Assembly: GCA_948099385.1 (NCBI GenBank)
Contig: CANUEZ040000199.1
Coordinates: forward strand, 3,606,001-3,670,000
Source: Fasciola hepatica
Taxonomy: Eukaryota > Platyhelminthes > Trematoda > Plagiorchiida > Fasciolidae
Reading direction: 5' to 3'
DNA length: 64,000 nt
Shown here: positions 1-64,000 of the stretch, piece by piece
Position numbering within the stretch: position 1 is the first letter of the stretch
Layout of the letters: each line of letters opens with the position of its first letter
The notes under the pieces: model-generated
Seen by the model: the letters and a program-made list of their open reading frames with translations, nothing else
What the model was told of the DNA's origin: nothing
Database searches by the model: none
Translations under genes and position numbers: made by a program

Positions 1-3000
1 TTCTTAGGAATTCATTCATATCTAGGATAATGCCGAAGTTAGAATGTTAGGACCGTAACTGCCACGGACAACGTCACATTTCTGACTCTTCTACAAGGCC
101 CAAATTAGAGAAACTCAATGACAAATTCGACAATTCTAAAGTGAAGTGGTAAATGAGGTTTCTCAAGAGCATCATCAGCTAGGTGGAGTACTGTCACAGA
201 TAGTGATTGTTTTCAGAACAAACACACATATTACTGCACTATTTTGAGTCCCCTATATGCCTAGTGCAATAGAAGATGAATACTCAGCTGCTGTATAACC
301 GCTGTACTGCAGAAATGACTCATGAAAATCACGATAGTGAAAAACGTTCAAAGAAGTGAGTGACAAAACATAAGTTTGTGGGTAATCGAAGGAGGTAAGG
401 AGCTACAGAGGATTTATAAGTCATAGCGCAAGTAAACAAACGTTTATTCTGGAATCGAGGTGTAGATGTTGATATGCCTAATTTTAAGATCGGAATGCAG
501 GGAGAGTGTGCTATCATCCAAGATCCTATGGGGGAAAGTTGGACGAGCTTTGTGGTTTTGTGTTACGACAAGTAAGTGATTTTACCACGTCGGAAAAAAA
601 TGTTTAAGGGATTTGTCGTTAATTTTGAAAGCTTTGGTAAACAGTGTGGGGAACTTGGCGGAGAAAGTATTGAGTCAGCGTGGAAGAATGCACGAAAATA
701 TAAAGCGTATTATTAGGTGAAACAGAGTAAAGAATTAATTTAGTCTTATCAAGTAAAAGATGATTCGTCGACTTTTTAAAATGAATTCCGCGATATGATC
801 TGTCCATGTAATGTCACGAATGATGGTGTAAATTACTTCTCTGTTATATGCATTCTCACTTGTCCTACTCGCGAGTAGTGTGCACATGCATCATAAACCT
901 CGAGCATCGATGACCTAATGTCTCCGTTTCTAATGCACTGACAGTTCACATTTACGTTTCATGGTGTACACTGCTTGAACATTCTACGTTTATATTCCTG
1001 ACTCTGCTGTCCTGTGACCGTATATTTCAATTGTAAGAGAGATTTTCTGAACGTCTCACCCTTGCATAAAAGCCGATCGCTGGAGACACGATCCCCCGGC
1101 CGCAGCCCCACGGACACAGTACCACACCGTTAAACCACAGAGTACGCCCGTGGCAGAAATAAACCTGTTGTCGGGTTCATTTGTTAAGGTGGACACATAT
1201 CTCTTCTTTCGTTTTCTAACTGCTACTATTTGTACTTTCACTCCGGTAACTCCTTTGTAAATTCAAATTATGGATTATTTTCTCATTCTGTGACTGAAGC
1301 CATCATTTCGTATTAGCTAGAAAGCTTCCTGATTTTCTATCTGCACTGTGACCGTACGGCGCGACAGTTTCGCTTGACTCCTTGCTGAGTGCACCATTTA
1401 TGACTGTAATGTCCAGACTTACCAGATAACTTTCTGTGCTGTTGTTCTTAGTTGCTTACCTGGCTGTAAGTCATTTGCATTTATGTATTTCTATGCATTG
1501 CATTATATAGAACCACGAAATTTAGCTGAACACGGTTATTCAATTGGAATTCGTTCTGCTGCTCGTAGCCGTATACAGCCCGTATCATGCGTAAAGCCAG
1601 TGAGACTAAATTTTAGCTAGACTGAAAGCCCAAATAATCAGGATAGTTGCTACAAATGATTACACTGATGTACTCGACGGAGTATACTCCTTGCATTACT
1701 TCTCCATTGAGGACTAGGTGCGGCTTGAATGTTGTTAAGTCAAATTATTGATTGCTTTTTTGGAGGCTATATCTGAGCACTTCAGAAAATTTATCCGTGA
1801 ATAACGGATGACGAAATGGCACTCTGTAGAATGTCTTAGGTAGAAAGAAGCATGGAACAAGTTCAAGTGTAATTTGTTGTCGAATGGATCAGTAGTTAGA
1901 CAAAAGATTAGTGCCATATTTGCTGACGTCAGAGTCTGCACACGAGTAATTGTGGTCAATCAAATCAATTAAAAGCTCCAGTTTAATCCAAAAATTAAAA
2001 CTCCAACAGGTGAACTTTTGGGATCAATAGATGATTAAACATAGTGGGCGACAGAGGCCACGGCTTCGGGGGTTGAATGAAATTGGCGATATGCAAATCT
2101 CTTAGATTCTAAAGCATTAATCTGGCAGATAATCGTTTCAGTATATTCTTTGCAAACAGTATAAGGGACACCGGTGTTAAGGCTACTGGAATTAGTTAAG
2201 ACACACATTTTTTGATACTTTAGTGATAGAAGTTACTTTCTAACAACCGGAAATAATACAGCGATTTAGGCACAGGTCAAAGAGGTCACAAAGAGTGGTC
2301 GTGCGGGTCTCTAACACGATCGGTTATAGACGGTCTGAACCACTAGTCATTTTGCACCGAATTGCGTGAGCTTTTTGAATACGTCCAAGGAGATGATACC
2401 ATGGTGGGGTTCTGATAAAAGTCAGCATCGTAGTTTGTGATGAGTGGTGAGTGAGAGTTAGCAGCAAGGTAACGATTGAGTCTGACATCTGCTAGAGATG
2501 ACTGCTTAAAAGAGCTAGCGTCGCTTAGGTGCACGTAATCCTCAACGTCTCTGCAATTGTCGCCGGGGGTTCGTGGGTGCATATACGGAGCTTTCAGTCC
2601 TTGAAACCCAGTTTTATTTCATTTTGATAGAGCTCTCACTATACTGAGGTCTCTGACCTTTAAGGACGCTCTATTATACGATGTATACGCTTCACCTGGG
2701 AGAACAGTAACGATGGGGTCAGATGTACTAAGCTTTCATGGGACAGTAAACATTAATATAGGAATAAATTTACTCAGCTAAATGTCGGACAGAAATTTCG
2801 CGTAGATTAGAGTTATCTGAGTCGCACGATATAATACATCGTGAAAATCAACAGAAAATTAACTTGGAGAGTAGCCCGTCCAAACTGTCTTATTTATTCT
2901 CTACCGTTTGTCTAACTCTGAGAACGAATATAATATCCAAAAGTGGATTCATATTTGGTTGTGGTAGGATCTAATATTTGTCGTGTCAGGTCAATTTGAT

Positions 3001-4189
3001 CGACCAATAACCGAGCACTGGGTACAGCGGTTTCTTCCGCTACCTCTCTGCACAAACCCCACTCGGATATCGGTACAATCAAGTTCATCGAAACGTCCCT
3101 TTATAAACCTAAAAACAAAGACACGTTTTCCGTGGCCTCGATATCGTGGCTTTTTGGCTAATCTGCAGAAAACATTCGATTAGGTGAATTCCGAAATTCT
3201 GAAGCAATTTCCTTCATTAACTAAAATACTGACGGAGCTCATAGCCCTGTTGCCATCTTCGAGTTTGTGAATCCGGCAAACAGTTTCGTGTTTATGGTTA
3301 TATTTTATTCAGGAATACCGGTAGAACTGCTGTGGGTTGTGGTTTCAAGCCGTCAACTTTCTTCACTTACAATTTATTCCGGATGGTCGCATAAGTGATC
3401 ACATCCTCGCGTGTGAACCCAGTCATACACAGTTACCGTTACAATATAGCAATGTGTGAATAACTGACGGGAGCATTCGTTACGCAGCAGGAATGCTCAA
3501 CTCAACATCCTTTAGGCCCACTTTTGGAAACGCAATTTCCGAATAAACATAACGGAACTGGCATCATGATGCAAAGCTGAGGGCGTACGTCAAAAATGAC
3601 TGAAAATAAGTCGTTCTTTTTTATTGTTACCTAAAACTCATTTGAGCATTGCGTCTGGATGTTGGCATCAGGAGCGATAACTGAAACGTCAAACCTTCGT
3701 GGAAGGTCCAGTTACGCCGGTGGCAATTATTTCGTCTGTATTATGAGATCTTAACCCTGCAACTCAGAGACATCCTGCGTAAAACTCCGTAACAGCCTAA
3801 TAGTTTTGGGAAAATGTTCCAATGCCTCGGCATTAACTGATTAGGGAATAAAGGTCCGGTTTAGCTCATAGTACTTCAAAAGTTGACGACTTAACAAGCT
3901 GTGCAAAACAATCCGGAAAAACAAACTTAAGGTCTCGAAAAATTCGGAAAAGATTGGCAGTAAACAACTCAGTTGATTCAAAAATTCCACATTTTTGAGT
4001 GCTTCTTTCAGGCAGCGAAAATTAAGTACACGTTTGATATTTAAATGTAACCACTTGTCCGTCCTTGCATATTTTTTTTCGTTAATATCTTGCCTGCCTG
4101 AGATGTTATTGCATTGCTAACTTCAAAGAAGACAGAGTTTCACAACCAGTATTGTTGTGATTACTTTATTTGTTTGTTTCTCTCTTCAG
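1..4189. other. Stretch without a supported gene
   Basis: Only short open frames occur here and none shows a recognisable domain. I looked for the N-terminal part of the CAP domain (the conserved His-Asn near helix 1 and the Tyr-Gly-Glu-Asn region) that should precede the exon at 4190 and did not find it. It may lie upstream of the window, may be too diverged to see, or may be lost. The stretch is AT-rich, with a few short A/T runs. Confidence 0.5.
1083..1160 (-). repeat. Possible tRNA-like SINE head
   Basis: On the minus strand, TGGTTTAACGGTG resembles a tRNA A box. A GC-rich segment ending GGGGGATCGTG follows and could be a decayed B box. The segment is much more GC-rich than its surroundings. 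The B box is a poor match to GGTTCGANTCC and no second copy of this sequence was seen in the window, so the call is weak. Confidence 0.2.
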
Positions 4190-4264
4190 GCCTCGAAGTA
4201 GCACAACAGTGGTATAAGGAGATCAAGTACTTCCGCTTCGGTGAAGAAAAACAAAAAAATTGTG
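4190..4264 (+). CDS. CAP-domain (VAL/GAPR-1-like) gene, internal exon
   Basis: A 75-base exon lies between a pyrimidine-rich acceptor (TCTCTTCAG, ending 4189) and a consensus donor (GTATGT from 4265). It encodes LEVAQQWYKEIKYFRFGEE followed by KQKNC. The pattern W-Y-x-E-I-K-x-Y/F-x-F is the central helix region of the CAP/SCP-TAPS domain and fits the cytosolic GAPR-1 (GLIPR2) branch better than the secreted Cys-rich branch. Flatworms have many such venom-allergen-like (VAL) proteins; the group without signal peptide resembles GAPR-1. The exon enters in the second codon base and ends one base into a codon, which matches the phase of the exon at 5735. Upstream exons were not found, so the gene is partial in this window. 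Family placement is solid; membership of a particular VAL group is inference. Confidence 0.8.
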
Positions 4265-5734
4265 GTATGTTTGTAATTCCCGACTGCGAGCAAATAATTA
4301 TTTCAGATTTGTTTACTCCGAAACCCAGCAACCGATTGCTGTGATTTCGTTGTTATTTATCGAACTCATTCTGTTTGAGGGCACCGACAGTTAAACTATG
4401 GTGGAAGTTTTGTTATTTACCGCTAAAAATATCAGGTAAAATGTTAAACCTGTGTGAATAAGAGCGCCTCTTCAATCGTATCACTGACGATCTCCGTTAT
4501 CACTGCAATCCGTAGGAATGGCAAATAAGTCTCCTATATGCCCTTTGGAATCTCCATACAGCCATTTTGGGCTTTTGAATCCTCAACTTTTAAACAAACT
4601 CCACGCAAACGATAGTCGAGTGGATTCCAGTGCATGCTCAGTTTTGTGCACCTGAAATTATCACCAAACCCTGGATCACACAAAATGCGAAGAGCGAAGT
4701 GAGAGACTGAGATTGTGTCTGGGATAAGAAGAGTGATCACATGATTGGGATCTTGTATGCATGTTTTGGAAACAGCATACATCCATGTATCGATCATTTT
4801 GCGTCGAAGGAGCCTGCTTGGGAAAACTACTATCTGTCCCAGCTGGTGAGCCCGGTCGAGCTCAAACAACTAATTGGACGGTTCGGTACATGCACCTAAT
4901 ACATTCATTCTGTCCAATTTATCCATAGTCTTGTGTACTTCTAAAGAAGTGAACCAGAAAACGCGTAGTCATGTTCACAGTTGCCGCATAATCCTCCATT
5001 TTCTTTTTTGAATAATAAACTACTTCCCTATTCAGCTAGTAGCATGCACGTTTTCCCGAGGTAGAGTCATTTACGACGAGGAAAGTTGGGGAGTTAAATA
5101 TGATGGATGTCACCTATCACAATGAATTCGAAATAAACAACAACTGATTTGCATCATTCGGATGCAAATTTGATAGAAGAGGTCAACGCTTCTGAAGCTA
5201 TTTCTTATAATAAGTCACTAAAGATGTGTGTGTGTTCAATGTTGTAGTAATCGGTTGCATAACTAACCAAAAACGAAGTATCCCTGGTTTGCATCTGCTC
5301 AACAGTTGAACAGCTGCTTGTGATTGACGGCTACTTACGATTTTAGTTTTGTTACTTGAAGACGGCTTGATGATGTTAGTCAGAAGGCCAAGTTTATCTT
5401 CAGTATACTTATTTTTCCTGTCTAGGCAGCCAAAATGGGCTGGAAACGTCCAGAAAAGGCCTTGACGAAGTGATGTCATTAGTACTCAGAATTCACCTGG
5501 AATGGTGATACATTTGGAATTAAATTACTCTACTCGGCAAGCAACCCGTCGTCTAAACTGCATTGTATTTGGGGACTTTCATGGGATTATAACTAGTGAC
5601 TGCAGCCAGCTAGCATGAGGCCCTGTGGATACCGAATTCCAAAATCCTATACATTTACCAGCCTAATTATCTTTAGAATCACTCCGAATCTAGAACATTT
5701 ACGAATGTTATCTTCCATACCAATTTATTTTCAG

Positions 5735-5940
5735 ACGAATTTTCCCAAATGATCTGGAAAGGAACACGAAGAGCCGGTTTCGGCCGTGCCAGTTTACCAC
5801 ACGGATGTGCAATCGTTGTCGTCGGTTTCTACATGGAGCGTGGCAATGTGGAAGGCGGATACACGGAAAATGTGCCTCCACTGTTTGAGACAAAAGCAAT
5901 CCTGCCATTTGATGAGCTACTGATAAAACAACTCTGTTGA
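5735..5940 (+). CDS. CAP-domain (VAL/GAPR-1-like) gene, terminal exon
   Basis: The terminal exon starts after TTTATTTTCAG and ends with TGA at 5938-5940. Joined to the exon at 4190-4264 it keeps frame across a 1.47 kb intron and continues the CAP domain: DEFSQMIWKGTRRAGFGRA (CAP1 motif region), then a strand with VVVGFYMERGNV, then G-G-Y-x-E-N-V-P-P. The order and spacing match the C-terminal half of GAPR-1-type proteins, including the GNV and ENV-P landmarks. The position normally held by the CAP1 histidine (G-H-F/Y-T-Q) reads D-E-F-S-Q, so one of the usual cavity residues is absent if this splicing is right. After ENVPP a tail of about 20 residues (FETKAILPFDELL...) ends in LC. No canonical AATAAA is obvious in the next 150 bases. 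Confidence 0.85.
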
Positions 5941-7540
5941 TTCAAACAAGCATTCATTTTTGATTTAGAGAGCTCATTCATTACACATTCATTTCATTCA
6001 GACGCTTTCATAGCATCACTGATTCTTCTTATTTCAAGAAACATGTGAACTGTAAATTTTATTTGAATACATTATACTTGCCACGAATGAGATACTGCAT
6101 TGTCTAGCTATACCTGGTGATAACAAGTGCTACTAGGTTATTCTTATCTATTTGGTATCAGAGTTTTTTGTGTGAAATGACTGTGGATAATGGTACCTGT
6201 ACAGCAGATCGTCTTTGCCACCACGAGTCATCGTCCGATCATTCATCATCCGGTACCCCAAGATTGGCGGAGCTACAGTTCGTTGTGAACTTGATCAGTT
6301 TCGCTTTGGAATTATTTTCATTATCACTACATGTCGCTCAGAGCTCGCTATCCAAAGAAAACTTGCATTCCGTCTAGCGAAAGGTCATGTTTTGTTTCGT
6401 CATTCACAACTCGTTTCAATACGCAGTGGCAAAAATCAAAATGGATTAGAAAATGCCAGCTAACGGTTGGTACACTGTCCTTAATTACAAAACCCCATAG
6501 ATGATAAATCCTGCATTTGCTAGTATCGAAAAAGAATGCAAGAAAAGAACTGGCGGTAATGGGGTAATTTCACGTGAAACTTCTGAAATAGTTTTCACTT
6601 CTTCTTGTGCCAATGATGACTGCTTGGTTATCAGACTTTATCCTAAGTTCTCGCTTTATCAAGGCACTGCGACCAATAATCCCTATATAGGTCCATTTTA
6701 ATCTCAGACGAAAATCAACTTATTCTTTGATGCTTTCGTATCCGTTCTGATTCCATTACTGTCTGACTGTTTGTACATTGTTTTTTGATATTTAAATCGC
6801 GTCCGCATGTATCCCATCTCTCTTTATCTCGAGTGAACTCTATCTTATCCAACCAAGGGTAGATGCTATTTTAGGCGGAACTATTGCCAACCACTCTGTT
6901 CTTTTCAATTTACAATTGAAAGCTCTTGTTTCAACGTGTGATCAACCTTGCATTGCTGTCAGGCCCTAAATTTATTCACGTTCAGCACAAGGATAACTCG
7001 TCAAGAAAATACATAGAGGGCATCTATGGAAACTTATTGTCCATTAACATTTCCATTCCTAAGAGATCTCTTTTCAAGATTTCTTCATGGTTTTCTTTCG
7101 ATTGCTCTCTTTGACCGTTAGACTAATTTAGGAAGTATGGTACTGTACTGTGCCTTTTACCAATAGCAGAATAACTTCATAATTGCTTAAATCTCTGTGA
7201 AGGCAGAAACATGTCTATACACTTAAGGATCAGGCTTCTATGGAACATCACCCTATAATGGCCAAACAATAGACATAACTGTTGAATACAACAATTACCC
7301 ACCAAATCTTTTGTACCACAAACACCGAGCGTCTGTGGCACGGAATCTGTCTTTTTTGCTGACAACAGGTCGGGTCAAGAAGCTGTAATACAGACGCCGA
7401 CAGCCTGAAAACTGCGGTTTCTCGTCCCTTTGCGGATACACTTCGATTCTGCAACCCTTCTGTTGCATCAGAAGTAGAGGCATTTTTTTTCGGAAAAGTA
7501 GTCAGGTTACTTCAAACCTCAAAATCAGCTTCTGCTGTGG
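5941..7540. other. No supported gene; possible 5' part of decayed LINE
   Basis: Two overlapping open frames at 6117-6463 (+) have no domain I recognise. Because a decayed LINE reverse transcriptase follows on the same strand from about 7560, this stretch could be its ORF1 and endonuclease region, but no endonuclease motif (such as G-D-F-N) can be read. Host 3' UTR sequence of the CAP gene presumably occupies the first few hundred bases. Confidence 0.3.
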
Positions 7541-7559
7541 GTTCAGACAGCTAGTCCTC

Positions 7560-8420
7560 CACTGTTCTCAAATTTGGAGCAAGCTCACTATACGGAGTCA
7601 TGACATCCTTCATCAATAAGTTTGTTGATGCTTGTGCTATTCCTGCCTCCTGCAAACTCACAATAAAGGTGTCGATTCCAAATAGTTTACTTCTGTCGTC
7701 TACTCAAAGTATTTTCTTCCTGTCACTGTCAATTACTCTGTGCTCAAGTCCTTAGCCGATTGAGTTCCTTTTCCGCAGTTTCTCATAAACGATACCACAT
7801 TGAATGCAAACCTATCAGATGCACTCCAGACGCAGTTGCTTCAGTTTGCCATTTATTTCGAAGAGCTTGAATAGTTTCGCGATACCCTTTCGCTGTCTCT
7901 TCTTTTAAATACCCCTTTTTGAAGCAGCTGCCCGTTCTCTACTTCTTCAAAAGCTGGAGTCCTATTGCTGGCGTAGTTTTTTACCTCCGTGGTTAAAATA
8001 CCACATTTTCAGTTAAACGCAACGTACAGTAATTGATTATAGCCTAATAATGAACAATTCTGGTGTTCTTAACGGGGCCATTTGTTTTCTCTTTGTTCTC
8101 TTCACATATGCTAGCAAATTATGCATTGTACCACTCACTAAACGTTTTAGGCACGCGATAAATTGCTTCCAGTTCGTCTCCAATTACACGGACTTAGCCT
8201 CTTTTTCCGAGAACTTGTATACTATCAGGAACTGTTCCCCATTCTAGCCTACTTCCCAATACTTCCAAATGTTTCCAGAGTGCTTTCTCCCTTGCTCATT
8301 CCTCTTACTCCAAAGTGTCATCTCTCATCAACTTTATGCTCGTCCTCAGAACTGAATCGGTCAAATATTTAGCCATTAAAATTTACAATTCTCTTCCTGT
8401 ATTCCGCACTGTGAATAAAA
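7560..8420 (+). pseudogene. CR1-like LINE reverse transcriptase remnant
   Basis: Reading the plus strand across frameshifts and stops gives the reverse-transcriptase landmarks in order: LLLQKLESY (about 7950), a Trp-Leu-Lys segment, TQRTVI (about 8020), NNSGVLNGAI followed by a Phe-Val-Leu-Phe segment (8050-8100), then an A-I-N-C-F-Q segment near 8157-8175. The same landmarks are seen in the LINE of the palindrome arms (LLRKLESL, VNNSRVLQGAVLSP), so the two belong to related lineages. The YxDD-type catalytic box is not readable and there are many stops, so it is dead. The element probably continues to the C-terminal piece at 9008-9238, interrupted by a GA-rich microsatellite. CR1/Jockey-type is inferred from the reverse-transcriptase C-terminal landmarks. 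Confidence 0.65.
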
Positions 8421-8650
8421 ATTCGTAGGCTAATATATTTCGGTATCAGACAAGTTATTACTACTTTTGTCCAATGGTGTATTACCTCAACATTACTCGA
8501 CTGTTCTCTCCAGTAATCCTCCCTGTTCCATACAGTAAAGGTTATATCTTACTTATTTTGCACTACATGTACGCTGAATTACAACATAAGTAAACTGCAT
8601 AAGCAAAAGAGGGTTTGGGGGGAACACTCACTTTAGAATCAGTTTATTGG

Positions 8651-8690
8651 AGAGAGCGAGAGAGAGAGAGAGAGAAGGAGAAAGAGTAGG
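8651..8690. repeat. (GA)n microsatellite
   Basis: Purine-rich GA/GAGA tract with a few interruptions (GAGAGAGCGAGAGAGAGAGA and onward). It sits inside the decayed LINE region. Confidence 0.9.
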
Positions 8691-9007
8691 TAAGTGCAAA
8701 GACAGAAGGTGGGCGGGTATTCTACAATTTAGGACTCCATGGGAAAGATTGAAAGACCTGGTGACATAGACTTGACAAGGAAGACTAGTTTCCTGGGCAC
8801 ATGATGATCGGGAAGATGTTTTGATAATAGGAACTTCCGAAGCAACTCAGAAGAACGGAATTCAAAGTAGTTCCGGTGGGAGAGAGATGACAAGGTAACC
8901 ACCCGTTGACGGGCCAGTAACTGCAGATTGGAGATTAAAGAAGAATCATTGATCGGTCAGATAACCTTTCGTATAATCCGGTCAAGCAGAGGAAGTGAAG
9001 TAAATGA

Positions 9008-9238
9008 ATGCTCATCCCACAAGTGACCGCAGCATTCAAATTCTCCGAGAAGATTCTTCCCGACCCTATACATCCACTGTACCATGAATTATCTGCACGC
9101 CACTGCATTTATAATTATCAGCACCGGTATAAATATCTATCGGGACTCGATAGAGCCATGTTTAACATGTGTTCTAATACTCAGTGTGAAATTCACAAAG
9201 GAACTACATACATACTTCAGTGGTTGAACCGGCTTTAA
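9008..9238 (+). pseudogene. CR1-like LINE, C-terminal end of pol
   Basis: The frame reads VTAAFKFSEKILPDPIHPLY followed by HELS, the typical conserved segment near the end of CR1-type reverse transcriptase ORFs (A-x-K-F-x-x-K-I/V-L-x-D-x-x-H-P-L-Y). It ends at a natural-looking stop at 9236-9238. The left palindrome arm has the comparable, more decayed segment near 39720-39800 (C-E-N-F-A-H-K-I-F-A-D-S). This is probably the 3' end of the LINE at 7560-8420, although the GA tract and an unassigned 300 bases lie between, so a separate insertion is possible. Confidence 0.7.
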
Positions 9239-9334
9239 TTCCACAATATTTTTTCTGTCCATTTCACGATGGCGCCATTCTGTTTCTCTTCGGTTGGATG
9301 AAATGGGAGGTATTTTAACTTACTGAAGTCCTGA

Positions 9335-9545
9335 ATACAGTGCAATACAAACAATGGAATAAAATACAATGCAATTTTATACAGTGTAATATAGTATTAT
9401 ACAGTACAATACAACACATTACAGTCATCATCCTCATCCTCATACGAATCTTCATCATCATCATCGTCAACCACTTGCGGTGAACATATAGGCACCTTAG
9501 TCCTGCTTTCGTTTGCGCCCAGCTCAACAGTTCAGTTCAGTTTGC
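9335..9545 (-). repeat. Simple-repeat-like LINE 3' terminus
   Basis: The segment holds a roughly 10-base periodic A/T-rich stretch (TACAGTGCAAT, TACAATGCAAT, TACAGTGTAAT, TACAGTACAAT), then CAT-rich sequence, then CAGTTCAGTTCAGTTTGCAC near 9529. Read on the minus strand the last part is GCAAACTGAACTGAACTG, the same 3' tail type as the LINE ending at 31107. I take it as LINE 3'-end debris. No coding sequence is attached. Confidence 0.45.
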
Positions 9546-10515
9546 ACTGTACTGTACCGAAGAAGGTAAGACGGGTGAGGAACTTTTGCACTTGAGCAGC
9601 CATAAAAGTCATCAGAAAAAAAGGAATAACCTCTCACATAGCCCTTGTTCTAGACCGCGCTGCAGCGTCGATTATCTACGTGTCTGAGTATTTCAGCTCC
9701 GTTCTCGCCGGGTGCATGCGGCCATCAGACTGATTCTTTTTTGTGCTATTTTTGTGCAGTTTTCCCGGCTTTTCCGGCTAACGGGTTAATCACAAGTCCC
9801 TCATATGTTCCATCTGGCTGGTTGCCTGAGATCCCGGTGAGTTCAGTCTAATAGTCTGTATGTCCCCTTTTGTCTGCAGGGGTATGCTTCCGACGCATTG
9901 TCCTTCCCTTCTTTGGTCGGTGGCTCTCAATTGGTTGGTCCGATCGGTTTGATACCCGCATCTTTCTGTTGCTATTGCGTTCCTTGCTTACGGACAGACA
10001 ACGTAACCTAACTCAATTAAACGGAAAGTCTCACTTGCAAGACCATTTTTGGACGGTCAATACCTCCCTTTCCATACCCAACCTAGCTATCTTCACGTAA
10101 CCAGCGAACATAGAACTTGGATTATTCAGTCCCATTGTTAGATCATGGATGAAGATGAGGAATAGCAGAGCGCATGCAGCTAGTTACCTCGTCTGATTGA
10201 GAGACGTAACTTCCCAACTTAACTTTAAATGTTCGCCCTCTCAAAAAGCTATTAATCCATTACCTCGTCCTTCCAGCAGTTCCAATATAATGTAGCTTGG
10301 CTGACAGGAACCTATTGTCCACGAAACCTAAAGCCTTATTTATTCTGTCACATCCCGACAGATGGGCCTTCATCCCATCGACTGGTAACCTAGCGTAGCT
10401 CAACTCTCTCATCTACTCCAAACTCTGATAATAGAGGTTCCTGCATTTCCACAGTAGTTTCCACTGCATCCGTTTCTATATGAAAAGTCGAAAAGCTTTC
10501 GGACCATAGCTTCCT

Positions 10516-10890
10516 TATGGTTCGGAAACATGGCCACTAAAAGATTAGGATATGAGAACACTGTCGACATTCAAGCACCACTGTCTTCGTTCCACTGCCC
10601 GAATCTGATAGGAACACGGTATCAATAATGCTGAGGTTCAGTGGAGGGTCTTAGGCATAAGACAAAAAACTGAAACTCATCAGGCTGAGGTGGATGGGAC
10701 ACGTGTTGGGCTTGTACTCGGGCGGGATTTCTCAGAGCACAATTTTTCGGAGGGGCGAGGCAACGGTTTGATGATGACTAAGGCTAGCCAGTCCAAGAAG
10801 TAAAATGTTCAAAAAGCTCAACCAGTAAAGTTCAACCAGTAGGATACCTAAGGCTTCTGGACGGGGTCCAAGAGACCCTCACTCCATTTT
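10516..10890 (+). pseudogene. RTE/CR1-like LINE, extreme C-terminus of pol
   Basis: One frame from 10516 reads YGSETWPLKD, then M-R-T-L-S-T-F-K-H-H-C-L-R-S-T-A-R-I, then NNAEVQWRVLG. A frame shift later it reads LRWMGHVLGL with a Gly-rich tail ending in GRGPRDPH. These are the well known landmarks of the last 150 residues of LINE polyproteins common in flatworms (YGSETW, FDHRCLRSIAR, RLRWLGHVLRM). Stops interrupt it (for example after the ARI). The same family end occurs on the other strand at 62740-63230. Confidence 0.85.
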
Positions 10891-11569
10891 TATATACACT
10901 GGAGGAACTGGTTCGGTTTTGCCATCATTAGCCCTCTTGTATTCATAAACCTTTTCCATCAACCCGATTCTACTACCAAAATTCTTTTACTGCTCTCTTA
11001 TTACCTTTGCTTTTTTCATTATTTCCTACTGAGGTAGCTTCTGAGAGATAGCAGTTGGACACAACACACCCAGTACATGGATAAGGATGGCTATAACTCA
11101 GCTGAAGGGAACTATCCTGTCCGCTGGTCAATAAGTGCCCTTGAAAAATGCCAACGGGGTGTTGGCCTTATCTTGTTTCCTCTGCCACTTCTAAGGTTTC
11201 CACACTTTCCCTCATAACATTTTTGGATTAAACTGAAACTTAGTAACTCATGGGCAGGTCCAGGCCGAAATAGCTAACCTTAGCTTGAACGGATATTTTC
11301 CTACTCTTCGGACCGATTGAGCCCTGCTTGTATCTTCTACTTTTCGTGTGTGTTATGTTTCGTACAACGTGTTTATGGCCTGTCTATGCGAACCTTTGAT
11401 TTACCCCATGCTACCAACTTTTCCCAGGGGTAAAACTTCTTCTGTATATCTAAGTAGATCTTCGTTACTGGTCTCCCTGCGCTCTTCCAGCAGAGGATTT
11501 ACGTAACTAGTTATTCGTTGTATTTCTTTTGCTTCTATCCTCAGTTCATCAATCCTAATTGTATCGTAG

Positions 11570-12250
11570 AATCAAAGTAACACTGTCAACCCGCGCCTTG
11601 TTGAGACCTAGTGTAACCTGGAATACCTCATAGTCACTCTTTCCGAGTGGTTTTTCAACCTCAGTAGCCCTAATGTCCGCTTGATATAGCTTTATGACTA
11701 AGCCGAACAGGGACTGAAGCGGCCCTCGCTCGTGCTTATTGGTTTGCGTTACACGTTATGTAAGTGTATGCTGCTAAATCTATTGCAGTGGATCAGCACC
11801 CGCTGATCCCCTTGAAGCGGTTTTGTTTTTGCATTTGATTTCCGTTAGGTTTATATCCTCGAACCCCTTGACGTGTGCTAACGTAGGTCGCAGCGTCTGT
11901 AAAGGTCCTGCGTCTTCCCTCTCTGCTGCCTAAGAAACCTGTTTATGTAGATAGTGCACACGTTCTTAATCGCGACCACTATGAAGCATGACTCATCCTG
12001 CATATTTCCCGAATCAAAGGTGAACGGAGCTTCCCAAAGGCCCAATTTGGACCTCAGCAGTACAGCCACCAGCCCTCTGCTCAGCCGTCTCTTCTATCTC
12101 ATTAGTAAGTAACGTACCTTTAAAAAAATGTAATTTCGTTTTCTCACCTCACCGGAGTTTCTGCCAAAGTAATGATATCGTGTCCTGTTATCCTAACTGT
12201 TAGCTCCTCGCGCTTACCCTGAAAGCTGCAGAAATTTATGCACCGAGTTT
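11570..12250 (-). pseudogene. LINE endonuclease (EN) domain remnant
   Basis: On the minus strand, starting near 12250, are K-R-E-E-L-T-V-R-I-T-G-H-D-I-I-T-L-A-E-T (the N-terminal strand and catalytic Glu region of apurinic-type LINE endonucleases), then GLVAVLLRSKLGLWEAPF (about 12060). Near 11700 comes PLGKSDYEVF, matching the C-terminal S-D-H motif with His replaced by Tyr. Frameshifts separate these blocks and the G-D-F-N motif cannot be read. Downstream, at 11560-11040 on the minus strand, no clear reverse transcriptase is visible. The domain belongs to a CR1/Jockey-type element. Confidence 0.6.
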
Positions 12251-12367
12251 ATGGTTTCTTAGCCAGTGTTCTTAACTCACTCTCTTTGGATCGGGGGAAC
12301 CCGGAAACAATTTATGAGATGATTTCATGCTCGGTTTGAATAGTTACGTGGTCGGTCAGACAGCCTC

Positions 12368-12389
12368 GCACGCACACACACACACACAT
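12368..12389. repeat. (CA)n microsatellite
   Basis: A short CA dinucleotide run (about ten units) with one CG interruption at its start. Confidence 0.9.
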
Positions 12390-12699
12390 TGCACACCCAC
12401 TGATCCATATCCCACAGACATGGACACTTTCACGGACACTGGCATACGGGGTTCACGTTTGTCAAGCTCCATCTCGGAATGTACTGACTAGTCATGTATT
12501 TTCATGTTTCTTACGACATTGCGCGATCTGATCCAGTTGTACGCTTGATTTGCTTTTTCACTCGCAATGTGACTCTGTCTCGCGTACTTGCTCACTTGCC
12601 TGCTTGCGCCTCTGCTGCCATGCTTGCATTCGCGTTTGTCATATGCTTTTGCTAAATATATATTCGTCCGTACAGTCAAGCTTACGTTTGTCCTACCAA

Positions 12700-13500
12700 T
12701 TACGGGACACAACACAGCGTTTTTTTTGTCACTGTAGTGGTCCACTCTTCAAAGTTTACATGCCGTAGCACTTTTCGTAACGGTTAAGTTCACGCCCGTT
12801 AATTCGATGTCGGGACTGACGTTCCCGGTGGGAGAATCTTCCTCTGACTACAGTTTATCAGGGATCCAACCTGAGCTTGCGATTATTATGGTCCAGATAT
12901 CTTCTTTCACTATCCCTTGCTCCATCCGCCTTCATTGACGGATCAGAGGTTGCCTTTTTAGATGTATTTGAGGTTGGGTGCCCTTTTGTTACAAGATACT
13001 TACCCTTGGGTTCGATGAAATGTTTTGTTTGTGGTTCTTAAAAGTGACATCTACATTGTCCTTGATAAGTTTTTATCGGCATTAGGCGTCACAGTGGGAA
13101 TCTTCTATCCACCCTGAACTTTTTTAACCGACCTACCGACGGATGAAATCTGCATTTCTGCAATATGGAGAGTAAGCTGCTTGAGATAGATTGCTCCCGT
13201 ACATGAGGGACCAATATTGCTAATCGGTTTCATGAATGTGGAGCAGTCCAATGTAAGATGCAGTGTAGACTCTGAATACCTGCCTCCACAGCACAAATTA
13301 TGGAAAACAACATGCCTCTTCGGTAAACTCTAAGGAGAATCACAATCCGAGGAGAGGGGGGGGGATGGGTGCTTTCCTCGCCATAGTCCATGATGGGTGA
13401 TTGTCGGTGTCAAAACCAGTAAGCCTGCCTTCCTGAGAACCTCGGTCACTTGCTGAAGGTTTTCTTCCCTTACAATTCTGAAACCATTTTCTTGATTCTG
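12700..13500. other. No supported gene
   Basis: Short open frames only. A minus-strand frame at 13105-13296 (MCCGGRYSES...) has no recognisable motif. A G-rich run is present near 13356-13365. Confidence 0.5.
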
Positions 13501-13512
13501 ACCGAGATGATG

Positions 13513-13517
<5 letters not shown>

Positions 13518-13583
<66 letters not shown>
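13518..13583. repeat. (TAA)n microsatellite
   Basis: About 22 uninterrupted units of a TAA/AAT trinucleotide, preceded by a short GAT repeat (ATGATGATGATAG). Confidence 0.97.
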
Positions 13584-14825
13584 TTGTTATGGAGTATCCC
13601 GTGGTATGCTGTATTGCATGGTGAAATAGTAAAAGTGGTAGTGAAATCAGATTTTTACAGGAAAAATGGAGAAATATAGAGTACAGGAGAAAGCTTTAAG
13701 TGGACAATTAAGATAGCCCCGCAATGGTAAACTCAAGGTCACGTGGTCCAGCAGATCAAAGCTTAATGGAGCTGACCGAGAAGGAGGAATATAAATAAAA
13801 ATCCCTCTGAAAAAGACTGCATTACCCGGAAATTTTGTCTTTGTAAAAATGGGCATTTTCCCAAAAGGATATAAAGGAGCGGTGGCGAGTTACAATACAA
13901 AGAAGTTATATGCACTGGAAATCGGATGACAAACAGGAATACAACATCGAAAGTGGGATAAAATGAAGCATTCGAGGAATGCTGTGGCCAAATCCGGTGG
14001 GGGAATACTAATGAAGTCAGTTAAATACCAAGTTGAGAAAACATCTGCAAAGCTTTCCAGAGTGACGATGAAAGAACTGGCCGGAGAAAAACGGCTGACC
14101 GTTGAGAAAGTTCTTCACTTTATTATAGGTGGATCATGGTGTATCAGTATCAGAAAGGGGCCCTCTCCGTTTTGCCACGAATTCCGCGTCGAGTTTGGTG
14201 TGCTACGCGTTGTCGTCTAGTCGTTTTGTGTTGAGGTATGCATGCTACTCACCGAGTACTAAGTAGGTGATTGCTTAAGAGTCAATTGTGGTTAATCATA
14301 GAGCAATAATGGACTTGATTACGTCGCAAGGACTAAATGCAATAAAACGAAGAAAGACATACAAGCCACACCGTGACATCTCCGATAGGACTATAACTGC
14401 CTTCTTATGGACTGGATAACAAAGACACAAATGAACAGTTCCTTTTTGCTTGGTTTATTCTGTTGATATGGAAGTCACAAGACACGTGTTGTGGATTATA
14501 ACGGTTTTGCCTGCTCTTCAATAGATTTCACTTGTGAAATGAGGTTTGCCAACATGGTTTGTTGGACGTGTTTCTTTTCTATTGCATTTCAATTGGGATT
14601 TCTTGTGACATTCTACCCCCCCCCCTGGAGTTATTCTTTTATCCACCTTCGCAACGGAGTTGGTGGCTGAATTTCCGATCACAAATTGCATTTATTCAGT
14701 TCTATCTACCTGCTTTTGCTTCCTTCGAGAAAAATGCAAACGATAAAATATGTACACAAGACGATGATTGCATATCCATTTTGAAGAGGTTGGTCATGGT
14801 CGGCCCAAATCTTCCGTCATGAACT

Positions 14826-15090
14826 ATCACAGAGAGAGAGAGAAAAATTCACGGTCACCTATTCTTTCTCATGCTTTCGTTGGTTCGGATTGTAAAGCGA
14901 AACGAACAGACGCAGCCTTATACCACCACGTTATACCACCACTGACCGTCACAGTCGCATCACGGATTTCACGAAACGAGATCACACGGTATTGGCATCC
15001 TTTGCCGGGTATACTCAGTTGTATATCTCTGGCTGTTGTGATCAGATCTACAAAGCATTCATCGCGTTCCTCCTGTGTGGGATATAATTC
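14826..15090 (+). repeat. Dispersed repeat, copy 1 of an inverted pair
   Basis: This segment starts at a GAGAGAGAGA run and contains CGTTGGTTCGGA, then AGCGAAACGAACAGACGC, then a poorly conserved stretch with ACCATCAC-like words, then GATCACACGGTATTGGC, GTATACTC and a CTCCTGT block. The same blocks in the same order occur on the minus strand at 16640-16900. It looks like a LINE or SINE 3' region ending in a (GA)n tract. The long open frame that crosses it (14768-15256) reads no known domain and is taken as chance. Confidence 0.7.
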
Positions 15091-16299
15091 TGCTGCGGTC
15101 TCATCATTTCACCCGAGATATATACCTAATTCTCTGGTCCGTCTTAGTGGCACAAGTAATACGACTCTTCTACCTTCGGATTACCCGGTTTTACTGACGC
15201 AAAGGACTCAATCAGAACTTTCCGCGAAAACGTACTGGTCTACTAGCTTTCCATAAGCGGCCCTTCTAGTTGGTCAGTGTTTGCAAACTAACTGAATAAT
15301 TCGGCTGCAGTTGGTTCGGGCAAGTATTAACCTCTTGTTGACTCATCGCTCCACTTCGATGTCTCCAATCTTTCCTCGATTCCGGAAAAAGGATGACGTA
15401 TAGTCGGCTTCGGTCAGTCCAATTTTGCCATCTATCCTCGAGTGGTAAAGTCGCGCTGTCTGCTAAACCAATCAAGCCATATAAAGGCCATCCGTCTGTC
15501 AGTACCCTCATACCATATACTTTTATTTGCTCACGATAATCAGTTGTATTACTACACTCGGTACCGCGTAACTAATATAATATGCGTTAACATTGGGCCA
15601 CAATATAGTTTAAATGGAACCCTGTTGTCATTCTCCAGTAGGAAGGAACCAATTGCACGTCTTCTGAATGGATAAAATCTGTTTCCGACTCCGGCAACAA
15701 AGAACGATACTCACAAAGTGCCATCACAAAGACCTAATTTCTTTCTTCAGCTGCGCATGCTGGGAAGAATTTTCAATACTTTCTTGCCATCTTACTTTTA
15801 ACTCATTGGATACACAAATTGTACGGAAGACCTAATATTTCATTCACCTAACAATAAGTTTTCCCATGTACGACGTGGTTATCCGATTGCTGGTTCTTTG
15901 GATACGAAGTCTGTTTTCACTTAGTTGACGTTAGGTTACGGAATATCAGGAAAGTTCAACGAAGCCCAATTTCGTTCGAATAACTGTGACTCGTAATCCG
16001 AGTGCATTGGTTCTGATTATCATCTCTCAGCAGTAGCCCAACTCAGAAACGAAACCAGTAAAGAGAATGAAAACACGCATAATGTATAAATAGCGGGAGA
16101 ATCCGAGCTCCTCTGACCATTATTATATTCCACACATACATCAGACTGTACATTGGATCTCGACAATCAGTGTAATGTTCGCCCCACTGAGAGCTGATGA
16201 GAGATTGTGGTCCAGTGATTAAAACCGAGCTAATTACCATGCACCTTCGGAATACTAGTTTCACCTCAGCTGGATATTCACTGGCGGCGTTCACGTCTG

Positions 16300-16405
16300 A
16301 TTGGCCGTGCCGCGGCAGCCCATGTAGTAGAGCAACTGCTGGATGTCTGGAAGGCCACCGGTTCGATTCCGGCTCTTGGCGTGGGAAGTGGATTTTCTGT
16401 TATCA
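16300..16405 (+). repeat. tRNA-derived SINE head
   Basis: GTAGTAGAGCAACTGCTGG resembles a tRNA A-box half and CCGGTTCGATTCCGG is a near-perfect B box with its stem. The interval between them fits a tRNA, but the segment does not fold as a complete tRNA: there is no matched acceptor stem and no clear anticodon arm. It continues with non-tRNA sequence (GTGGGAAGTGGATTTTCTG). It is a pol III type SINE, different in sequence from the family at 28.4 and 50.4 kb. Confidence 0.6.
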
Positions 16406-16639
16406 AAATGAAAGTGATTGAAAGCGATCTACTAATGACGGTTTTAAATATGCGAAGAAAGTGGACAAATAAAATAGCGCCGTGGACTGCGACATTCAGT
16501 CGTGCACCCTGGTACCCCCTTATCAACTGATGTAATGCATCTCTTGCAATACACTCAGAAAGTCCAGCTGGTGACTTTGTATTGTTTACTGTCACGTGAA
16601 ATGTTTTGATCTCGTTTACAACCGTTTAAGGAAGTTGAT

Positions 16640-16900
16640 CCAAAACAGGAGCAACTCAATGAATGTGTTACCGATCTCGTTACAGCCGTCCGAGAAAGTC
16701 GGCCGAGTATACACGACACAGAAGGCCAAAACCGTGTGATCAAGTTCATTTAGATACGCGATAAAACTGTGATGGTAAAATCGTGGACATAAAGGGAATA
16801 ACACCGCGTCTGTCGGTTTCGCTGTAAGTTCCGAACCAACGGAAGCTTGAAACATAAGAGTTGCCTCAGTCTCTCTCTCTCTCTGTGAGTTTGTAACTAT
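16640..16900 (-). repeat. Dispersed repeat, copy 2 of an inverted pair
   Basis: Read on the minus strand from 16900: a GAGAGAGAGA run, CCGTTGGTTCGGA, AGCGAAACCGACAGACGC, GATCACACGGTTTTGGC, GTATACTC, GAGTTGCTCCTG. Block order and spacing match 14826-15090 on the plus strand. The pair encloses about 1.55 kb and could form a hairpin in a read-through transcript. Confidence 0.7.
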
Positions 16901-17289
16901 GTAGGGAAGAAAATGTGAGCACACCATGCTGAGGTAACCTTGAACCGTTTGTGACTGTTAACAGGAAAAATATCTTGGCAGATGCGGAATGAGACAGACT
17001 CTCATCCGCAGTTGTAACATTATCATAGGTATGGAAAACCTACAGCCTTTCTCCAACAGGTTATCACTATTTAGTGATTTAGTAGTTCTCTGTTGGCCTC
17101 AAACTTCATTCAGTAAATGAGTGATAGTGTTTGACTCAACAGAAAAATGAATAATCTTATGTATCTCAAAATTACAGTGACCCTGTCTCCCTTCGAAGCA
17201 TTGGTGGTCTCCATAGAAAACAACATCTAAAGAAAGTTGTCTCACTGATTTGGATCAGCCCGGGCCAAAGCGACGTAGAGGAGTGGTAC

Positions 17290-17490
17290 CATGCAAGCCT
17301 TCGAGGTGAAAAGGCCGGAGTTCAAACCCTGGGGATGACGGAGAATATGCGCCACAGCCGAGCTCTAATAGGACCCTAACTCGGGTCTGGTGCTGCCCGG
17401 TACAGAGTTGATCGGACGAGCTGAACTTTTTGAGTGAAAGTTGAAGTTCAAAGGACAGTCTGGCAAGAAATATAAATAGCCGTTTGCTTA
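17290..17490 (+). repeat. LTR-like fragment (U3 side)
   Basis: This segment shares ACTCGGGTCTGGTGCT, a variable stretch, then GAGTGAAAGTTGAAGTTCAA and GGACAGTC, followed by a TATAAATA box, with 54690-54840. The shared order ending in a TATA box suggests LTR U3 sequence. The part upstream (17270-17330) contains GGAGTTCAAACCCTGG, a B-box-like word, so a SINE origin is the alternative. Confidence 0.5.
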
Positions 17491-17499
17491 CATTACAGG

Positions 17500-19000
17500 T
17501 AATTGTTCACTATTGGGTAAAGCAGCTTACTCGAAAAAGATAGTAGTCGGTCGGTGTTTCGGCTACTGCCCGGTAAAGTTTCTTAGGGCCAGCTCACAGC
17601 CTACTGTAAGCTGACTCTGAGAAAGATTACCCACGGGTACCAGAACCTCCACTGACTACCATATTTTTCGAAAAAGCTGTTAACGAACAGTAAACACTTA
17701 CGTATAGCATTGCATGGTGCATCGTTTGCTGACACACTCCAAACTGATCTCGGCTCTGACATTACCTCCATTATGCTTCATACAGTACAATATTTCTGGA
17801 AAGGAGATGCGACCAAACGAAAGCTGCCGAATGGGGAAATGACGGACTGTGGTGGGACATCGACATCCAAATTCCCGGATAATGACCTTTTGACCACCAG
17901 TGGTCTTAAGAGCTGACCATAATGTTTCAGGCTCTATGATTTTTTCTCAGCTTTTTATTGGCTGTTGGTGCTAGTTTAATAATTCCCACTGATATTTCCC
18001 GAAAGTTAGGAGATAGAAACACTTGACCCAATGAAATCTGCTTTGTCTGCTGAAAGTTATTTCCAAAATTGGTTCGGTTTGAGTACACAGCTAAACTGAA
18101 ATGAATGTCACCTATTTCAAATAATTCTAGTCTACTCTAACTAATAGTCAAACAATTTTTGATGACGAAATCATAAGCCATCCAGTCACCTTCAGAATTT
18201 TTGACTTCCTACATACGCAACTATATCGCCACTTTCATTTTCTATTGACATAGGTTTTGTGTGCTCACTTTCAATGATTCGTTGGTTGCCCTACAGGCAG
18301 AGGAATCGTTGTCTGAAATGCCTTAATTCTCCAAAGATACTGTAGCTGTGATACAAGTGAGTTGTCCTTCAACCACGTCACTAATTACCTTGATATCATT
18401 CCAACACAAAAGCTGATTCACTCTAGTCATACTGTTGTGTCTGTTTTTGGATCACTGTATTCCAACAGCGCAATCAGAAGACGTCGCCACTAGGTGTCAA
18501 AAAGGAGAGGGAAAACAGGACGCACGCCGGGCACGCAGTCGTAGGCCGTCGACGCAAAACTGCGCATCATTTTGCCAGGAAGTCAGAACACAACCTGTGC
18601 ATCAGAACCAGAGATAGATCTTATACTAGCCTGAGAGAGAACACAACGCGTATATTGACAGCTCAAATGGACACAAACAAAGATAAGATCTCTAAGTGAC
18701 GGGCTCCTCTGAATATATGCTGCCACTCGGACCAGGGGCAGGTTGCCTTTTGGATAGTTGCGATGGCAAGCGAATCAACCAATCAGGAGAGAGTAGTGGT
18801 GTCAAAATAAAGAATTTGAATCAACAAAAGAGGCAAAAATATAGAATCCCCTAAAAAGTAAACATTTTTGACGAAAAATGGCAGTTGTAATGAATTCAGC
18901 ACCTCAATACTGGGGGGAGGTGTAACTCGGCCGTCTCCCCAACATATACTACTACCATTTTTGTGAAGTTGAGATTTTCTTTTTAGGTATCCTGTAGGTA
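17500..19000. other. No supported gene
   Basis: Only short open frames, none with a recognisable domain. The frame at 18435-18617 encodes a basic, low-complexity peptide without motifs. Confidence 0.45.
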
Positions 19001-19002
19001 TT

Positions 19003-19560
19003 TTGTTTCAAGTAGCTATATCGTGCTTAGCTCAGTCATTCATTTGGTGCACGAAGCCTTCTGTTGCATTGGCTTTATGGATCTCCTCGTTATCTTTCCC
19101 TGTTAGGGAATTGAACCTTACCTGCAGATCCTCCCACCATCTCCCCATGTGCGGTGATATCTCGCATAAATACCTTGCGCAAAACATTGCATCTCGCAAA
19201 ATCATCCTCCTCTTCTGTGATAGTACGATAATCTAAACTTGACAGCTTCTAGTCCATCCCAGGGTAACTGGTTTGCTTTCAATTTTCTACCGGTATAACC
19301 AAGGGGTTCTCTTATCAGAATTTTACTTCCGTGGTCCGTGTTCCTCTTGTTTTCAATCGTCTCTCTCATGTGCAGTCCACAAGCCATCCACATAAAGCCA
19401 CTCTCATAACCCACGGCACCGTCAATTTTAACCCCTCATTTTTGCGAAGAACTGCTAACTTATGGAAAACCTCATCCCTCTCTGTATTTTCGCCCTCTTA
19501 TGATCTTCACATTGTCAAACACAAAATCACAAAACAGATTTTTGCATGAATGCTTCCAAA
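19003..19560 (+). pseudogene. CR1-like LINE, C-terminal end of pol
   Basis: Plus-strand frames in 19331-19549 contain N-F-N-P-S-F-L-R-R-T-A-N-L-W-K followed by VFSPSYDLHIVKHKI. This is the conserved ending of many CR1/Jockey-type ORFs (R-S-F-x-P-R-T-A-x-L-W-N-x-L-P-x-x-V-F-P-x-x-Y-x-x-x-x-F-K-x-x-V). The preceding frame at 19003-19236 is compatible with the thumb/connector region but carries no firm motif. Frameshifts and stops make it a dead fragment. A (GT)n tract follows 130 bases downstream. Confidence 0.65.
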
Positions 19561-19688
19561 CCTGTTACCTATTGTACAGTTGGCTTTTAGACGATGGGAC
19601 TGATATCCTTCCTACAGTAACCCATGTCTATCATTTAGTAAAAAAATCCACCACAAGCCACAAGCTGTCGCAGACGATCGTAAAGGAC

Positions 19689-19740
<52 letters not shown>
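19689..19740. repeat. (GT)n microsatellite
   Basis: About 25 uninterrupted GT units. The Cys-Val and Thr-His repeat peptides predicted across it are artefacts of this tract. Confidence 0.98.
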
Positions 19741-19744
<4 letters not shown>

Positions 19745-20059
19745 CCAATGGCGCATGGGGCTAACCTGCACACCGACACCTAAACTGATAGATTTTTCAG
19801 TAAACCTGAACAAATTACTTCTGCGCTAGAAGTCACACTTTCACGACTGTTCTGGTGTTTGCGAAAGTATGTGGCAAATGAGTAACCAGCTTTGGAAGTG
19901 CGTAAAGGACTGATTTGAGCTAACTTAACCATTTTAAGATTGAGCTGAAAAAAATTACCACATTGACTTGCGAAATTATTACATACTTTTGCTAAATCGA
20001 CACAAATTTGAAGATCTATCAGTCTAAGCTGAGAATCGAAAGTAACGGCTGGCTGTCGC

Positions 20060-20430
20060 ATCTGTATGGACACCTCCTCAGTCGACTGACCTCGAGCCTC
20101 TCTAGCCGAAGATTAGCCATTGTGACTACCTATTTACCCACGCTCTTTACAAACAAAGATGGCACGGACCTCAGTCGTGCGTCATGTCGTGCTCACAGAC
20201 GAACGTGAACCTGGTGTATCAGTGGGGCTAACTGATCTGAGCAAGAAAACCCATCTGTCTTTACCCTGGAGATGTAAATGACGGTGCATTAAGTTAGACG
20301 CCTTTGGGCTAACGAGCGAATTTCGATTATCTGGTAGACAAGTTTTGAAACTGGTCCTTGAATAACATCAGCATTTGGTTCATATGATACATACATCATA
20401 TGATACACAAACCGAAATGTAAATTACTTT
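20060..20430 (+). repeat. Tc1-family flank repeat, solitary diverged copy
   Basis: Similar, in order, to 44290-44620 of the right palindrome arm: CTCAGTCGTGCGNC, then a spacer, then GACGCCTTTGGGCTAACGAG (arm: GACACCTTTGGACTAACGAG), ATTTCGATTATC, GTAGACAAGTTTTGAAACTGG, CATCAGCATTTGGTTCAT. No transposase lies next to it in the matching orientation. It is a lone or degraded end of the long-flank Tc1-like family seen at 22.6-24.1 kb and in the palindrome centre. Confidence 0.75.
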
Positions 20431-20949
20431 ATTCTTATTGTTTTATAGAAAAAGGGGCACGATAGCGGACAAGTTCGTTTTCGGTAACTTCATCCTCTGG
20501 CTAATACAGCTGCACGTATATGACAGGAATGTATATTTTCGGAATAATGTTTACAGTGACGGCTGAATATTCACCTCTCAGAGTGCACAAAGCATCTATT
20601 TGAAAAAAAAGGTTAATCAGTGTTGTAGGTGTTGTAAAGTTGATAAAAGAGGAAGGGGCTTTTTGTTCGTGGTTGGAACATTTCGGCGAAAAAAATACAT
20701 CTGGGACAGGTTAACTGCTTCCTGTTATGAATAAAAGATCACCGTCGAGATCACCTTGAGTTTGTGCACCAATTTTCCGATTGCGACCAGAGTAGCTTGA
20801 GTGATTTCAGAAAGCGTTTGTGTGTTCAGAGTGGTGGATTTCACCGTTTAAATACAACTGCTCTTGATACCCAAAACGGATTTGACGAACTCATCGTACA
20901 CAAAGGCAATTTTTGAAATTCCCCATTGATTAGCTCACAAGGACTGGTC

Positions 20950-21800
20950 AGTTGTACCGTTCACGGCCAAGCCGAACTTTCAACCTCAGTCACTCCAGGC
21001 TCCTTTATCATTTTTCCACAAGACGCACCGTTGACGGTAGATTTTACGGTCATGGATTTTGTGAAACTTATATGTCTACTTTTTGAGCGAATCATCTGGG
21101 AAACATTTAAAATCGCATAATCAGAGCAGCAGAGTGGAGGACAGCATGCAATATAAAAGAAGTCTGGTTTATTACCAAAACAAAGATCAAACTTGGCATC
21201 AGTTCTGTTGTGAAAGGTGACAATATTGGTCAGGCTAAGGGATGTCAGAGATCTCACGTTGAACCAGTTAAAGTCGCCACAGAAAACACATGAAGGAGAT
21301 TCAGCAAAGTTCGGTAGATTTGGGGAAACGATATCGAAGAATTCATCAAGGTCAGAGCGAGGACAAGTCCGGAAAGTGTACTCGTCAACAGGAACTATAG
21401 AAGTGTGCTGACTTAGGTGTTTAGGTTTGCACTCTAGTACTGAAGCAATGAATTGAGACGTGGAATACGTGAAAATACTTTTCGTCCATTCAGACCATCG
21501 TTCACATATAAGAGTAATGACACCTGTGCCACGTTTACGGTAGGCAGCCGGGCGGTCGATGCAAAAGGAATCAAAATCATCTAGAGTGATGATTTCATCG
21601 TTTCGATCACTGTAAATCCAGGTCCCTTGCAGTAAAATTTCACCCAGTTAGTTGCACTCTAGACCATGGACGAAATCAGTAACTTCAGTCTTTTTCCAAG
21701 CAGTGATCAAAAATTGGAGCTTACGACAATCGGTGAGGACATAGTTGACGAAACTCGCTTCTTTAGTCCAACTTTCCAGCCAGTCCGACGTTCATGGTGA
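20950..21800 (-). pseudogene. CR1-like LINE endonuclease domain remnant
   Basis: On the minus strand the blocks of a LINE endonuclease C-terminal half appear: a Val-Phe-Cys-GDFNWF segment (about 21275), then NIVTFHNRTDAKFDLCFGN (about 21200), then PPLCCSDYAIL (about 21130), which matches P-L-G-x-S-D-H with His to Tyr. Upstream (21300-21700) YRKRGTGVITLICERWSEWT and FDIVSPNLP are compatible with the middle of the domain. Several stops are present. Following reverse-transcriptase sequence is not recognisable. The fragment lies tail to tail with the plus-strand LINE end at 19.0-19.56 kb. Confidence 0.65.
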
Positions 21801-22599
21801 TAATCGTTTAGATTTCCAAAAGTTCTCTTCGATTTATTTTTAATGATTTTCCAAAGTGGCCTCCATCAAACCTGGAGTACTTCAAGTATCTGATAAAATC
21901 ACAAAGGCGTCTTTAATGGAACAACCTTGTCATAGCAATGAACGAGAACTGGTGTGAAATTGGTACAGATGAACTGGCCAAGTGGCAAAAAATAAACAAG
22001 AGATGTAACGGACAGCACAGACAAGTTTCAAGGCCCCACTATAAGCTCACGAAGAAACTGGACACTTGCAAACCCACGGAAGGTCACTGTTATCACCGAT
22101 TACATTTTTGGTAATGAACCATAAAATGCAAGGACCGGTGATCCTCGGCCGGGAGATTTCAAGAGCACAACGAAAAGATAAACCCCATGAGCTCAGGCTC
22201 AGTAGGGGCATCAGCAGGCACCAACACTTACTTTAGTCGGACATCAGTAAGGCGGCTAGCAGGCAGGCCATTACAGTGGGAATAGGTAACATCCAAAGAG
22301 CATCAAGTCTGATATTTTCGCAGTCTACGTGAAGGATGATATAGATAAGGGACAACGGAAGGTGTATCGACTGGATGTTCATGTGCAATTTTTAATTCGC
22401 CTTATCCACGAGATTCGGCACGCAAACAACTCCACTAGATGCATGTGTAACTTTTTCTAAATATTTCCATTTGAACTTCAAAAACTGTCTCGCGTCGTGA
22501 TCAGTACAAATTCCCAAGCTGTGTGCCGACACCTTCTCGTTGTGCACAACATAGTGATTGCAAGTAAAGCTGTAGAAGCTTCATGTGACTTCTTCTTAA

Positions 22600-24090
22600 C
22601 TTTCAGTTGAATCCTACGTCATCTGGATACAGTAACATACTACTTACAACAAGAATCCCATGTAACTTTAAGAGAAGTCCCCGAATGCATCACTGTCAAA
22701 ACAGAGAAATGATGTGTTTGGTAGCGATCACTAGTCACCTGACCACAAAATCTCTGCTCAGTGATGACTCACATCGCGATGATAACTTCTACTACTGGTG
22801 AGCGGAATTCCCATTAAAAAGGCAACATTCCGTGTGAGAGCCCGTGGGGGTGGAAAGATGTGACCACTGTTTGCTACGAATGCTCCAGTGACTGAGACGC
22901 GTGCGGAAAACACGACCCATGATCTAATCAAAGGGTAATTAGCTTTTCTAAGACAAAACATGACCACTGAGTCGACTGCCTAACTGAAGGGTAAAAGACC
23001 AGGAACAGACTGAGAAGGCCAAAAAAGCGATGGCTTAGTTGACCTTGTGTTTCAAAATATTGTGATAACCACGTCGTTTTAGGTCGGACGATGAGCTGCA
23101 TGACCGAACTTGGTTCAGTGTGTATACGTGTGTAGCCTAATGAGACCCAGCAAATTCATGCGTGTGACTTTTTTTACCTTCTTTGCAGAACTCAGTCACT
23201 CATGAAATCACCAGTTCAATAACGAACGAGTTTTGGAGAGAAAGAGAGAGGAACGCGTTTCATACACCTGCTACCAAGACGCATAATTCGAACGTGTATG
23301 AAGCAGGGGACTATTGGTGATTGCTAGCTGAAGAGCCTGAAGTCAAAAGAAAGACTGTCATGGTCTGGATCATGAAAACGAATGCGGTGCCCTCCAAGTT
23401 TACTCAAATTGTGAGACATTTCAAAAGATTATCTTATCATAAAGTAAATGAGCTAACTCGCTGGATTGGAGTAGAGCTCTAGCAAATAAGTCTTTTAAGT
23501 AAGTGAATTCTGCACCCCGACAAGTAAATATTTCAGCGTTGCAAATCCGAGTGAAACCTAGGTACGAAATGCAAGTTCCAACCACGACCAGCAGTTACCT
23601 TACTGGAAAGCTACTGGTATTCAAGAAAGTCCAACAGGTATCTGGAAAGATGAATTTACTGCAGAAGAAGCAGAAGAGAAAGGGGTCTGTTTGTAAAATT
23701 CGCAATCTCTTTGCCATAGATACTTGGAATGGCTGCAGTTGTATAAGGTAGAAAATCATGCGATTCTATGGATAGACGTAACTGAATTTAATCGACACTA
23801 TTCTAGAAGCTTTGGTGAATCTCCAATAGGAACAAGGATTCGAATACCAACACCGAACAACCAGGGCAAGAATCGGATGAATACCGACGGCCTTGTAGAA
23901 GTGGTTTTCAAAAGAAGACCCAGTACCACAAAAATGCTTCTACTGTGGTTGGAAGCCCCGGTGGATCATCCGTTGCATCAAACGGGAATGTCGTTCGCCA
24001 TTGTCTCGCAAAATGCCCCGTGCCATTCCAGGTTTGAAAATCTACCGGCAATCAAGAGACTGTATATCCGCAAATCTGGGCCATAAAATG
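22600..24090 (+). mobile_element. Dead Tc1-like transposon with long conserved flank
   Basis: The first part (22600-23000) matches the left palindrome arm 41840-42085 block by block: CATGTAACTTTAAGAGAAGTC, GATCACTAGTCACCTGACCAC, AAATCTCT, CACATCGCGATGATAAC, then after about 100 extra bases GACCACTGAGTCGACTGCC and GAAGGGTAAAAGACCAGG. The transposase remnant follows at 23390-24090. The palindrome centre has the same arrangement of flank then transposase in the same relative orientation, so the flank belongs to the mobile unit or moved with it. The right end of this copy was not found. Confidence 0.7.
23395..24086 (+). pseudogene. Tc1/mariner (IS630 superfamily) transposase remnant
   Basis: A DDE transposase that cuts and pastes its own element. 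The N-terminal helix-turn-helix piece (about 23398-23480) reads FTQIVRHFKRLSYHKVNEL then TRWI, collinear with the palindrome-centre copy. After a decayed linker the catalytic core is in the frame 23724-24086: ILWIDVTEFNRHYSRSFGES (first catalytic Asp region), TRIRIP, a Gly-Lys-Asn segment, then FAIVSQNAPCH, where the second Asp of the family D-N-A-P-x-H motif is replaced by Gln in S-Q-N-A-P. Glu and the NPIE block are not readable at the end. Loss of the second Asp and the interruptions show it is inactive. Confidence 0.8.
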
Positions 24091-24099
24091 TGGACTGTT

Positions 24100-27000
24100 T
24101 GTAGCAGAAAGGCATCACGGTCTATGACATGAACCGAGCGGATTTCAAACGGAAGAATGACATCATTAGGTTACATACCGAAAGTGAAGCTGTAATGATT
24201 TGCTGGCGTTGATACTTATTGCCACTTAATGACCAATTTACTGTAGACTATCTGCTCTTACTCTGGGTCTCTTGTTGAAATTATTTGAAAATTTACCTGG
24301 TAGATCCGTTTGCCTGTTGTTATTCCCTTCAGTTTTGAGTCATTAGGTAAAAGCAAAGAGACTGTATGCACCACGTGACTGAATTTGCTGTTTTTTTCTA
24401 GTCCGTAAGAGATTTGACTTTTTGTCAGTATCTCGTCGATAAATCATTTTTACTAAAATGTAAGTACATGAGTTTGCAAAAGTCGTACACATACAAAGGT
24501 AAATAAAATCAGAAATTCGAACTCACTGTCACTTGAAATACGTAAAGGGATTTGTGGAATATATCTCTTGTTCACTATCACTGAAATAATATTTGGACTT
24601 TTGTATCCTTCGTAATCTGGTGAAGTATGGCATCCTTGACTAAATTGGCGATATTTCAGGAAAATTATTGCGCACAAAAATTAGCGATATTACCACAACA
24701 ATAATTCAAGTTAAACTGCTGCCAAACGGCTTGACTGGGGTTCAGCAGTTTCTCAGGACGTTGTTTTTGGGCTACAGTGGAGCAGAATGGCTCACACGCA
24801 CGAGGCCGACGTTTTCCACATGTGAGACCGATCAACGAGGGCTGACTTGAGTTTCGACAACTTTCTCGGACGAAGCGATTCCCCAAAACAATATAGAAAT
24901 GTTACCAATCAGCTTCGGATTTCAAGGTCAGACTAGTGAGCGACCGAATCCATTGTGAAACAGTCAGTTCGCCGATGATTTACATTCTGATTCACGTAGG
25001 CTGAAAGTGCACTTAGTTTATCCGGCTACATCCGCCTGATGCGCAATCGATTTTGATCTCATTTAAGTTCACTCCTGTGACTTTGACTAACACATCGAAA
25101 TCAGCCGCCGTGGTGTTCACTAGTTTCTTACTTTTGCTACATTTTGCTTATTTATCATAATTAAGATTTATTCGATTTATTTTTTCGGTAATTACTCAGT
25201 CGCTTATCAGTTAGTTTTTACTGAATGCAGTCATCCGTGAAATAATTGATTTCGCTAGAAAAATAATTTTATTCTGCATGCAGTTCACAGTCTATTTATG
25301 TGCTCGTTGGAGGGAGACAATCATATTGTAACGGGGAATGCTGGGGCAAGGGAACGACGTGAATTTCAAGGCAAACCGAAGAACCAAACGAGAGCCACAC
25401 ATAAAAGAACAGACGGCGGGGTCTCCGGCAACCAGCAAGATAGCCCAGGTGAGGAGCTGCTGATAGAGCCGTCAATTGAGATAATCGGACCAAATGAATA
25501 GAAAAGACACCCAAGAGAAGCAAGCTATCGACCACGGGCAACTGGCCAGAACGCAGCCGATGCTCTCAAGCAGCCGCAAGAGCAATGTAGGTGACACGCA
25601 GTCTGGAAAAGGGCCTATATGAATGATTGTGTGTTTCATGACTTGTCTTGCTTGAAATACAAGTTGAAATGCAAGTATCCTATCGTGTGTTATCGTCCTT
25701 GTTAGAATGTCACCATCGTGGGTTCGTACTACAACCTGTCAAGGACCGAAATAGTTCCCCAAATCAGTTCGTTGGATCTCGATTCTCGTTCTTCCATGAT
25801 GCTGCAGTCAGTTCTTGTGACTAGGACTTGTTGTACTGCTACCGTATTATTGAGAAAATGTGGAGATAAAACAAGACTTACTAACGGTCCACTATTTGCA
25901 CAGCTGACCAATGGCAAAAAAGTAAACAACAAGGCCTTGGATAAATTAATTGTCCATAAACTATCAAGTGAAAAATGATGAAGTTTAATGTTTGTGACGT
26001 CTATAGATTTCCGACCGCTAATTGTAATGCTTTCCACACTGCCTCCCACAAAAATGATGTCGCCCTAATCACCTTGTAGCCTTTCTAGGTTTTGTTCATT
26101 CGGCTCAGTTCAATTCATGTCCCTCAAGTCAAGTAGAATTACTGTCGATTTACGTGATTTGTATGGAACGTGGTTTTGTAATTGATGAACTTTTGCAAGT
26201 AAGAGAACTAAAGGTAGAAATGAAAATCTGGGCAATCATAACAAAAAGCGAAAGATTATAACTGAGAGAATTAAACAAACATCATTCCAAACGATCTGGG
26301 ATTACAGCGCATTCTCAACCAAGATAACAAAAAAATTACAAGTAACAAGCAAATAAACTGGGTATGAACTTAAGAAATTCATGATTCCAAGCGAGCAAAT
26401 CGTGACGAATCAGACCAACAGTTAAAACTCTCCAGTAGGAAAACCAGTACCAACTAGAAATTAAAGTGAATAAATAGCACTGAACAACGTGGAACAATGC
26501 GTCCAACTTTAAATTTCAACGATTATGCATTTATTTCCACTACTGATCATATTTTCCCAGTAGCGTATACTTTTACAATGGTGATTGCATTTGCCTTAGT
26601 GAAAATGGTCACAAGAACGAAAATTTCTCTTCAGATAATATAAGATCTGTACAATAATTTTGCCGTATTCGATGGACGAAATTGAGGTGGGTTAGAGAAG
26701 ATTGAAAAAGAGAATTCGGTTGGCGAGGGGATAATCTGGAATACAAGACAACCTGGTCTATTGGTTTTCTTAGAGACGGTTTGATCACAGTCAATTGGAA
26801 CCAATTGAAAGGAACAGACAAGATTACTTACGGATGAGTTTGACCTCATGCAAGGAAAGTTTTCCGTCGGGGTGCATCACAGTTAGCGTAAACCAGGGAC
26901 ACTGACTCAAACCATTGGCACCTAGAATGCGGGAAAGAACTACGGAAGGACAAAACGTACAATCTTTTGAGGCTCTTGTTTTTCTAAGTCTGTATTTCCA

Positions 27001-27950
27001 CAGAAAACCCAGTGTCTAATGAACCCTAAAATGTTCATATTTACGATGAATCGAGCGGTCGTGATTTTCGTTCATGAGATGGTTCAATATTCTCAAAACA
27101 GAAGACGTGATATTTACGTATGATAATGCCGTACCCAGTAATAAATCACAAAAATTGCAGATTGCTTCACCCAAGCCTAAGTGACATGGACTAATAATTC
27201 CTATCATGTCCCTCAATACTACACCTGCGGAAACAAAAAAATACCTAGAGACAAGGAACCATCGTTATTCAAATGGATATCAAAATGGCCTTGTTATCCC
27301 CCGATTAACCGACTAATAATTTCACCGACGTAATCTCATTTGAATGGAGTGGAGCGTGCATGGGCAGGGAGTCCATTTTTAGAATCACAAGGTGATTCTT
27401 ACAAAGTTAATTAGTCGCTTGACACTGCTGATCTTCAGAACGAGGACACATGGTTCGAAGCATGGATTTTTGAAATGAGTAGCCTGGCATTGTATCTGGG
27501 TGACAGGACAGAATTACGGACATAAAGCTACGGTGGAGTGTTCAGTCATAAGGATAATAGTATGGAAGACTAAGCGGTACGCATACATGATGAGTGGTAA
27601 CAATCGCGAAACCGTTCGTGTACTTCCTGGGAAAGTGTTCCCGTCATCCAGATATAATGCCATACTACTCATATCGAGGTATCCTTCGTTTAATACCAGG
27701 ATATCAGATTCGGTTACAATGCTTCGTTACCACCGTGGTTTATTCCAACCTAAAATGGACTTCTGAAATATTCACTGTGACCAATTTGGTGTTCTAAACT
27801 GAGTTCTGGTTGCGTTGTTTGCACAGGACTATGAAATTATAACAGTTTTTACTGAGGACAGAAATGTATAAACTGAAGTGCTGTTTCGCTCTCATGATCC
27901 AGGGATAAATATCTTTGAGGTTTTCAAGCCTTACAACTAAGGCAATCTAT
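24100..27950. other. No supported gene
   Basis: Only short frames. The interval 25300-25640 is more GC-rich and A/G-rich than its flanks and ends with GGGCCTATATGAATG, which could be an LTR or other repeat, but no second copy was seen in the window. The frames at 25718-26049 on either strand have no recognisable domain. Confidence 0.45.
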
Positions 27951-27952
27951 AT

Positions 27953-28155
27953 CTTGCATAATATGATTCAGCATGCAGTGTGAACGCTCAACTCACCACA
28001 GAAATCCATGGGAGCTTTATATGGCTGTTCCATCTTTGTTAGGAATCATTGGCAGTGCACATTCAACAAACCCTAAAGAGGAACTCAAAACAAAGGTGAA
28101 AGATTTTGAGCAGAGAGGCTAACCACCGGTCTATCTGAGCATAGCCTTGATGGTT
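27953..28155 (-). repeat. tRNA-derived SINE (family with AATCATATTATGCAAG end)
   Basis: Read on the minus strand it starts with an A-box-like TAGACCGGTGGTTAGCC and includes TGTGCACTGCCAATGATTCC, then AACAAAGATGGAACAGC. It ends with GTTGAGCGTTCACACTGCAT and AATCATATTATGCAAG. The last three blocks are shared with the minus-strand copy at 50013-50197. The B box is decayed. Confidence 0.7.
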
Positions 28156-28377
28156 TATAGAAATTATAGATCACTTGCTACAGCATCCTTCTGACACTGG
28201 CTTTTATATGCTGGCACAGCATTTTCCACATTGCTATCTACTCCTATGAAGGACGACGTCTCTATGGGGCATAACTAAAAAGAAAGCATTTCAGTGACAA
28301 ACCTACTTAGCTTGGTTACCATATTAGAGTTCGTTGTAGGAGATTAGATTTTAAATAATAGGATACATCATGCACTG

Positions 28378-28520
28378 CCTCCATAGCCATTCACACCAGG
28401 TTCCAGTTCCCGTGGGGCTCGGTGATTGTGCACTGCTAATGGTTCTTATCAAGGAGTAAATAGCTGCTTTGTTATTAAACACAAAGTGAGTTACAGTAAA
28501 ACAGATAGATTCCATGATTT
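28378..28520 (+). repeat. tRNA-derived SINE, same family
   Basis: Contains CAGGTTCCAGTTCCCGTGGG (B-box region), then GTGCACTGCTAATGGTTCTT, shared with 50385-50420 (GGGTTCGAGTCCCAGTGG, GTGCACTGCTAATGATTCCT). It lies opposite in orientation to the copy at 27953-28155, about 220 bases away. Confidence 0.65.
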
Positions 28521-28529
28521 GAAAACATA

Positions 28530-29850
28530 CTGTGAAGGGAGTTCGTAAGGTATTTCAGGTCAAAACCAGTTTGCTGATTCCGCTTCTGAAAAGATAATGG
28601 CTATAGGTGGGTAGAAAGACAGAGAGAAAGGGTGTTCCATGGCTTAGCCGTCCGAGTTCCGAGATCCAGTGACAGAAACCAGATAAGGGTTACTAGTTGC
28701 CAGGTTTCGGGATTCGCTTTGAAAAGTAACGGGAATAGGAATAGCCGAGTGAAGTTTGGAGGGACAAAGCCAGAATATTATGGCCGTAGTCTAGGGATAA
28801 TGAAGCAACCGCCTGGCAATAGGCAAGTGATTACAGATTAGATGTTAAAAGTGGGTTGCCAACAAAACAAATGTCTTAAAGTTTGACCGGGTAGAGGAGA
28901 GATAAAGGATACGAAGCTTCGCCTCATATATATGAGAGCAGTAATCAAATATGTACAGTAAGAGGAGGTGAGCCTGTTTGAGGAAACGTTTGGCTCGGAA
29001 CAGAAAACCAATATTTAGAGCAGTGGGGGAAGCAGGCGAACATACGTATGAAGACCAAGATGGAGGGGTGATGATCGACAGACGCAGGAAAAGCATCGAG
29101 TTGAAGGAAAAAACAGGAGCCGAATCAAAATGTAAGTTTGAGAGAAATCTAGGGAAGCGATGATTTGGAAGCATTGAAGAGAACACTATGTAGAGCTTCC
29201 GAAGAGAAGATTTGTCCGAGGTCTGAAATGAGCAATATTACATGAAGACACCGGTCAGGATCGATGTTTGTGGTGGCAAAGCCGAAGGCGCCATAAGAAA
29301 GGGAATGGTGCAGGATGGCATGGTCGGCAAAAGGGTGGATGGGGTTGAAATTGCTGTATAGGAGCTTATTATTGAAAAGTAGAAAGAAGGTGGGTGGGAG
29401 TACGTAACGTTAAAGAACTCCGGCATTCAAGGAAAAAAGTTCCTTATAGCACCCAGTGGACTAGGACGGAGGCAGTCCGATTACTGAGAAAACTCGACTT
29501 TTACGAAACAAAGGATGGAAGAAACTCAAAAATGAGCAATTTAGACTGTAAACTACTGTGAAACAAGAAACAAGCTCCCTCCTTACAAATTTGAAAACAA
29601 GAGCAAAAACACAGATTGCACGACGCAGTTTCGACTATTCGGCTGCATCTTTACAGGGTGCATACTGCCGGTCGGATTGGTTGAGTGGATGAACAGAACG
29701 TTTGGAAACAAAGTCAAGGTCACATGTTGCCTACAAATGTACATATCTATTGGATAAACATACAACAATTATCACACTTCGTTGCCATGGCAGCAATAAA
29801 TTAATCACAAGCTCGCGTTATTCGCACGGTTCAAGGTTGTGTGTACAGAT
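28530..29850. other. No supported gene
   Basis: Purine-rich plus strand with open frames on both strands (28845-29186 minus, 28978-29163 plus). The minus-strand 113-residue frame is hydrophobic and Ser-rich, as expected from reading the complement of purine-rich DNA. No domain was recognised. Confidence 0.45.
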
Positions 29851-29859
29851 CGACAGGGC

Positions 29860-30160
29860 CTACACACATTTTAATAGTTCGACGTTTGTGTTCGCATAGA
29901 TCATTTCGAACGCCTGACTTGTAATGAAGCGAAGCTTGGTCTCATAAAAAGCCCGAACAACTAATGACCTGACTGACCTTTGCTCAGTTGAGGATGCAGT
30001 AGTGGTGAATTTGTTGTTCATTTTCTTCTGAAGCCACAGTGGAATGTGTTCAGCCATTCGAGGTGTAACTGTCTTTCCGTTCTGCTCATTCAAGTGACTC
30101 AGCACTCAAATTAAAACTGGCACATGAAATTAAATTTCTCGTAGACAGGCGATTTTTCTT
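29860..30160 (-). pseudogene. Penelope-like GIY-YIG endonuclease fragment
   Basis: The minus-strand frame 30105-29860 reads GKTVTPRMAEHIPLWLQKKM, then S-S-T-E-Q-R-S, later AFEMIYANTNVELLK. It corresponds to the EHIPxWL and A-F-x-x-I-Y blocks in the second half of the Penelope-type GIY-YIG domain. The zinc/Cys and GIY-YIG blocks that should lie at 30160-30300 are destroyed by shifts. The endonuclease nicks target DNA for insertion; this one is not functional. Confidence 0.65.
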
Positions 30161-30564
30161 TCATTTATGGCTTAGTTAGCCGATCAGTCGGGAATACAAT
30201 TACCGGACGGGAGTCAGAGTAGGTGCTGTTGACAGTTCGGTGAATTTTTTCTGATAAACTCACATCGTGACCTGTGTAAAGGAGTTTTGGATACACTTAA
30301 ACCTCAGATACTGTGGTTGGAATGTAGTTTCTTGGCTTCAGGTGGCTGTACTTTGCCAGGAATGATGTTGGATATCAATGTGTCATCAGAGTTTCATTTC
30401 CTCCTCCAGTGTCCCCGCTGTGCAAATCTTCTGCGATATGAGAAACTGTATTTGCACTGCATTTGTCTCCTACTTTACTGAAACGAGGCTGCTGGAGTGT
30501 TATTTCAGTAAACAAATCGTCTAACTGAATCATCTTCTCGGAGAACAAAGGCACAGCCTAAGAA

Positions 30565-31060
30565 CTATATGATACCATTCTCCCCATTATGGACTGTCAC
30601 CTCTTTATTTGGATGCAGGTCACTGAACAGGAAATGCAGTTCTCCACTCTCTTGTCTGTTCTTTTTGATAACGAAAATATCATCCACGTAGTGGCGATAG
30701 AGTATCGTATCGAATGTTTTACTATCAATCTTGTTTCCCAAATAGGTAACAAAAATACCTGGCAGAATGCGGCCCAATGGACTTCCGATGGCAACTGCAT
30801 CAGTTTGTCGATAACCTTCACTTGGAAAGAGGAACTTCACATTAGTGGCTCATAACTACAATGAAGTGCCTATTTAGTACTCGGTAGTCCCAGATGAATA
30901 CGATGCTGATCGGTTACATGGTATCTAATATCGATAGCCTCCTGCAGGGGGACATTCGTAACTGGTGACGTAATATCCACAGTAAACAAATTTCGGTTCT
31001 GAATATTTTCTTTTTTCCACTGGGTTGCCCATTTCGAAACTGTCCTTCACTGCATGACTC
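30565..31060 (-). pseudogene. Penelope-like reverse transcriptase core
   Basis: The blocks on the minus strand are NLFTVDITSPVTNVPLQEA followed by IDI (about 31000), which carries the first catalytic Asp region, then GYRQTDAVAIGSPLGRILPG (about 30815) and YRHYVDDIFVI (about 30700), the Y-V-D-D catalytic box. The D-x-V-A-x-GSPLGP pattern before Y/H-V-D-D is typical of Penelope-like reverse transcriptases rather than LINEs. The catalytic YVDD is intact, but the frame is shifted between the first and second block. The reading continues to about 30565 (LHPNKEVTVHNGENGI). Confidence 0.85.
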
Positions 31061-31106
31061 GTGACCGCTTACCCGACTGGCTTCAGTAAATTGGCTAACC
31101 ATTTTA

Positions 31107-31131
31107 CCAGTTTATGTTCAGTTCAGTTCAG
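31107..31131 (-). repeat. LINE 3' tail, (TGAAC)n
   Basis: On the plus strand TTCAGTTCAGTTCAGTTCAG, that is, four to five units of CTGAA/TGAAC on the minus strand, directly after the LINE 3' UTR and immediately before the Penelope-like sequence. It marks the exact 3' end of the LINE insertion. Confidence 0.8.
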
Positions 31132-31372
31132 TTCAGTCTGCACGAAACAAACAATGGCCAGGGCCAATAGAGCGTCCAGAATTTCTTCAATAGTATGCAC
31201 ACAATTTATGCATCCTTCATTGCGCAGTATATTTCGTCGAATCCTCTCTAAAAATAAGAGAGGAACGAGAAACCTCATCGGGCATCAAATTCCAGAAAGA
31301 TTACGCATTGTGAGCTTTCACTGAGTCATTATGCAACATCTCAGACGGATCCCAGTGGTCACATCTACCAGT

Positions 31373-32730
31373 CTAGTGACATTTTCGAAGCTCACTATCA
31401 GAGACGGTTTCGTTCCACTTAGGATCTAGGGCTCCTTTGAATGCCTGGAGGGTTTCCAATTCTCTCGTCTCTTTTGTTAATCTATTCCAGCAGTTTACCA
31501 CCTTAGTGATAAAGAAGTGAGATCTAGTCATCAAACTAGATCGAAATTTCACCAGCTTGTTCTCGTGATTTCTCGTTCGGGAGTCCGAGTCCATCTGGAA
31601 CAGGCTCTCTCGACTAAGAGTAGAACGACTCCATTAGACCGCTTGTAATCTCCTCCTTTCTACAGAGCGAAGTATGAAGTCCCGGAGCCTCTGCTCTTAC
31701 TTCTTGCCCATCTGACCCTCATTTATTTGCTTTTCAGGGTGCTGGGCCTTCTTCAAGCAAGCAGTGTCCTATTTGTAGGACGGTGACTATGCCTGCACAC
31801 AGTGTTCTAAAGGAGGTCTAACTATTGTCATGCACATGGGTAAGAAAACCTCCGGTTTTTGCACAGCTTTGCTGATCTCAGTCTGAAGAGTTAAAAGCTT
31901 GCCTTTTGTGTAGCTGCTGCACACTGATCCAACCGCTTATTATCAGAGGTCACCAAGACCCCGAAATTTTTAACCCTAGTCACTGTATCAATAGTGAATG
32001 GGCCTTGGTCGAGCACGACCGTCAGCTTTGTTTCCTTCAGTGATAAAATGTGGCTTTCCTCAGCACTGAGGGGTAATCCCAACTTGTCCAACCAGTGCAA
32101 AACGGCGTCTGTGTCTCGCCCCTGAGCCCCCATTAATTCCACATCATCCGCAAAAGTAAGCTGGGTTAATAGAGGACTGGAGCTATATCTGAACACATTC
32201 GAAAATTGATGTTGGTTTTAGCTCATGTTCGTGTTGTTCAACGGCTTCTAATTGCCGAGGTTGGCATTTAGGTCACTGTCGTTTCATCCTTGTCATCGTT
32301 CCGTCATTCATAAATAGAAGAAACAGTAATGGACCTTGCATGGGTCCCTGCCGTTTTCCGCTGGTGAAGTCCACCAAATTAGAGTACCTATGACCTACGT
32401 TACCCTACCACTGGCTATTTCTAAATCTGCCCACTTATACCAGATGATCCCAGCTTGTATAGAAGAAGCCGGCAGTTCACCGAGCCAAATGCCTTGCTAA
32501 AATCGACCTGTTTACTTGCATCCACGGTGTGAGTGACTTATTCTAGGAAGGCTGACTGAGGAAGACCTACATTTTGGAAGTTCATGCTGAGCTGAACAAA
32601 ACGTAGAATTCTCTAGTAGATGCTGACAGTGGTTAGCCCGGATTATCTTCCACAGCACTTTGCACAAGATGCTCGTTAGTCTAGCCCGTCTATAGTGTCC
32701 CATTTCAGAGCGAGGGTCTGCTTTATGCAT
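31373..32730 (-). pseudogene. LINE reverse transcriptase and C-terminus
   Basis: Blocks on the minus strand: HKADPRSEMGHYRRARLTSI followed by LCKVLWKII (about 32700; the N-x-R-P-I-S-L-T-S-x-x-C-K-x-L-E region), PMQGPLLFLLFMND (about 32330), LTQLTFADDVELMG (about 32160, intact F-A-D-D catalytic box), then TRNHENKLVKFRSSLMTRSH followed by FFITKVVNCWNRL (about 31560) and FKGALDPKW. The last block is the classic CR1-type ending (R-S-x-F-F-x-x-R-V-x-x-x-W-N-x-L-P, F-K-x-x-L-D). Frames change several times, and part of the palm between the QG and FADD blocks is missing. Confidence 0.85.
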
Positions 32731-33199
32731 TAGCCACCACTGCCGCTTTTCCGCATTCTTGTGGCAATCTTCTCTGATCCTATGCGGCCTTATATAACTT
32801 GTATACTGGCAAAGATCTCTTCCAGCGGCTTAATGAAAGCATAGCAAAAAAAATCCAATCAAGTGGACTAACGGATACCATACCCTTCCAGGAGCATGCA
32901 GACTATTTCTTCCATTAGATTTAAATCATTTATGGCCAAAGGAAGAGTCACTGCCTGGAAATCTACGTTCACCCCACTACCTATTCTGTGCATATAGCTA
33001 TAATAACCACCCGGTGCACCTGGTTTTTGGTTATCTGCCGCAACTCGACGGACATGTGTTCTCAGTGATCCCATTGCATCCCTCAGTGAGCCTCCAGACC
33101 GCAGGCAGCTGTAGCACTTTTTCGTACTCATTATGACACACCGGGCCAACTTCATCTCACAATGGCGTTTTCAGAGTGCAATAGGTCCCTTATCTCGTT

Positions 33200-34050
33200 C
33201 CTATGCTTGGTATACCAAATACAAGCCTAGTGACCTCCAGAAACCTTAGAGAGAGCTCAGCTAGGGTTTGTGAGCTTGCAGGCCATGCCAATAGCAGCCA
33301 GTTACCATGATGGTTTCCCGTCATACTACTACCGCCTCAGTGGAGGAAACGTGTTTCGGAGGGTAATTAGAGACAGCTTTATTGCCTGCCGTCTTTCTTT
33401 CGCCTTAGTATCTTCTACTATAGAAGAACCGTCATTCTAGTAGGGAGCCTAACACCATCGATACGGGCGAAGCTTCTGAACGTAGTTGAGGCTACTTTCG
33501 GCGGAGGCATACAAAGAATGGTTTTAACACTCACAAGATCGCTCTTACTTAACGGAGAGTAAACTTAGAGTTCACCTGCATTGTCTCCATATTTCATTTT
33601 CACTAGATGCAACAATAACGGCATGCAGCCAGTTCTAAATCTGCTACCCACCTAATATGCTGGAACAGGGCATTCGAATGCATACGCTCCTCTTGGGTTC
33701 CCGGGTACATGCCTCAGCTACAGCGTCTATAAGTTGAAGTATCCAACTATGAGGGTCTTGTTAGTGACGTTAGCTAGCTTGGCAGTATTCAAATGTCCCC
33801 GTCGAGGTTTGTATCCGAGGCCCTGTAAAAACAGACCACGTTTACCCATCCACTCAGAAACGTGAGCATAACCGTTCATAGCTGGATACTTCAAGTGTAA
33901 ACCTTGGTCTGCGATTCCAGATGGCTCATGTGTTACTTAATAAGGATGGCCACTCCTCCTCCTAAACAATCATTTTCCCGGTCTTACTTACAGATTACAA
34001 CCCCATTTTGTATAATTCGCCATGCATGATAATCTTTAAGGAGTCACGTT
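33200..34050 (-). pseudogene. LINE endonuclease remnant
   Basis: On the minus strand near 33775 a frame reads T-L-I-V-G-Y-F-N-L, corresponding to the L-I-V-G-D-F-N motif with Asp to Tyr. It is preceded by a V-V-C-F-Y-R segment (V-x-x-x-Y-R-P region). The rest is heavily broken. It lies between the ORF1-like and reverse transcriptase regions in the expected order. Confidence 0.5.
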
Positions 34051-34309
34051 CCCGTAACGGCAAATCTTGACGCGTTCTGCTAGCCTGCTGTTTTGAAGAG
34101 CTCCATCTATTTTTTCCCCAATACTACACACTTTTTTGTATAGCATCATCGAGTTTGTATCTATAACTAGATGTCTATTATTGTTCAGTTCTGTCTGAGT
34201 CTCTGAAGCAACACCAAATGTGATGTAAGGATTCTTGTATTGATGATCCTCTCTAGGGTGCATAAAGACAGATGGTTAGCTAGGGCTTCCAACGACTCCC
34301 AACCCATTC

Positions 34310-35214
34310 CTATGAGCGCTCCCATAACACCTTAATTGCCAAAGACAGCACTGTCCTCGGCCTGCAGACAGTACTGTCAATTTCCATCTTAATTATCTCT
34401 ACACCCGATGACTTCAGGGGCTTATTCAAGACTATCGACACGGTAACCCGAAAACGGAGTAAGGCATTTTGTTGTCTTTGGGGTCCTTTGGCTGGTGCTC
34501 TCGCGCATTTAGTCATGTTTTCTCCTGTTGATATACCATTTGGCCTTACTATATGCCCGTTTGGTATAATTAGGTATCTTCTTTTGACGCTGTGGGCTAC
34601 CCCTGCTGACCTCGCTCACAGTCTATCTCAGACTGATTCACCGGCGAACTCTACAGTGTTAGTGTAGCATTAGGTACGCAGTTACTGGTGAGCGGTGACT
34701 TCTATGTTCACAACCTATGCACTCTTCTTAGATCAGTAGGGTAATGAACACCTGCGATTTAGAGTATGTCGTAAACCCTCCTACTATTTAGTTTTATCTC
34801 CCGTTTGATTCAATTATAAAACTTCTTCCTGGTTTAGGAACAGGAGCCTACGGTTTGAAACCCTTCCCATGGATAGGATCTGCCTTTGCAGATTCTTTAC
34901 ACGACTTTCTAATTCCTGCAGCCCAGGATAGTGTGTCCTTGCTAGCCTATCTGCTGTCATTTTACATTCGTCCTTCCATTTGGCTATCTTGCTTTCCTGA
35001 ACTTCTGCTCTCTCCACAGGCCCTCCTCTGACTGTTTCAAGGGAGGGGATGGAACTGACGCAGTGTGAACTCTTGCACGTCGCTCACTTACAACACAGAC
35101 TGGCCTCTCAGCCGTGCCTACTACTTCCGCAAAAGACTTAGTGTTATCTATCTCTGGTGTTTTCGGAGTCGTATCAAGGCTATTCCCTGATGGCTGTTCG
35201 TCCCCTTTTTGCAC
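34310..35214 (-). pseudogene. LINE ORF1-like region
   Basis: The minus-strand frame 35214-34984 encodes a hydrophilic, Pro/Thr/Glu-rich peptide with TKSFAEVVGTAERP, an S-F/Y-A-x-V-V pattern often seen in the N-terminal part of LINE ORF1 or gag-like proteins. Next, 35017-34814 is a charged segment with LQELESRVKNLQRQI, which looks like a short coiled coil. These are plausible nucleic-acid-binding and multimerising parts, but no zinc knuckle is readable. The assignment rests mainly on position upstream of endonuclease and reverse transcriptase. Confidence 0.5.
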
Positions 35215-36149
35215 CTGTTGTTTTCTAGGCTAGGCCGGCAGCCTCCTTGCAATTATTAGGAACCCACTCCACCCAGCATCCTGTTTATAAACGGAATATG
35301 TTTCATTTACTATCCCTGAACACCTTTATAGAGTCCACCTCTTGCAGACCTCGCATTCTATGCAATTAACTGCACGTTTTCGAAGATGGATGCAAGACAC
35401 AGGTCTGAAATAAGTGGCCTAGTGACGGACACTCAAGGAGGCGTAGTTAAATATATCTCAAAAGCTGCAGAAACTAGGAGACCGGTCAAACAGCCCTTAT
35501 ATGCCAATGTCCAACAAAAACCTACTGCGTGAAAAAAGATGGCTTCAAAAGAACACCAAACAATACTCGCTCAGAATACGAGAATAATGAGCGAATTAAC
35601 CATTTAAAACTCATTACAAATGTAATTCTGATATGTTCAGTATCGCGAAATAACCCGAGTTAGTTTATCGTACAGTTCAAAAATTTGATAAAATTCAAGC
35701 ACCGAGAATTCAAACTTCGAGGCACTCACTCAGGGTCCACGTGGAGAATTATTCATTGATAAGACTGACCACACTGTCCCACCTGTGGTGTGTATTTTTG
35801 GCGGACCGTACAGTTGTATTGTTTAACTTCTTCTGAATCTCAGTGACATGGCTATTGTCTCGTGAACAAGGCTCGCTTAAATTAGAGTTCGCAGTCCCGT
35901 GTTAATTTTCTGTTCTAGGTCGACTGGATCATCTGGTGTTGGGTCGTTTTTGAATTCGGTTTCATCTTCTAGGACAGTCGACGCTTCGCACGTATGAAAG
36001 TTTGCCCATGTTGAGAACTCCCGGATCCGTAGCCTGGATGTAGGATTACTATGCTGGGGCTTTTCTTTAATCTGCCGACAGCTTCAATGTCTCTTTGCTA
36101 TAAGAGCAATCACTTTGACTGCAGTGCGCGCTCTGTAAAGATGCAGCGA

Positions 36150-36422
36150 AATGATCCAGGTTACATTGTGTAATCTATGTTTTTGACTTCTGTTTTCAAA
36201 GGTAAACCACTGTGCCCGAGACAGTCAAAAGTCTTCGATATGTCTTGCGAGACCAAGTGGAGAAAGGTAGGTAATATCAGCGAATAAAGAGGGAACGGAA
36301 GTAAGAATAAGACCAAGGGTACGTGCACGATCGCCATCCCGATCGGGAATGCGTGCGTGGAAGTCAACTAGTTGACTTCGATTGTTGACCAAAACAAAGC
36401 TTCGGCTTTGCAGTAGTGTCAC
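36150..36422 (-). pseudogene. LINE endonuclease C-terminal fragment
   Basis: The minus-strand frame 36422-36225 reads LVDFHARIPDRDGDRARTLG then LILTSVPSLF and YLSPLGLARHIEDF. The pattern F-x-x-R-I-P-D-R-D-G-D-R-A-x-T-L-D-L-x-L-T-S and P-L-G is the end of the endonuclease domain in a LINE family common in flatworms. It is an isolated fragment; no reverse transcriptase follows on the minus strand. It may be the 5' remnant of an element interrupted by the LINE at 31.1-35.2 kb, but that cannot be decided by eye. Confidence 0.65.
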
Positions 36423-36424
36423 AA

Positions 36425-37320
36425 AAGTCAGATCTTGCTATAGACATTCAATTCACTAAGAGAGGCAATTTGGGAATTGGAGTACGATACAAACAATTTT
36501 TAATGTCAGAAGACAATGAATCGAAATGTCAGCTATCGATACTGTTGGGAGAGCGAAAAACCGTACAGAAGTAATGAGTACGAGAATGAAACGGGAGTTT
36601 CAGCCAAATCAGCTGGAGCTCGCCTATGGAAAATTCCCAGTTTGGTATTCGGGGGGCAGCCACGGACTGGTAGATGTAGGCGCAGATACCAGTTTAAGGT
36701 GAAATTGACGAATGGAAAAAGTAGTTTGGAAACTGGAGTCAGATAGAATCCAACGGGGGAGCCATTTATGTGTCAGTCAAGAATAAGACAAGGGAAGAAG
36801 AACCTTGGAGGAAATGAGGCACAGAACCACGTGGTTCAAGCCGCGAATGTTGGTGATAGCTAGGATTTTTTTTCTTGTAGCAATTGCGCAGTAGACAAAA
36901 GCGAAGATTTTCTGTGAGCAGTGAGAATTATGAGCTTTTTGGCGAAACTGCCAACCTAACTCTGGCTCCTGGACTGGCGAACCAAATGAGGCTCCAATTG
37001 TGCTTCAGTGGTGAGTTTTGCGTTCATATTGCACGATGAATCCTAGTATGTGCAATCTAGCTACCTATTTCTTATACTCAGTGTTTATGTCTTCTGAAAA
37101 TCAACTGCCACGCGCCCGCTGACTGGCTGCAATATATTTCGGTGGTAATCACCACCCCAACGAATTAAACGAATTTACTCGCTAATGGTCATTGTACGCC
37201 TCTATATTGAATTTTACACTCCGTCTGATTTAGCTGATCATTTATGACACGGGATTCTCTTTCGACCCGAAAAATGTATCCGTCCTGGCTGGCAGACTGT
37301 TCTTAGCTGCACCCAACCTG
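36425..37320. other. No supported gene
   Basis: No recognisable coding motifs. It may include the 5' UTR or ORF1 remnant of the LINE that starts to be readable at 37328. Confidence 0.4.
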
Positions 37321-37327
37321 AGAAGAA

Positions 37328-39985
37328 GTGTCTATGCCGTCTTTGTTCAGTATCAACATATCTCCTCTTTTCGCGAAAATGTTGGATCTAAACACTGTTC
37401 TTCTTTCTCGCATTCACGTTCATACTTTTGGGCTTTTCATACGAGAATCGTGGTTAAGCCCACATATTGCTGAGTCACTCTTATCAATGAATGGTTTTCA
37501 ACTGTTCCGGCAGGACAGGAGTTCCATCAGCAAGAAGACTGGAGGTGGTATGGTCAAATATATCAACTCTACCTGGTGTGACAGATATGATGTCGTTTGT
37601 TCATGCTCAATGAGCGGTATTGATTGATTATTTATTCAGTGCCATCCTAAGTTTTCTCGCTATAGGAGTACCATCATAACAGACTTATACCTGGCTCCGT
37701 CTTCCACACGGAATGCTATTTCATTTTTCTATGACTCTTCTTTTCCTTTCCTTGTTCCTTTGTTAGATGACAATTTGCACATCGTAGTGGGCGTTTTAAT
37801 CATGCTTTCAAACAATTCCTCACTGCGACTGATGTAACTGATCTTTTATGATTCTCCAACCAAAGGCAACTCTGTTTTAGACAGGATTATGACCAATTAT
37901 CTCGAATTATTCTCCCTAAAGCTGTGTGCATCTGCCTCAACCAGTGAATACTGTCTGTTATTGTTGAGGCCCAACGTATACTCCAAGTCTACTTTCCACT
38001 CTGTCAGGCAAACCAGCCCAATGAAAATCCGTCCCCGAAGTTTTTCACGTGACAACATTATTCTCCTACAGAAATCCCTTTCTCATTCATCTTCCTCATG
38101 TTCTTTCGAATCATCGCTATGTAGCAATGTCACACTTTTCGTAAAGACGATAAATTTAATCCTCGACTAGTTCTGCCCCTTAGAAATACTATTCCTCTGT
38201 AACGGCCGTGCCACTTCTCCGATGTTGAAATCCTTAAGGTGACGGGAGGAATATTTCTACAAGTCCAGGGACAATTCTAAAGTAAGACACATTTCCCCTT
38301 TGACAAATAAACAAATCAAACGCACTGACTCGCCCTTTGCTGCTTAACTCCTATGCAGCCACATCAGTAACCGACTACGGCAAACCAGTCGGCTGTTTTG
38401 TGGACTGATAGCGAAACAAGTGAAATTCGCTACGGACGTTGACATCAGCAACTGTGTGTTCATTCATCCATCAAATGACTCTCCAAGATGGCGTGTACGC
38501 AACCTCGTTCGCTACAGAAGGAGTAGTAAGCTTCTTCTTACTTCTAAAATAACCTCAGGTATTGGTTATGATGACATATCGTCATCAATTTCGAGACATG
38601 TAGCTGCTGCCATGACCGATGCATTTAATTTCATTTTAAACAAATCTTTGTGCTCACTTCCTACTTACGACTTTTGAAGACCATTCACTATTGTTCCTTT
38701 ACAAAATCCTTGTAATTTTGCTGTCATAGCTAAACGCTTTCGCCTCACTGCATCAACTTCAGTTAGTCTTGAACTTACAGAGCATGACATTCTAAAAAAA
38801 TTGAATTCTTCTGTAAACTCTCCCAATGACCCCTTACAGTTTGCCTATAAGCCGAACAGCTCCACTGTGAATCCTATCACTTCCTTATTCCACCATATAA
38901 CAAAATCTTTGGGTACATCAGCATAGTCTGTGAGACGCGCCTTTCTAGACTACTCAACAGCTTTTGATTCTATTCCGCGATCCTTCCTCCTTCGCAAACT
39001 GGAATCTCTTGACTGTCCCACACCTTTATTACCATGGGTGTCTGATTATTTTACCAAAATAACTCAGTGCACTCGACTGGGTTTTAAAATATCCTAGACC
39101 TTGGTGAATAATTCAAGAGTGCTACAGGGAGCTGTGCTTTCGCCCCGTTTATTTCTCACCCACTTTAGTGATCTTCCATCCAGTTCTGCTTCGCGTTTAT
39201 TTAAATATGCCAATGATGTGGCTCTTTGTCAAGCTGCTTCCATGACCCAAGACTTCAGTAACTTTACCAGTAGTCTATTTCGTATTTATGATTTCCCCGT
39301 TCGTTCGGGTTTAATCTTAAATTTGTCCAAATGCTTTGAATGCATATTTACCCGTTCTCGTTCGGCTTATCCCTGTGATTCCTCTGTCATTTCCACAGAA
39401 CCACTAAATAGGGTGGGTTCTATGAAATACTTACGAATGGCCATTGATGCAAATTTGAAGTGGACGCTTCACATTTCAAACTATATGAAGAAACTACGCC
39501 GGCCATCATGTCAGATACGAAAGCATCGGCATTTTATCCTTAAACAGTGTTATTTTCCTTTTTGTTTATCAATGTTTTACCTGTTCTACTTCACTTTTCC
39601 CCTGTTATTTTTGCTGGCCTAGTGAAGTAATTTTTTAGTATTCTTCTTGGAGGCCTATCTATTATCAGTCGGGTATCTTTCATACACTTAACTGAACTAT
39701 TTGCCGATTTGTGCGAACTACACCTGGCCGCATGTGAAAATTTCGCTCACAAAATCTTTGCAGACAGCATTCAGCCTTTATATAGTGATCTATGCGAATG
39801 TAACTCTCGCTTCTACAGGTTCCTCATTTCGATTCATATCCTCTCGTATTAACCTCTACAAAATCTCTACCGTTCCATATCTGGCCCGAATCCCCACAAA
39901 CCGGGCACGAGTATTAGCTGGATTTATTGACAATTTTGTTATGTCATCGTCCTTTTCTTCAGCCAATGAATTCCATAAGTTGTAA
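37328..39985 (+). pseudogene. CR1-type LINE pol (EN-RT), left, continuous copy
   Basis: A single reading frame (37328, 37889, 38420 and 39101 are all in register) carries endonuclease then reverse transcriptase. Endonuclease: ESWLSPHIAESLLSMNGFQL then FRQDRSS (37450-37530), KKTGGGMVKYINSTWC (about 37545), HIVVG followed by a 2-base-shifted FNHAFKQFLTATDVTDL (about 37780, the G-D-F-N region), NSVLDRIMTN (about 37875). Reverse transcriptase: NDPLQFAYKPNSSTVNPI (about 38835), AFLDYSTAFDSIPRSFLLRK (about 38945), NNSRVLQGAVLSPRLF (about 39110), FKYANDVAL (about 39205; catalytic Y-A-D-D with the first Asp changed to Asn), KYLRMAIDANLKWTLHI (about 39430). In-frame stops lie at 38675-38677, 38924-38926 and 39095-39097. 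The C-terminal part at 39701-39985 is frameshifted. The part from 37963 onward is duplicated in inverted orientation. Confidence 0.9.
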
Positions 39986-40635
39986 GGTGCAAATCTTTTT
40001 TGATTGAAATGAGGACGTCTGTCTACACAAAGTATGGTCAGATGCAAATACGAATATAAACAGCGTGATAGAAAAGACGTTTTGAAGAACAATACTTGAA
40101 GTTATTATGTCACAATATATTCATATCATCACGCTTTCACCATGCGCAGATTATGCTCATTTCGTGTGCCACAAGGGATACTCTGTTTTTTTCGCGCGCT
40201 CGTAGTGGGATCAGCCCCTGACATCAAGTGCCGGGTGGTAAAGTTCGCGCACGTACTAATGTCAAAAGTTCCATTTTACTGAGGATGGACTGGAGAAAAA
40301 ATTGTGAAAATAAATGAGTGATTTTTTCCCATTGTCCTAGCGCTCCTTTGAAACTACGGCAAATAGTTCAGCAATTGAGGGATTTGCCAAACGCAAACAT
40401 GACCCGCAAAACATCCAGTAAGACTTGCTCGTTTCTTCTTATAATGTTTTATGAAAGCCTCTTTGGCTGATTTGAAGTTCCTACATAGAATCTATTGTAA
40501 TGCCTTACCAGGTTCTCCTGCTGATAACCCCTTCGCAATCTCTTCGTTCAGACACTATTTCCTCTAGCCATAGCAACATGATTTGGCCTTCTGGTCCCCA
40601 TTTCCTAAGGACATTCTTGGTTCGTTCTACGAGCG

Positions 40636-41128
40636 TGTCCGGACTTTTGGTATCCGGACGTCTGGTCGAACGGACACTTGGTCGCCAGACACTTGGATGA
40701 CTGAATTACATTATATTCACTTAAGCCTGTCAAATGCCACACCCTCAGAAAGTGGATTAGGCGCAGCCCGTCTCTTTAACCTTTCTTGGAATTTATAGTG
40801 AACACCAGGTAATCCAGAATTATAAAGGCATGCAGTGACCACGAATCGGTAAGCGAAAAGGCTTGCAATATGCTGTTACACAAATGCATCACAGTCAAAT
40901 TCTATAACCCGTTGTGACCTCACAACAGTTTCACACCGGAAATCCTAGAGCCGAAGGCTTGATGCTAAGGTCAACTGGAATAGCAGTGCGGTCTAAAACG
41001 GCAGTGCCCGGTGAATCTGATATTCAAGCTTTCGTCCTTTTAGAGGTAATAGACACTTGATCCACTAGACTAAATGTCCATTCGACCAAAGGTCCAGCGA
41101 TCAAATGTCCGGCAGTCAGAAGTCCGGG
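40636..41128. mobile_element. Foldback-like element with modular inverted termini (left arm)
   Basis: At 40636-40695 the plus strand carries a run of related modules: TCCGGACTTTTGGTA, TCCGGACGTCTGGTCG, AACGGACACTTGGTCG, CCAGACACTTGG. At 41050-41128 the same modules occur in reverse complement (CGACCAAAGGTCC, GATCAAATGTCC, GTCAGAAGTCCGG). The two arrays face each other around 350 bases of non-coding sequence, so the unit is about 490 bases with tandem-module termini. No ORF of note lies inside. It resembles a non-autonomous foldback/MITE-type element; the family is not identified. Confidence 0.6.
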
Positions 41129-41479
41129 TGCCTTCTACAAGTCACCTTTATTTCGCTACCTCAAGTCTGCCCCCGAACATTGCTGGTGTATTCTAATTAA
41201 TGACGTCCATGCACCTTGGTCACGTGCACATTCCCTCCACAATGGCCTCTTTCGGTATGCCCTATTTACTATTTAAACCACGTTACTGCAAGATACATGT
41301 ATTTTGGGAGCACGAACGCTACATTTTAGTGATAACAAGAACTCAAGACTATTGCATATATTCTTCATAAATACACATGTTTATACTAAACACATTTTGT
41401 GAGAAATCACTTTTTAGGATAGGACTTAAAAAACCCAACCGGCCGTTATCCAACTCCTCAGATTGCCAAGCTATTTCCT

Positions 41480-42135
41480 AAGTTGACGTAATTTATATAT
41501 CATCATTTCCGTATCATGTCTATGAAACGAATGCTGATGGCATTCGGAAACCAGTTTCATAACTCCGTCTATTGGATAATCGAAATGTTCTCGTTAGTCC
41601 AAAGGTGTCAAATACAATGTGCTATCATTTCAATTGATAGTCTGGGGACAGTTTGGTTCTTCACCTCAGGTCGCATGAAACCACTGGTCCACCCGATCGA
41701 CGTCCGTCCGTGGGCGCGCGAGAAGTCGCACGACTGAGATCTGCGCCACTTTTGCACGGAAAGAGCGTGGTATGACAGGCAGTCAAAACGTAGAGTGGTC
41801 GGTCAAAGAGGCTTGTGACTATACCTTTTACACTTCAAATGAAGCCCTTGTAACTTCAACTGAAGTCCAAATGACATCACTCTGCCGACACTGACAAGAT
41901 TGACTCCACAATGGTCACTTGTCACCTGTCCACGAAATCTCTTTGACCCATGATCATCTACACCGCGATAGCAAGTGTTGAGCAAAAATCTCATTGGTAC
42001 ATCCAATGGTACGTGCGGAGGTCAAAAAGGGGGAGATGTGACCATTGAGTCAACCGCGTGATCGAAGGGAAAGGACCAGGGACAAATTGACACGGACAAC
42101 ACAGTGAAAGCGTTATTCGACCTTGATTCTCTCTC

Positions 42136-42139
<4 letters not shown>
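41480..42139 (+). repeat. Tc1-family long flank / terminal repeat, left
   Basis: Related sequence is found next to the transposase at 22600-23000 and, inverted, at 20060-20430, so this part of the arm is a recognisable repeat family in its own right. It leads inward to the (TA)n tract and then the transposase pseudogene. With its mirror at 43962-44620 it would give a Tc1-like element about 3.1 kb long with terminal inverted repeats of about 650 bases. That reading is inference. Confidence 0.6.

Positions 42140-42229
<90 letters not shown>
42140..42229. repeat. (TA)n microsatellite at palindrome spacer edge
   Basis: About 45 uninterrupted TA units. The mirrored position in the right arm (43951-43962) has only five. 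The Tyr-Ile repeat peptides predicted across it are artefacts. It is self-complementary and can extrude a cruciform. Confidence 0.98.
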
Positions 42230-42230
<1 letters not shown>

Positions 42231-42269
42231 CCCTACAAAACTGAGCCAATCCATACACGTAACAAAGTT

Positions 42270-43345
42270 GTGTTCTGTATGAAGCCTGGTTGATCGTGAA
42301 ATGCTCAGTTCATTTTAACGAAGATGAGTCGGGCAACGAGACGAGCATTTCATACACCTGACATCAAGTCACGTGTCTTGATCCCGTGTGATGCTGGGGG
42401 CAACTGGTGCTTGGTGGCTTAATCACTCGGCATCAAGAGAAAACTACAGTGACTTGTTTTACGAAAAACAAGCAAGCACCTTCCATGTTTACCCATGATG
42501 GAAAACGTTTCAAGCGTTTGTCGTATCATGAAGTAGAGGAGTTAATTTCCTGGATTGAAACAGAGCATATAATAACGCTTTCATCTCTGCAAATCAGATT
42601 CAAGGTCGAGTATGCACAGGATGTTTCTATCAACATCCTAATGGACAGCTGATAACGTTCGAGATAATTCTTCAAATATTCGTAACCATGACTTCATTGC
42701 GTAAAAAGCAGAACAAAAAGAGCCATGTGCATTAGATTCTTCTAACGTTCGTTGACACAGTTGCGTAGAACATCTACAGTGGTATGAGGCACACAATCAT
42801 GAGATCATATGGATTGACGAAACAAACTTTATTCTGCACTGTTCACGAAACTTTGGTAAAGCCCCAAGGGAGATGAGGGCACGAATACCAGTTGCAGGCT
42901 GCCGCGGTAAAAATCTGCATATGATAAGTGCAATGAATACTAACGGTCTGATTGATCTGACTAACAAAAAAGGATCGTAGACCTCAGCAATATGTCTACA
43001 ATTGTAGAACGGTCTTGTGGGTAGCCTTATGGATCACACAGAGAAATCGTTTGTCATTGTCTGTGACAATGCGCCTTGGGGGATTTAGCGGCAATCCTCA
43101 GACCTGCGCCGTATCCACCCACCCTTAATCCGATTGAACTGATATGGAGTGTGCTGAAGGAATTTATCAATGTTGAAACCAGAAAGGAGCGCACGCGGAC
43201 GATTTCCGCGGATCCTGAGGGGTGCATGAGCCTGCAGGAATGGCGAATGATCTTCTTGGAGAAAATAACCACGAGCGGTAAATATAACATGACGCGTACA
43301 CACTGCTTGAATGCAGCAAAGCACGTCCGCACCTATTTACGATAA
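42270..43345 (+). pseudogene. Tc1/mariner (IS630 superfamily) transposase, palindrome centre
   Basis: Blocks on the plus strand: an N-terminal DNA-binding segment (frame 42407-42652; FTHDGKRFKRLSYHEVEEL, then ISWIETEH), then IIWIDETNFILHCSRNFG (about 42808, first catalytic Asp and D-E-T-x-F), ARIPVAGCRGKNLHMISA followed by MNTNGLID (about 42880-42955), FVIVCDNAPWG (about 43050, second catalytic Asp), and PPTLNPIELIWSVLKEF (frame 43076-43345, NPIE with the catalytic Glu and the family W-x-x-x-K). All three catalytic residues are present, but stops and at least two frameshifts separate the blocks, so it is inactive. It is the better preserved of the two Tc1-like copies and is unique within the palindrome. 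Confidence 0.9.
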
Positions 43346-43379
43346 TGCTAGAAAACTGATTGAATAGTAGTAGGCGTTG

Positions 43380-43950
43380 ATTTCCAAAACTGATCCATGG
43401 TTCTTTACACTTGAGTATATTAGAGGAGGATCAAACCCTACGTGATAATGAAAGGAAAACTTTATCGTAGTTCAGTGTTTTCAGTTCCAGTTCACCGTTC
43501 GTCGCCACAAGCATGGCATCCAAATATTGATATACCCATGATGAGAATATCGAAAAAGTAGAAATAAAAATAACCGGTATATAGAGGTAAGCCCAGACCA
43601 TGAGTATGGTCGCACAGATTTGCACAGACCGTAGTAGAGAAAAACAAATGGGTTTTCCTGCATGAAGAATGACAATAAATAATCAAATTCAACCTCCTAC
43701 CAGTAAAATTATTCCCAGCATTAATTGCAGAGAGAAGTGAGTGAGTATATTGAACATAGGAAGGAAAGATGTCAGTGTAAAAAGTTTATCAAACATCATC
43801 GTCAATAAGTTATGAATTGAGTGAAAATTTCATGGACTAGAATTATCGACAGTTGCGTTGTCAGTGCACTACGGGAGGAGTAATTGGACAAAAATGTTCA
43901 TTTGTGGAAAGTTCTAGTGTCAAACAGTGTGATCACTGGCAACAGAACTT
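43380..43950. other. Palindrome spacer, right part, no gene
   Basis: AT-rich unique sequence between the transposase stop and the right arm. Overlapping minus-strand frames at 43431-43692 encode hydrophobic peptides without motifs, which I regard as chance. Confidence 0.5.
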
Positions 43951-43961
43951 ATATATATATA

Positions 43962-44620
43962 CAGAGAGAGAGAATCAAGGTCGAATAACGCTTTCACTGT
44001 GTTGTCCGTGTCAATTTGTCCCTGGTCCTTTCCCTTCGATCACGCGGTTGACTCAATGGTCACATCTCCCCCTTTTTGACCTCCGCACGTACCATTGGAT
44101 GTATCAATGAGATTTTTGCTCAACACTTGCTATCGCGGTGTAGATGATCATGGGTCAAAGAGATTTCGTGGACAGGTGACAAGTGACCATTGTGGAGTCA
44201 ATCTTGTCAGTGTCGGCAGAGTGATGTCATTTGGACTTCAGTTGAAGTTACAAGGGCTTCATTTGAAGTGTAAAAGGTATAGTCACAAGCCTCTTTGACC
44301 GACCACTCTACGTTTTGACTGCCTGTCATACCACGCTCTTTCCGTGCAAAAGTGGCGCAGATCTCAGTCGTGCGACTTCTCGCGCGCCCACGGACGGACG
44401 TCGATCGGGTGGACCAGTGGTTTCATGCGACCTGAGGTGAAGAACCAAACTGTCCCCAGACTATCAATTGAAATGATAGCACATTGTATTTGACACCTTT
44501 GGACTAACGAGAACATTTCGATTATCCAATAGACGGAGTTATGAAACTGGTTTCCGAATGCCATCAGCATTCGTTTCATAGACATGATACGGAAATGATG
44601 ATATATAAATTACGTCAACT
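43962..44620 (-). repeat. Tc1-family long flank / terminal repeat, right
   Basis: Mirror of 41480-42139, bordering the transposase on its other side. It ends at a short (TA)5 run where the left counterpart has about 45 TA units. Confidence 0.6.
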
Positions 44621-44972
44621 TAGGAAATAGCTTGGCAATCTGAGGAGTTGGATAACGGCCGGTTGGGTTTTTTAAGTCCTATCCTAAAAAGTGATTTCTC
44701 ACAAAATGTGTTTAGTATAAACATGTGTATTTATGAAGAATATATGCAATAGTCTTGAGTTCTTGTTATCACTAAAATGTAGCGTTCGTGCTCCCAAAAT
44801 ACATGTATCTTGCAGTAACGTGGTTTAAATAGTAAATAGGGCATACCGAAAGAGGCCATTGTGGAGGGAATGTGCACGTGACCAAGGTGCATGGACGTCA
44901 TTAATTAGAATACACCAGCAATGTTCGGGGGCAGACTTGAGGTAGCGAAATAAAGGTGACTTGTAGAAGGCA

Positions 44973-45465
44973 CCCGGACTTCTGACTGCCGGACATTTGA
45001 TCGCTGGACCTTTGGTCGAATGGACATTTAGTCTAGTGGATCAAGTGTCTATTACCTCTAAAAGGACGAAAGCTTGAATATCAGATTCACCGGGCACTGC
45101 CGTTTTAGACCGCACTGCTATTCCAGTTGACCTTAGCATCAAGCCTTCGGCTCTAGGATTTCCGGTGTGAAACTGTTGTGAGGTCACAACGGGTTATAGA
45201 ATTTGACTGTGATGCATTTGTGTAACAGCATATTGCAAGCCTTTTCGCTTACCGATTCGTGGTCACTGCATGCCTTTATAATTCTGGATTACCTGGTGTT
45301 CACTATAAATTCCAAGAAAGGTTAAAGAGACGGGCTGCGCCTAATCCACTTTCTGAGGGTGTGGCATTTGACAGGCTTAAGTGAATATAATGTAATTCAG
45401 TCATCCAAGTGTCTGGCGACCAAGTGTCCGTTCGACCAGACGTCCGGATACCAAAAGTCCGGACA
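44973..45465. mobile_element. Foldback-like element with modular inverted termini (right arm)
   Basis: Mirror copy of the element at 40636-41128, with module arrays at 44973-45051 and 45406-45465. It is present only because the arm was duplicated, not as an independent insertion. Confidence 0.6.
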
Positions 45466-46135
45466 CGCTCGTAGAACGAACCAAGAATGTCCTTAGGAAA
45501 TGGGGACCAGAAGGCCAAATCATGTTGCTATGGCTAGAGGAAATAGTGTCTGAACGAAGAGATCGCGAAGGGGTTATCAGCAGGAGAACCTGGTAAGGCA
45601 TTACAATAGATTCTATGTAGGAACTTCAAATCAGCCAAAGAGGCTTTCATAAAACATTATAAGAAGAAACGAGCAAGTCTTACTGGATGTTTTGCGGGTC
45701 ATGTTTGCGTTTGGCAAATCCCTCAATTGCTGAACTATTTGCCGTAGTTTCAAAGGAGCGCTAGGACAATGGGAAAAAATCACTCATTTATTTTCACAAT
45801 TTTTTCTCCAGTCCATCCTCAGTAAAATGGAACTTTTGACATTAGTACGTGCGCGAACTTTACCACCCGGCACTTGATGTCAGGGGCTGATCCCACTACG
45901 AGCGCGCGAACCGATCGATGAAACGCGAAAAAAACATAGTATCCCTTGTGGCACACGAAATGAGCATAATCTGCGCATGGTGAAAGCGTGATGATATGAA
46001 TATATTGTGACATAATAACTTCAAGTATTGTTCTTCAAAACGTCTTTTCTATCACGCTGTTTATATTCGTATTTGCATCTGACCATACTTTGTGTAGACA
46101 GACGTCCTCATTTCAATCAAAAAAGATTTGCACCT

Positions 46136-48158
46136 TACAACTTATGGAATTCATTGGCTGAATAAAAAGGACGATGACATAACAAAATTGTCAATAAATC
46201 CAGCTAATACTCGTGCCCGGTTTGTGGGGATTCGGGCCAGATATGGAACGGTAGAGATTTTGTAGAGGTTAATACGAGAGGATATGAATCGAAATGAGGA
46301 ACCTGTAGAAGCGAGAGTTACATTCGCATAGATCACTATATAAAGGCTGAATGCTGTCTGCAAAGATTTTGTGAGCGAAATTTTCACATGCGGCCAGGTG
46401 TAGTTCGCACAAATCGGCAAATAGTTCAGTTAAGTGTATGAAAGATACCCGACTGATAATAGATAGGCCTCCAAGAAGAATACTAAAAAATTACTTCACT
46501 AGGCCAGCAAAAATAACAGGGGAAAAGTGAAGTAGAACAGGTAAAACATTGATAAACAAAAAGGAAAATAACACTGTTTAAGGATAAAATGCCGATGCTT
46601 TCGTATCTGACATGATGGCCGGCGTAGTTTCTTCATATAGTTTGAAATGTGAAGCGTCCACTTCAAATTTGCATCAATGGCCATTCGTAAGTATTTCATA
46701 GAACCCACCCTATTTAGTGGTTCTGTGGAAATGACAGAGGAATCACAGGGATAAGCCGAACGAGAACGGGTAAATATGCATTCAAAGCATTTGGACAAAT
46801 TTAAGATTAAACCCGAACGAACGGGGAAATCATAAATACGAAATAGACTACTGGTAAAGTTACTGAAGTCTTGGGTCATGGAAGCAGCTTGACAAAGAGC
46901 CACATCATTGGCATATTTAAATAAACGCGAAGCAGAACTGGATGGAAGATCACTAAAGTGGGTGAGAAATAAACGGGGCGAAAGCACAGCTCCCTGTAGC
47001 ACTCTTGAATTATTCACCAAGGTCTAGGATATTTTAAAACCCAGTCGAGTGCACTGAGTTATTTTGGTAAAATAATCAGACACCCATGGTAATAAAGGTG
47101 TGGGACAGTCAAGAGATTCCAGTTTGCGAAGGAGGAAGGATCGCGGAATAGAATCAAAAGCTGTTGAGTAGTCTAGAAAGGCGCGTCTCACAGACTATGC
47201 TGATGTACCCAAAGATTTTGTTATATGGTGGAATAAGGAAGTGATAGGATTCACAGTGGAGCTGTTCGGCTTATAGGCAAACTGTAAGGGGTCATTGGGA
47301 GAGTTTACAGAAGAATTCAATTTTTTTAGAATGTCATGCTCTGTAAGTTCAAGACTAACTGAAGTTGATGCAGTGAGGCGAAAGCGTTTAGCTATGACAG
47401 CAAAATTACAAGGATTTTGTAAAGGAACAATAGTGAATGGTCTTCAAAAGTCGTAAGTAGGAAGTGAGCACAAAGATTTGTTTAAAATGAAATTAAATGC
47501 ATCGGTCATGGCAGCAGCTACATGTCTCGAAATTGATGACGATATGTCATCATAACCAATACCTGAGGTTATTTTAGAAGTAAGAAGAAGCTTACTACTC
47601 CTTCTGTAGCGAACGAGGTTGCGTACACGCCATCTTGGAGAGTCATTTGATGGATGAATGAACACACAGTTGCTGATGTCAACGTCCGTAGCGAATTTCA
47701 CTTGTTTCGCTATCAGTCCACAAAACAGCCGACTGGTTTGCCGTAGTCGGTTACTGATGTGGCTGCATAGGAGTTAAGCAGCAAAGGGCGAGTCAGTGCG
47801 TTTGATTTGTTTATTTGTCAAAGGGGAAATGTGTCTTACTTTAGAATTGTCCCTGGACTTGTAGAAATATTCCTCCCGTCACCTTAAGGATTTCAACATC
47901 GGAGAAGTGGCACGGCCGTTACAGAGGAATAGTATTTCTAAGGGGCAGAACTAGTCGAGGATTAAATTTATCGTCTTTACGAAAAGTGTGACATTGCTAC
48001 ATAGCGATGATTCGAAAGAACATGAGGAAGATGAATGAGAAAGGGATTTCTGTAGGAGAATAATGTTGTCACGTGAAAAACTTCGGGGACGGATTTTCAT
48101 TGGGCTGGTTTGCCTGACAGAGTGGAAAGTAGACTTGGAATATACGTTGGGCCTCAAC
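46136..48158 (-). pseudogene. CR1-type LINE pol, right, truncated copy
   Basis: Mirror copy of 37963-39985 carrying the same three in-frame stops and the same F-K-Y-A-N-D-V catalytic change, in minus-strand frames 48241-47951, 47701-47444, 47020-46499 and 46420-46151. It differs near 46165 by an inserted T and one substitution, which changes the local peptide end. It starts mid-protein, at the end of the endonuclease, because the arm ends at 48158. It shares its decay with the left copy, so it was copied after inactivation. Confidence 0.9.
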
Positions 48159-48544
48159 ACAAGAAAGGGGAGAAGGAAAAACGACCCACAATAGATTGAT
48201 GACAGTTCCCTTTGATGTATTGATAACTCGTGCAGCATCATTAACCCTGGGCAAAAACGTCGGTATGAAAGTTACGAAATGGTGAGTAAATTGACTGAAT
48301 TGAACTGGTGTAAAATTGATCGTCCGAAACGATGAAAGTGCACAAACTGTAAAACATTTGTAATTCCTACCTGAAATTTATCATAAAACCTCATGCACGA
48401 TGAGCTATGTCTACGAAACACACCGGAGTATACACGATCCGACTATCACGGTTGCTTAATCCGTGTCCGCAGGTGCCGAAGACCCACATGCGGGTAGAGT
48501 AGCAGGCACTGAACACGGTTGGGGTTAAACAACAGCTATCTCTA

Positions 48545-49440
48545 CATACATAAAAGCTGGTTTCAATCCATCTCTAGCAACCGTTTCTTGCTTACCTTTA
48601 CGTTCTACGATGTAACAGTTGTCGTTGCATTCTAGAACTTGATGCGGGCCTGAGTAAAGAGCATGAATCAGGAGCTGTTTACTACGTGTACGTAAAAGTA
48701 AAGTGCGTAAAAGTAGATGATTCTCCAGATATGTCCGCTGGTACTATAAGCTCTCTAGTGGATGATGCGTGTAGGTCTTGCATATGCTGAGTTAGGCGTT
48801 GGATGTAGTCGAGATAGGTAAAAGGCAGTGATGGTTCGGGTGCAGCCAGTTTCCCGAGCAACTGAGGGGGACATTCAAATAATAATTGTACAGCCGTCGA
48901 ATGCAGGTCGGCGTTCACCGAACTCCGAATACCTAGTGAGACAAAAGAAAGGGCCTCATTCCATCCCGGGTTTGTATAAACTCTTAAAGCAGCTCTGAGT
49001 TGTCTGTCAAAACACTCATTCAAGCCGTTGGTGGCTGGATGGTACGTATTTGTCCTAACTTGTCTGCATCCTAATGCATTCATCAGGGACACAAAGGACC
49101 ACTGGAAGTGGGTTCCTTCATCAGTGGTCACAAAAAAAGCATGCAATTGGAGCTATCCGTCGTTCTAGAACATCACGTGCTGTTGTTTCAGATGAGCAGC
49201 CGCTTAAAGGTATCGCCCGAGCTCACCTCGAAGAGCGGTCGCTAAAAGTTAAGGGATAAGTAATGCCACTGGATGAAGGTAGAGGACGTACTAGATCGAC
49301 GTGCACGTTGTGAAAACGTGTGTTTGGTTTAGCTAACTTGCTGACAGGACTTTCTGTGTGTAGGTGTACTTTATCTCGGTGATATTCTAAACAACTGCAT
49401 GCCCATTCACCAATGTTTTTGTTTATTTTCAACCACACGA
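48545..49440 (-). pseudogene. Gypsy integrase
   Basis: Frame 49438-49223: KINKNIGEWACSCLEYHRDK (zinc-binding half with C-x2-C altered to C-x-C...C-L-E-Y), then RFHNVHVDLVRPLPSSSGIT with YPLTFSDRSSR, containing the first catalytic Asp (V-D-L) and D-R. After shifts, frame 49146-48682 gives TDEGTHFQW (second Asp region), ALGCRQVRTNTYHPATNGLN followed by ECFDRQLRAAL (third catalytic residue Glu in N-E-C-F). Later, W-N-E-A-L-S-F-V-S-L-G-I-R-S-S is the family W-x-x-x-L-P-x-x-L-x-x-x-R block. The Asp-Asp-Glu residues survive, but the frame does not. Confidence 0.85.
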
Positions 49441-49494
49441 AACGATCATTTGCGAGCTTAATCGAGGCTCACATGCCAGGGCGTGAAAAAAAAT

Positions 49495-49980
49495 TCAGTA
49501 TTCTGAAAACGACCCTACGCAACATAACGTTACCAGTGAACGAGGAGAGTTTTGTGTCTTGTCGTACAATATCGTTCCATTCGATAAAGTGAGTGGCACT
49601 GGTTCAAGTTTTGGAGAGCTGCAGCAACAACGTTTCTCGACTTCTGGGTCATCTGCTTGTGCTGGAGCAACAGCTGTTAAGTCTATGCCACCGGTTGGAG
49701 TAATGAGATGGATGCATGAAAGTGCATCTGACACAGGGTTGAGCTCAGCCGGGATATGTCCCATATCTTCAGCGAATTGGGTGGAATGATCTATGTGACC
49801 GGATTCCCCGGGTCAGAATCGGTCTGTAGTTGACCGTGGAGTGAAGACTACTGGCTTGTGATTCGTGAAGGCAGTAAATTGCCTTACCTCTAGCGCTTGT
49901 TAGAAATGACGAGTAGTCACATAAACCGCTGGAAGTTCCCTACAGAATATATCTGGGTTCAACCGGCTGTAGAGATTGGA
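49495..49980 (-). pseudogene. Gypsy RNase H, second half
   Basis: Minus-strand blocks: FFSNLYSRLNP (about 49975), RELPAVYVTTRHF and LEVRQFTAFTNHKPVVFTPR (49930-49840; the L-x-A-V-x-x-x-x-R-H-F and T-D-H-K-P-L blocks with Asp to Asn in TNHKP), then AEDMGHIPAELNPVSDALS (about 49770-49725, the I-x-G-x-x-N-x-V-A-D-A-L-S ending). The T-D-A-S catalytic block that should precede it is missing where the SINE pair lies. Confidence 0.8.
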
Positions 49981-50012
49981 GAAGAATGATTAGGACTGCC
50001 AAGTACCCTCTA

Positions 50013-50197
50013 CTTGCATAATATGATTCATCATGCAGTTCCAACGCTCGATTCATTATTGACAAAACGGTAGCATTTTACAGCTGTTTCATCCATTTTA
50101 GGAATCATCAGCAGTGCAAATCCACCGTGCTCCAACTGGGACTCGGATCCAGAGTGAACGATTGTGAGTCGAACACCAAATCACCATGCTATCAGGG
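50013..50197 (-). repeat. tRNA-derived SINE (minus copy inside gypsy RNase H)
   Basis: Read on the minus strand: TAGCATGGTGATTTGGTGTT (A-box side), GGATCCGAGTCCCAGTTGG (B-box side), TTTGCACTGCTGATGATTCC, AACAGCTGTAAAATGC, AATCGAGCGTTGGAACTGCA and AATCATATTATGCAAG at its 3' end. The end blocks are shared with 27953-28155. Confidence 0.8.
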
Positions 50198-50334
50198 TGG
50201 ACTCTCAGCGGTTTGTCGGATATATATACAACAGGGGTCAATCGTTGTGGGGAAACAGGTTGTTACCGCTCTAAGCCAGTAAGAGAAGCGCGCTATATCA
50301 TGTAGTGTACACGTTCAACAAGCCGTTGAGAACC

Positions 50335-50514
50335 AGCCTGGATAGCCTAGTGGTTGGAAGTTTCACTCACAGCCATTAATCTTGGGTTCGAGTCCCAGTG
50401 GATGTGCACTGCTAATGATTCCTAACAAACACGAACCAGCTGTGCAACGCTTCAGCGGTTTCAGTGGCGAGTAAAGCTTTCAGATTGCACGATAAATCAG
50501 ATCATGCAAATAGT
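50335..50514 (+). repeat. tRNA-derived SINE (plus copy inside gypsy RNase H)
   Basis: GGATAGCCTAGTGGTTGGAA is a good tRNA A box and GGGTTCGAGTCCCAGTGG is a good B box, about 30 bases apart. The body has GTGCACTGCTAATGATTCCT and CAGCTGTGCAACGCTTCAGC, and the end carries AATCAGATCATGCAAA. It lies head to head with the minus copy at 50013-50197, 140 bases apart. It is not a functional tRNA gene: no acceptor stem can be paired. This is the best preserved member in the window. Confidence 0.85.
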
Positions 50515-50960
50515 CTCCTACCATTCTTATAAATACCCTATATACTTTATTATCTGAGAGCGACAACAACAAAGTCTGGAGCGTAAGTTGACAATGACTA
50601 GAGCGCGCCTAATAAGTGGTGTTGTGTTGGTTCATGTAGTCACGTGCGCAATCAGACAGCCTCACACGAACGGAGCGTTATTGACTGCCTATTGATTGAC
50701 GCCTGTTCGCTGCTATGGCTAATTACACATGCATCCACATACGTGCGCACATCACAATGACTTCACCCACGGACGGCATGCTCTAACCAGTCAGGCTTTG
50801 GCAATAAGCCGTGCAGGCTTGTTGATTCGTTGATGTTGAGCAGTCCTGCATGACCGCACTCGATCGCAAATTCTGCTTGCAATTAATAATAGATTCACTT
50901 GCTTGCTTGCCCGCCTACGAGCGAGTTTTCCGATGTGCCAAGGGACGAATTTGTTGCATA
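50515..50960. other. Insert material between SINE pair and gypsy pol
   Basis: Non-gypsy sequence. It includes CTTATAAATACC and a stretch with CACTTGCTTGCTTGCCCGCC that loosely recalls 12590-12615 (CACTTGCCTGCTTGCGCC). No ORF with a domain. Confidence 0.4.
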
Positions 50961-51009
50961 GTGTGTCCTCCGTTAATTCCGAAGACAACAATGTGCAACA
51001 GTGGTTATG

Positions 51010-51349
51010 TTGGAGATAACTGGTTTAATTTCAGCAAAGCAGAAGGAGCACTCTAAGGGAATTCGAACATCTTCCTTTTACCGCGAAGTGAACCCATAAG
51101 AGATCGTCATAACTGGGCACACTCAGGAAGGAAAGCACTCTAAAAATTAACTACGCAAGCAAACTGTCGGAGCGTTTTAACAGAAGACGGTTCGGGATGT
51201 ACAAGAATAGCCTGTAATTTTTCTTTCGTAGACGAAACGCCTGAGACTGATAAAGTGCGACCTAGGAAAGTAACACATCTCGCAACGTTCAAAAAGCGCT
51301 CATGGATGCACAATGTAGACGTCGGGGATTGAACTGGCGAGTAAGACAT
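51010..51349 (-). pseudogene. Gypsy reverse transcriptase thumb/connector
   Basis: The frame 51349-51140 reads CVTFLGRTLSVSGVSSTKEK followed by LQAILVHPEPSSVKTLRQFA, matching F-L-G-x-x-x-S-x-x-G-x-x-x-x-x-x-K-x-x-A-I-x-x-x-P-x-P-x-x-V-K-x-L-R-x-F. It continues with stops through FLPECAQL and LRGKRKMFEFP to about 51010. The F-x-Y-L/V-D-D palm box, expected between the G-D-Y-R-A-L-N motif at 51515 and this block, was not found in the short interval available. Confidence 0.8.
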
Positions 51350-51531
51350 TGTCTAAATTGGCGTGAACTCCCACGAACTCTTGGGAGACTTTGAGTGTGT
51401 GATCAAACGAAATCTATGCAAATGAAAACCATCCAACCACTTTGATTTGTTGTGAGGTTTTGAAATTGCCTAGCAATCCAGCCTGTTGCTATTGTTTAGT
51501 GCCCGATAATCGCCAAAAAGACCGTTAGTCG

Positions 51532-52066
51532 TTAACGGACATTTCGGGTGCTATATGTTGCGAGGATCCCCACAGAAGACGGTCCAGTAATGCCGAAATC
51601 CAGCAAGTAACAAAACTGGGCCTCGGCTGTTTTGAGTATGTTGGATGGTGAACCGAAGGAACGACTGTGACTATATATTACAGTACGCCTGTCAGCATCT
51701 GTGGTGTTTGTTAGGTGGGAATAATTCAGGAAACTCATGCAACAGCCTCTCGTAGCGGTCTGTAGAAAGGGATAATTCATCTAACGTCGATGCATTGCCA
51801 AAAGCAACTAGGTTAGCTTGAAGATCATTTGGAATTACTTCCACCCAACAAGTCTTGGGGTTAGTGGCCCGCCTCCGCATGAAATCGCGATGCTGTGTAG
51901 GCTTCTGGATACCATGGTCACCAGGCTTCATACCGAACACCAAATGCTCAATCCGATTTTCCGCTGCCATATCGATTCTCCTTAATATTGCTTCCCGCAA
52001 TATGTCGTACGGAGACATCTCAGGTAGGTCACATCTAATATCTCTAATTACTGGGGCCAAAGCCAA
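51532..52066 (-). pseudogene. Gypsy gag fused to start of reverse transcriptase
   Basis: The minus-strand frame 52066-51692 reads PYDILREAILRRIDMAAENR, then a KPTQHRDFMRR segment: the C-terminal capsid pattern P-Y-x-x-L-K-x-A-I-L-x-R-x-x-x-x-x-x-R-x-x-x-L with a K/R-P-T/S-Q-x-L-R-x-M. It goes on through LDELSLSTDRYERLLHEFPE into LFPPN, which already corresponds to the linker just before reverse transcriptase. The next frame (51780-51532) reads FGITGPSSVGI and, after a shift, GDYRALN at about 51515, the gypsy G-D-Y-R-A-L-N motif. The zinc knuckle and the D-S-G/D-T-G protease normally found between are absent: an internal deletion. Confidence 0.75.
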
Positions 52067-52109
52067 GGCAAGTTTTTAACCCGACATGTAAATTATGTAG
52101 CTTGGATGG

Positions 52110-54600
52110 TTATGCGGGCCTTTCGAAATCGTTGTTCGACCTGAACCAGCCAAAACTATGGGTTTGCAGGAATCCTCATATGTATTGAGAATATACCGAA
52201 ATGTTCCGAGTCCTTTACTTCTTCACCGTCTAATGAGGAAGTTTCCTATGAACATGTCGTTTTGAGCGATAAAAAAAGCTCAGGTTGATATGAAGTTTGG
52301 GAGAGTACTCAGGTTATTCAATGAAATTCTGAAATATTCCTAATCAAAACAGGTTGATGGAATACTCAAAGTAGATTCAAGGAACAGATTTACTTCAGTG
52401 ATGGAAAAATCTACGGTAAAGCACCAAAAGACGGTGCCCTGGTGCTGGAATTTAGCGTACTAAGAAAAGGACCTGGATGGCACACGGATACACTTGATAT
52501 TTCTAGGCATGAAGCGCTGGTAAGCAGAAGAACAAAACCATGATCCACAGAGACATAATGAGAACCTTCAGAGAAAAAAAGGCACAGTGAGAAGCAGTCA
52601 GTGAAGACTCATAAACCAGGAAGAGCTTGGTAAGGGAGTGACATAGCAAGGTTTACACAGGGATCAGCAATATGAATGCTGATTGCCAGTGTCGCTACAC
52701 TACTCCATTTCTCCTCATCGCTCGCTGACAACAGCGTACGACACAACAGCTTGATTCCTCACATTATAAGTGGTTCGAATTCGAAGGCCTGGACAACCAA
52801 TTCACTATTGGTGTATATAGTTTTCATCTACGGCTCACAAGCGAATCGGACAGTATATCTACTCAAACTCTTGTAGTCTCTAGTGGATATTGATTTGAAA
52901 ATCCCGTCTTCACAATCGTACTTCCCGAAGCGAAAGTCTCGTTCGTCCCAATGCGATCCATCATTAAAAACAACCGCAGCGAAAGCTCAGTCAATCACAT
53001 CAGCATCACATGCCACTGACTTTACTCATTCAATTTCGGACCCTCTCACTGTGAACTTCAGCAACTGTCGTTCGAGTAGCCGCGTGATCGATAACAATCG
53101 GTGTTTGCGCTTTCAATGTTCACCCATATTTACTTCAGCAAAAACGAGTGAAGTGTTTCCAACCGGTTTTGGGTTTTGTTCAGTTCATTTTGGTATCATG
53201 CGTAAACCAGCTAGACACACCAATAAATGAATTTTGTTTAACCCGCATCACTTCATTGGTCGAATGGATAGACAGGAGTGCACAAGTGGATCACACTAGT
53301 TGATCCGAACAGTTTGGATAGAGTTGTGGGGTGTGGAGTGACTTTAATTTGAGAGATCAACTAGAAAATCAATATCTACCTATTTATATGAGTACTTACG
53401 CCGACCCAACTACTTCCGACATACTGTTTTGGTAATGAAACAGGTGTCTCAAAGGAAACGTGGCCCAGCCAAGTGTCAAATAGCAATACAATATAGCTCA
53501 TTTCGGCCTTGCCATTGATCACTTCTATATGGCCATCTAACATCGTTAAATAGTCTTCAAGGTAATTCCATTTTCCCATCGAGTGTTCTTAGTTTCAGTA
53601 CGACAGTTCACTTTGCCTTGAAAATCATGCTCTTTGGTTTCTTCATTACTTTTTAAAGGACAGCCTTCCAGTGGTTGAGTGACTCGCGGAGTAGAAACCG
53701 GGAACCCAAGTTAGCGAAAGCGATTTCGTAATCTAGATGTACTAGGAGACAATCAGTCAAAACTAGAGGCCTATGTACTTCAATGCGGGGGCACTCCGGC
53801 CAAAATTTGACAAGTGATCTGGTCGGGCGACTTTTATTCCACCATTTCCAGTTGACTAAATTCAACTGGGTGTCTCGTAACCAAGCTCGAATGTGAATCC
53901 CGTTCTACTTTAACTGCGTTTGCACACATGGTCAAATCTAATAAATACTAATGACAAGTTATGCAACCAAATTAATTGAAAAATAACTCGGAGATGGATG
54001 TCTTTACCCCATCCCCGAAATCGAATCAACCTGAGTGGCATTCCAATAAAGTGCTAACGTCATTTTCGCGAATCTCCCTAAGGGTTAAATGACTTGTGCA
54101 TGAGTGTGACTGTGTGTGTGTGATTTTTTCCAATCAACCATTTGATCAGTGGGCCGAGACATTCCGTGCTCATGGTTCGGTTTGTGAATAGAACGCTTAT
54201 GGATTTGGAGACAGTGGTACTGCTAACCGTCTCCATCCTGCATTCAAGGCTTATCAGTGCGTAAGAATCGTACACAAGTGTGGTCAGGACCGTTTCAAAT
54301 GTTAGCCAAGGGGCAAGCAGTATTACGATTTAAGCAGGTACAGGTGACCAATCACGATCAGTGGATAGCAATGGTGTAAAACGGCAGTTCAAGGCGTGAG
54401 ACAAAAGGAGATGGAGGAAGAAGAGTGAACATGGCACGCCAAACGGATGACATAAAAGGTCGATCAAACGGATGATATGACGGGACTGAAGCGTGATAAC
54501 GTGATGACGTCAATGGAGCTTGTATAAAATCCCGTGAATGGTGAACGAGGAAACAGTGAGGCTGTCGGTATCCGCCTCCACAATCTCCTCCGAGTGCTCA
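52110..54600. other. No supported gene
   Basis: Several short frames of unknown meaning. The minus-strand frame 53579-53376 (start MGKWNYLEDYLTMLDG) runs into a consensus donor, GTAAGT, at about 53401 on the minus strand, so a host exon is conceivable, but no acceptor or homology supports it. The plus-strand frame 52883-53230 is Ser/Thr-rich without motifs. Confidence 0.4.
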
Positions 54601-55084
54601 AAAACAATTTGCGTGTGCTCCTAACCTGCCCCGGCCCTCCCTGCATCCTACAATACGAGAAGGGTATGCACCATTGATGATTTCTTACAAGAGCGAAAAT
54701 CGAGTCTGGTGCTTCCGAGTGCAGGTTGGTCGCATGATCTGAGGTTTGCGAGTGAAACGTGGAGTCCAAAGAACAGTCAACCAAACAAAGATTCACCAAT
54801 CTTACACACTACTCGCAAGTAATTGTGTGATATAAATACGCCATAAGCCAGATGAAAACTGACACAGTACGTCCGGTTTTGATTTCAGCCTGGATTACAA
54901 CCGTTTTCTTTACCCTTTTTGTTACTAATAATCTCTATCCCTTCCTATTCGTCTAACTGGTCCAAAACTTTAACTTGTTAATACATGTTGTAATGTAATG
55001 GCACGATTATGAAACACTAGAAACGAGCTTGTTCTCCAAACTGTGTTCTCCAAGTGTGAATAAAGTTGATGATTAAATGATTTG
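54600..55084 (+). repeat. Candidate LTR of an LTR retrotransposon
   Basis: The order of signals on the plus strand fits U3-R-U5: ATCGAGTCTGGTGCTTCCGA and GAGTGAAACGTGGAGTCCAA shared with 17390-17460, a TATA box (GATATAAATACGCC, about 54830), an AATAAA signal (GTGAATAAAGTTG, about 55058), and an end in CA at about 55092 followed at once by TGGCGCCCGGTGG, which looks like a primer binding site. No gag or pol follows on the plus strand, so it is a solo or truncated LTR. The 5' boundary is uncertain. Confidence 0.5.
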
Positions 55085-55099
55085 GATCATGGCGCCCGG

Positions 55100-56099
55100 T
55101 GGTAAGTGATAACTGGGGCAGAAATTTTGCATTAGCCATAAAGCCAGTTAGAAAGAGGGTTCATTGATTAACGATAGGATCAGATAAACCCAGTAAATAG
55201 GCCGAGTACTCATGTGAGTTAGACAAACAAACAGAGGCTAGTAAACAAGCCACACAAAGAGTACACGAGCGGACTGGTACACTGAAGTGGAGGAAAGTCG
55301 GGTTAAAATTTAATCCATTTGAACCAGGGAACTGAGTCGAAGTCAAACAGATCGACGGTGGTGATCTCCCGAAGTTCATAGACCGAGCACATGGAGAACA
55401 CGGACAAGAGAACACAAATTTTGCTCCGAATGGGAACTTCATTATCCAAAATAGAGACTTGCACTTTCCTTTTATTATGTGATAATCGGACAGCATTTCA
55501 CGGTCAATTTAAGACTCCCCTTTCACGAAAGTGACCAAATTTTTCAACGTTATTGATCTCGGCTAGACTCAAATGCGCAGATTGATGCCACCTGCGCATT
55601 AGTAACGCTTATGTTCGATCAGCAAAGCTACAAGACCACATGGGTGGTTTCGAGTAATTCACACACAAAAACTATTAGCACACGGCGACCATCATCTTGA
55701 ATTAGTAATCTAGCTATGTAATAATCAGTGGGCAACTGTTGAACACACCAGCACGGTTTCATCAATGGTTATGGGTAACTAACGTGATTCGTTTGTGAAA
55801 TGTCCCAAACCACCTGTGAGGTCTCGTTTTTCAACTGGCAGAGAGCAGGTTCTACTGCAGTATGATTCACACCCGTACATGGGTTCACGTCCCTAGGAGG
55901 CTGACGACCTTTATCTTTCATTTGCCGTTGTTTTAAAACTCCCGTTTGGACTGTAGACGGAGGGTGGGATGAGTAATCGGGGACTTTAAATCTCATCTGC
56001 GTCTTATGTTCAAAACTTGATACTCCCATTCATAAGAACGATCGTCCTTAATATCGGCTCGTCAAGGACAATTCATGCTAGCTTCATTTTCATTTTCAG
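55100..56099. other. No supported gene
   Basis: Short frames only. The minus-strand frame 55496-55161 (111 residues, Cys- and Ser-rich) has no recognisable motif. Confidence 0.45.
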
Positions 56100-56241
56100 A
56101 CAACTTTTTGGTTGGGAATTTTTGACGATTTTTACCAGGGACACTGCGGTACTAGATAACAATTTCGACACTTTTCGGCTGCAATTGGAATATCCGCTTC
56201 GCGTGACACGAATTAACAACAATACCTCAGCATACTGCTGA
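56100..56241 (+). CDS. Possible terminal exon, unknown protein
   Basis: A pyrimidine-rich acceptor (TTCATTTTCATTTTCAG, ending 56099) is followed by 142 bases open to TGA at 56239-56241. It encodes QLFGWEFLTIFTRDTAVLDN, then F-D-T-F-R-L-Q-L-E-Y-P-L-R-V-T-R-I. The composition looks more protein-like than surrounding frames. No family was recognised, no upstream exon was found, and the acceptor may be chance. Confidence 0.2.
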
Positions 56242-56249
56242 AAAGCTAG

Positions 56250-59200
56250 TTTCCATTGAGCTGATTTGCATTTATTTCAATGACTTGCATCATTCAACTG
56301 AAGTTCTTAGTGAAACTAAGAATCATGCGATCAGTCGCACCGGTGAACTCTGAGCTCACCGAATATCCTGTTATCCGAGAAACGGGGCCCAACTACGACG
56401 CACAAAATGCATACATGAGGCATCTTCGAAAGCACCTATCTAAAGTGCGAATGCACTACGGGATGTGGTCCACGTAGGGTTTATTGTGTTTTGAATTTCA
56501 GATCCTAAGCCTGATTGGTCGGACTGAACGGATGGGTTTGGAGGTACGGACATGCACGCGACTCAGTTTAATTTGTGTTGACCAATAGTGAACTACCGTT
56601 GTGTAAACTAAATCACGGTTCCAACAGCTATTCATTTATCAAGTTTTGGAACTAGTGACTGTGTTCATCGAATTCACGTATGTCGATATTTTTGTAAGGT
56701 CTTTGTGTAGTTTGCATTCCCATTTTTCTCCATTCTCATCCATCAATAAATCGTACATTTGCGCAGTTGAGAAGGCCATAGATACCACATCACCACTTCC
56801 GTTATTACATTCCTCTAATAATTTACCTCATACCAAATATAGTCACTCGGAGCTCGAAGGCGTTCATTAAAACGTTTGCGCTTCTAGCTCAGGTAGTGCT
56901 TAGACCTGTATTGATGCGATCGACAGGTTTCTGTGAAATAATTTTTAACCACAAAAGGATTCGGAGCAAAATTAGTCTTATTCCTAGACGTATTGCGTAT
57001 TACTGATAACAAAAGTGTTCCTATGGTTAGGTAGCCACTAACAGTCGTTTAGCAGTCTCTCGGTATTCCAGAAAGGTTCGTTTGCTCTACCTCAGGTCGC
57101 GGTCACCAAGTAATCGACAGTAACTACAAAATGGTTATATCAGTCGTAGTAGTAAGTCGGAGTATAGGGAAATTACTAGTGAAACTGCTCCTTATTAGGT
57201 TTTTCCTAATCATAGGTTTTAGCCACAGTTTTATATGGGCATTCATTCATCTAAATTAATCTCAATGAATTCAATGAGCAGCTGTCTGAAAGATAATCTG
57301 ATGCGGTCCTCCATTTGAGCAATAGAGAAATTATCTTTTCGATCAGCAGTCAGTTTATCAAAATTCTTCGAATAGGCCATTGGAATTTTGTTAAAAAACA
57401 GCTACATAATGAACAAAACCTCGACAGTCTAAGCTTTACACACGTAAATCACGAATAACTAGTTCTCCCATTTTGATGATGCAGAACCATCTGCCAGTAC
57501 CATCGGTATGGTTTACTTCATCCCTACTTTTGCTGTCATTTTGCCTGTCCAAAGGCTAGCGAGCTCAAATAATTTGAGCACGAGCCGTTTTCTTTCCACA
57601 CTGACTGAAAAGAATTCCCGTGGAAATACATTTGAATTGCTTCTTTTTGCAATCGCAGCAAATTCTCAGTCATTTTTCAAAATCGATGTTACCAATATCC
57701 CCTCGGCCGATGATGAAACATTTGCGACTTAAACGCCACGCTCAGTGAGCAGAAGCAGATGGAAACATAGCAAGGTCACTCACCTTCAGACAGCTACGCG
57801 CACCCATCTCTCAGCTATAGCACGAGAGTACGAGCAAGACCATCACCCAATCCTTTTGATGTACTGATTTTACTGATTATCATTATTCTACCTCAACAAT
57901 TTCACCGTTTACTTTCATTCAGTCTTATCGATAGTCACCACACTTTCAGTCTGATGCTATGGTCCCTTATCAGAAGAGATCTTCATGTGTTTTTTCGTTA
58001 GACAGGGTGAAAGTAAGAGTTTTGTCCCTTGGTTAGGGTGAAAGATGTGCGATAAAAAGAGTGTAACGTGCGGAAGACGATCAATTTCAAATTAATGATA
58101 AGCGTGGAATGGCCAAATATCCAGTGTAAAACGTGTCATTTGGTCGATAACTGTCACTAGCCTACAATCCTGGATCGCATCGGAAATTGAAAAACCTGAC
58201 TTATTCTTTGTGAGCTGAGGTTAGGAGCACATTTCGATCGTTGAATTCGGAATTTCCAATTTACGTTCCGGACATAAGAGGGTTGTACAACAAGAAATCG
58301 GACTACTTTTTTGTTATTGTTGAAGATGCATTCACTGGAGATATCTGATAACACTGGATCATATCGGAGGTTTATCGGTGAGGCACGATTCACTTTCATT
58401 AACACTGCAAAATATGCTTGGTGTTCATATCTATTCGGAGTTACGTTTCACGTCAAAAAACGAAGTTGAACTCAGCGAGGTATTTGATTGTGAAATTACG
58501 CGCAAATGACAGTTTCAAGATCATGGCAAATATAGACCTCAATTCGTGGCGTCCTACAAAGAGTTCATCGGCAACTCAGTGTCTTACAGATAAAGTAGAC
58601 GCTAAATGGCGAAAAGTAGATAGGGTTGAAAGCCAGTCATGGGTCAGATATCAAGTGAACAGAATATAGTTTCCGTTGCATAAAAAAGCGAGTTCGAGAA
58701 CAGAAGACTGTAAACCAAATTAAATCAGTGGCACACACCGTGAAACCGCTGTCGAAGATGGTTTTTTAATTAGATACGAAGGTAGAAAAGTAGGACGAGT
58801 GTACGACATCCACGCGCACTAATGTACAAATCTGGTGTCATGTCCGTGGCGAAGTTCACTAATTAGTCTCGTTAAGCACAATGTGTAAAGTATGGGGCAT
58901 AACGGGTCACTTAACCCATGGACAAATATCACACGAGAGAACGGTTCTACAACGATCGGAGTGTAAAACCGACCTGACTAACAAGAAACAAAAGAATTTT
59001 TGACAATGAGTCATAACAGATCCAACAGTCACCGAAGTCGGTTGTTAACGACAACATTCAATCCCAAACCTCTCTTAGTAGGTAAAGCCCGAGATCGAGT
59101 TGCATAAAAAGTGCGTAATGCAAAATCTCCGAGAAGATTTCGGAAGTGGTCGATTATCTTCGTACGACTTTACGACATAAATTTTCCAAATGACTGAGCG

Positions 59201-60940
59201 GCTATTCCGTGATAAAATCAATCCTAGCTTTTTAAATAAAGCTTGTACATTCGTAAGCAGCACCAGATCGCGGGAACAAACCAACGCTTGATGCTGCGGA
59301 GTCTTGAGTAAATAAGCGTACAATAAATGTCATTAATCGCGAATTACATGCACTAAAGCCGACTGAATGAAGATTAACGGTTTATTTGGAGCATTTAGTG
59401 GTTTTGTTGTCATATCTTTGATATAGCAAAATATCATATAGAAATGCAACGGATACTCTGAAGCGGTATGAATAAAGCTTCCTGTGTCCTATCGGCTGGA
59501 AACCCTGAATTGGATTCCCAAAGGGTACCTGACCTCTGATCATCGAGTTTCAACGACTGTGATCATTCAATTTCTCCTGTGTTCTAAGAGCAGTGCATTG
59601 GTTACAGAGGTGGATCAGACCCGTTCAAGTCCACTACACTGTTGACGGTTTTCCCAGCAGTGTGAGAATCAGTTCACTTGCAGATTGCGTATTTATTTTA
59701 CCCCCTATTGATCAGTAGGCATCACACTTACATATTCAAGTACTTCTATTATTGATCGCCACACAATCGCAGCTCAAGTAATTGCTGCACAAGCTAGCCG
59801 GTCAGTTGCATCAGTAGTGCAAAGATGATACTTCAGAAACCATATTTCAATTTTTTTTCAGGTTACAAACAAATAGTGAACCACATGATCACCAATCAGC
59901 AACTCAAATTCAAGTACAAACAATCAAAAGTACACTCGGTGATTTCTTTATTTGCCTGAGGCAAGGAAGTTGACGATAGATTCAAAACCCTCTTTCTTTA
60001 TTCATCATCCATATCGTCCTGTAAGATAACTCCCAGCAAATTCGTTAAGTGCCATCAGCAGCTTCTGATAAAAGTAAATTAGGACATTAGATTGTGCAAA
60101 TGTTTCTCATAACATCTGTTATGTTTAGAAGCGAACACAGGGCCTAGAACAACACATGTATGGTCACGGACAAGCAACTGTTAAGCCACGCTTGTCACGT
60201 CAATAGAGAAGGATATATTTAGCAAAGGATTTGGTAGATGATTTGTGACTGGTGATGCATGAGGAGATCTCTGATCACAAATAACGGTGCTGTATGCGTA
60301 CTCACGATCTAGGCAATAAGGCGTCTATGTACTTAAGCCGAAGTTAATGGACGTGAACAATGACTGTGGAGCGGAAAACGACGCTTAACCATCCAGACAT
60401 TTTCGTGCTTCCGAGAACAGCTTCTGACTAGTGCTAAGCCTTCGAAAATTCGACCGATCTGTGGCGTGATCTACGGTTCGATCACAGTTTGTAAAATCCC
60501 ATTCCAGTAAACCTTATCATACTACTAATGTTCAGTCATTTCATATTAAAATGCACTGTACACGTTCGGTTGGTATTTTTCGAATGTAAATGTTGACCAA
60601 ATAATTAGTTTTCAGAAATTTAGACCAGTGTACTTTGCAATTTTTGACGCTATCCTTACGGATTCTAATGCGTGCTCCTTTTCTGTTTTTGTTCAGTTGA
60701 AAATACTAGTAATAATATCATAGGTACAGGGATATGGGCAACTATCTTGCCGGCCAGAACCTCATCCTTAAAGCTCAAGAGCAACTCCGGAACCCCAGAC
60801 AGTCACATCTATTTTCAGGAAACGGTGTGTGGCAAGCACAGATCTGTCTTTTCGGTACTTCACATCAAGCCGAAACGTTACACGTACATTCTGTTTCATG
60901 TAAAATTGGTAAAACAAATAAATAGTCTAGATCGCTCATA
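56250..60940. other. No supported gene
   Basis: A long, moderately AT-rich stretch with only short frames and no domain that I recognise on either strand. The words GGTTCGATCAC (about 60475) and CCGTTCAAGTCC (about 59622) resemble B boxes but have no convincing A box upstream. Confidence 0.45.
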
Positions 60941-60954
60941 GAAATTGGCAGTAG

Positions 60955-61740
60955 CAGTTGTCAGTCTGACCATAGTGCACTCGTGTGGACGATTTTGTCA
61001 CTGGTTTTGCCGACTGCGTATTTCGGTCTGAGAATCTTGCCCACATTTGGCCAACGAAGAAGCGGAGCCTTGACAAACTGTTCTTGCGAACACAGGATTG
61101 GTCGGTACAGCCTGATTGCAATCGCCTCGGCTGTAGAAAGGGTTCGTTGTCTAACCTTTTTGTAGCTGCGTTGTGACACTTGGTGGATGAACTTGGATGC
61201 TCCTTCTCGTGTTAGTTGAGGCCCCGCATCGATCGTATGGGCCAAGAGGGCATTGGTCTTGTGTTTTTCTTTCGCTAGCCGGCTAGGGCGATGCTCTTGC
61301 ACTCGCTCAGACAGATGCTTAGTTGTTCTTCCTAAGTATTCCCCTCCACAGGAACATGAATAAGAGTATGCACAAAATGAGGTCAAATGGCTTGGTAGTC
61401 TGTCTTGGAGTCTCAATCGCGAGTACAGACTGGTGTTGAATGAGATCCTAAGTTTCACGGCGTTGAATGTATTTGCTACCACATGAGACAGTATGGCTCT
61501 GCGTTTCAGATGACACGTCTCCCTTAAATTCCATGTTTATGTAGATGGGCTTTTCGAGACATTTGGGTATTAACGTCAAGATACAGAGTCCTTATGTTGT
61601 CCGAAGAAATCCTCTGAATACCCGTTCTGTCGTAAATCATTGCAGATCGTTTCTATCGTATCCGAGAGTTTGTTTTCAGAGCATACATGACGCTTTCTGC
61701 ATATAAGACATCAGGCTAAGTTTGGTTTCTACTGCATGGG
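60955..61740 (-). mobile_element. Penelope-like element, 3' end
   Basis: Minus-strand coding sequence of a Penelope-like element from the linker after reverse transcriptase through the GIY-YIG endonuclease. The upstream part (61740-61500) reads C-L-I-C-R-K-R-H-V-C-S-E-N-K-L, NDLRQNGYSEDFF, the N-G-Y-P-x-x-F region before the endonuclease, with stops. The reverse transcriptase core itself is not present upstream, so this is a 5'-truncated copy, as is usual for target-primed insertion. Confidence 0.8.
60961..61482 (-). pseudogene. Penelope-like GIY-YIG endonuclease, well preserved
   Basis: The 173-residue open frame is the longest uninterrupted element ORF outside the palindrome. Landmarks: SFCAYSYSCSCGGEYLGRTT (residues about 35-54; the C-x-C-G before the Y-L-G-R-T form of GIY-YIG), KHLSERVQEHRP (about 55-66; the catalytic Arg and E-H-x-P), the segment with SKFIHQVSQRSYKKVRQRTL, then AEAIAIRLYRPILCSQEQFV (about 119-138; the conserved Glu with A-I-A and a Cys). 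The domain nicks DNA to prime reverse transcription. The frame starts within the element, so the Met is not a true start. The C-terminal tail of about 30 residues after the domain may be element-specific or read-through. Confidence 0.85.
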
Positions 61741-61749
61741 TACGAGATT

Positions 61750-62730
61750 TTGAAAATTAGTATACTGCGCCTGCCAGGAAATTCTTGTTGTCTTCGCGGT
61801 CCAGTCGCGCACCCACCAACTTAGCACATATTCCGCGCTCACTTTTTGCAACTGCTATTTCAATTTGCTAGCTGGTAGCGCGGCTCTCAACTTGACTGTT
61901 GCTCTATTTGGATTAATAAATTCTACCAACAAAGTTGGCTAAATAATTCCGGTTTAGCCTCTACAAAATTAAACACTGATTGTAAGATAGCTTCTCTATC
62001 CAAGCCAGTTCAAAGCCACATGCAAAACACTGGATCAGACTGTGACGGTACGCGTAAATGACATCTACAAGATAATAGCATTTATAAACTTCACTTCGTG
62101 GAGCCCCTAAAGGAGCTCGCTGGAGGGTGATGATGCAGATAACAAACAGATAACACACTACAACAGTGAAGAGGAGAGAAAAGAACATTACGGCGGACGA
62201 AGGCTGAAAGGTCGAGCTGATAGACTACCGTTGCCATTACTTAGCAAAATAAACTGAAAAACCGAAGGCGAATACTGCAGCACAGCGGGAAGCGTCGGTC
62301 AATCGAACAGGGTTGTCCAATCGGATGAGAGGTAGGTGTAGACAGTCAGTAGGTGCCAAAGTACAGATCCAGAGCGCAACGGACACGTACGCCAAGGGGA
62401 AGAAATGTACCAGTTTAAGACAACCCGTGGTAACAAGTAACAAAATGTGGTTCGAAAAGGGAGCATAGCAGATTTAGCACTGGGTTTCATCTCCTACTAT
62501 GTGATAACTGTTAGATATCGAATAGCGATGTTCATTCATTAATCGTGGAGAACGTTCAGTTCAAGCAAACATTAACCGTGCATTGTGTGCGGTTGCTTCG
62601 GTTACTCTCACTCAATGGTAACCTCAGTCGGAAAAGCTGAAAAAGTATGAAAAGTGAAAGAAGAGAACTGAGAAATGGTATCAAGTTGAAGAAGAAGGCT
62701 AGTAAATACAAGAGCAATACTGGTCGCGGT
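61750..62730. other. No supported gene
   Basis: Short frames without motifs on both strands. Confidence 0.45.
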
Positions 62731-62739
62731 ACCGATTCA

Positions 62740-63230
62740 TATCCTTCAACGTATATGGCTACAATGTGTGGAGGTGGCTTGAACTGTATCCAGCAAGTCT
62801 AATACATCCTACGTGGCTAAGATCACCGATTAGGTTTTGAATACCCTTCTTCTATGTCATGGGTTGACCACTCTTACTTATCTTTTAACCATTATCTGCC
62901 TCATCGAAAATGGCGCGCCAGAGAATCCTATCCGGTGACATGCGTAACCCATGTCCGAACCATCTTAGTCTAGTGAGCCTAAGTGTTTCACCTAATGACC
63001 TGATTCGTCTGCCTGATATTCTGCGCCTAACCACAGCCTTACTTCCAAGGTTTTCCCACCATATTTGAGCAATGCTACGAAGATGTCTGTGGTCGAATAA
63101 TGACAGTCTTCATGCATCCCCCATCGGTCGTGGTCATATTTTGGAACCGTACAGGTGAACTGGCCTGACTTGGACAGCGTATACTGGACTGGGGAACTCT
63201 GCATCTTGTAGATCCAAACTCTAGTCTGGT
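62740..63230 (-). pseudogene. RTE/CR1-like LINE, extreme C-terminus of pol
   Basis: Minus-strand blocks: SPVYAVQVRPVHLYGSKI (about 63215-63160, the Y-G-S-E-T-W region), RLSLFDHRHLRSIAQIWWEN (about 63110-63050), V-V-R-R-R-I-S-G-R-R-I-R, RLTRLRWFGHGLRMSPDRIL (about 62970), ADNG, then GDLSHVGCIRLAGY (about 62830-62790, the S-H-V-G-R-x-x-L-P-G block). It is the same family as 10516-10890, on the opposite strand, and keeps a longer stretch. Stops occur at a few points. Confidence 0.85.
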
Positions 63231-63259
63231 GTTCGTCTTTTACTTCACCAGAAGGTGGC

Positions 63260-64000
63260 CTCCGTTGGCTCATGTACCTCTACCGTATCTATAATAAGTA
63301 GGGAGAACAAAAGACCAGATTTATAATAATGTTATCTGACTTGCTTAGGAATAACCAGCGGTTTAGAGGTATCGAGTATCCGCTGGGATTATAACCCAGT
63401 CGGCTTGTGGATTTGAAAACCGTGTTAAATGAACTTTAGCCTATCCAATTTTGTTTTGAACCGTTCATTCTTTGTTTATATTACAACAGCTGAGGACAGT
63501 TTACATGGAGGGATCTTAAAAGCTGACACTGCGTGGGCAATCCTTCATCACACATTCCTTAGTGGTCTTCTGCTTTCTGTAACATCCATAAAACATGAAT
63601 TTCTCCTGGAAACCTTCTTTCGGGGCGAAAAGTATTCTTGAGAAATGCCCACGGTTCATTTCGAAGAAGCTTCAGGGCATTTTTTACTTGATTCAGTCAT
63701 TAAAGGAATGTTCTATCTGCATCTTGCACACGAGCACCCTATACTGTCTTATTTTTTCAGCGAATAACGATTTAATTGTTTCGCCTCCCCATCAATCTTA
63801 GGTCAGAAGCAGTTAAATTATGTTCACATTCACACACACAAAATGCGCATTCAACGCTAGTCGGGACACCTTTTCTCATAACTCCGGAAAGAAATTTATT
63901 GAACAAACCAATCAGAACGCATTCGATCGTTAATCTCTGTGAAGTTTCCAAATTAATCATGGGAAAAATTGAGAACAACTGCAAAGCTCCACTTTGAATT
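63260..64000. other. No supported gene
   Basis: Short frames only. The plus-strand frame 63776-63997 and the overlapping minus-strand frame have no recognised domain. Confidence 0.45.

Follow-up and report, generated by a model that had tools for sequence, protein, structure and literature searches.

How does a palindrome with near-identical arms of more than 4 kb arise, and what keeps its arms alike? Palindromes are mostly seen after they have formed, so that their origin has to be guessed. We analyzed one in a 64,000-nucleotide stretch of a Fasciola hepatica contig (here, the window; contig C199). For this locus, a diverged paralogue seems to keep the earlier arrangement, in which a short inverted repeat marks what would become the inner edge and the sequence since lost is still in place.

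The palindrome and its near-identical copies

We found that the window palindrome is an inverted repeat of 37962-42151 and 43950-48159 with the TA bases counted in. A sequence-only reading of this DNA had placed its outer edges within 1 base of those that we computed (Table 1). That reading had described two near-perfect reverse-complement arms of 4.18 and 4.20 kb, which we confirmed, and had seen a few substitutions, one 1-base indel, and one 19-base indel. Exact alignment of one arm with the reverse complement of the other counted 5 substitutions plus both indels. Substitutions between the arms thus amount to 0.12% (95% Poisson interval, 0.04 to 0.28%). The longest run free of any difference is ~1970 bases, whereas 20 first-order shuffles of the window gave exact inverted repeats of at most 15 to 22 bases, which excludes a chance origin. 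Four of the seven arm differences lie within 238 bases (P = 0.018), but this clustering was lost when neighboring changes were merged (P = 0.36), and we dropped it as a sign of conversion.

Table 1. Positions, strands, and properties of features in the window
Feature	Position	Strand	Remarks
Second decayed LINE copy	6538..8506	+	Collinear across the left outer edge
Old repeat joining an arm-like piece (41521-41788) to a Y-start-like piece	19918..20384	-	Score 246; null maximum 99 in 1000 shuffles
Left flank, decayed LINE part running on into the left arm	37530..37947	+	Collinear with second LINE copy at 6538-6941
Left arm, taken as source arm	37962..42139	+	4178 bases without TA; contiguous with left flank in 7/7 diverged copies
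Decayed reverse transcriptase domain RVT_1, left arm	38732..39343	+	E 1.1e-12, stops as X; 2 in-frame stops
Element I, inner end of left arm; proposed fold-back site	41973..42138	+	Inverted partner I' in C98
(TA)45 tract	42140..42229		Inner edge of left arm, left of spacer
Spacer	42230..43949		1720 bases; orientation relative to flanks opposite in C253, C236, C231
Decayed Tc1-like transposase fragments in spacer	42804..43171	+	DDE_3, E 4.7e-4 and 0.032, two frames; both below the curated Pfam cutoff
(TA)6 tract	43950..43961		Inner edge of right arm; the window's only other run of at least 6 TA units
Right arm, taken as derived copy	43962..48159	-	4198 bases without TA; unrelated Y before right flank in 6/6 C98 half-units
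19-base stretch without counterpart in left arm	45911..45929	-	Presence looks ancestral
Decayed RVT_1 domain, right arm	46778..47389	-	E 1e-12; translation identical to left-arm copy
Right outer junction	48159..48160		Sequence identical in all four copies
Right flank, decayed LTR-retrotransposon remnants	48160..53391	-	Sub-threshold Pfam: Integrase_H2C2, DUF7041, RT_RNaseH

The spacer had been called unique and put at 1.8 kb. It is 1720 bases long plus the TA tracts. As in a fold-back inverted duplication, it is unduplicated: the window has no other near-identical copy of it, although parts of it have a relative there at 65 to 72% identity. A diverged relative of its Tc1-like fragments lies at ~23.2-24.0 kb of the window.

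Searching the same genome, we found the palindrome on at least three other contigs (C253, C236, and C231), with the same outer junctions as in the window and with homologous flanks, which makes a one-off artifact unlikely. All four contigs belong to one assembly. The copies differ by 1 to 7 per 5000 bases in the right flank and, measured against the window, by 1 to 3 per 2962 in the left flank. These flank distances give no clear tree, and the four copies may be alleles, paralogues, or both. A paralogue on contig C98 is present as six half-units, 7% diverged from the window. The palindrome predates the separation of its four copies and apparently postdates the split from C98 (6.7 to 7.1% in the arms). 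The "very recent event" that the sequence-only reading offered as one option therefore holds only loosely.

Signs of exchange between arms and of spacer inversion

Comparing the eight arms of the four contigs, we found 13 variable events, and 6 of these go beyond changes confined to a single arm. Among the strongest, the changes at 38821 and 41970 occur in both C231 arms and in no other arm; that at 39955 occurs in both C253 arms and in C236_R. Derived variants common to both arms of one copy, of the kind known from the human Y palindrome P6 (PMC3723533), were thus found in C231 and C253. The 19-base stretch is present in the outgroup rows C98a_1, C98b_1, C98c_1, and C224 and also in C199_R and C231_R. 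Its deletion, another of the strongest events, is carried by all four left arms and by two of the four right arms (C253_R and C236_R). We concluded that this pattern is best explained by arm-to-arm transfer, with a polishing artifact as a caveat, which supports the arm-to-arm gene conversion that the sequence-only reading had offered as one option. Polishing with cross-mapped reads could mimic single-base transfer and, less easily, the 19-base deletion.

The spacer is in the + orientation in C199 and in the - orientation in C253, C236, and C231. Spacer inversion between copies, again as in P6, is therefore present in these assembled sequences of one assembly. In C253 and C236, the long TA tract remains next to its own spacer end despite the flip. 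The patterns of arm exchange and spacer flipping are read directly from the copies, and from them we infer the recombination pathway.

The likeness to P6 lies in arm-to-arm conversion and occasional inversion. The P6 study scored exchange across 378 chromosomes whose phylogeny is known, whereas here there are four copies from one assembly, and the arms here, unlike those of P6, carry decayed transposons and no intact gene that we recognized. Template switching at short inverted repeats in yeast likewise has arm homogenization and spacer inversion as its outcomes (PMC8604942), but its arms are about ten bases in the cases shown, compared with 4.2 kb here.

A probable earlier arrangement on a diverged paralogue

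C98 seems to preserve the arrangement from before the palindrome formed. Its left flank and arm are continuous, as they are in all seven diverged copies tested (the six C98 half-units and C224). Most of the right arm is absent, and 1.2 kb of unrelated DNA (Y) stands there instead; the stretch before the right flank is unlike the arm in 6 of 6 C98 half-units (score, 14 of a possible 400). We also found an inverted pair of ~170 bp, I and I', in C98a and C98b, 90 to 92% identical and 3.0 kb apart, where the inner ends of the arms lie. Provided that the C98 state is ancestral, inverted homology would already have flanked the spacer when the event took place, as fold-back predicts. The I/I' repeat is apparently part of a decayed Tc1-like element. 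The C98 spacer is rearranged relative to that of the window. At the position of the window's TA, C98 has CT/GA repeats together with the I/I' pair, which weakened fold-back priming inside the TA tract, another candidate that we considered. An older outgroup locus, L028, is too diverged and rearranged to show what lay before the right flank.

Of 4295 candidates, 40 were scored, and within these Y was full length only on C98 (6 copies) and C224 (2 copies). In an independent old repeat of the window, the first 149 bases of Y adjoin an arm-like piece, which suggests that Y is the older neighbor. Together with the continuous left edge, the non-arm sequence at the right edge, and I/I' at the inner arm ends, these observations argue for a fold-back origin. 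The ancestral order would be that of C98: left flank, arm, I, spacer with the Tc1-like element, I', Y, and right flank. A broken, resected strand would fold back, I' pairing with I, and synthesis from this pairing would run outward along the left arm for ~4 kb. Joining of the new end to the right flank at 48160 would delete Y. At least four allelic or paralogous copies of the locus would then come into being, after which the arms would exchange sequence and the spacer would flip in at least one copy. We infer the whole step of fold-back, copying, and end joining from two arrangements, that of the window and that of C98. Taking everything jointly, we consider it probable that the palindrome is real, lies in a repeat-rich, inverted-amplified region, and arose by fold-back synthesis at I/I' with replacement of Y, followed by copying of the locus, arm conversion, and spacer inversion.

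Related events are described elsewhere. All 21 of the 21 sequenced human fold-back junctions had an unduplicated spacer (766 to 70,466 bp; median, 3,428; PMC3907307). The likeness to our locus is this kilobase-scale spacer together with inverted homology at its edges. The human duplications are large and accompany terminal deletions, translocations, or rings, whereas this one is interstitial, ~4 kb, and returns to the local flank. PMC11724301 describes templated inverted insertions at yeast double-strand breaks, which are modeled, on a small scale, as one end folding back and copying, followed by capture involving the other break end. Those copies measure just 2 to about 150 bp, with a 41-nt loop, much less than the ~4 kb and the loop of ~1.7 to 3 kb that the sequence implies here, which speaks against our reading.

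C98 could instead have lost a right arm, which also speaks against that reading. The palindrome would then be older and kept young by conversion, with a right arm that predates the C98 split, and C98 would have lost most of that arm, leaving I', and gained Y. Arm-to-arm transfer is indicated, and I and I' in C98 are 8 to 10% apart, close to the C98-window distance in the I stretch (10 to 12%), as expected if I' is an old-arm remnant. The confinement of full-length Y, among the 40 candidates scored out of 4295, to C98 and C224 and the old repeat that joins the start of Y to an arm-like piece both argue the other way, as do the few arm differences that seem to have accumulated before the four copies separated, and we regard this history as unlikely. 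We give still less weight to alternative transposition of the Tc1-like element, rather than fold-back synthesis, as the maker of the inverted duplication. The inner ends do lie at inverted repeats adjoining a Tc1-like transposase remnant, and maize inversions by alternative transposition are described (PMC8225341). However, the element is decayed, and the outer edges have no target-site duplication above chance, their longest common string being 5 bases where 4 to 6 are common in random pairs. We rejected a transposon with long terminal inverted repeats on the same lack of a target-site duplication; instead of unrelated insertion sites, the four copies have common flanks, and the left edge is continuous elsewhere.

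An assembly or amplification product (a whole-genome-amplification palindrome, a haplotype mis-join, or polishing) has in its favor that 40 to 50% of long reads were palindromic in amplified Arabidopsis samples (PMC6218980) and that the C98a and C98b palindromes have just 152 and 171 bases between their arms. In contrast, the arms within C98 units differ by 0.26 to 0.94%, and the same junctions recur on four contigs of the assembly with differing variants and both spacer orientations. The isolated "assembly product" that the sequence-only reading allowed for thus appears unlikely, and we judge artifact in any of these forms to be marginally the least probable of the three alternatives. That reading had also argued that the spacer speaks against the simplest fold-back read artifact, which is sound but falls short of proof. 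Such artifacts are classed by a return within 200 bases (PMC12870357); here a 1.7-kb spacer is followed by the inverted arm and then by a different right flank.

Genomic surroundings and content of the arms and flanks

The locus is part of an amplified family rich in palindromes. Larger palindromes of this locus occur on C98, and for sequence ~150 kb away, 23 of the 27 neighboring pairs among the copies listed are in opposite orientation. Palindromes of this size, earlier described as rare, are not so in this genome. A scan of L020 alone, which holds just one half of a unit, gave no inverted repeat. Tentatively, the window may belong to a large ampliconic, palindrome-rich compartment (copies on ten contigs, mostly in alternating orientation), possibly on a sex-limited or otherwise poorly recombining chromosome, where inverted transposon sequences would repeatedly give rise to new palindromes by fold-back, which would then recombine. 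If so, successive stages of palindrome birth could be read from the paralogues of one locus. The processes are already known; the case is unusually legible. If reads confirm it, a single locus would tie fold-back origin, arm homogenization, and spacer flipping together. A literature search that was not by species returned no paper that we recognized as treating this locus, and we make no claim as to its unpublished status.

RVT_1 was the sole domain listed by Pfam when 36-50 kb of the window was scanned in six frames at E 0.1. Scans of the window for tRNAs and Rfam families gave no hits. Protein searches with three window open reading frames gave no relatives (two at E 0.001 and one at E 1), and locus scans of viral and genome contigs for two of them found nothing.

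The left outer edge looks native. The left flank alone aligned with the second LINE copy at a score of 357 (null maximum, 266 in 500 shuffles), and it is such flank-only tests that support LINE collinearity, since permissive whole-context scoring let alignments run into unrelated flanks. Under that scoring, the alignment of the right context likewise extended into flanking sequence (score, 973; null maximum, 696). A Pfam scan of the left flank showed no endonuclease domain, and the flank's identity as a LINE comes from the second collinear copy. By our reading, the LTR-retrotransposon remnants of the right flank are Gypsy-like. All four copies share a homologous right flank, and in C98 the homology runs from window position 48156 to ~50.4-51.0 kb. 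The motif CTCAA is present both in the arm end at the right outer junction and in the C98 flank.

Structure and content of the palindrome

The sequence-only reading had claimed two arms that are near-perfect reverse complements. Exact alignment bore this out, with 5 substitutions, one 1-base indel, and one 19-base indel between the arms. A chance origin of the inverted repeat was excluded by a shuffled-window null, and we have little doubt that the palindrome is a real structure. The inner edges are marked by (TA)45 and (TA)6, the sole TA runs of at least 6 units in the 64 kb. Each of the two arms contains a decayed reverse transcriptase (Pfam), and the spacer holds Tc1-like transposase pieces with subthreshold Pfam matches. 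The appearance of the repeats suggests an animal source, perhaps a flatworm. The longest start-codon ORF in the window is at most 173 aa, and intron-containing genes may still be present. A 191-residue open stretch may resemble the GIY-YIG terminus of Penelope-like elements; a protein search and a genome-contig scan found no relatives of it.

Features of the palindrome and its surroundings, in window positions
Feature	Position	Character	Basis
Left arm	37962-42139	reverse complementary to right arm	inverted-repeat detection and arm alignment
Right arm	43962-48159	reverse complementary to left arm	inverted-repeat detection and arm alignment
Spacer	42230-43949	TA tracts at both inner edges	
Second decayed LINE	6538-8506	aligns to both left flank and left arm	
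Open stretch	60964-61536	191 residues	

Copies in the assembly and exchange between arms

We searched the assembly (1.50 Gb, 656 contigs; the window is C199:3606001-3670000) with an arm probe. Among 40 scored of 1,449 candidates, we found near-identical inverted pairs on at least four contigs, C199, C253, C236, and C231, and at least three inverted pairs at 89 to 90% on C98, which carries a diverged paralogue of the locus. Flanks were common to C253, C236, and C231 over the whole fetched span (4.2 to 5.7 kb per side), and flank plus arm were 99.7 to 99.9% identical to the window. Probes from window 9-11 kb and 58-60 kb matched all four contigs at 98 to 100%, and a probe ~150 kb away did so at near 100%. 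A C253 probe further out (300 kb) matched C236 and C347 at ~100% and C199 at only 86 to 96%, in parts only (among 40 scored of 677 candidates). Because of this partial match, the four contigs are not simply collinear haplotypes throughout; the copies may be alleles, paralogues, or both. Flank differences yielded no clear tree of the four, with 1 to 7 in 5,000 on the right and, against the window, 1 (C253), 3 (C236), and 1 (C231) in 2,962 on the left.

With the flanks set to window orientation, we found the spacer anchors in + orientation in C199 and in - orientation in C253, C236, and C231, where the C231 call rests on one anchor near 43949. The long TA tract keeps to the 42230 end of the spacer, with 45 (C199), 30 (C253), and 50 (C236) units; in C231 it has gone, together with ~0.95 kb taken from the spacer and the end of the arm. 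All four copies have (TA)6 at the other end, and the spacers are 99.8 to 99.9% identical where present. For the human Y palindrome P6, PMC3723533 gives three inversions versus 56 conversions in 83 phased chromosomes. By comparison, at least one flip among our four copies would be a high share if rates were alike, in a tiny sample.

We aligned these eight arms with six C98 arms and one arm of C224, another diverged copy. We counted 13 variable events among the eight arms, with the complex change near 39957 in the C199 right arm treated as a single event and the differences at the C231 ends (a truncation, plus bases cut too long) excluded. Seven were limited to one arm (39424, 39957, 40183, 40423, 40537, 41888, and 41997) and six were not (37981, 38821, 39596, 39955, 41970, and the 19-base stretch). 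Positions 38821 and 41970 were changed in both C231 arms and no other, and 39955 was changed in both C253 arms and the C236 right arm. At 39596, the outgroup base was kept by the C236 right arm and by none of the other seven; 37981 was changed in all four right arms and the C236 left arm. The four listed outgroup rows carry the 19 bases, as do the C199 and C231 right arms; every left arm of the four copies lacks them, and so do the C253 and C236 right arms. On a simple reading, the deletion would have arisen in the left arm and later been copied into the right arm in the C253/C236 line. The patterns at 37981 and 39596 could be recurrent change instead, between-copy exchange may add to the variant pattern, and shared single-base states could stem from polishing with cross-mapped reads. 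We consider it very likely that the arms have exchanged sequence.

Origin of the right arm

Against the second decayed LINE, the left flank alone scored 357 (maximum, 266 in 500 shuffles), and the right flank alone scored 174 versus a null mean of 176. On these scores, the left outer edge looks native and the right outer edge looks like a join. The left edge was continuous in all seven diverged copies tested, which matched at 186 to 188 of 198 to 199 positions in the flank and at 179 to 186 of 200 in the arm. All six C98 half-units matched the right flank from 48160 on (176 of 200), and the sequence preceding it was unlike the arm (score, 14 of 400).

In each C98 half-unit, the left flank is followed by the arm, the spacer, I', Y, and finally the right flank. 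I, at the arm's inner end, and I', at the mirror position, are inverted repeats of ~170 bp that are 92% (C98a) and 90% (C98b) identical. I seems to belong to the Tc1-like element, since the window contains, at another site, a diverged relative of that element whose collinearity with C98 extends through I. Y is 1,205 bp, contains a dispersed repeat of ~300 bp, and occurs at full length on C98 (six) and C224 (two) among 40 scored of 4,295 candidates. Its first 149 bases match window 20066-19918, and the adjoining sequence corresponds, in the same orientation, to arm 41521-41788 (score, 246; maximum, 99 in 1,000 shuffles). Because of the C98 edges, the distribution of Y, and its start beside an arm-like piece, Y looks like the older neighbor of the right flank and the right arm like the newcomer. 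C98 could instead be the derived state; its own spacer is rearranged, and the older outgroup locus is itself strongly diverged and rearranged.

With Y as the older neighbor, fold-back at I/I' would have started the inverted duplication, synthesis would have run over ~4 kb, and the new end would have been joined at 48160 with the loss of Y. CTCAA is found in the arm end and in the C98 flank. We regard this fold-back origin as probable. The processes are of known kinds, and the case is unusually legible (related literature: PMC3907307, PMC6218980, PMC12870357, PMC11724301, PMC3723533, PMC8604942, PMC10164571, PMC10622511, and PMC8225341).

Palindrome-rich surroundings

C98a and C98b (C98:4684001-4714000 and 4759001-4789000, L017 to L022) are themselves larger palindromes of this locus. 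C98a has arms of at least 14.7 kb, 99.5% identical, and 152 bases between them; C98b has arms of at least 14.4 kb, 99.0% identical, and 171 bases between. The third unit maps like these two, by probe mapping rather than self-comparison, and unit centers computed from match coordinates are ~74.5 kb apart. The ~150-kb-away probe had copies on at least C79, C88, C98, C140, C199, C224, C231, C236, C253, and C347 (40 scored of 134 candidates). When 37 fuller copies were taken, 23 of 27 neighboring pairs were in opposite orientation (binomial P = 3e-4, a strength overstated by counting related copies, e.g., C253 and C236, as independent).

On C231, 13647-15646 and 554526-556525 are 100% matches to one 2-kb probe, in opposite orientation and 541 kb apart, which suggests a very large inverted duplication. 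On C224:638001-655000 (L026 and L027), window 52437-57814 (reversed) is joined to 33459-40565, and past a TA tract lie stretches of window 18.7-23.8 kb, a further rearrangement at a TA tract. Near a contig end, C253:395001-397000 (L030) gave overlapping direct matches 1.2 to 3.3 kb apart, with more on C246, a tandem array.
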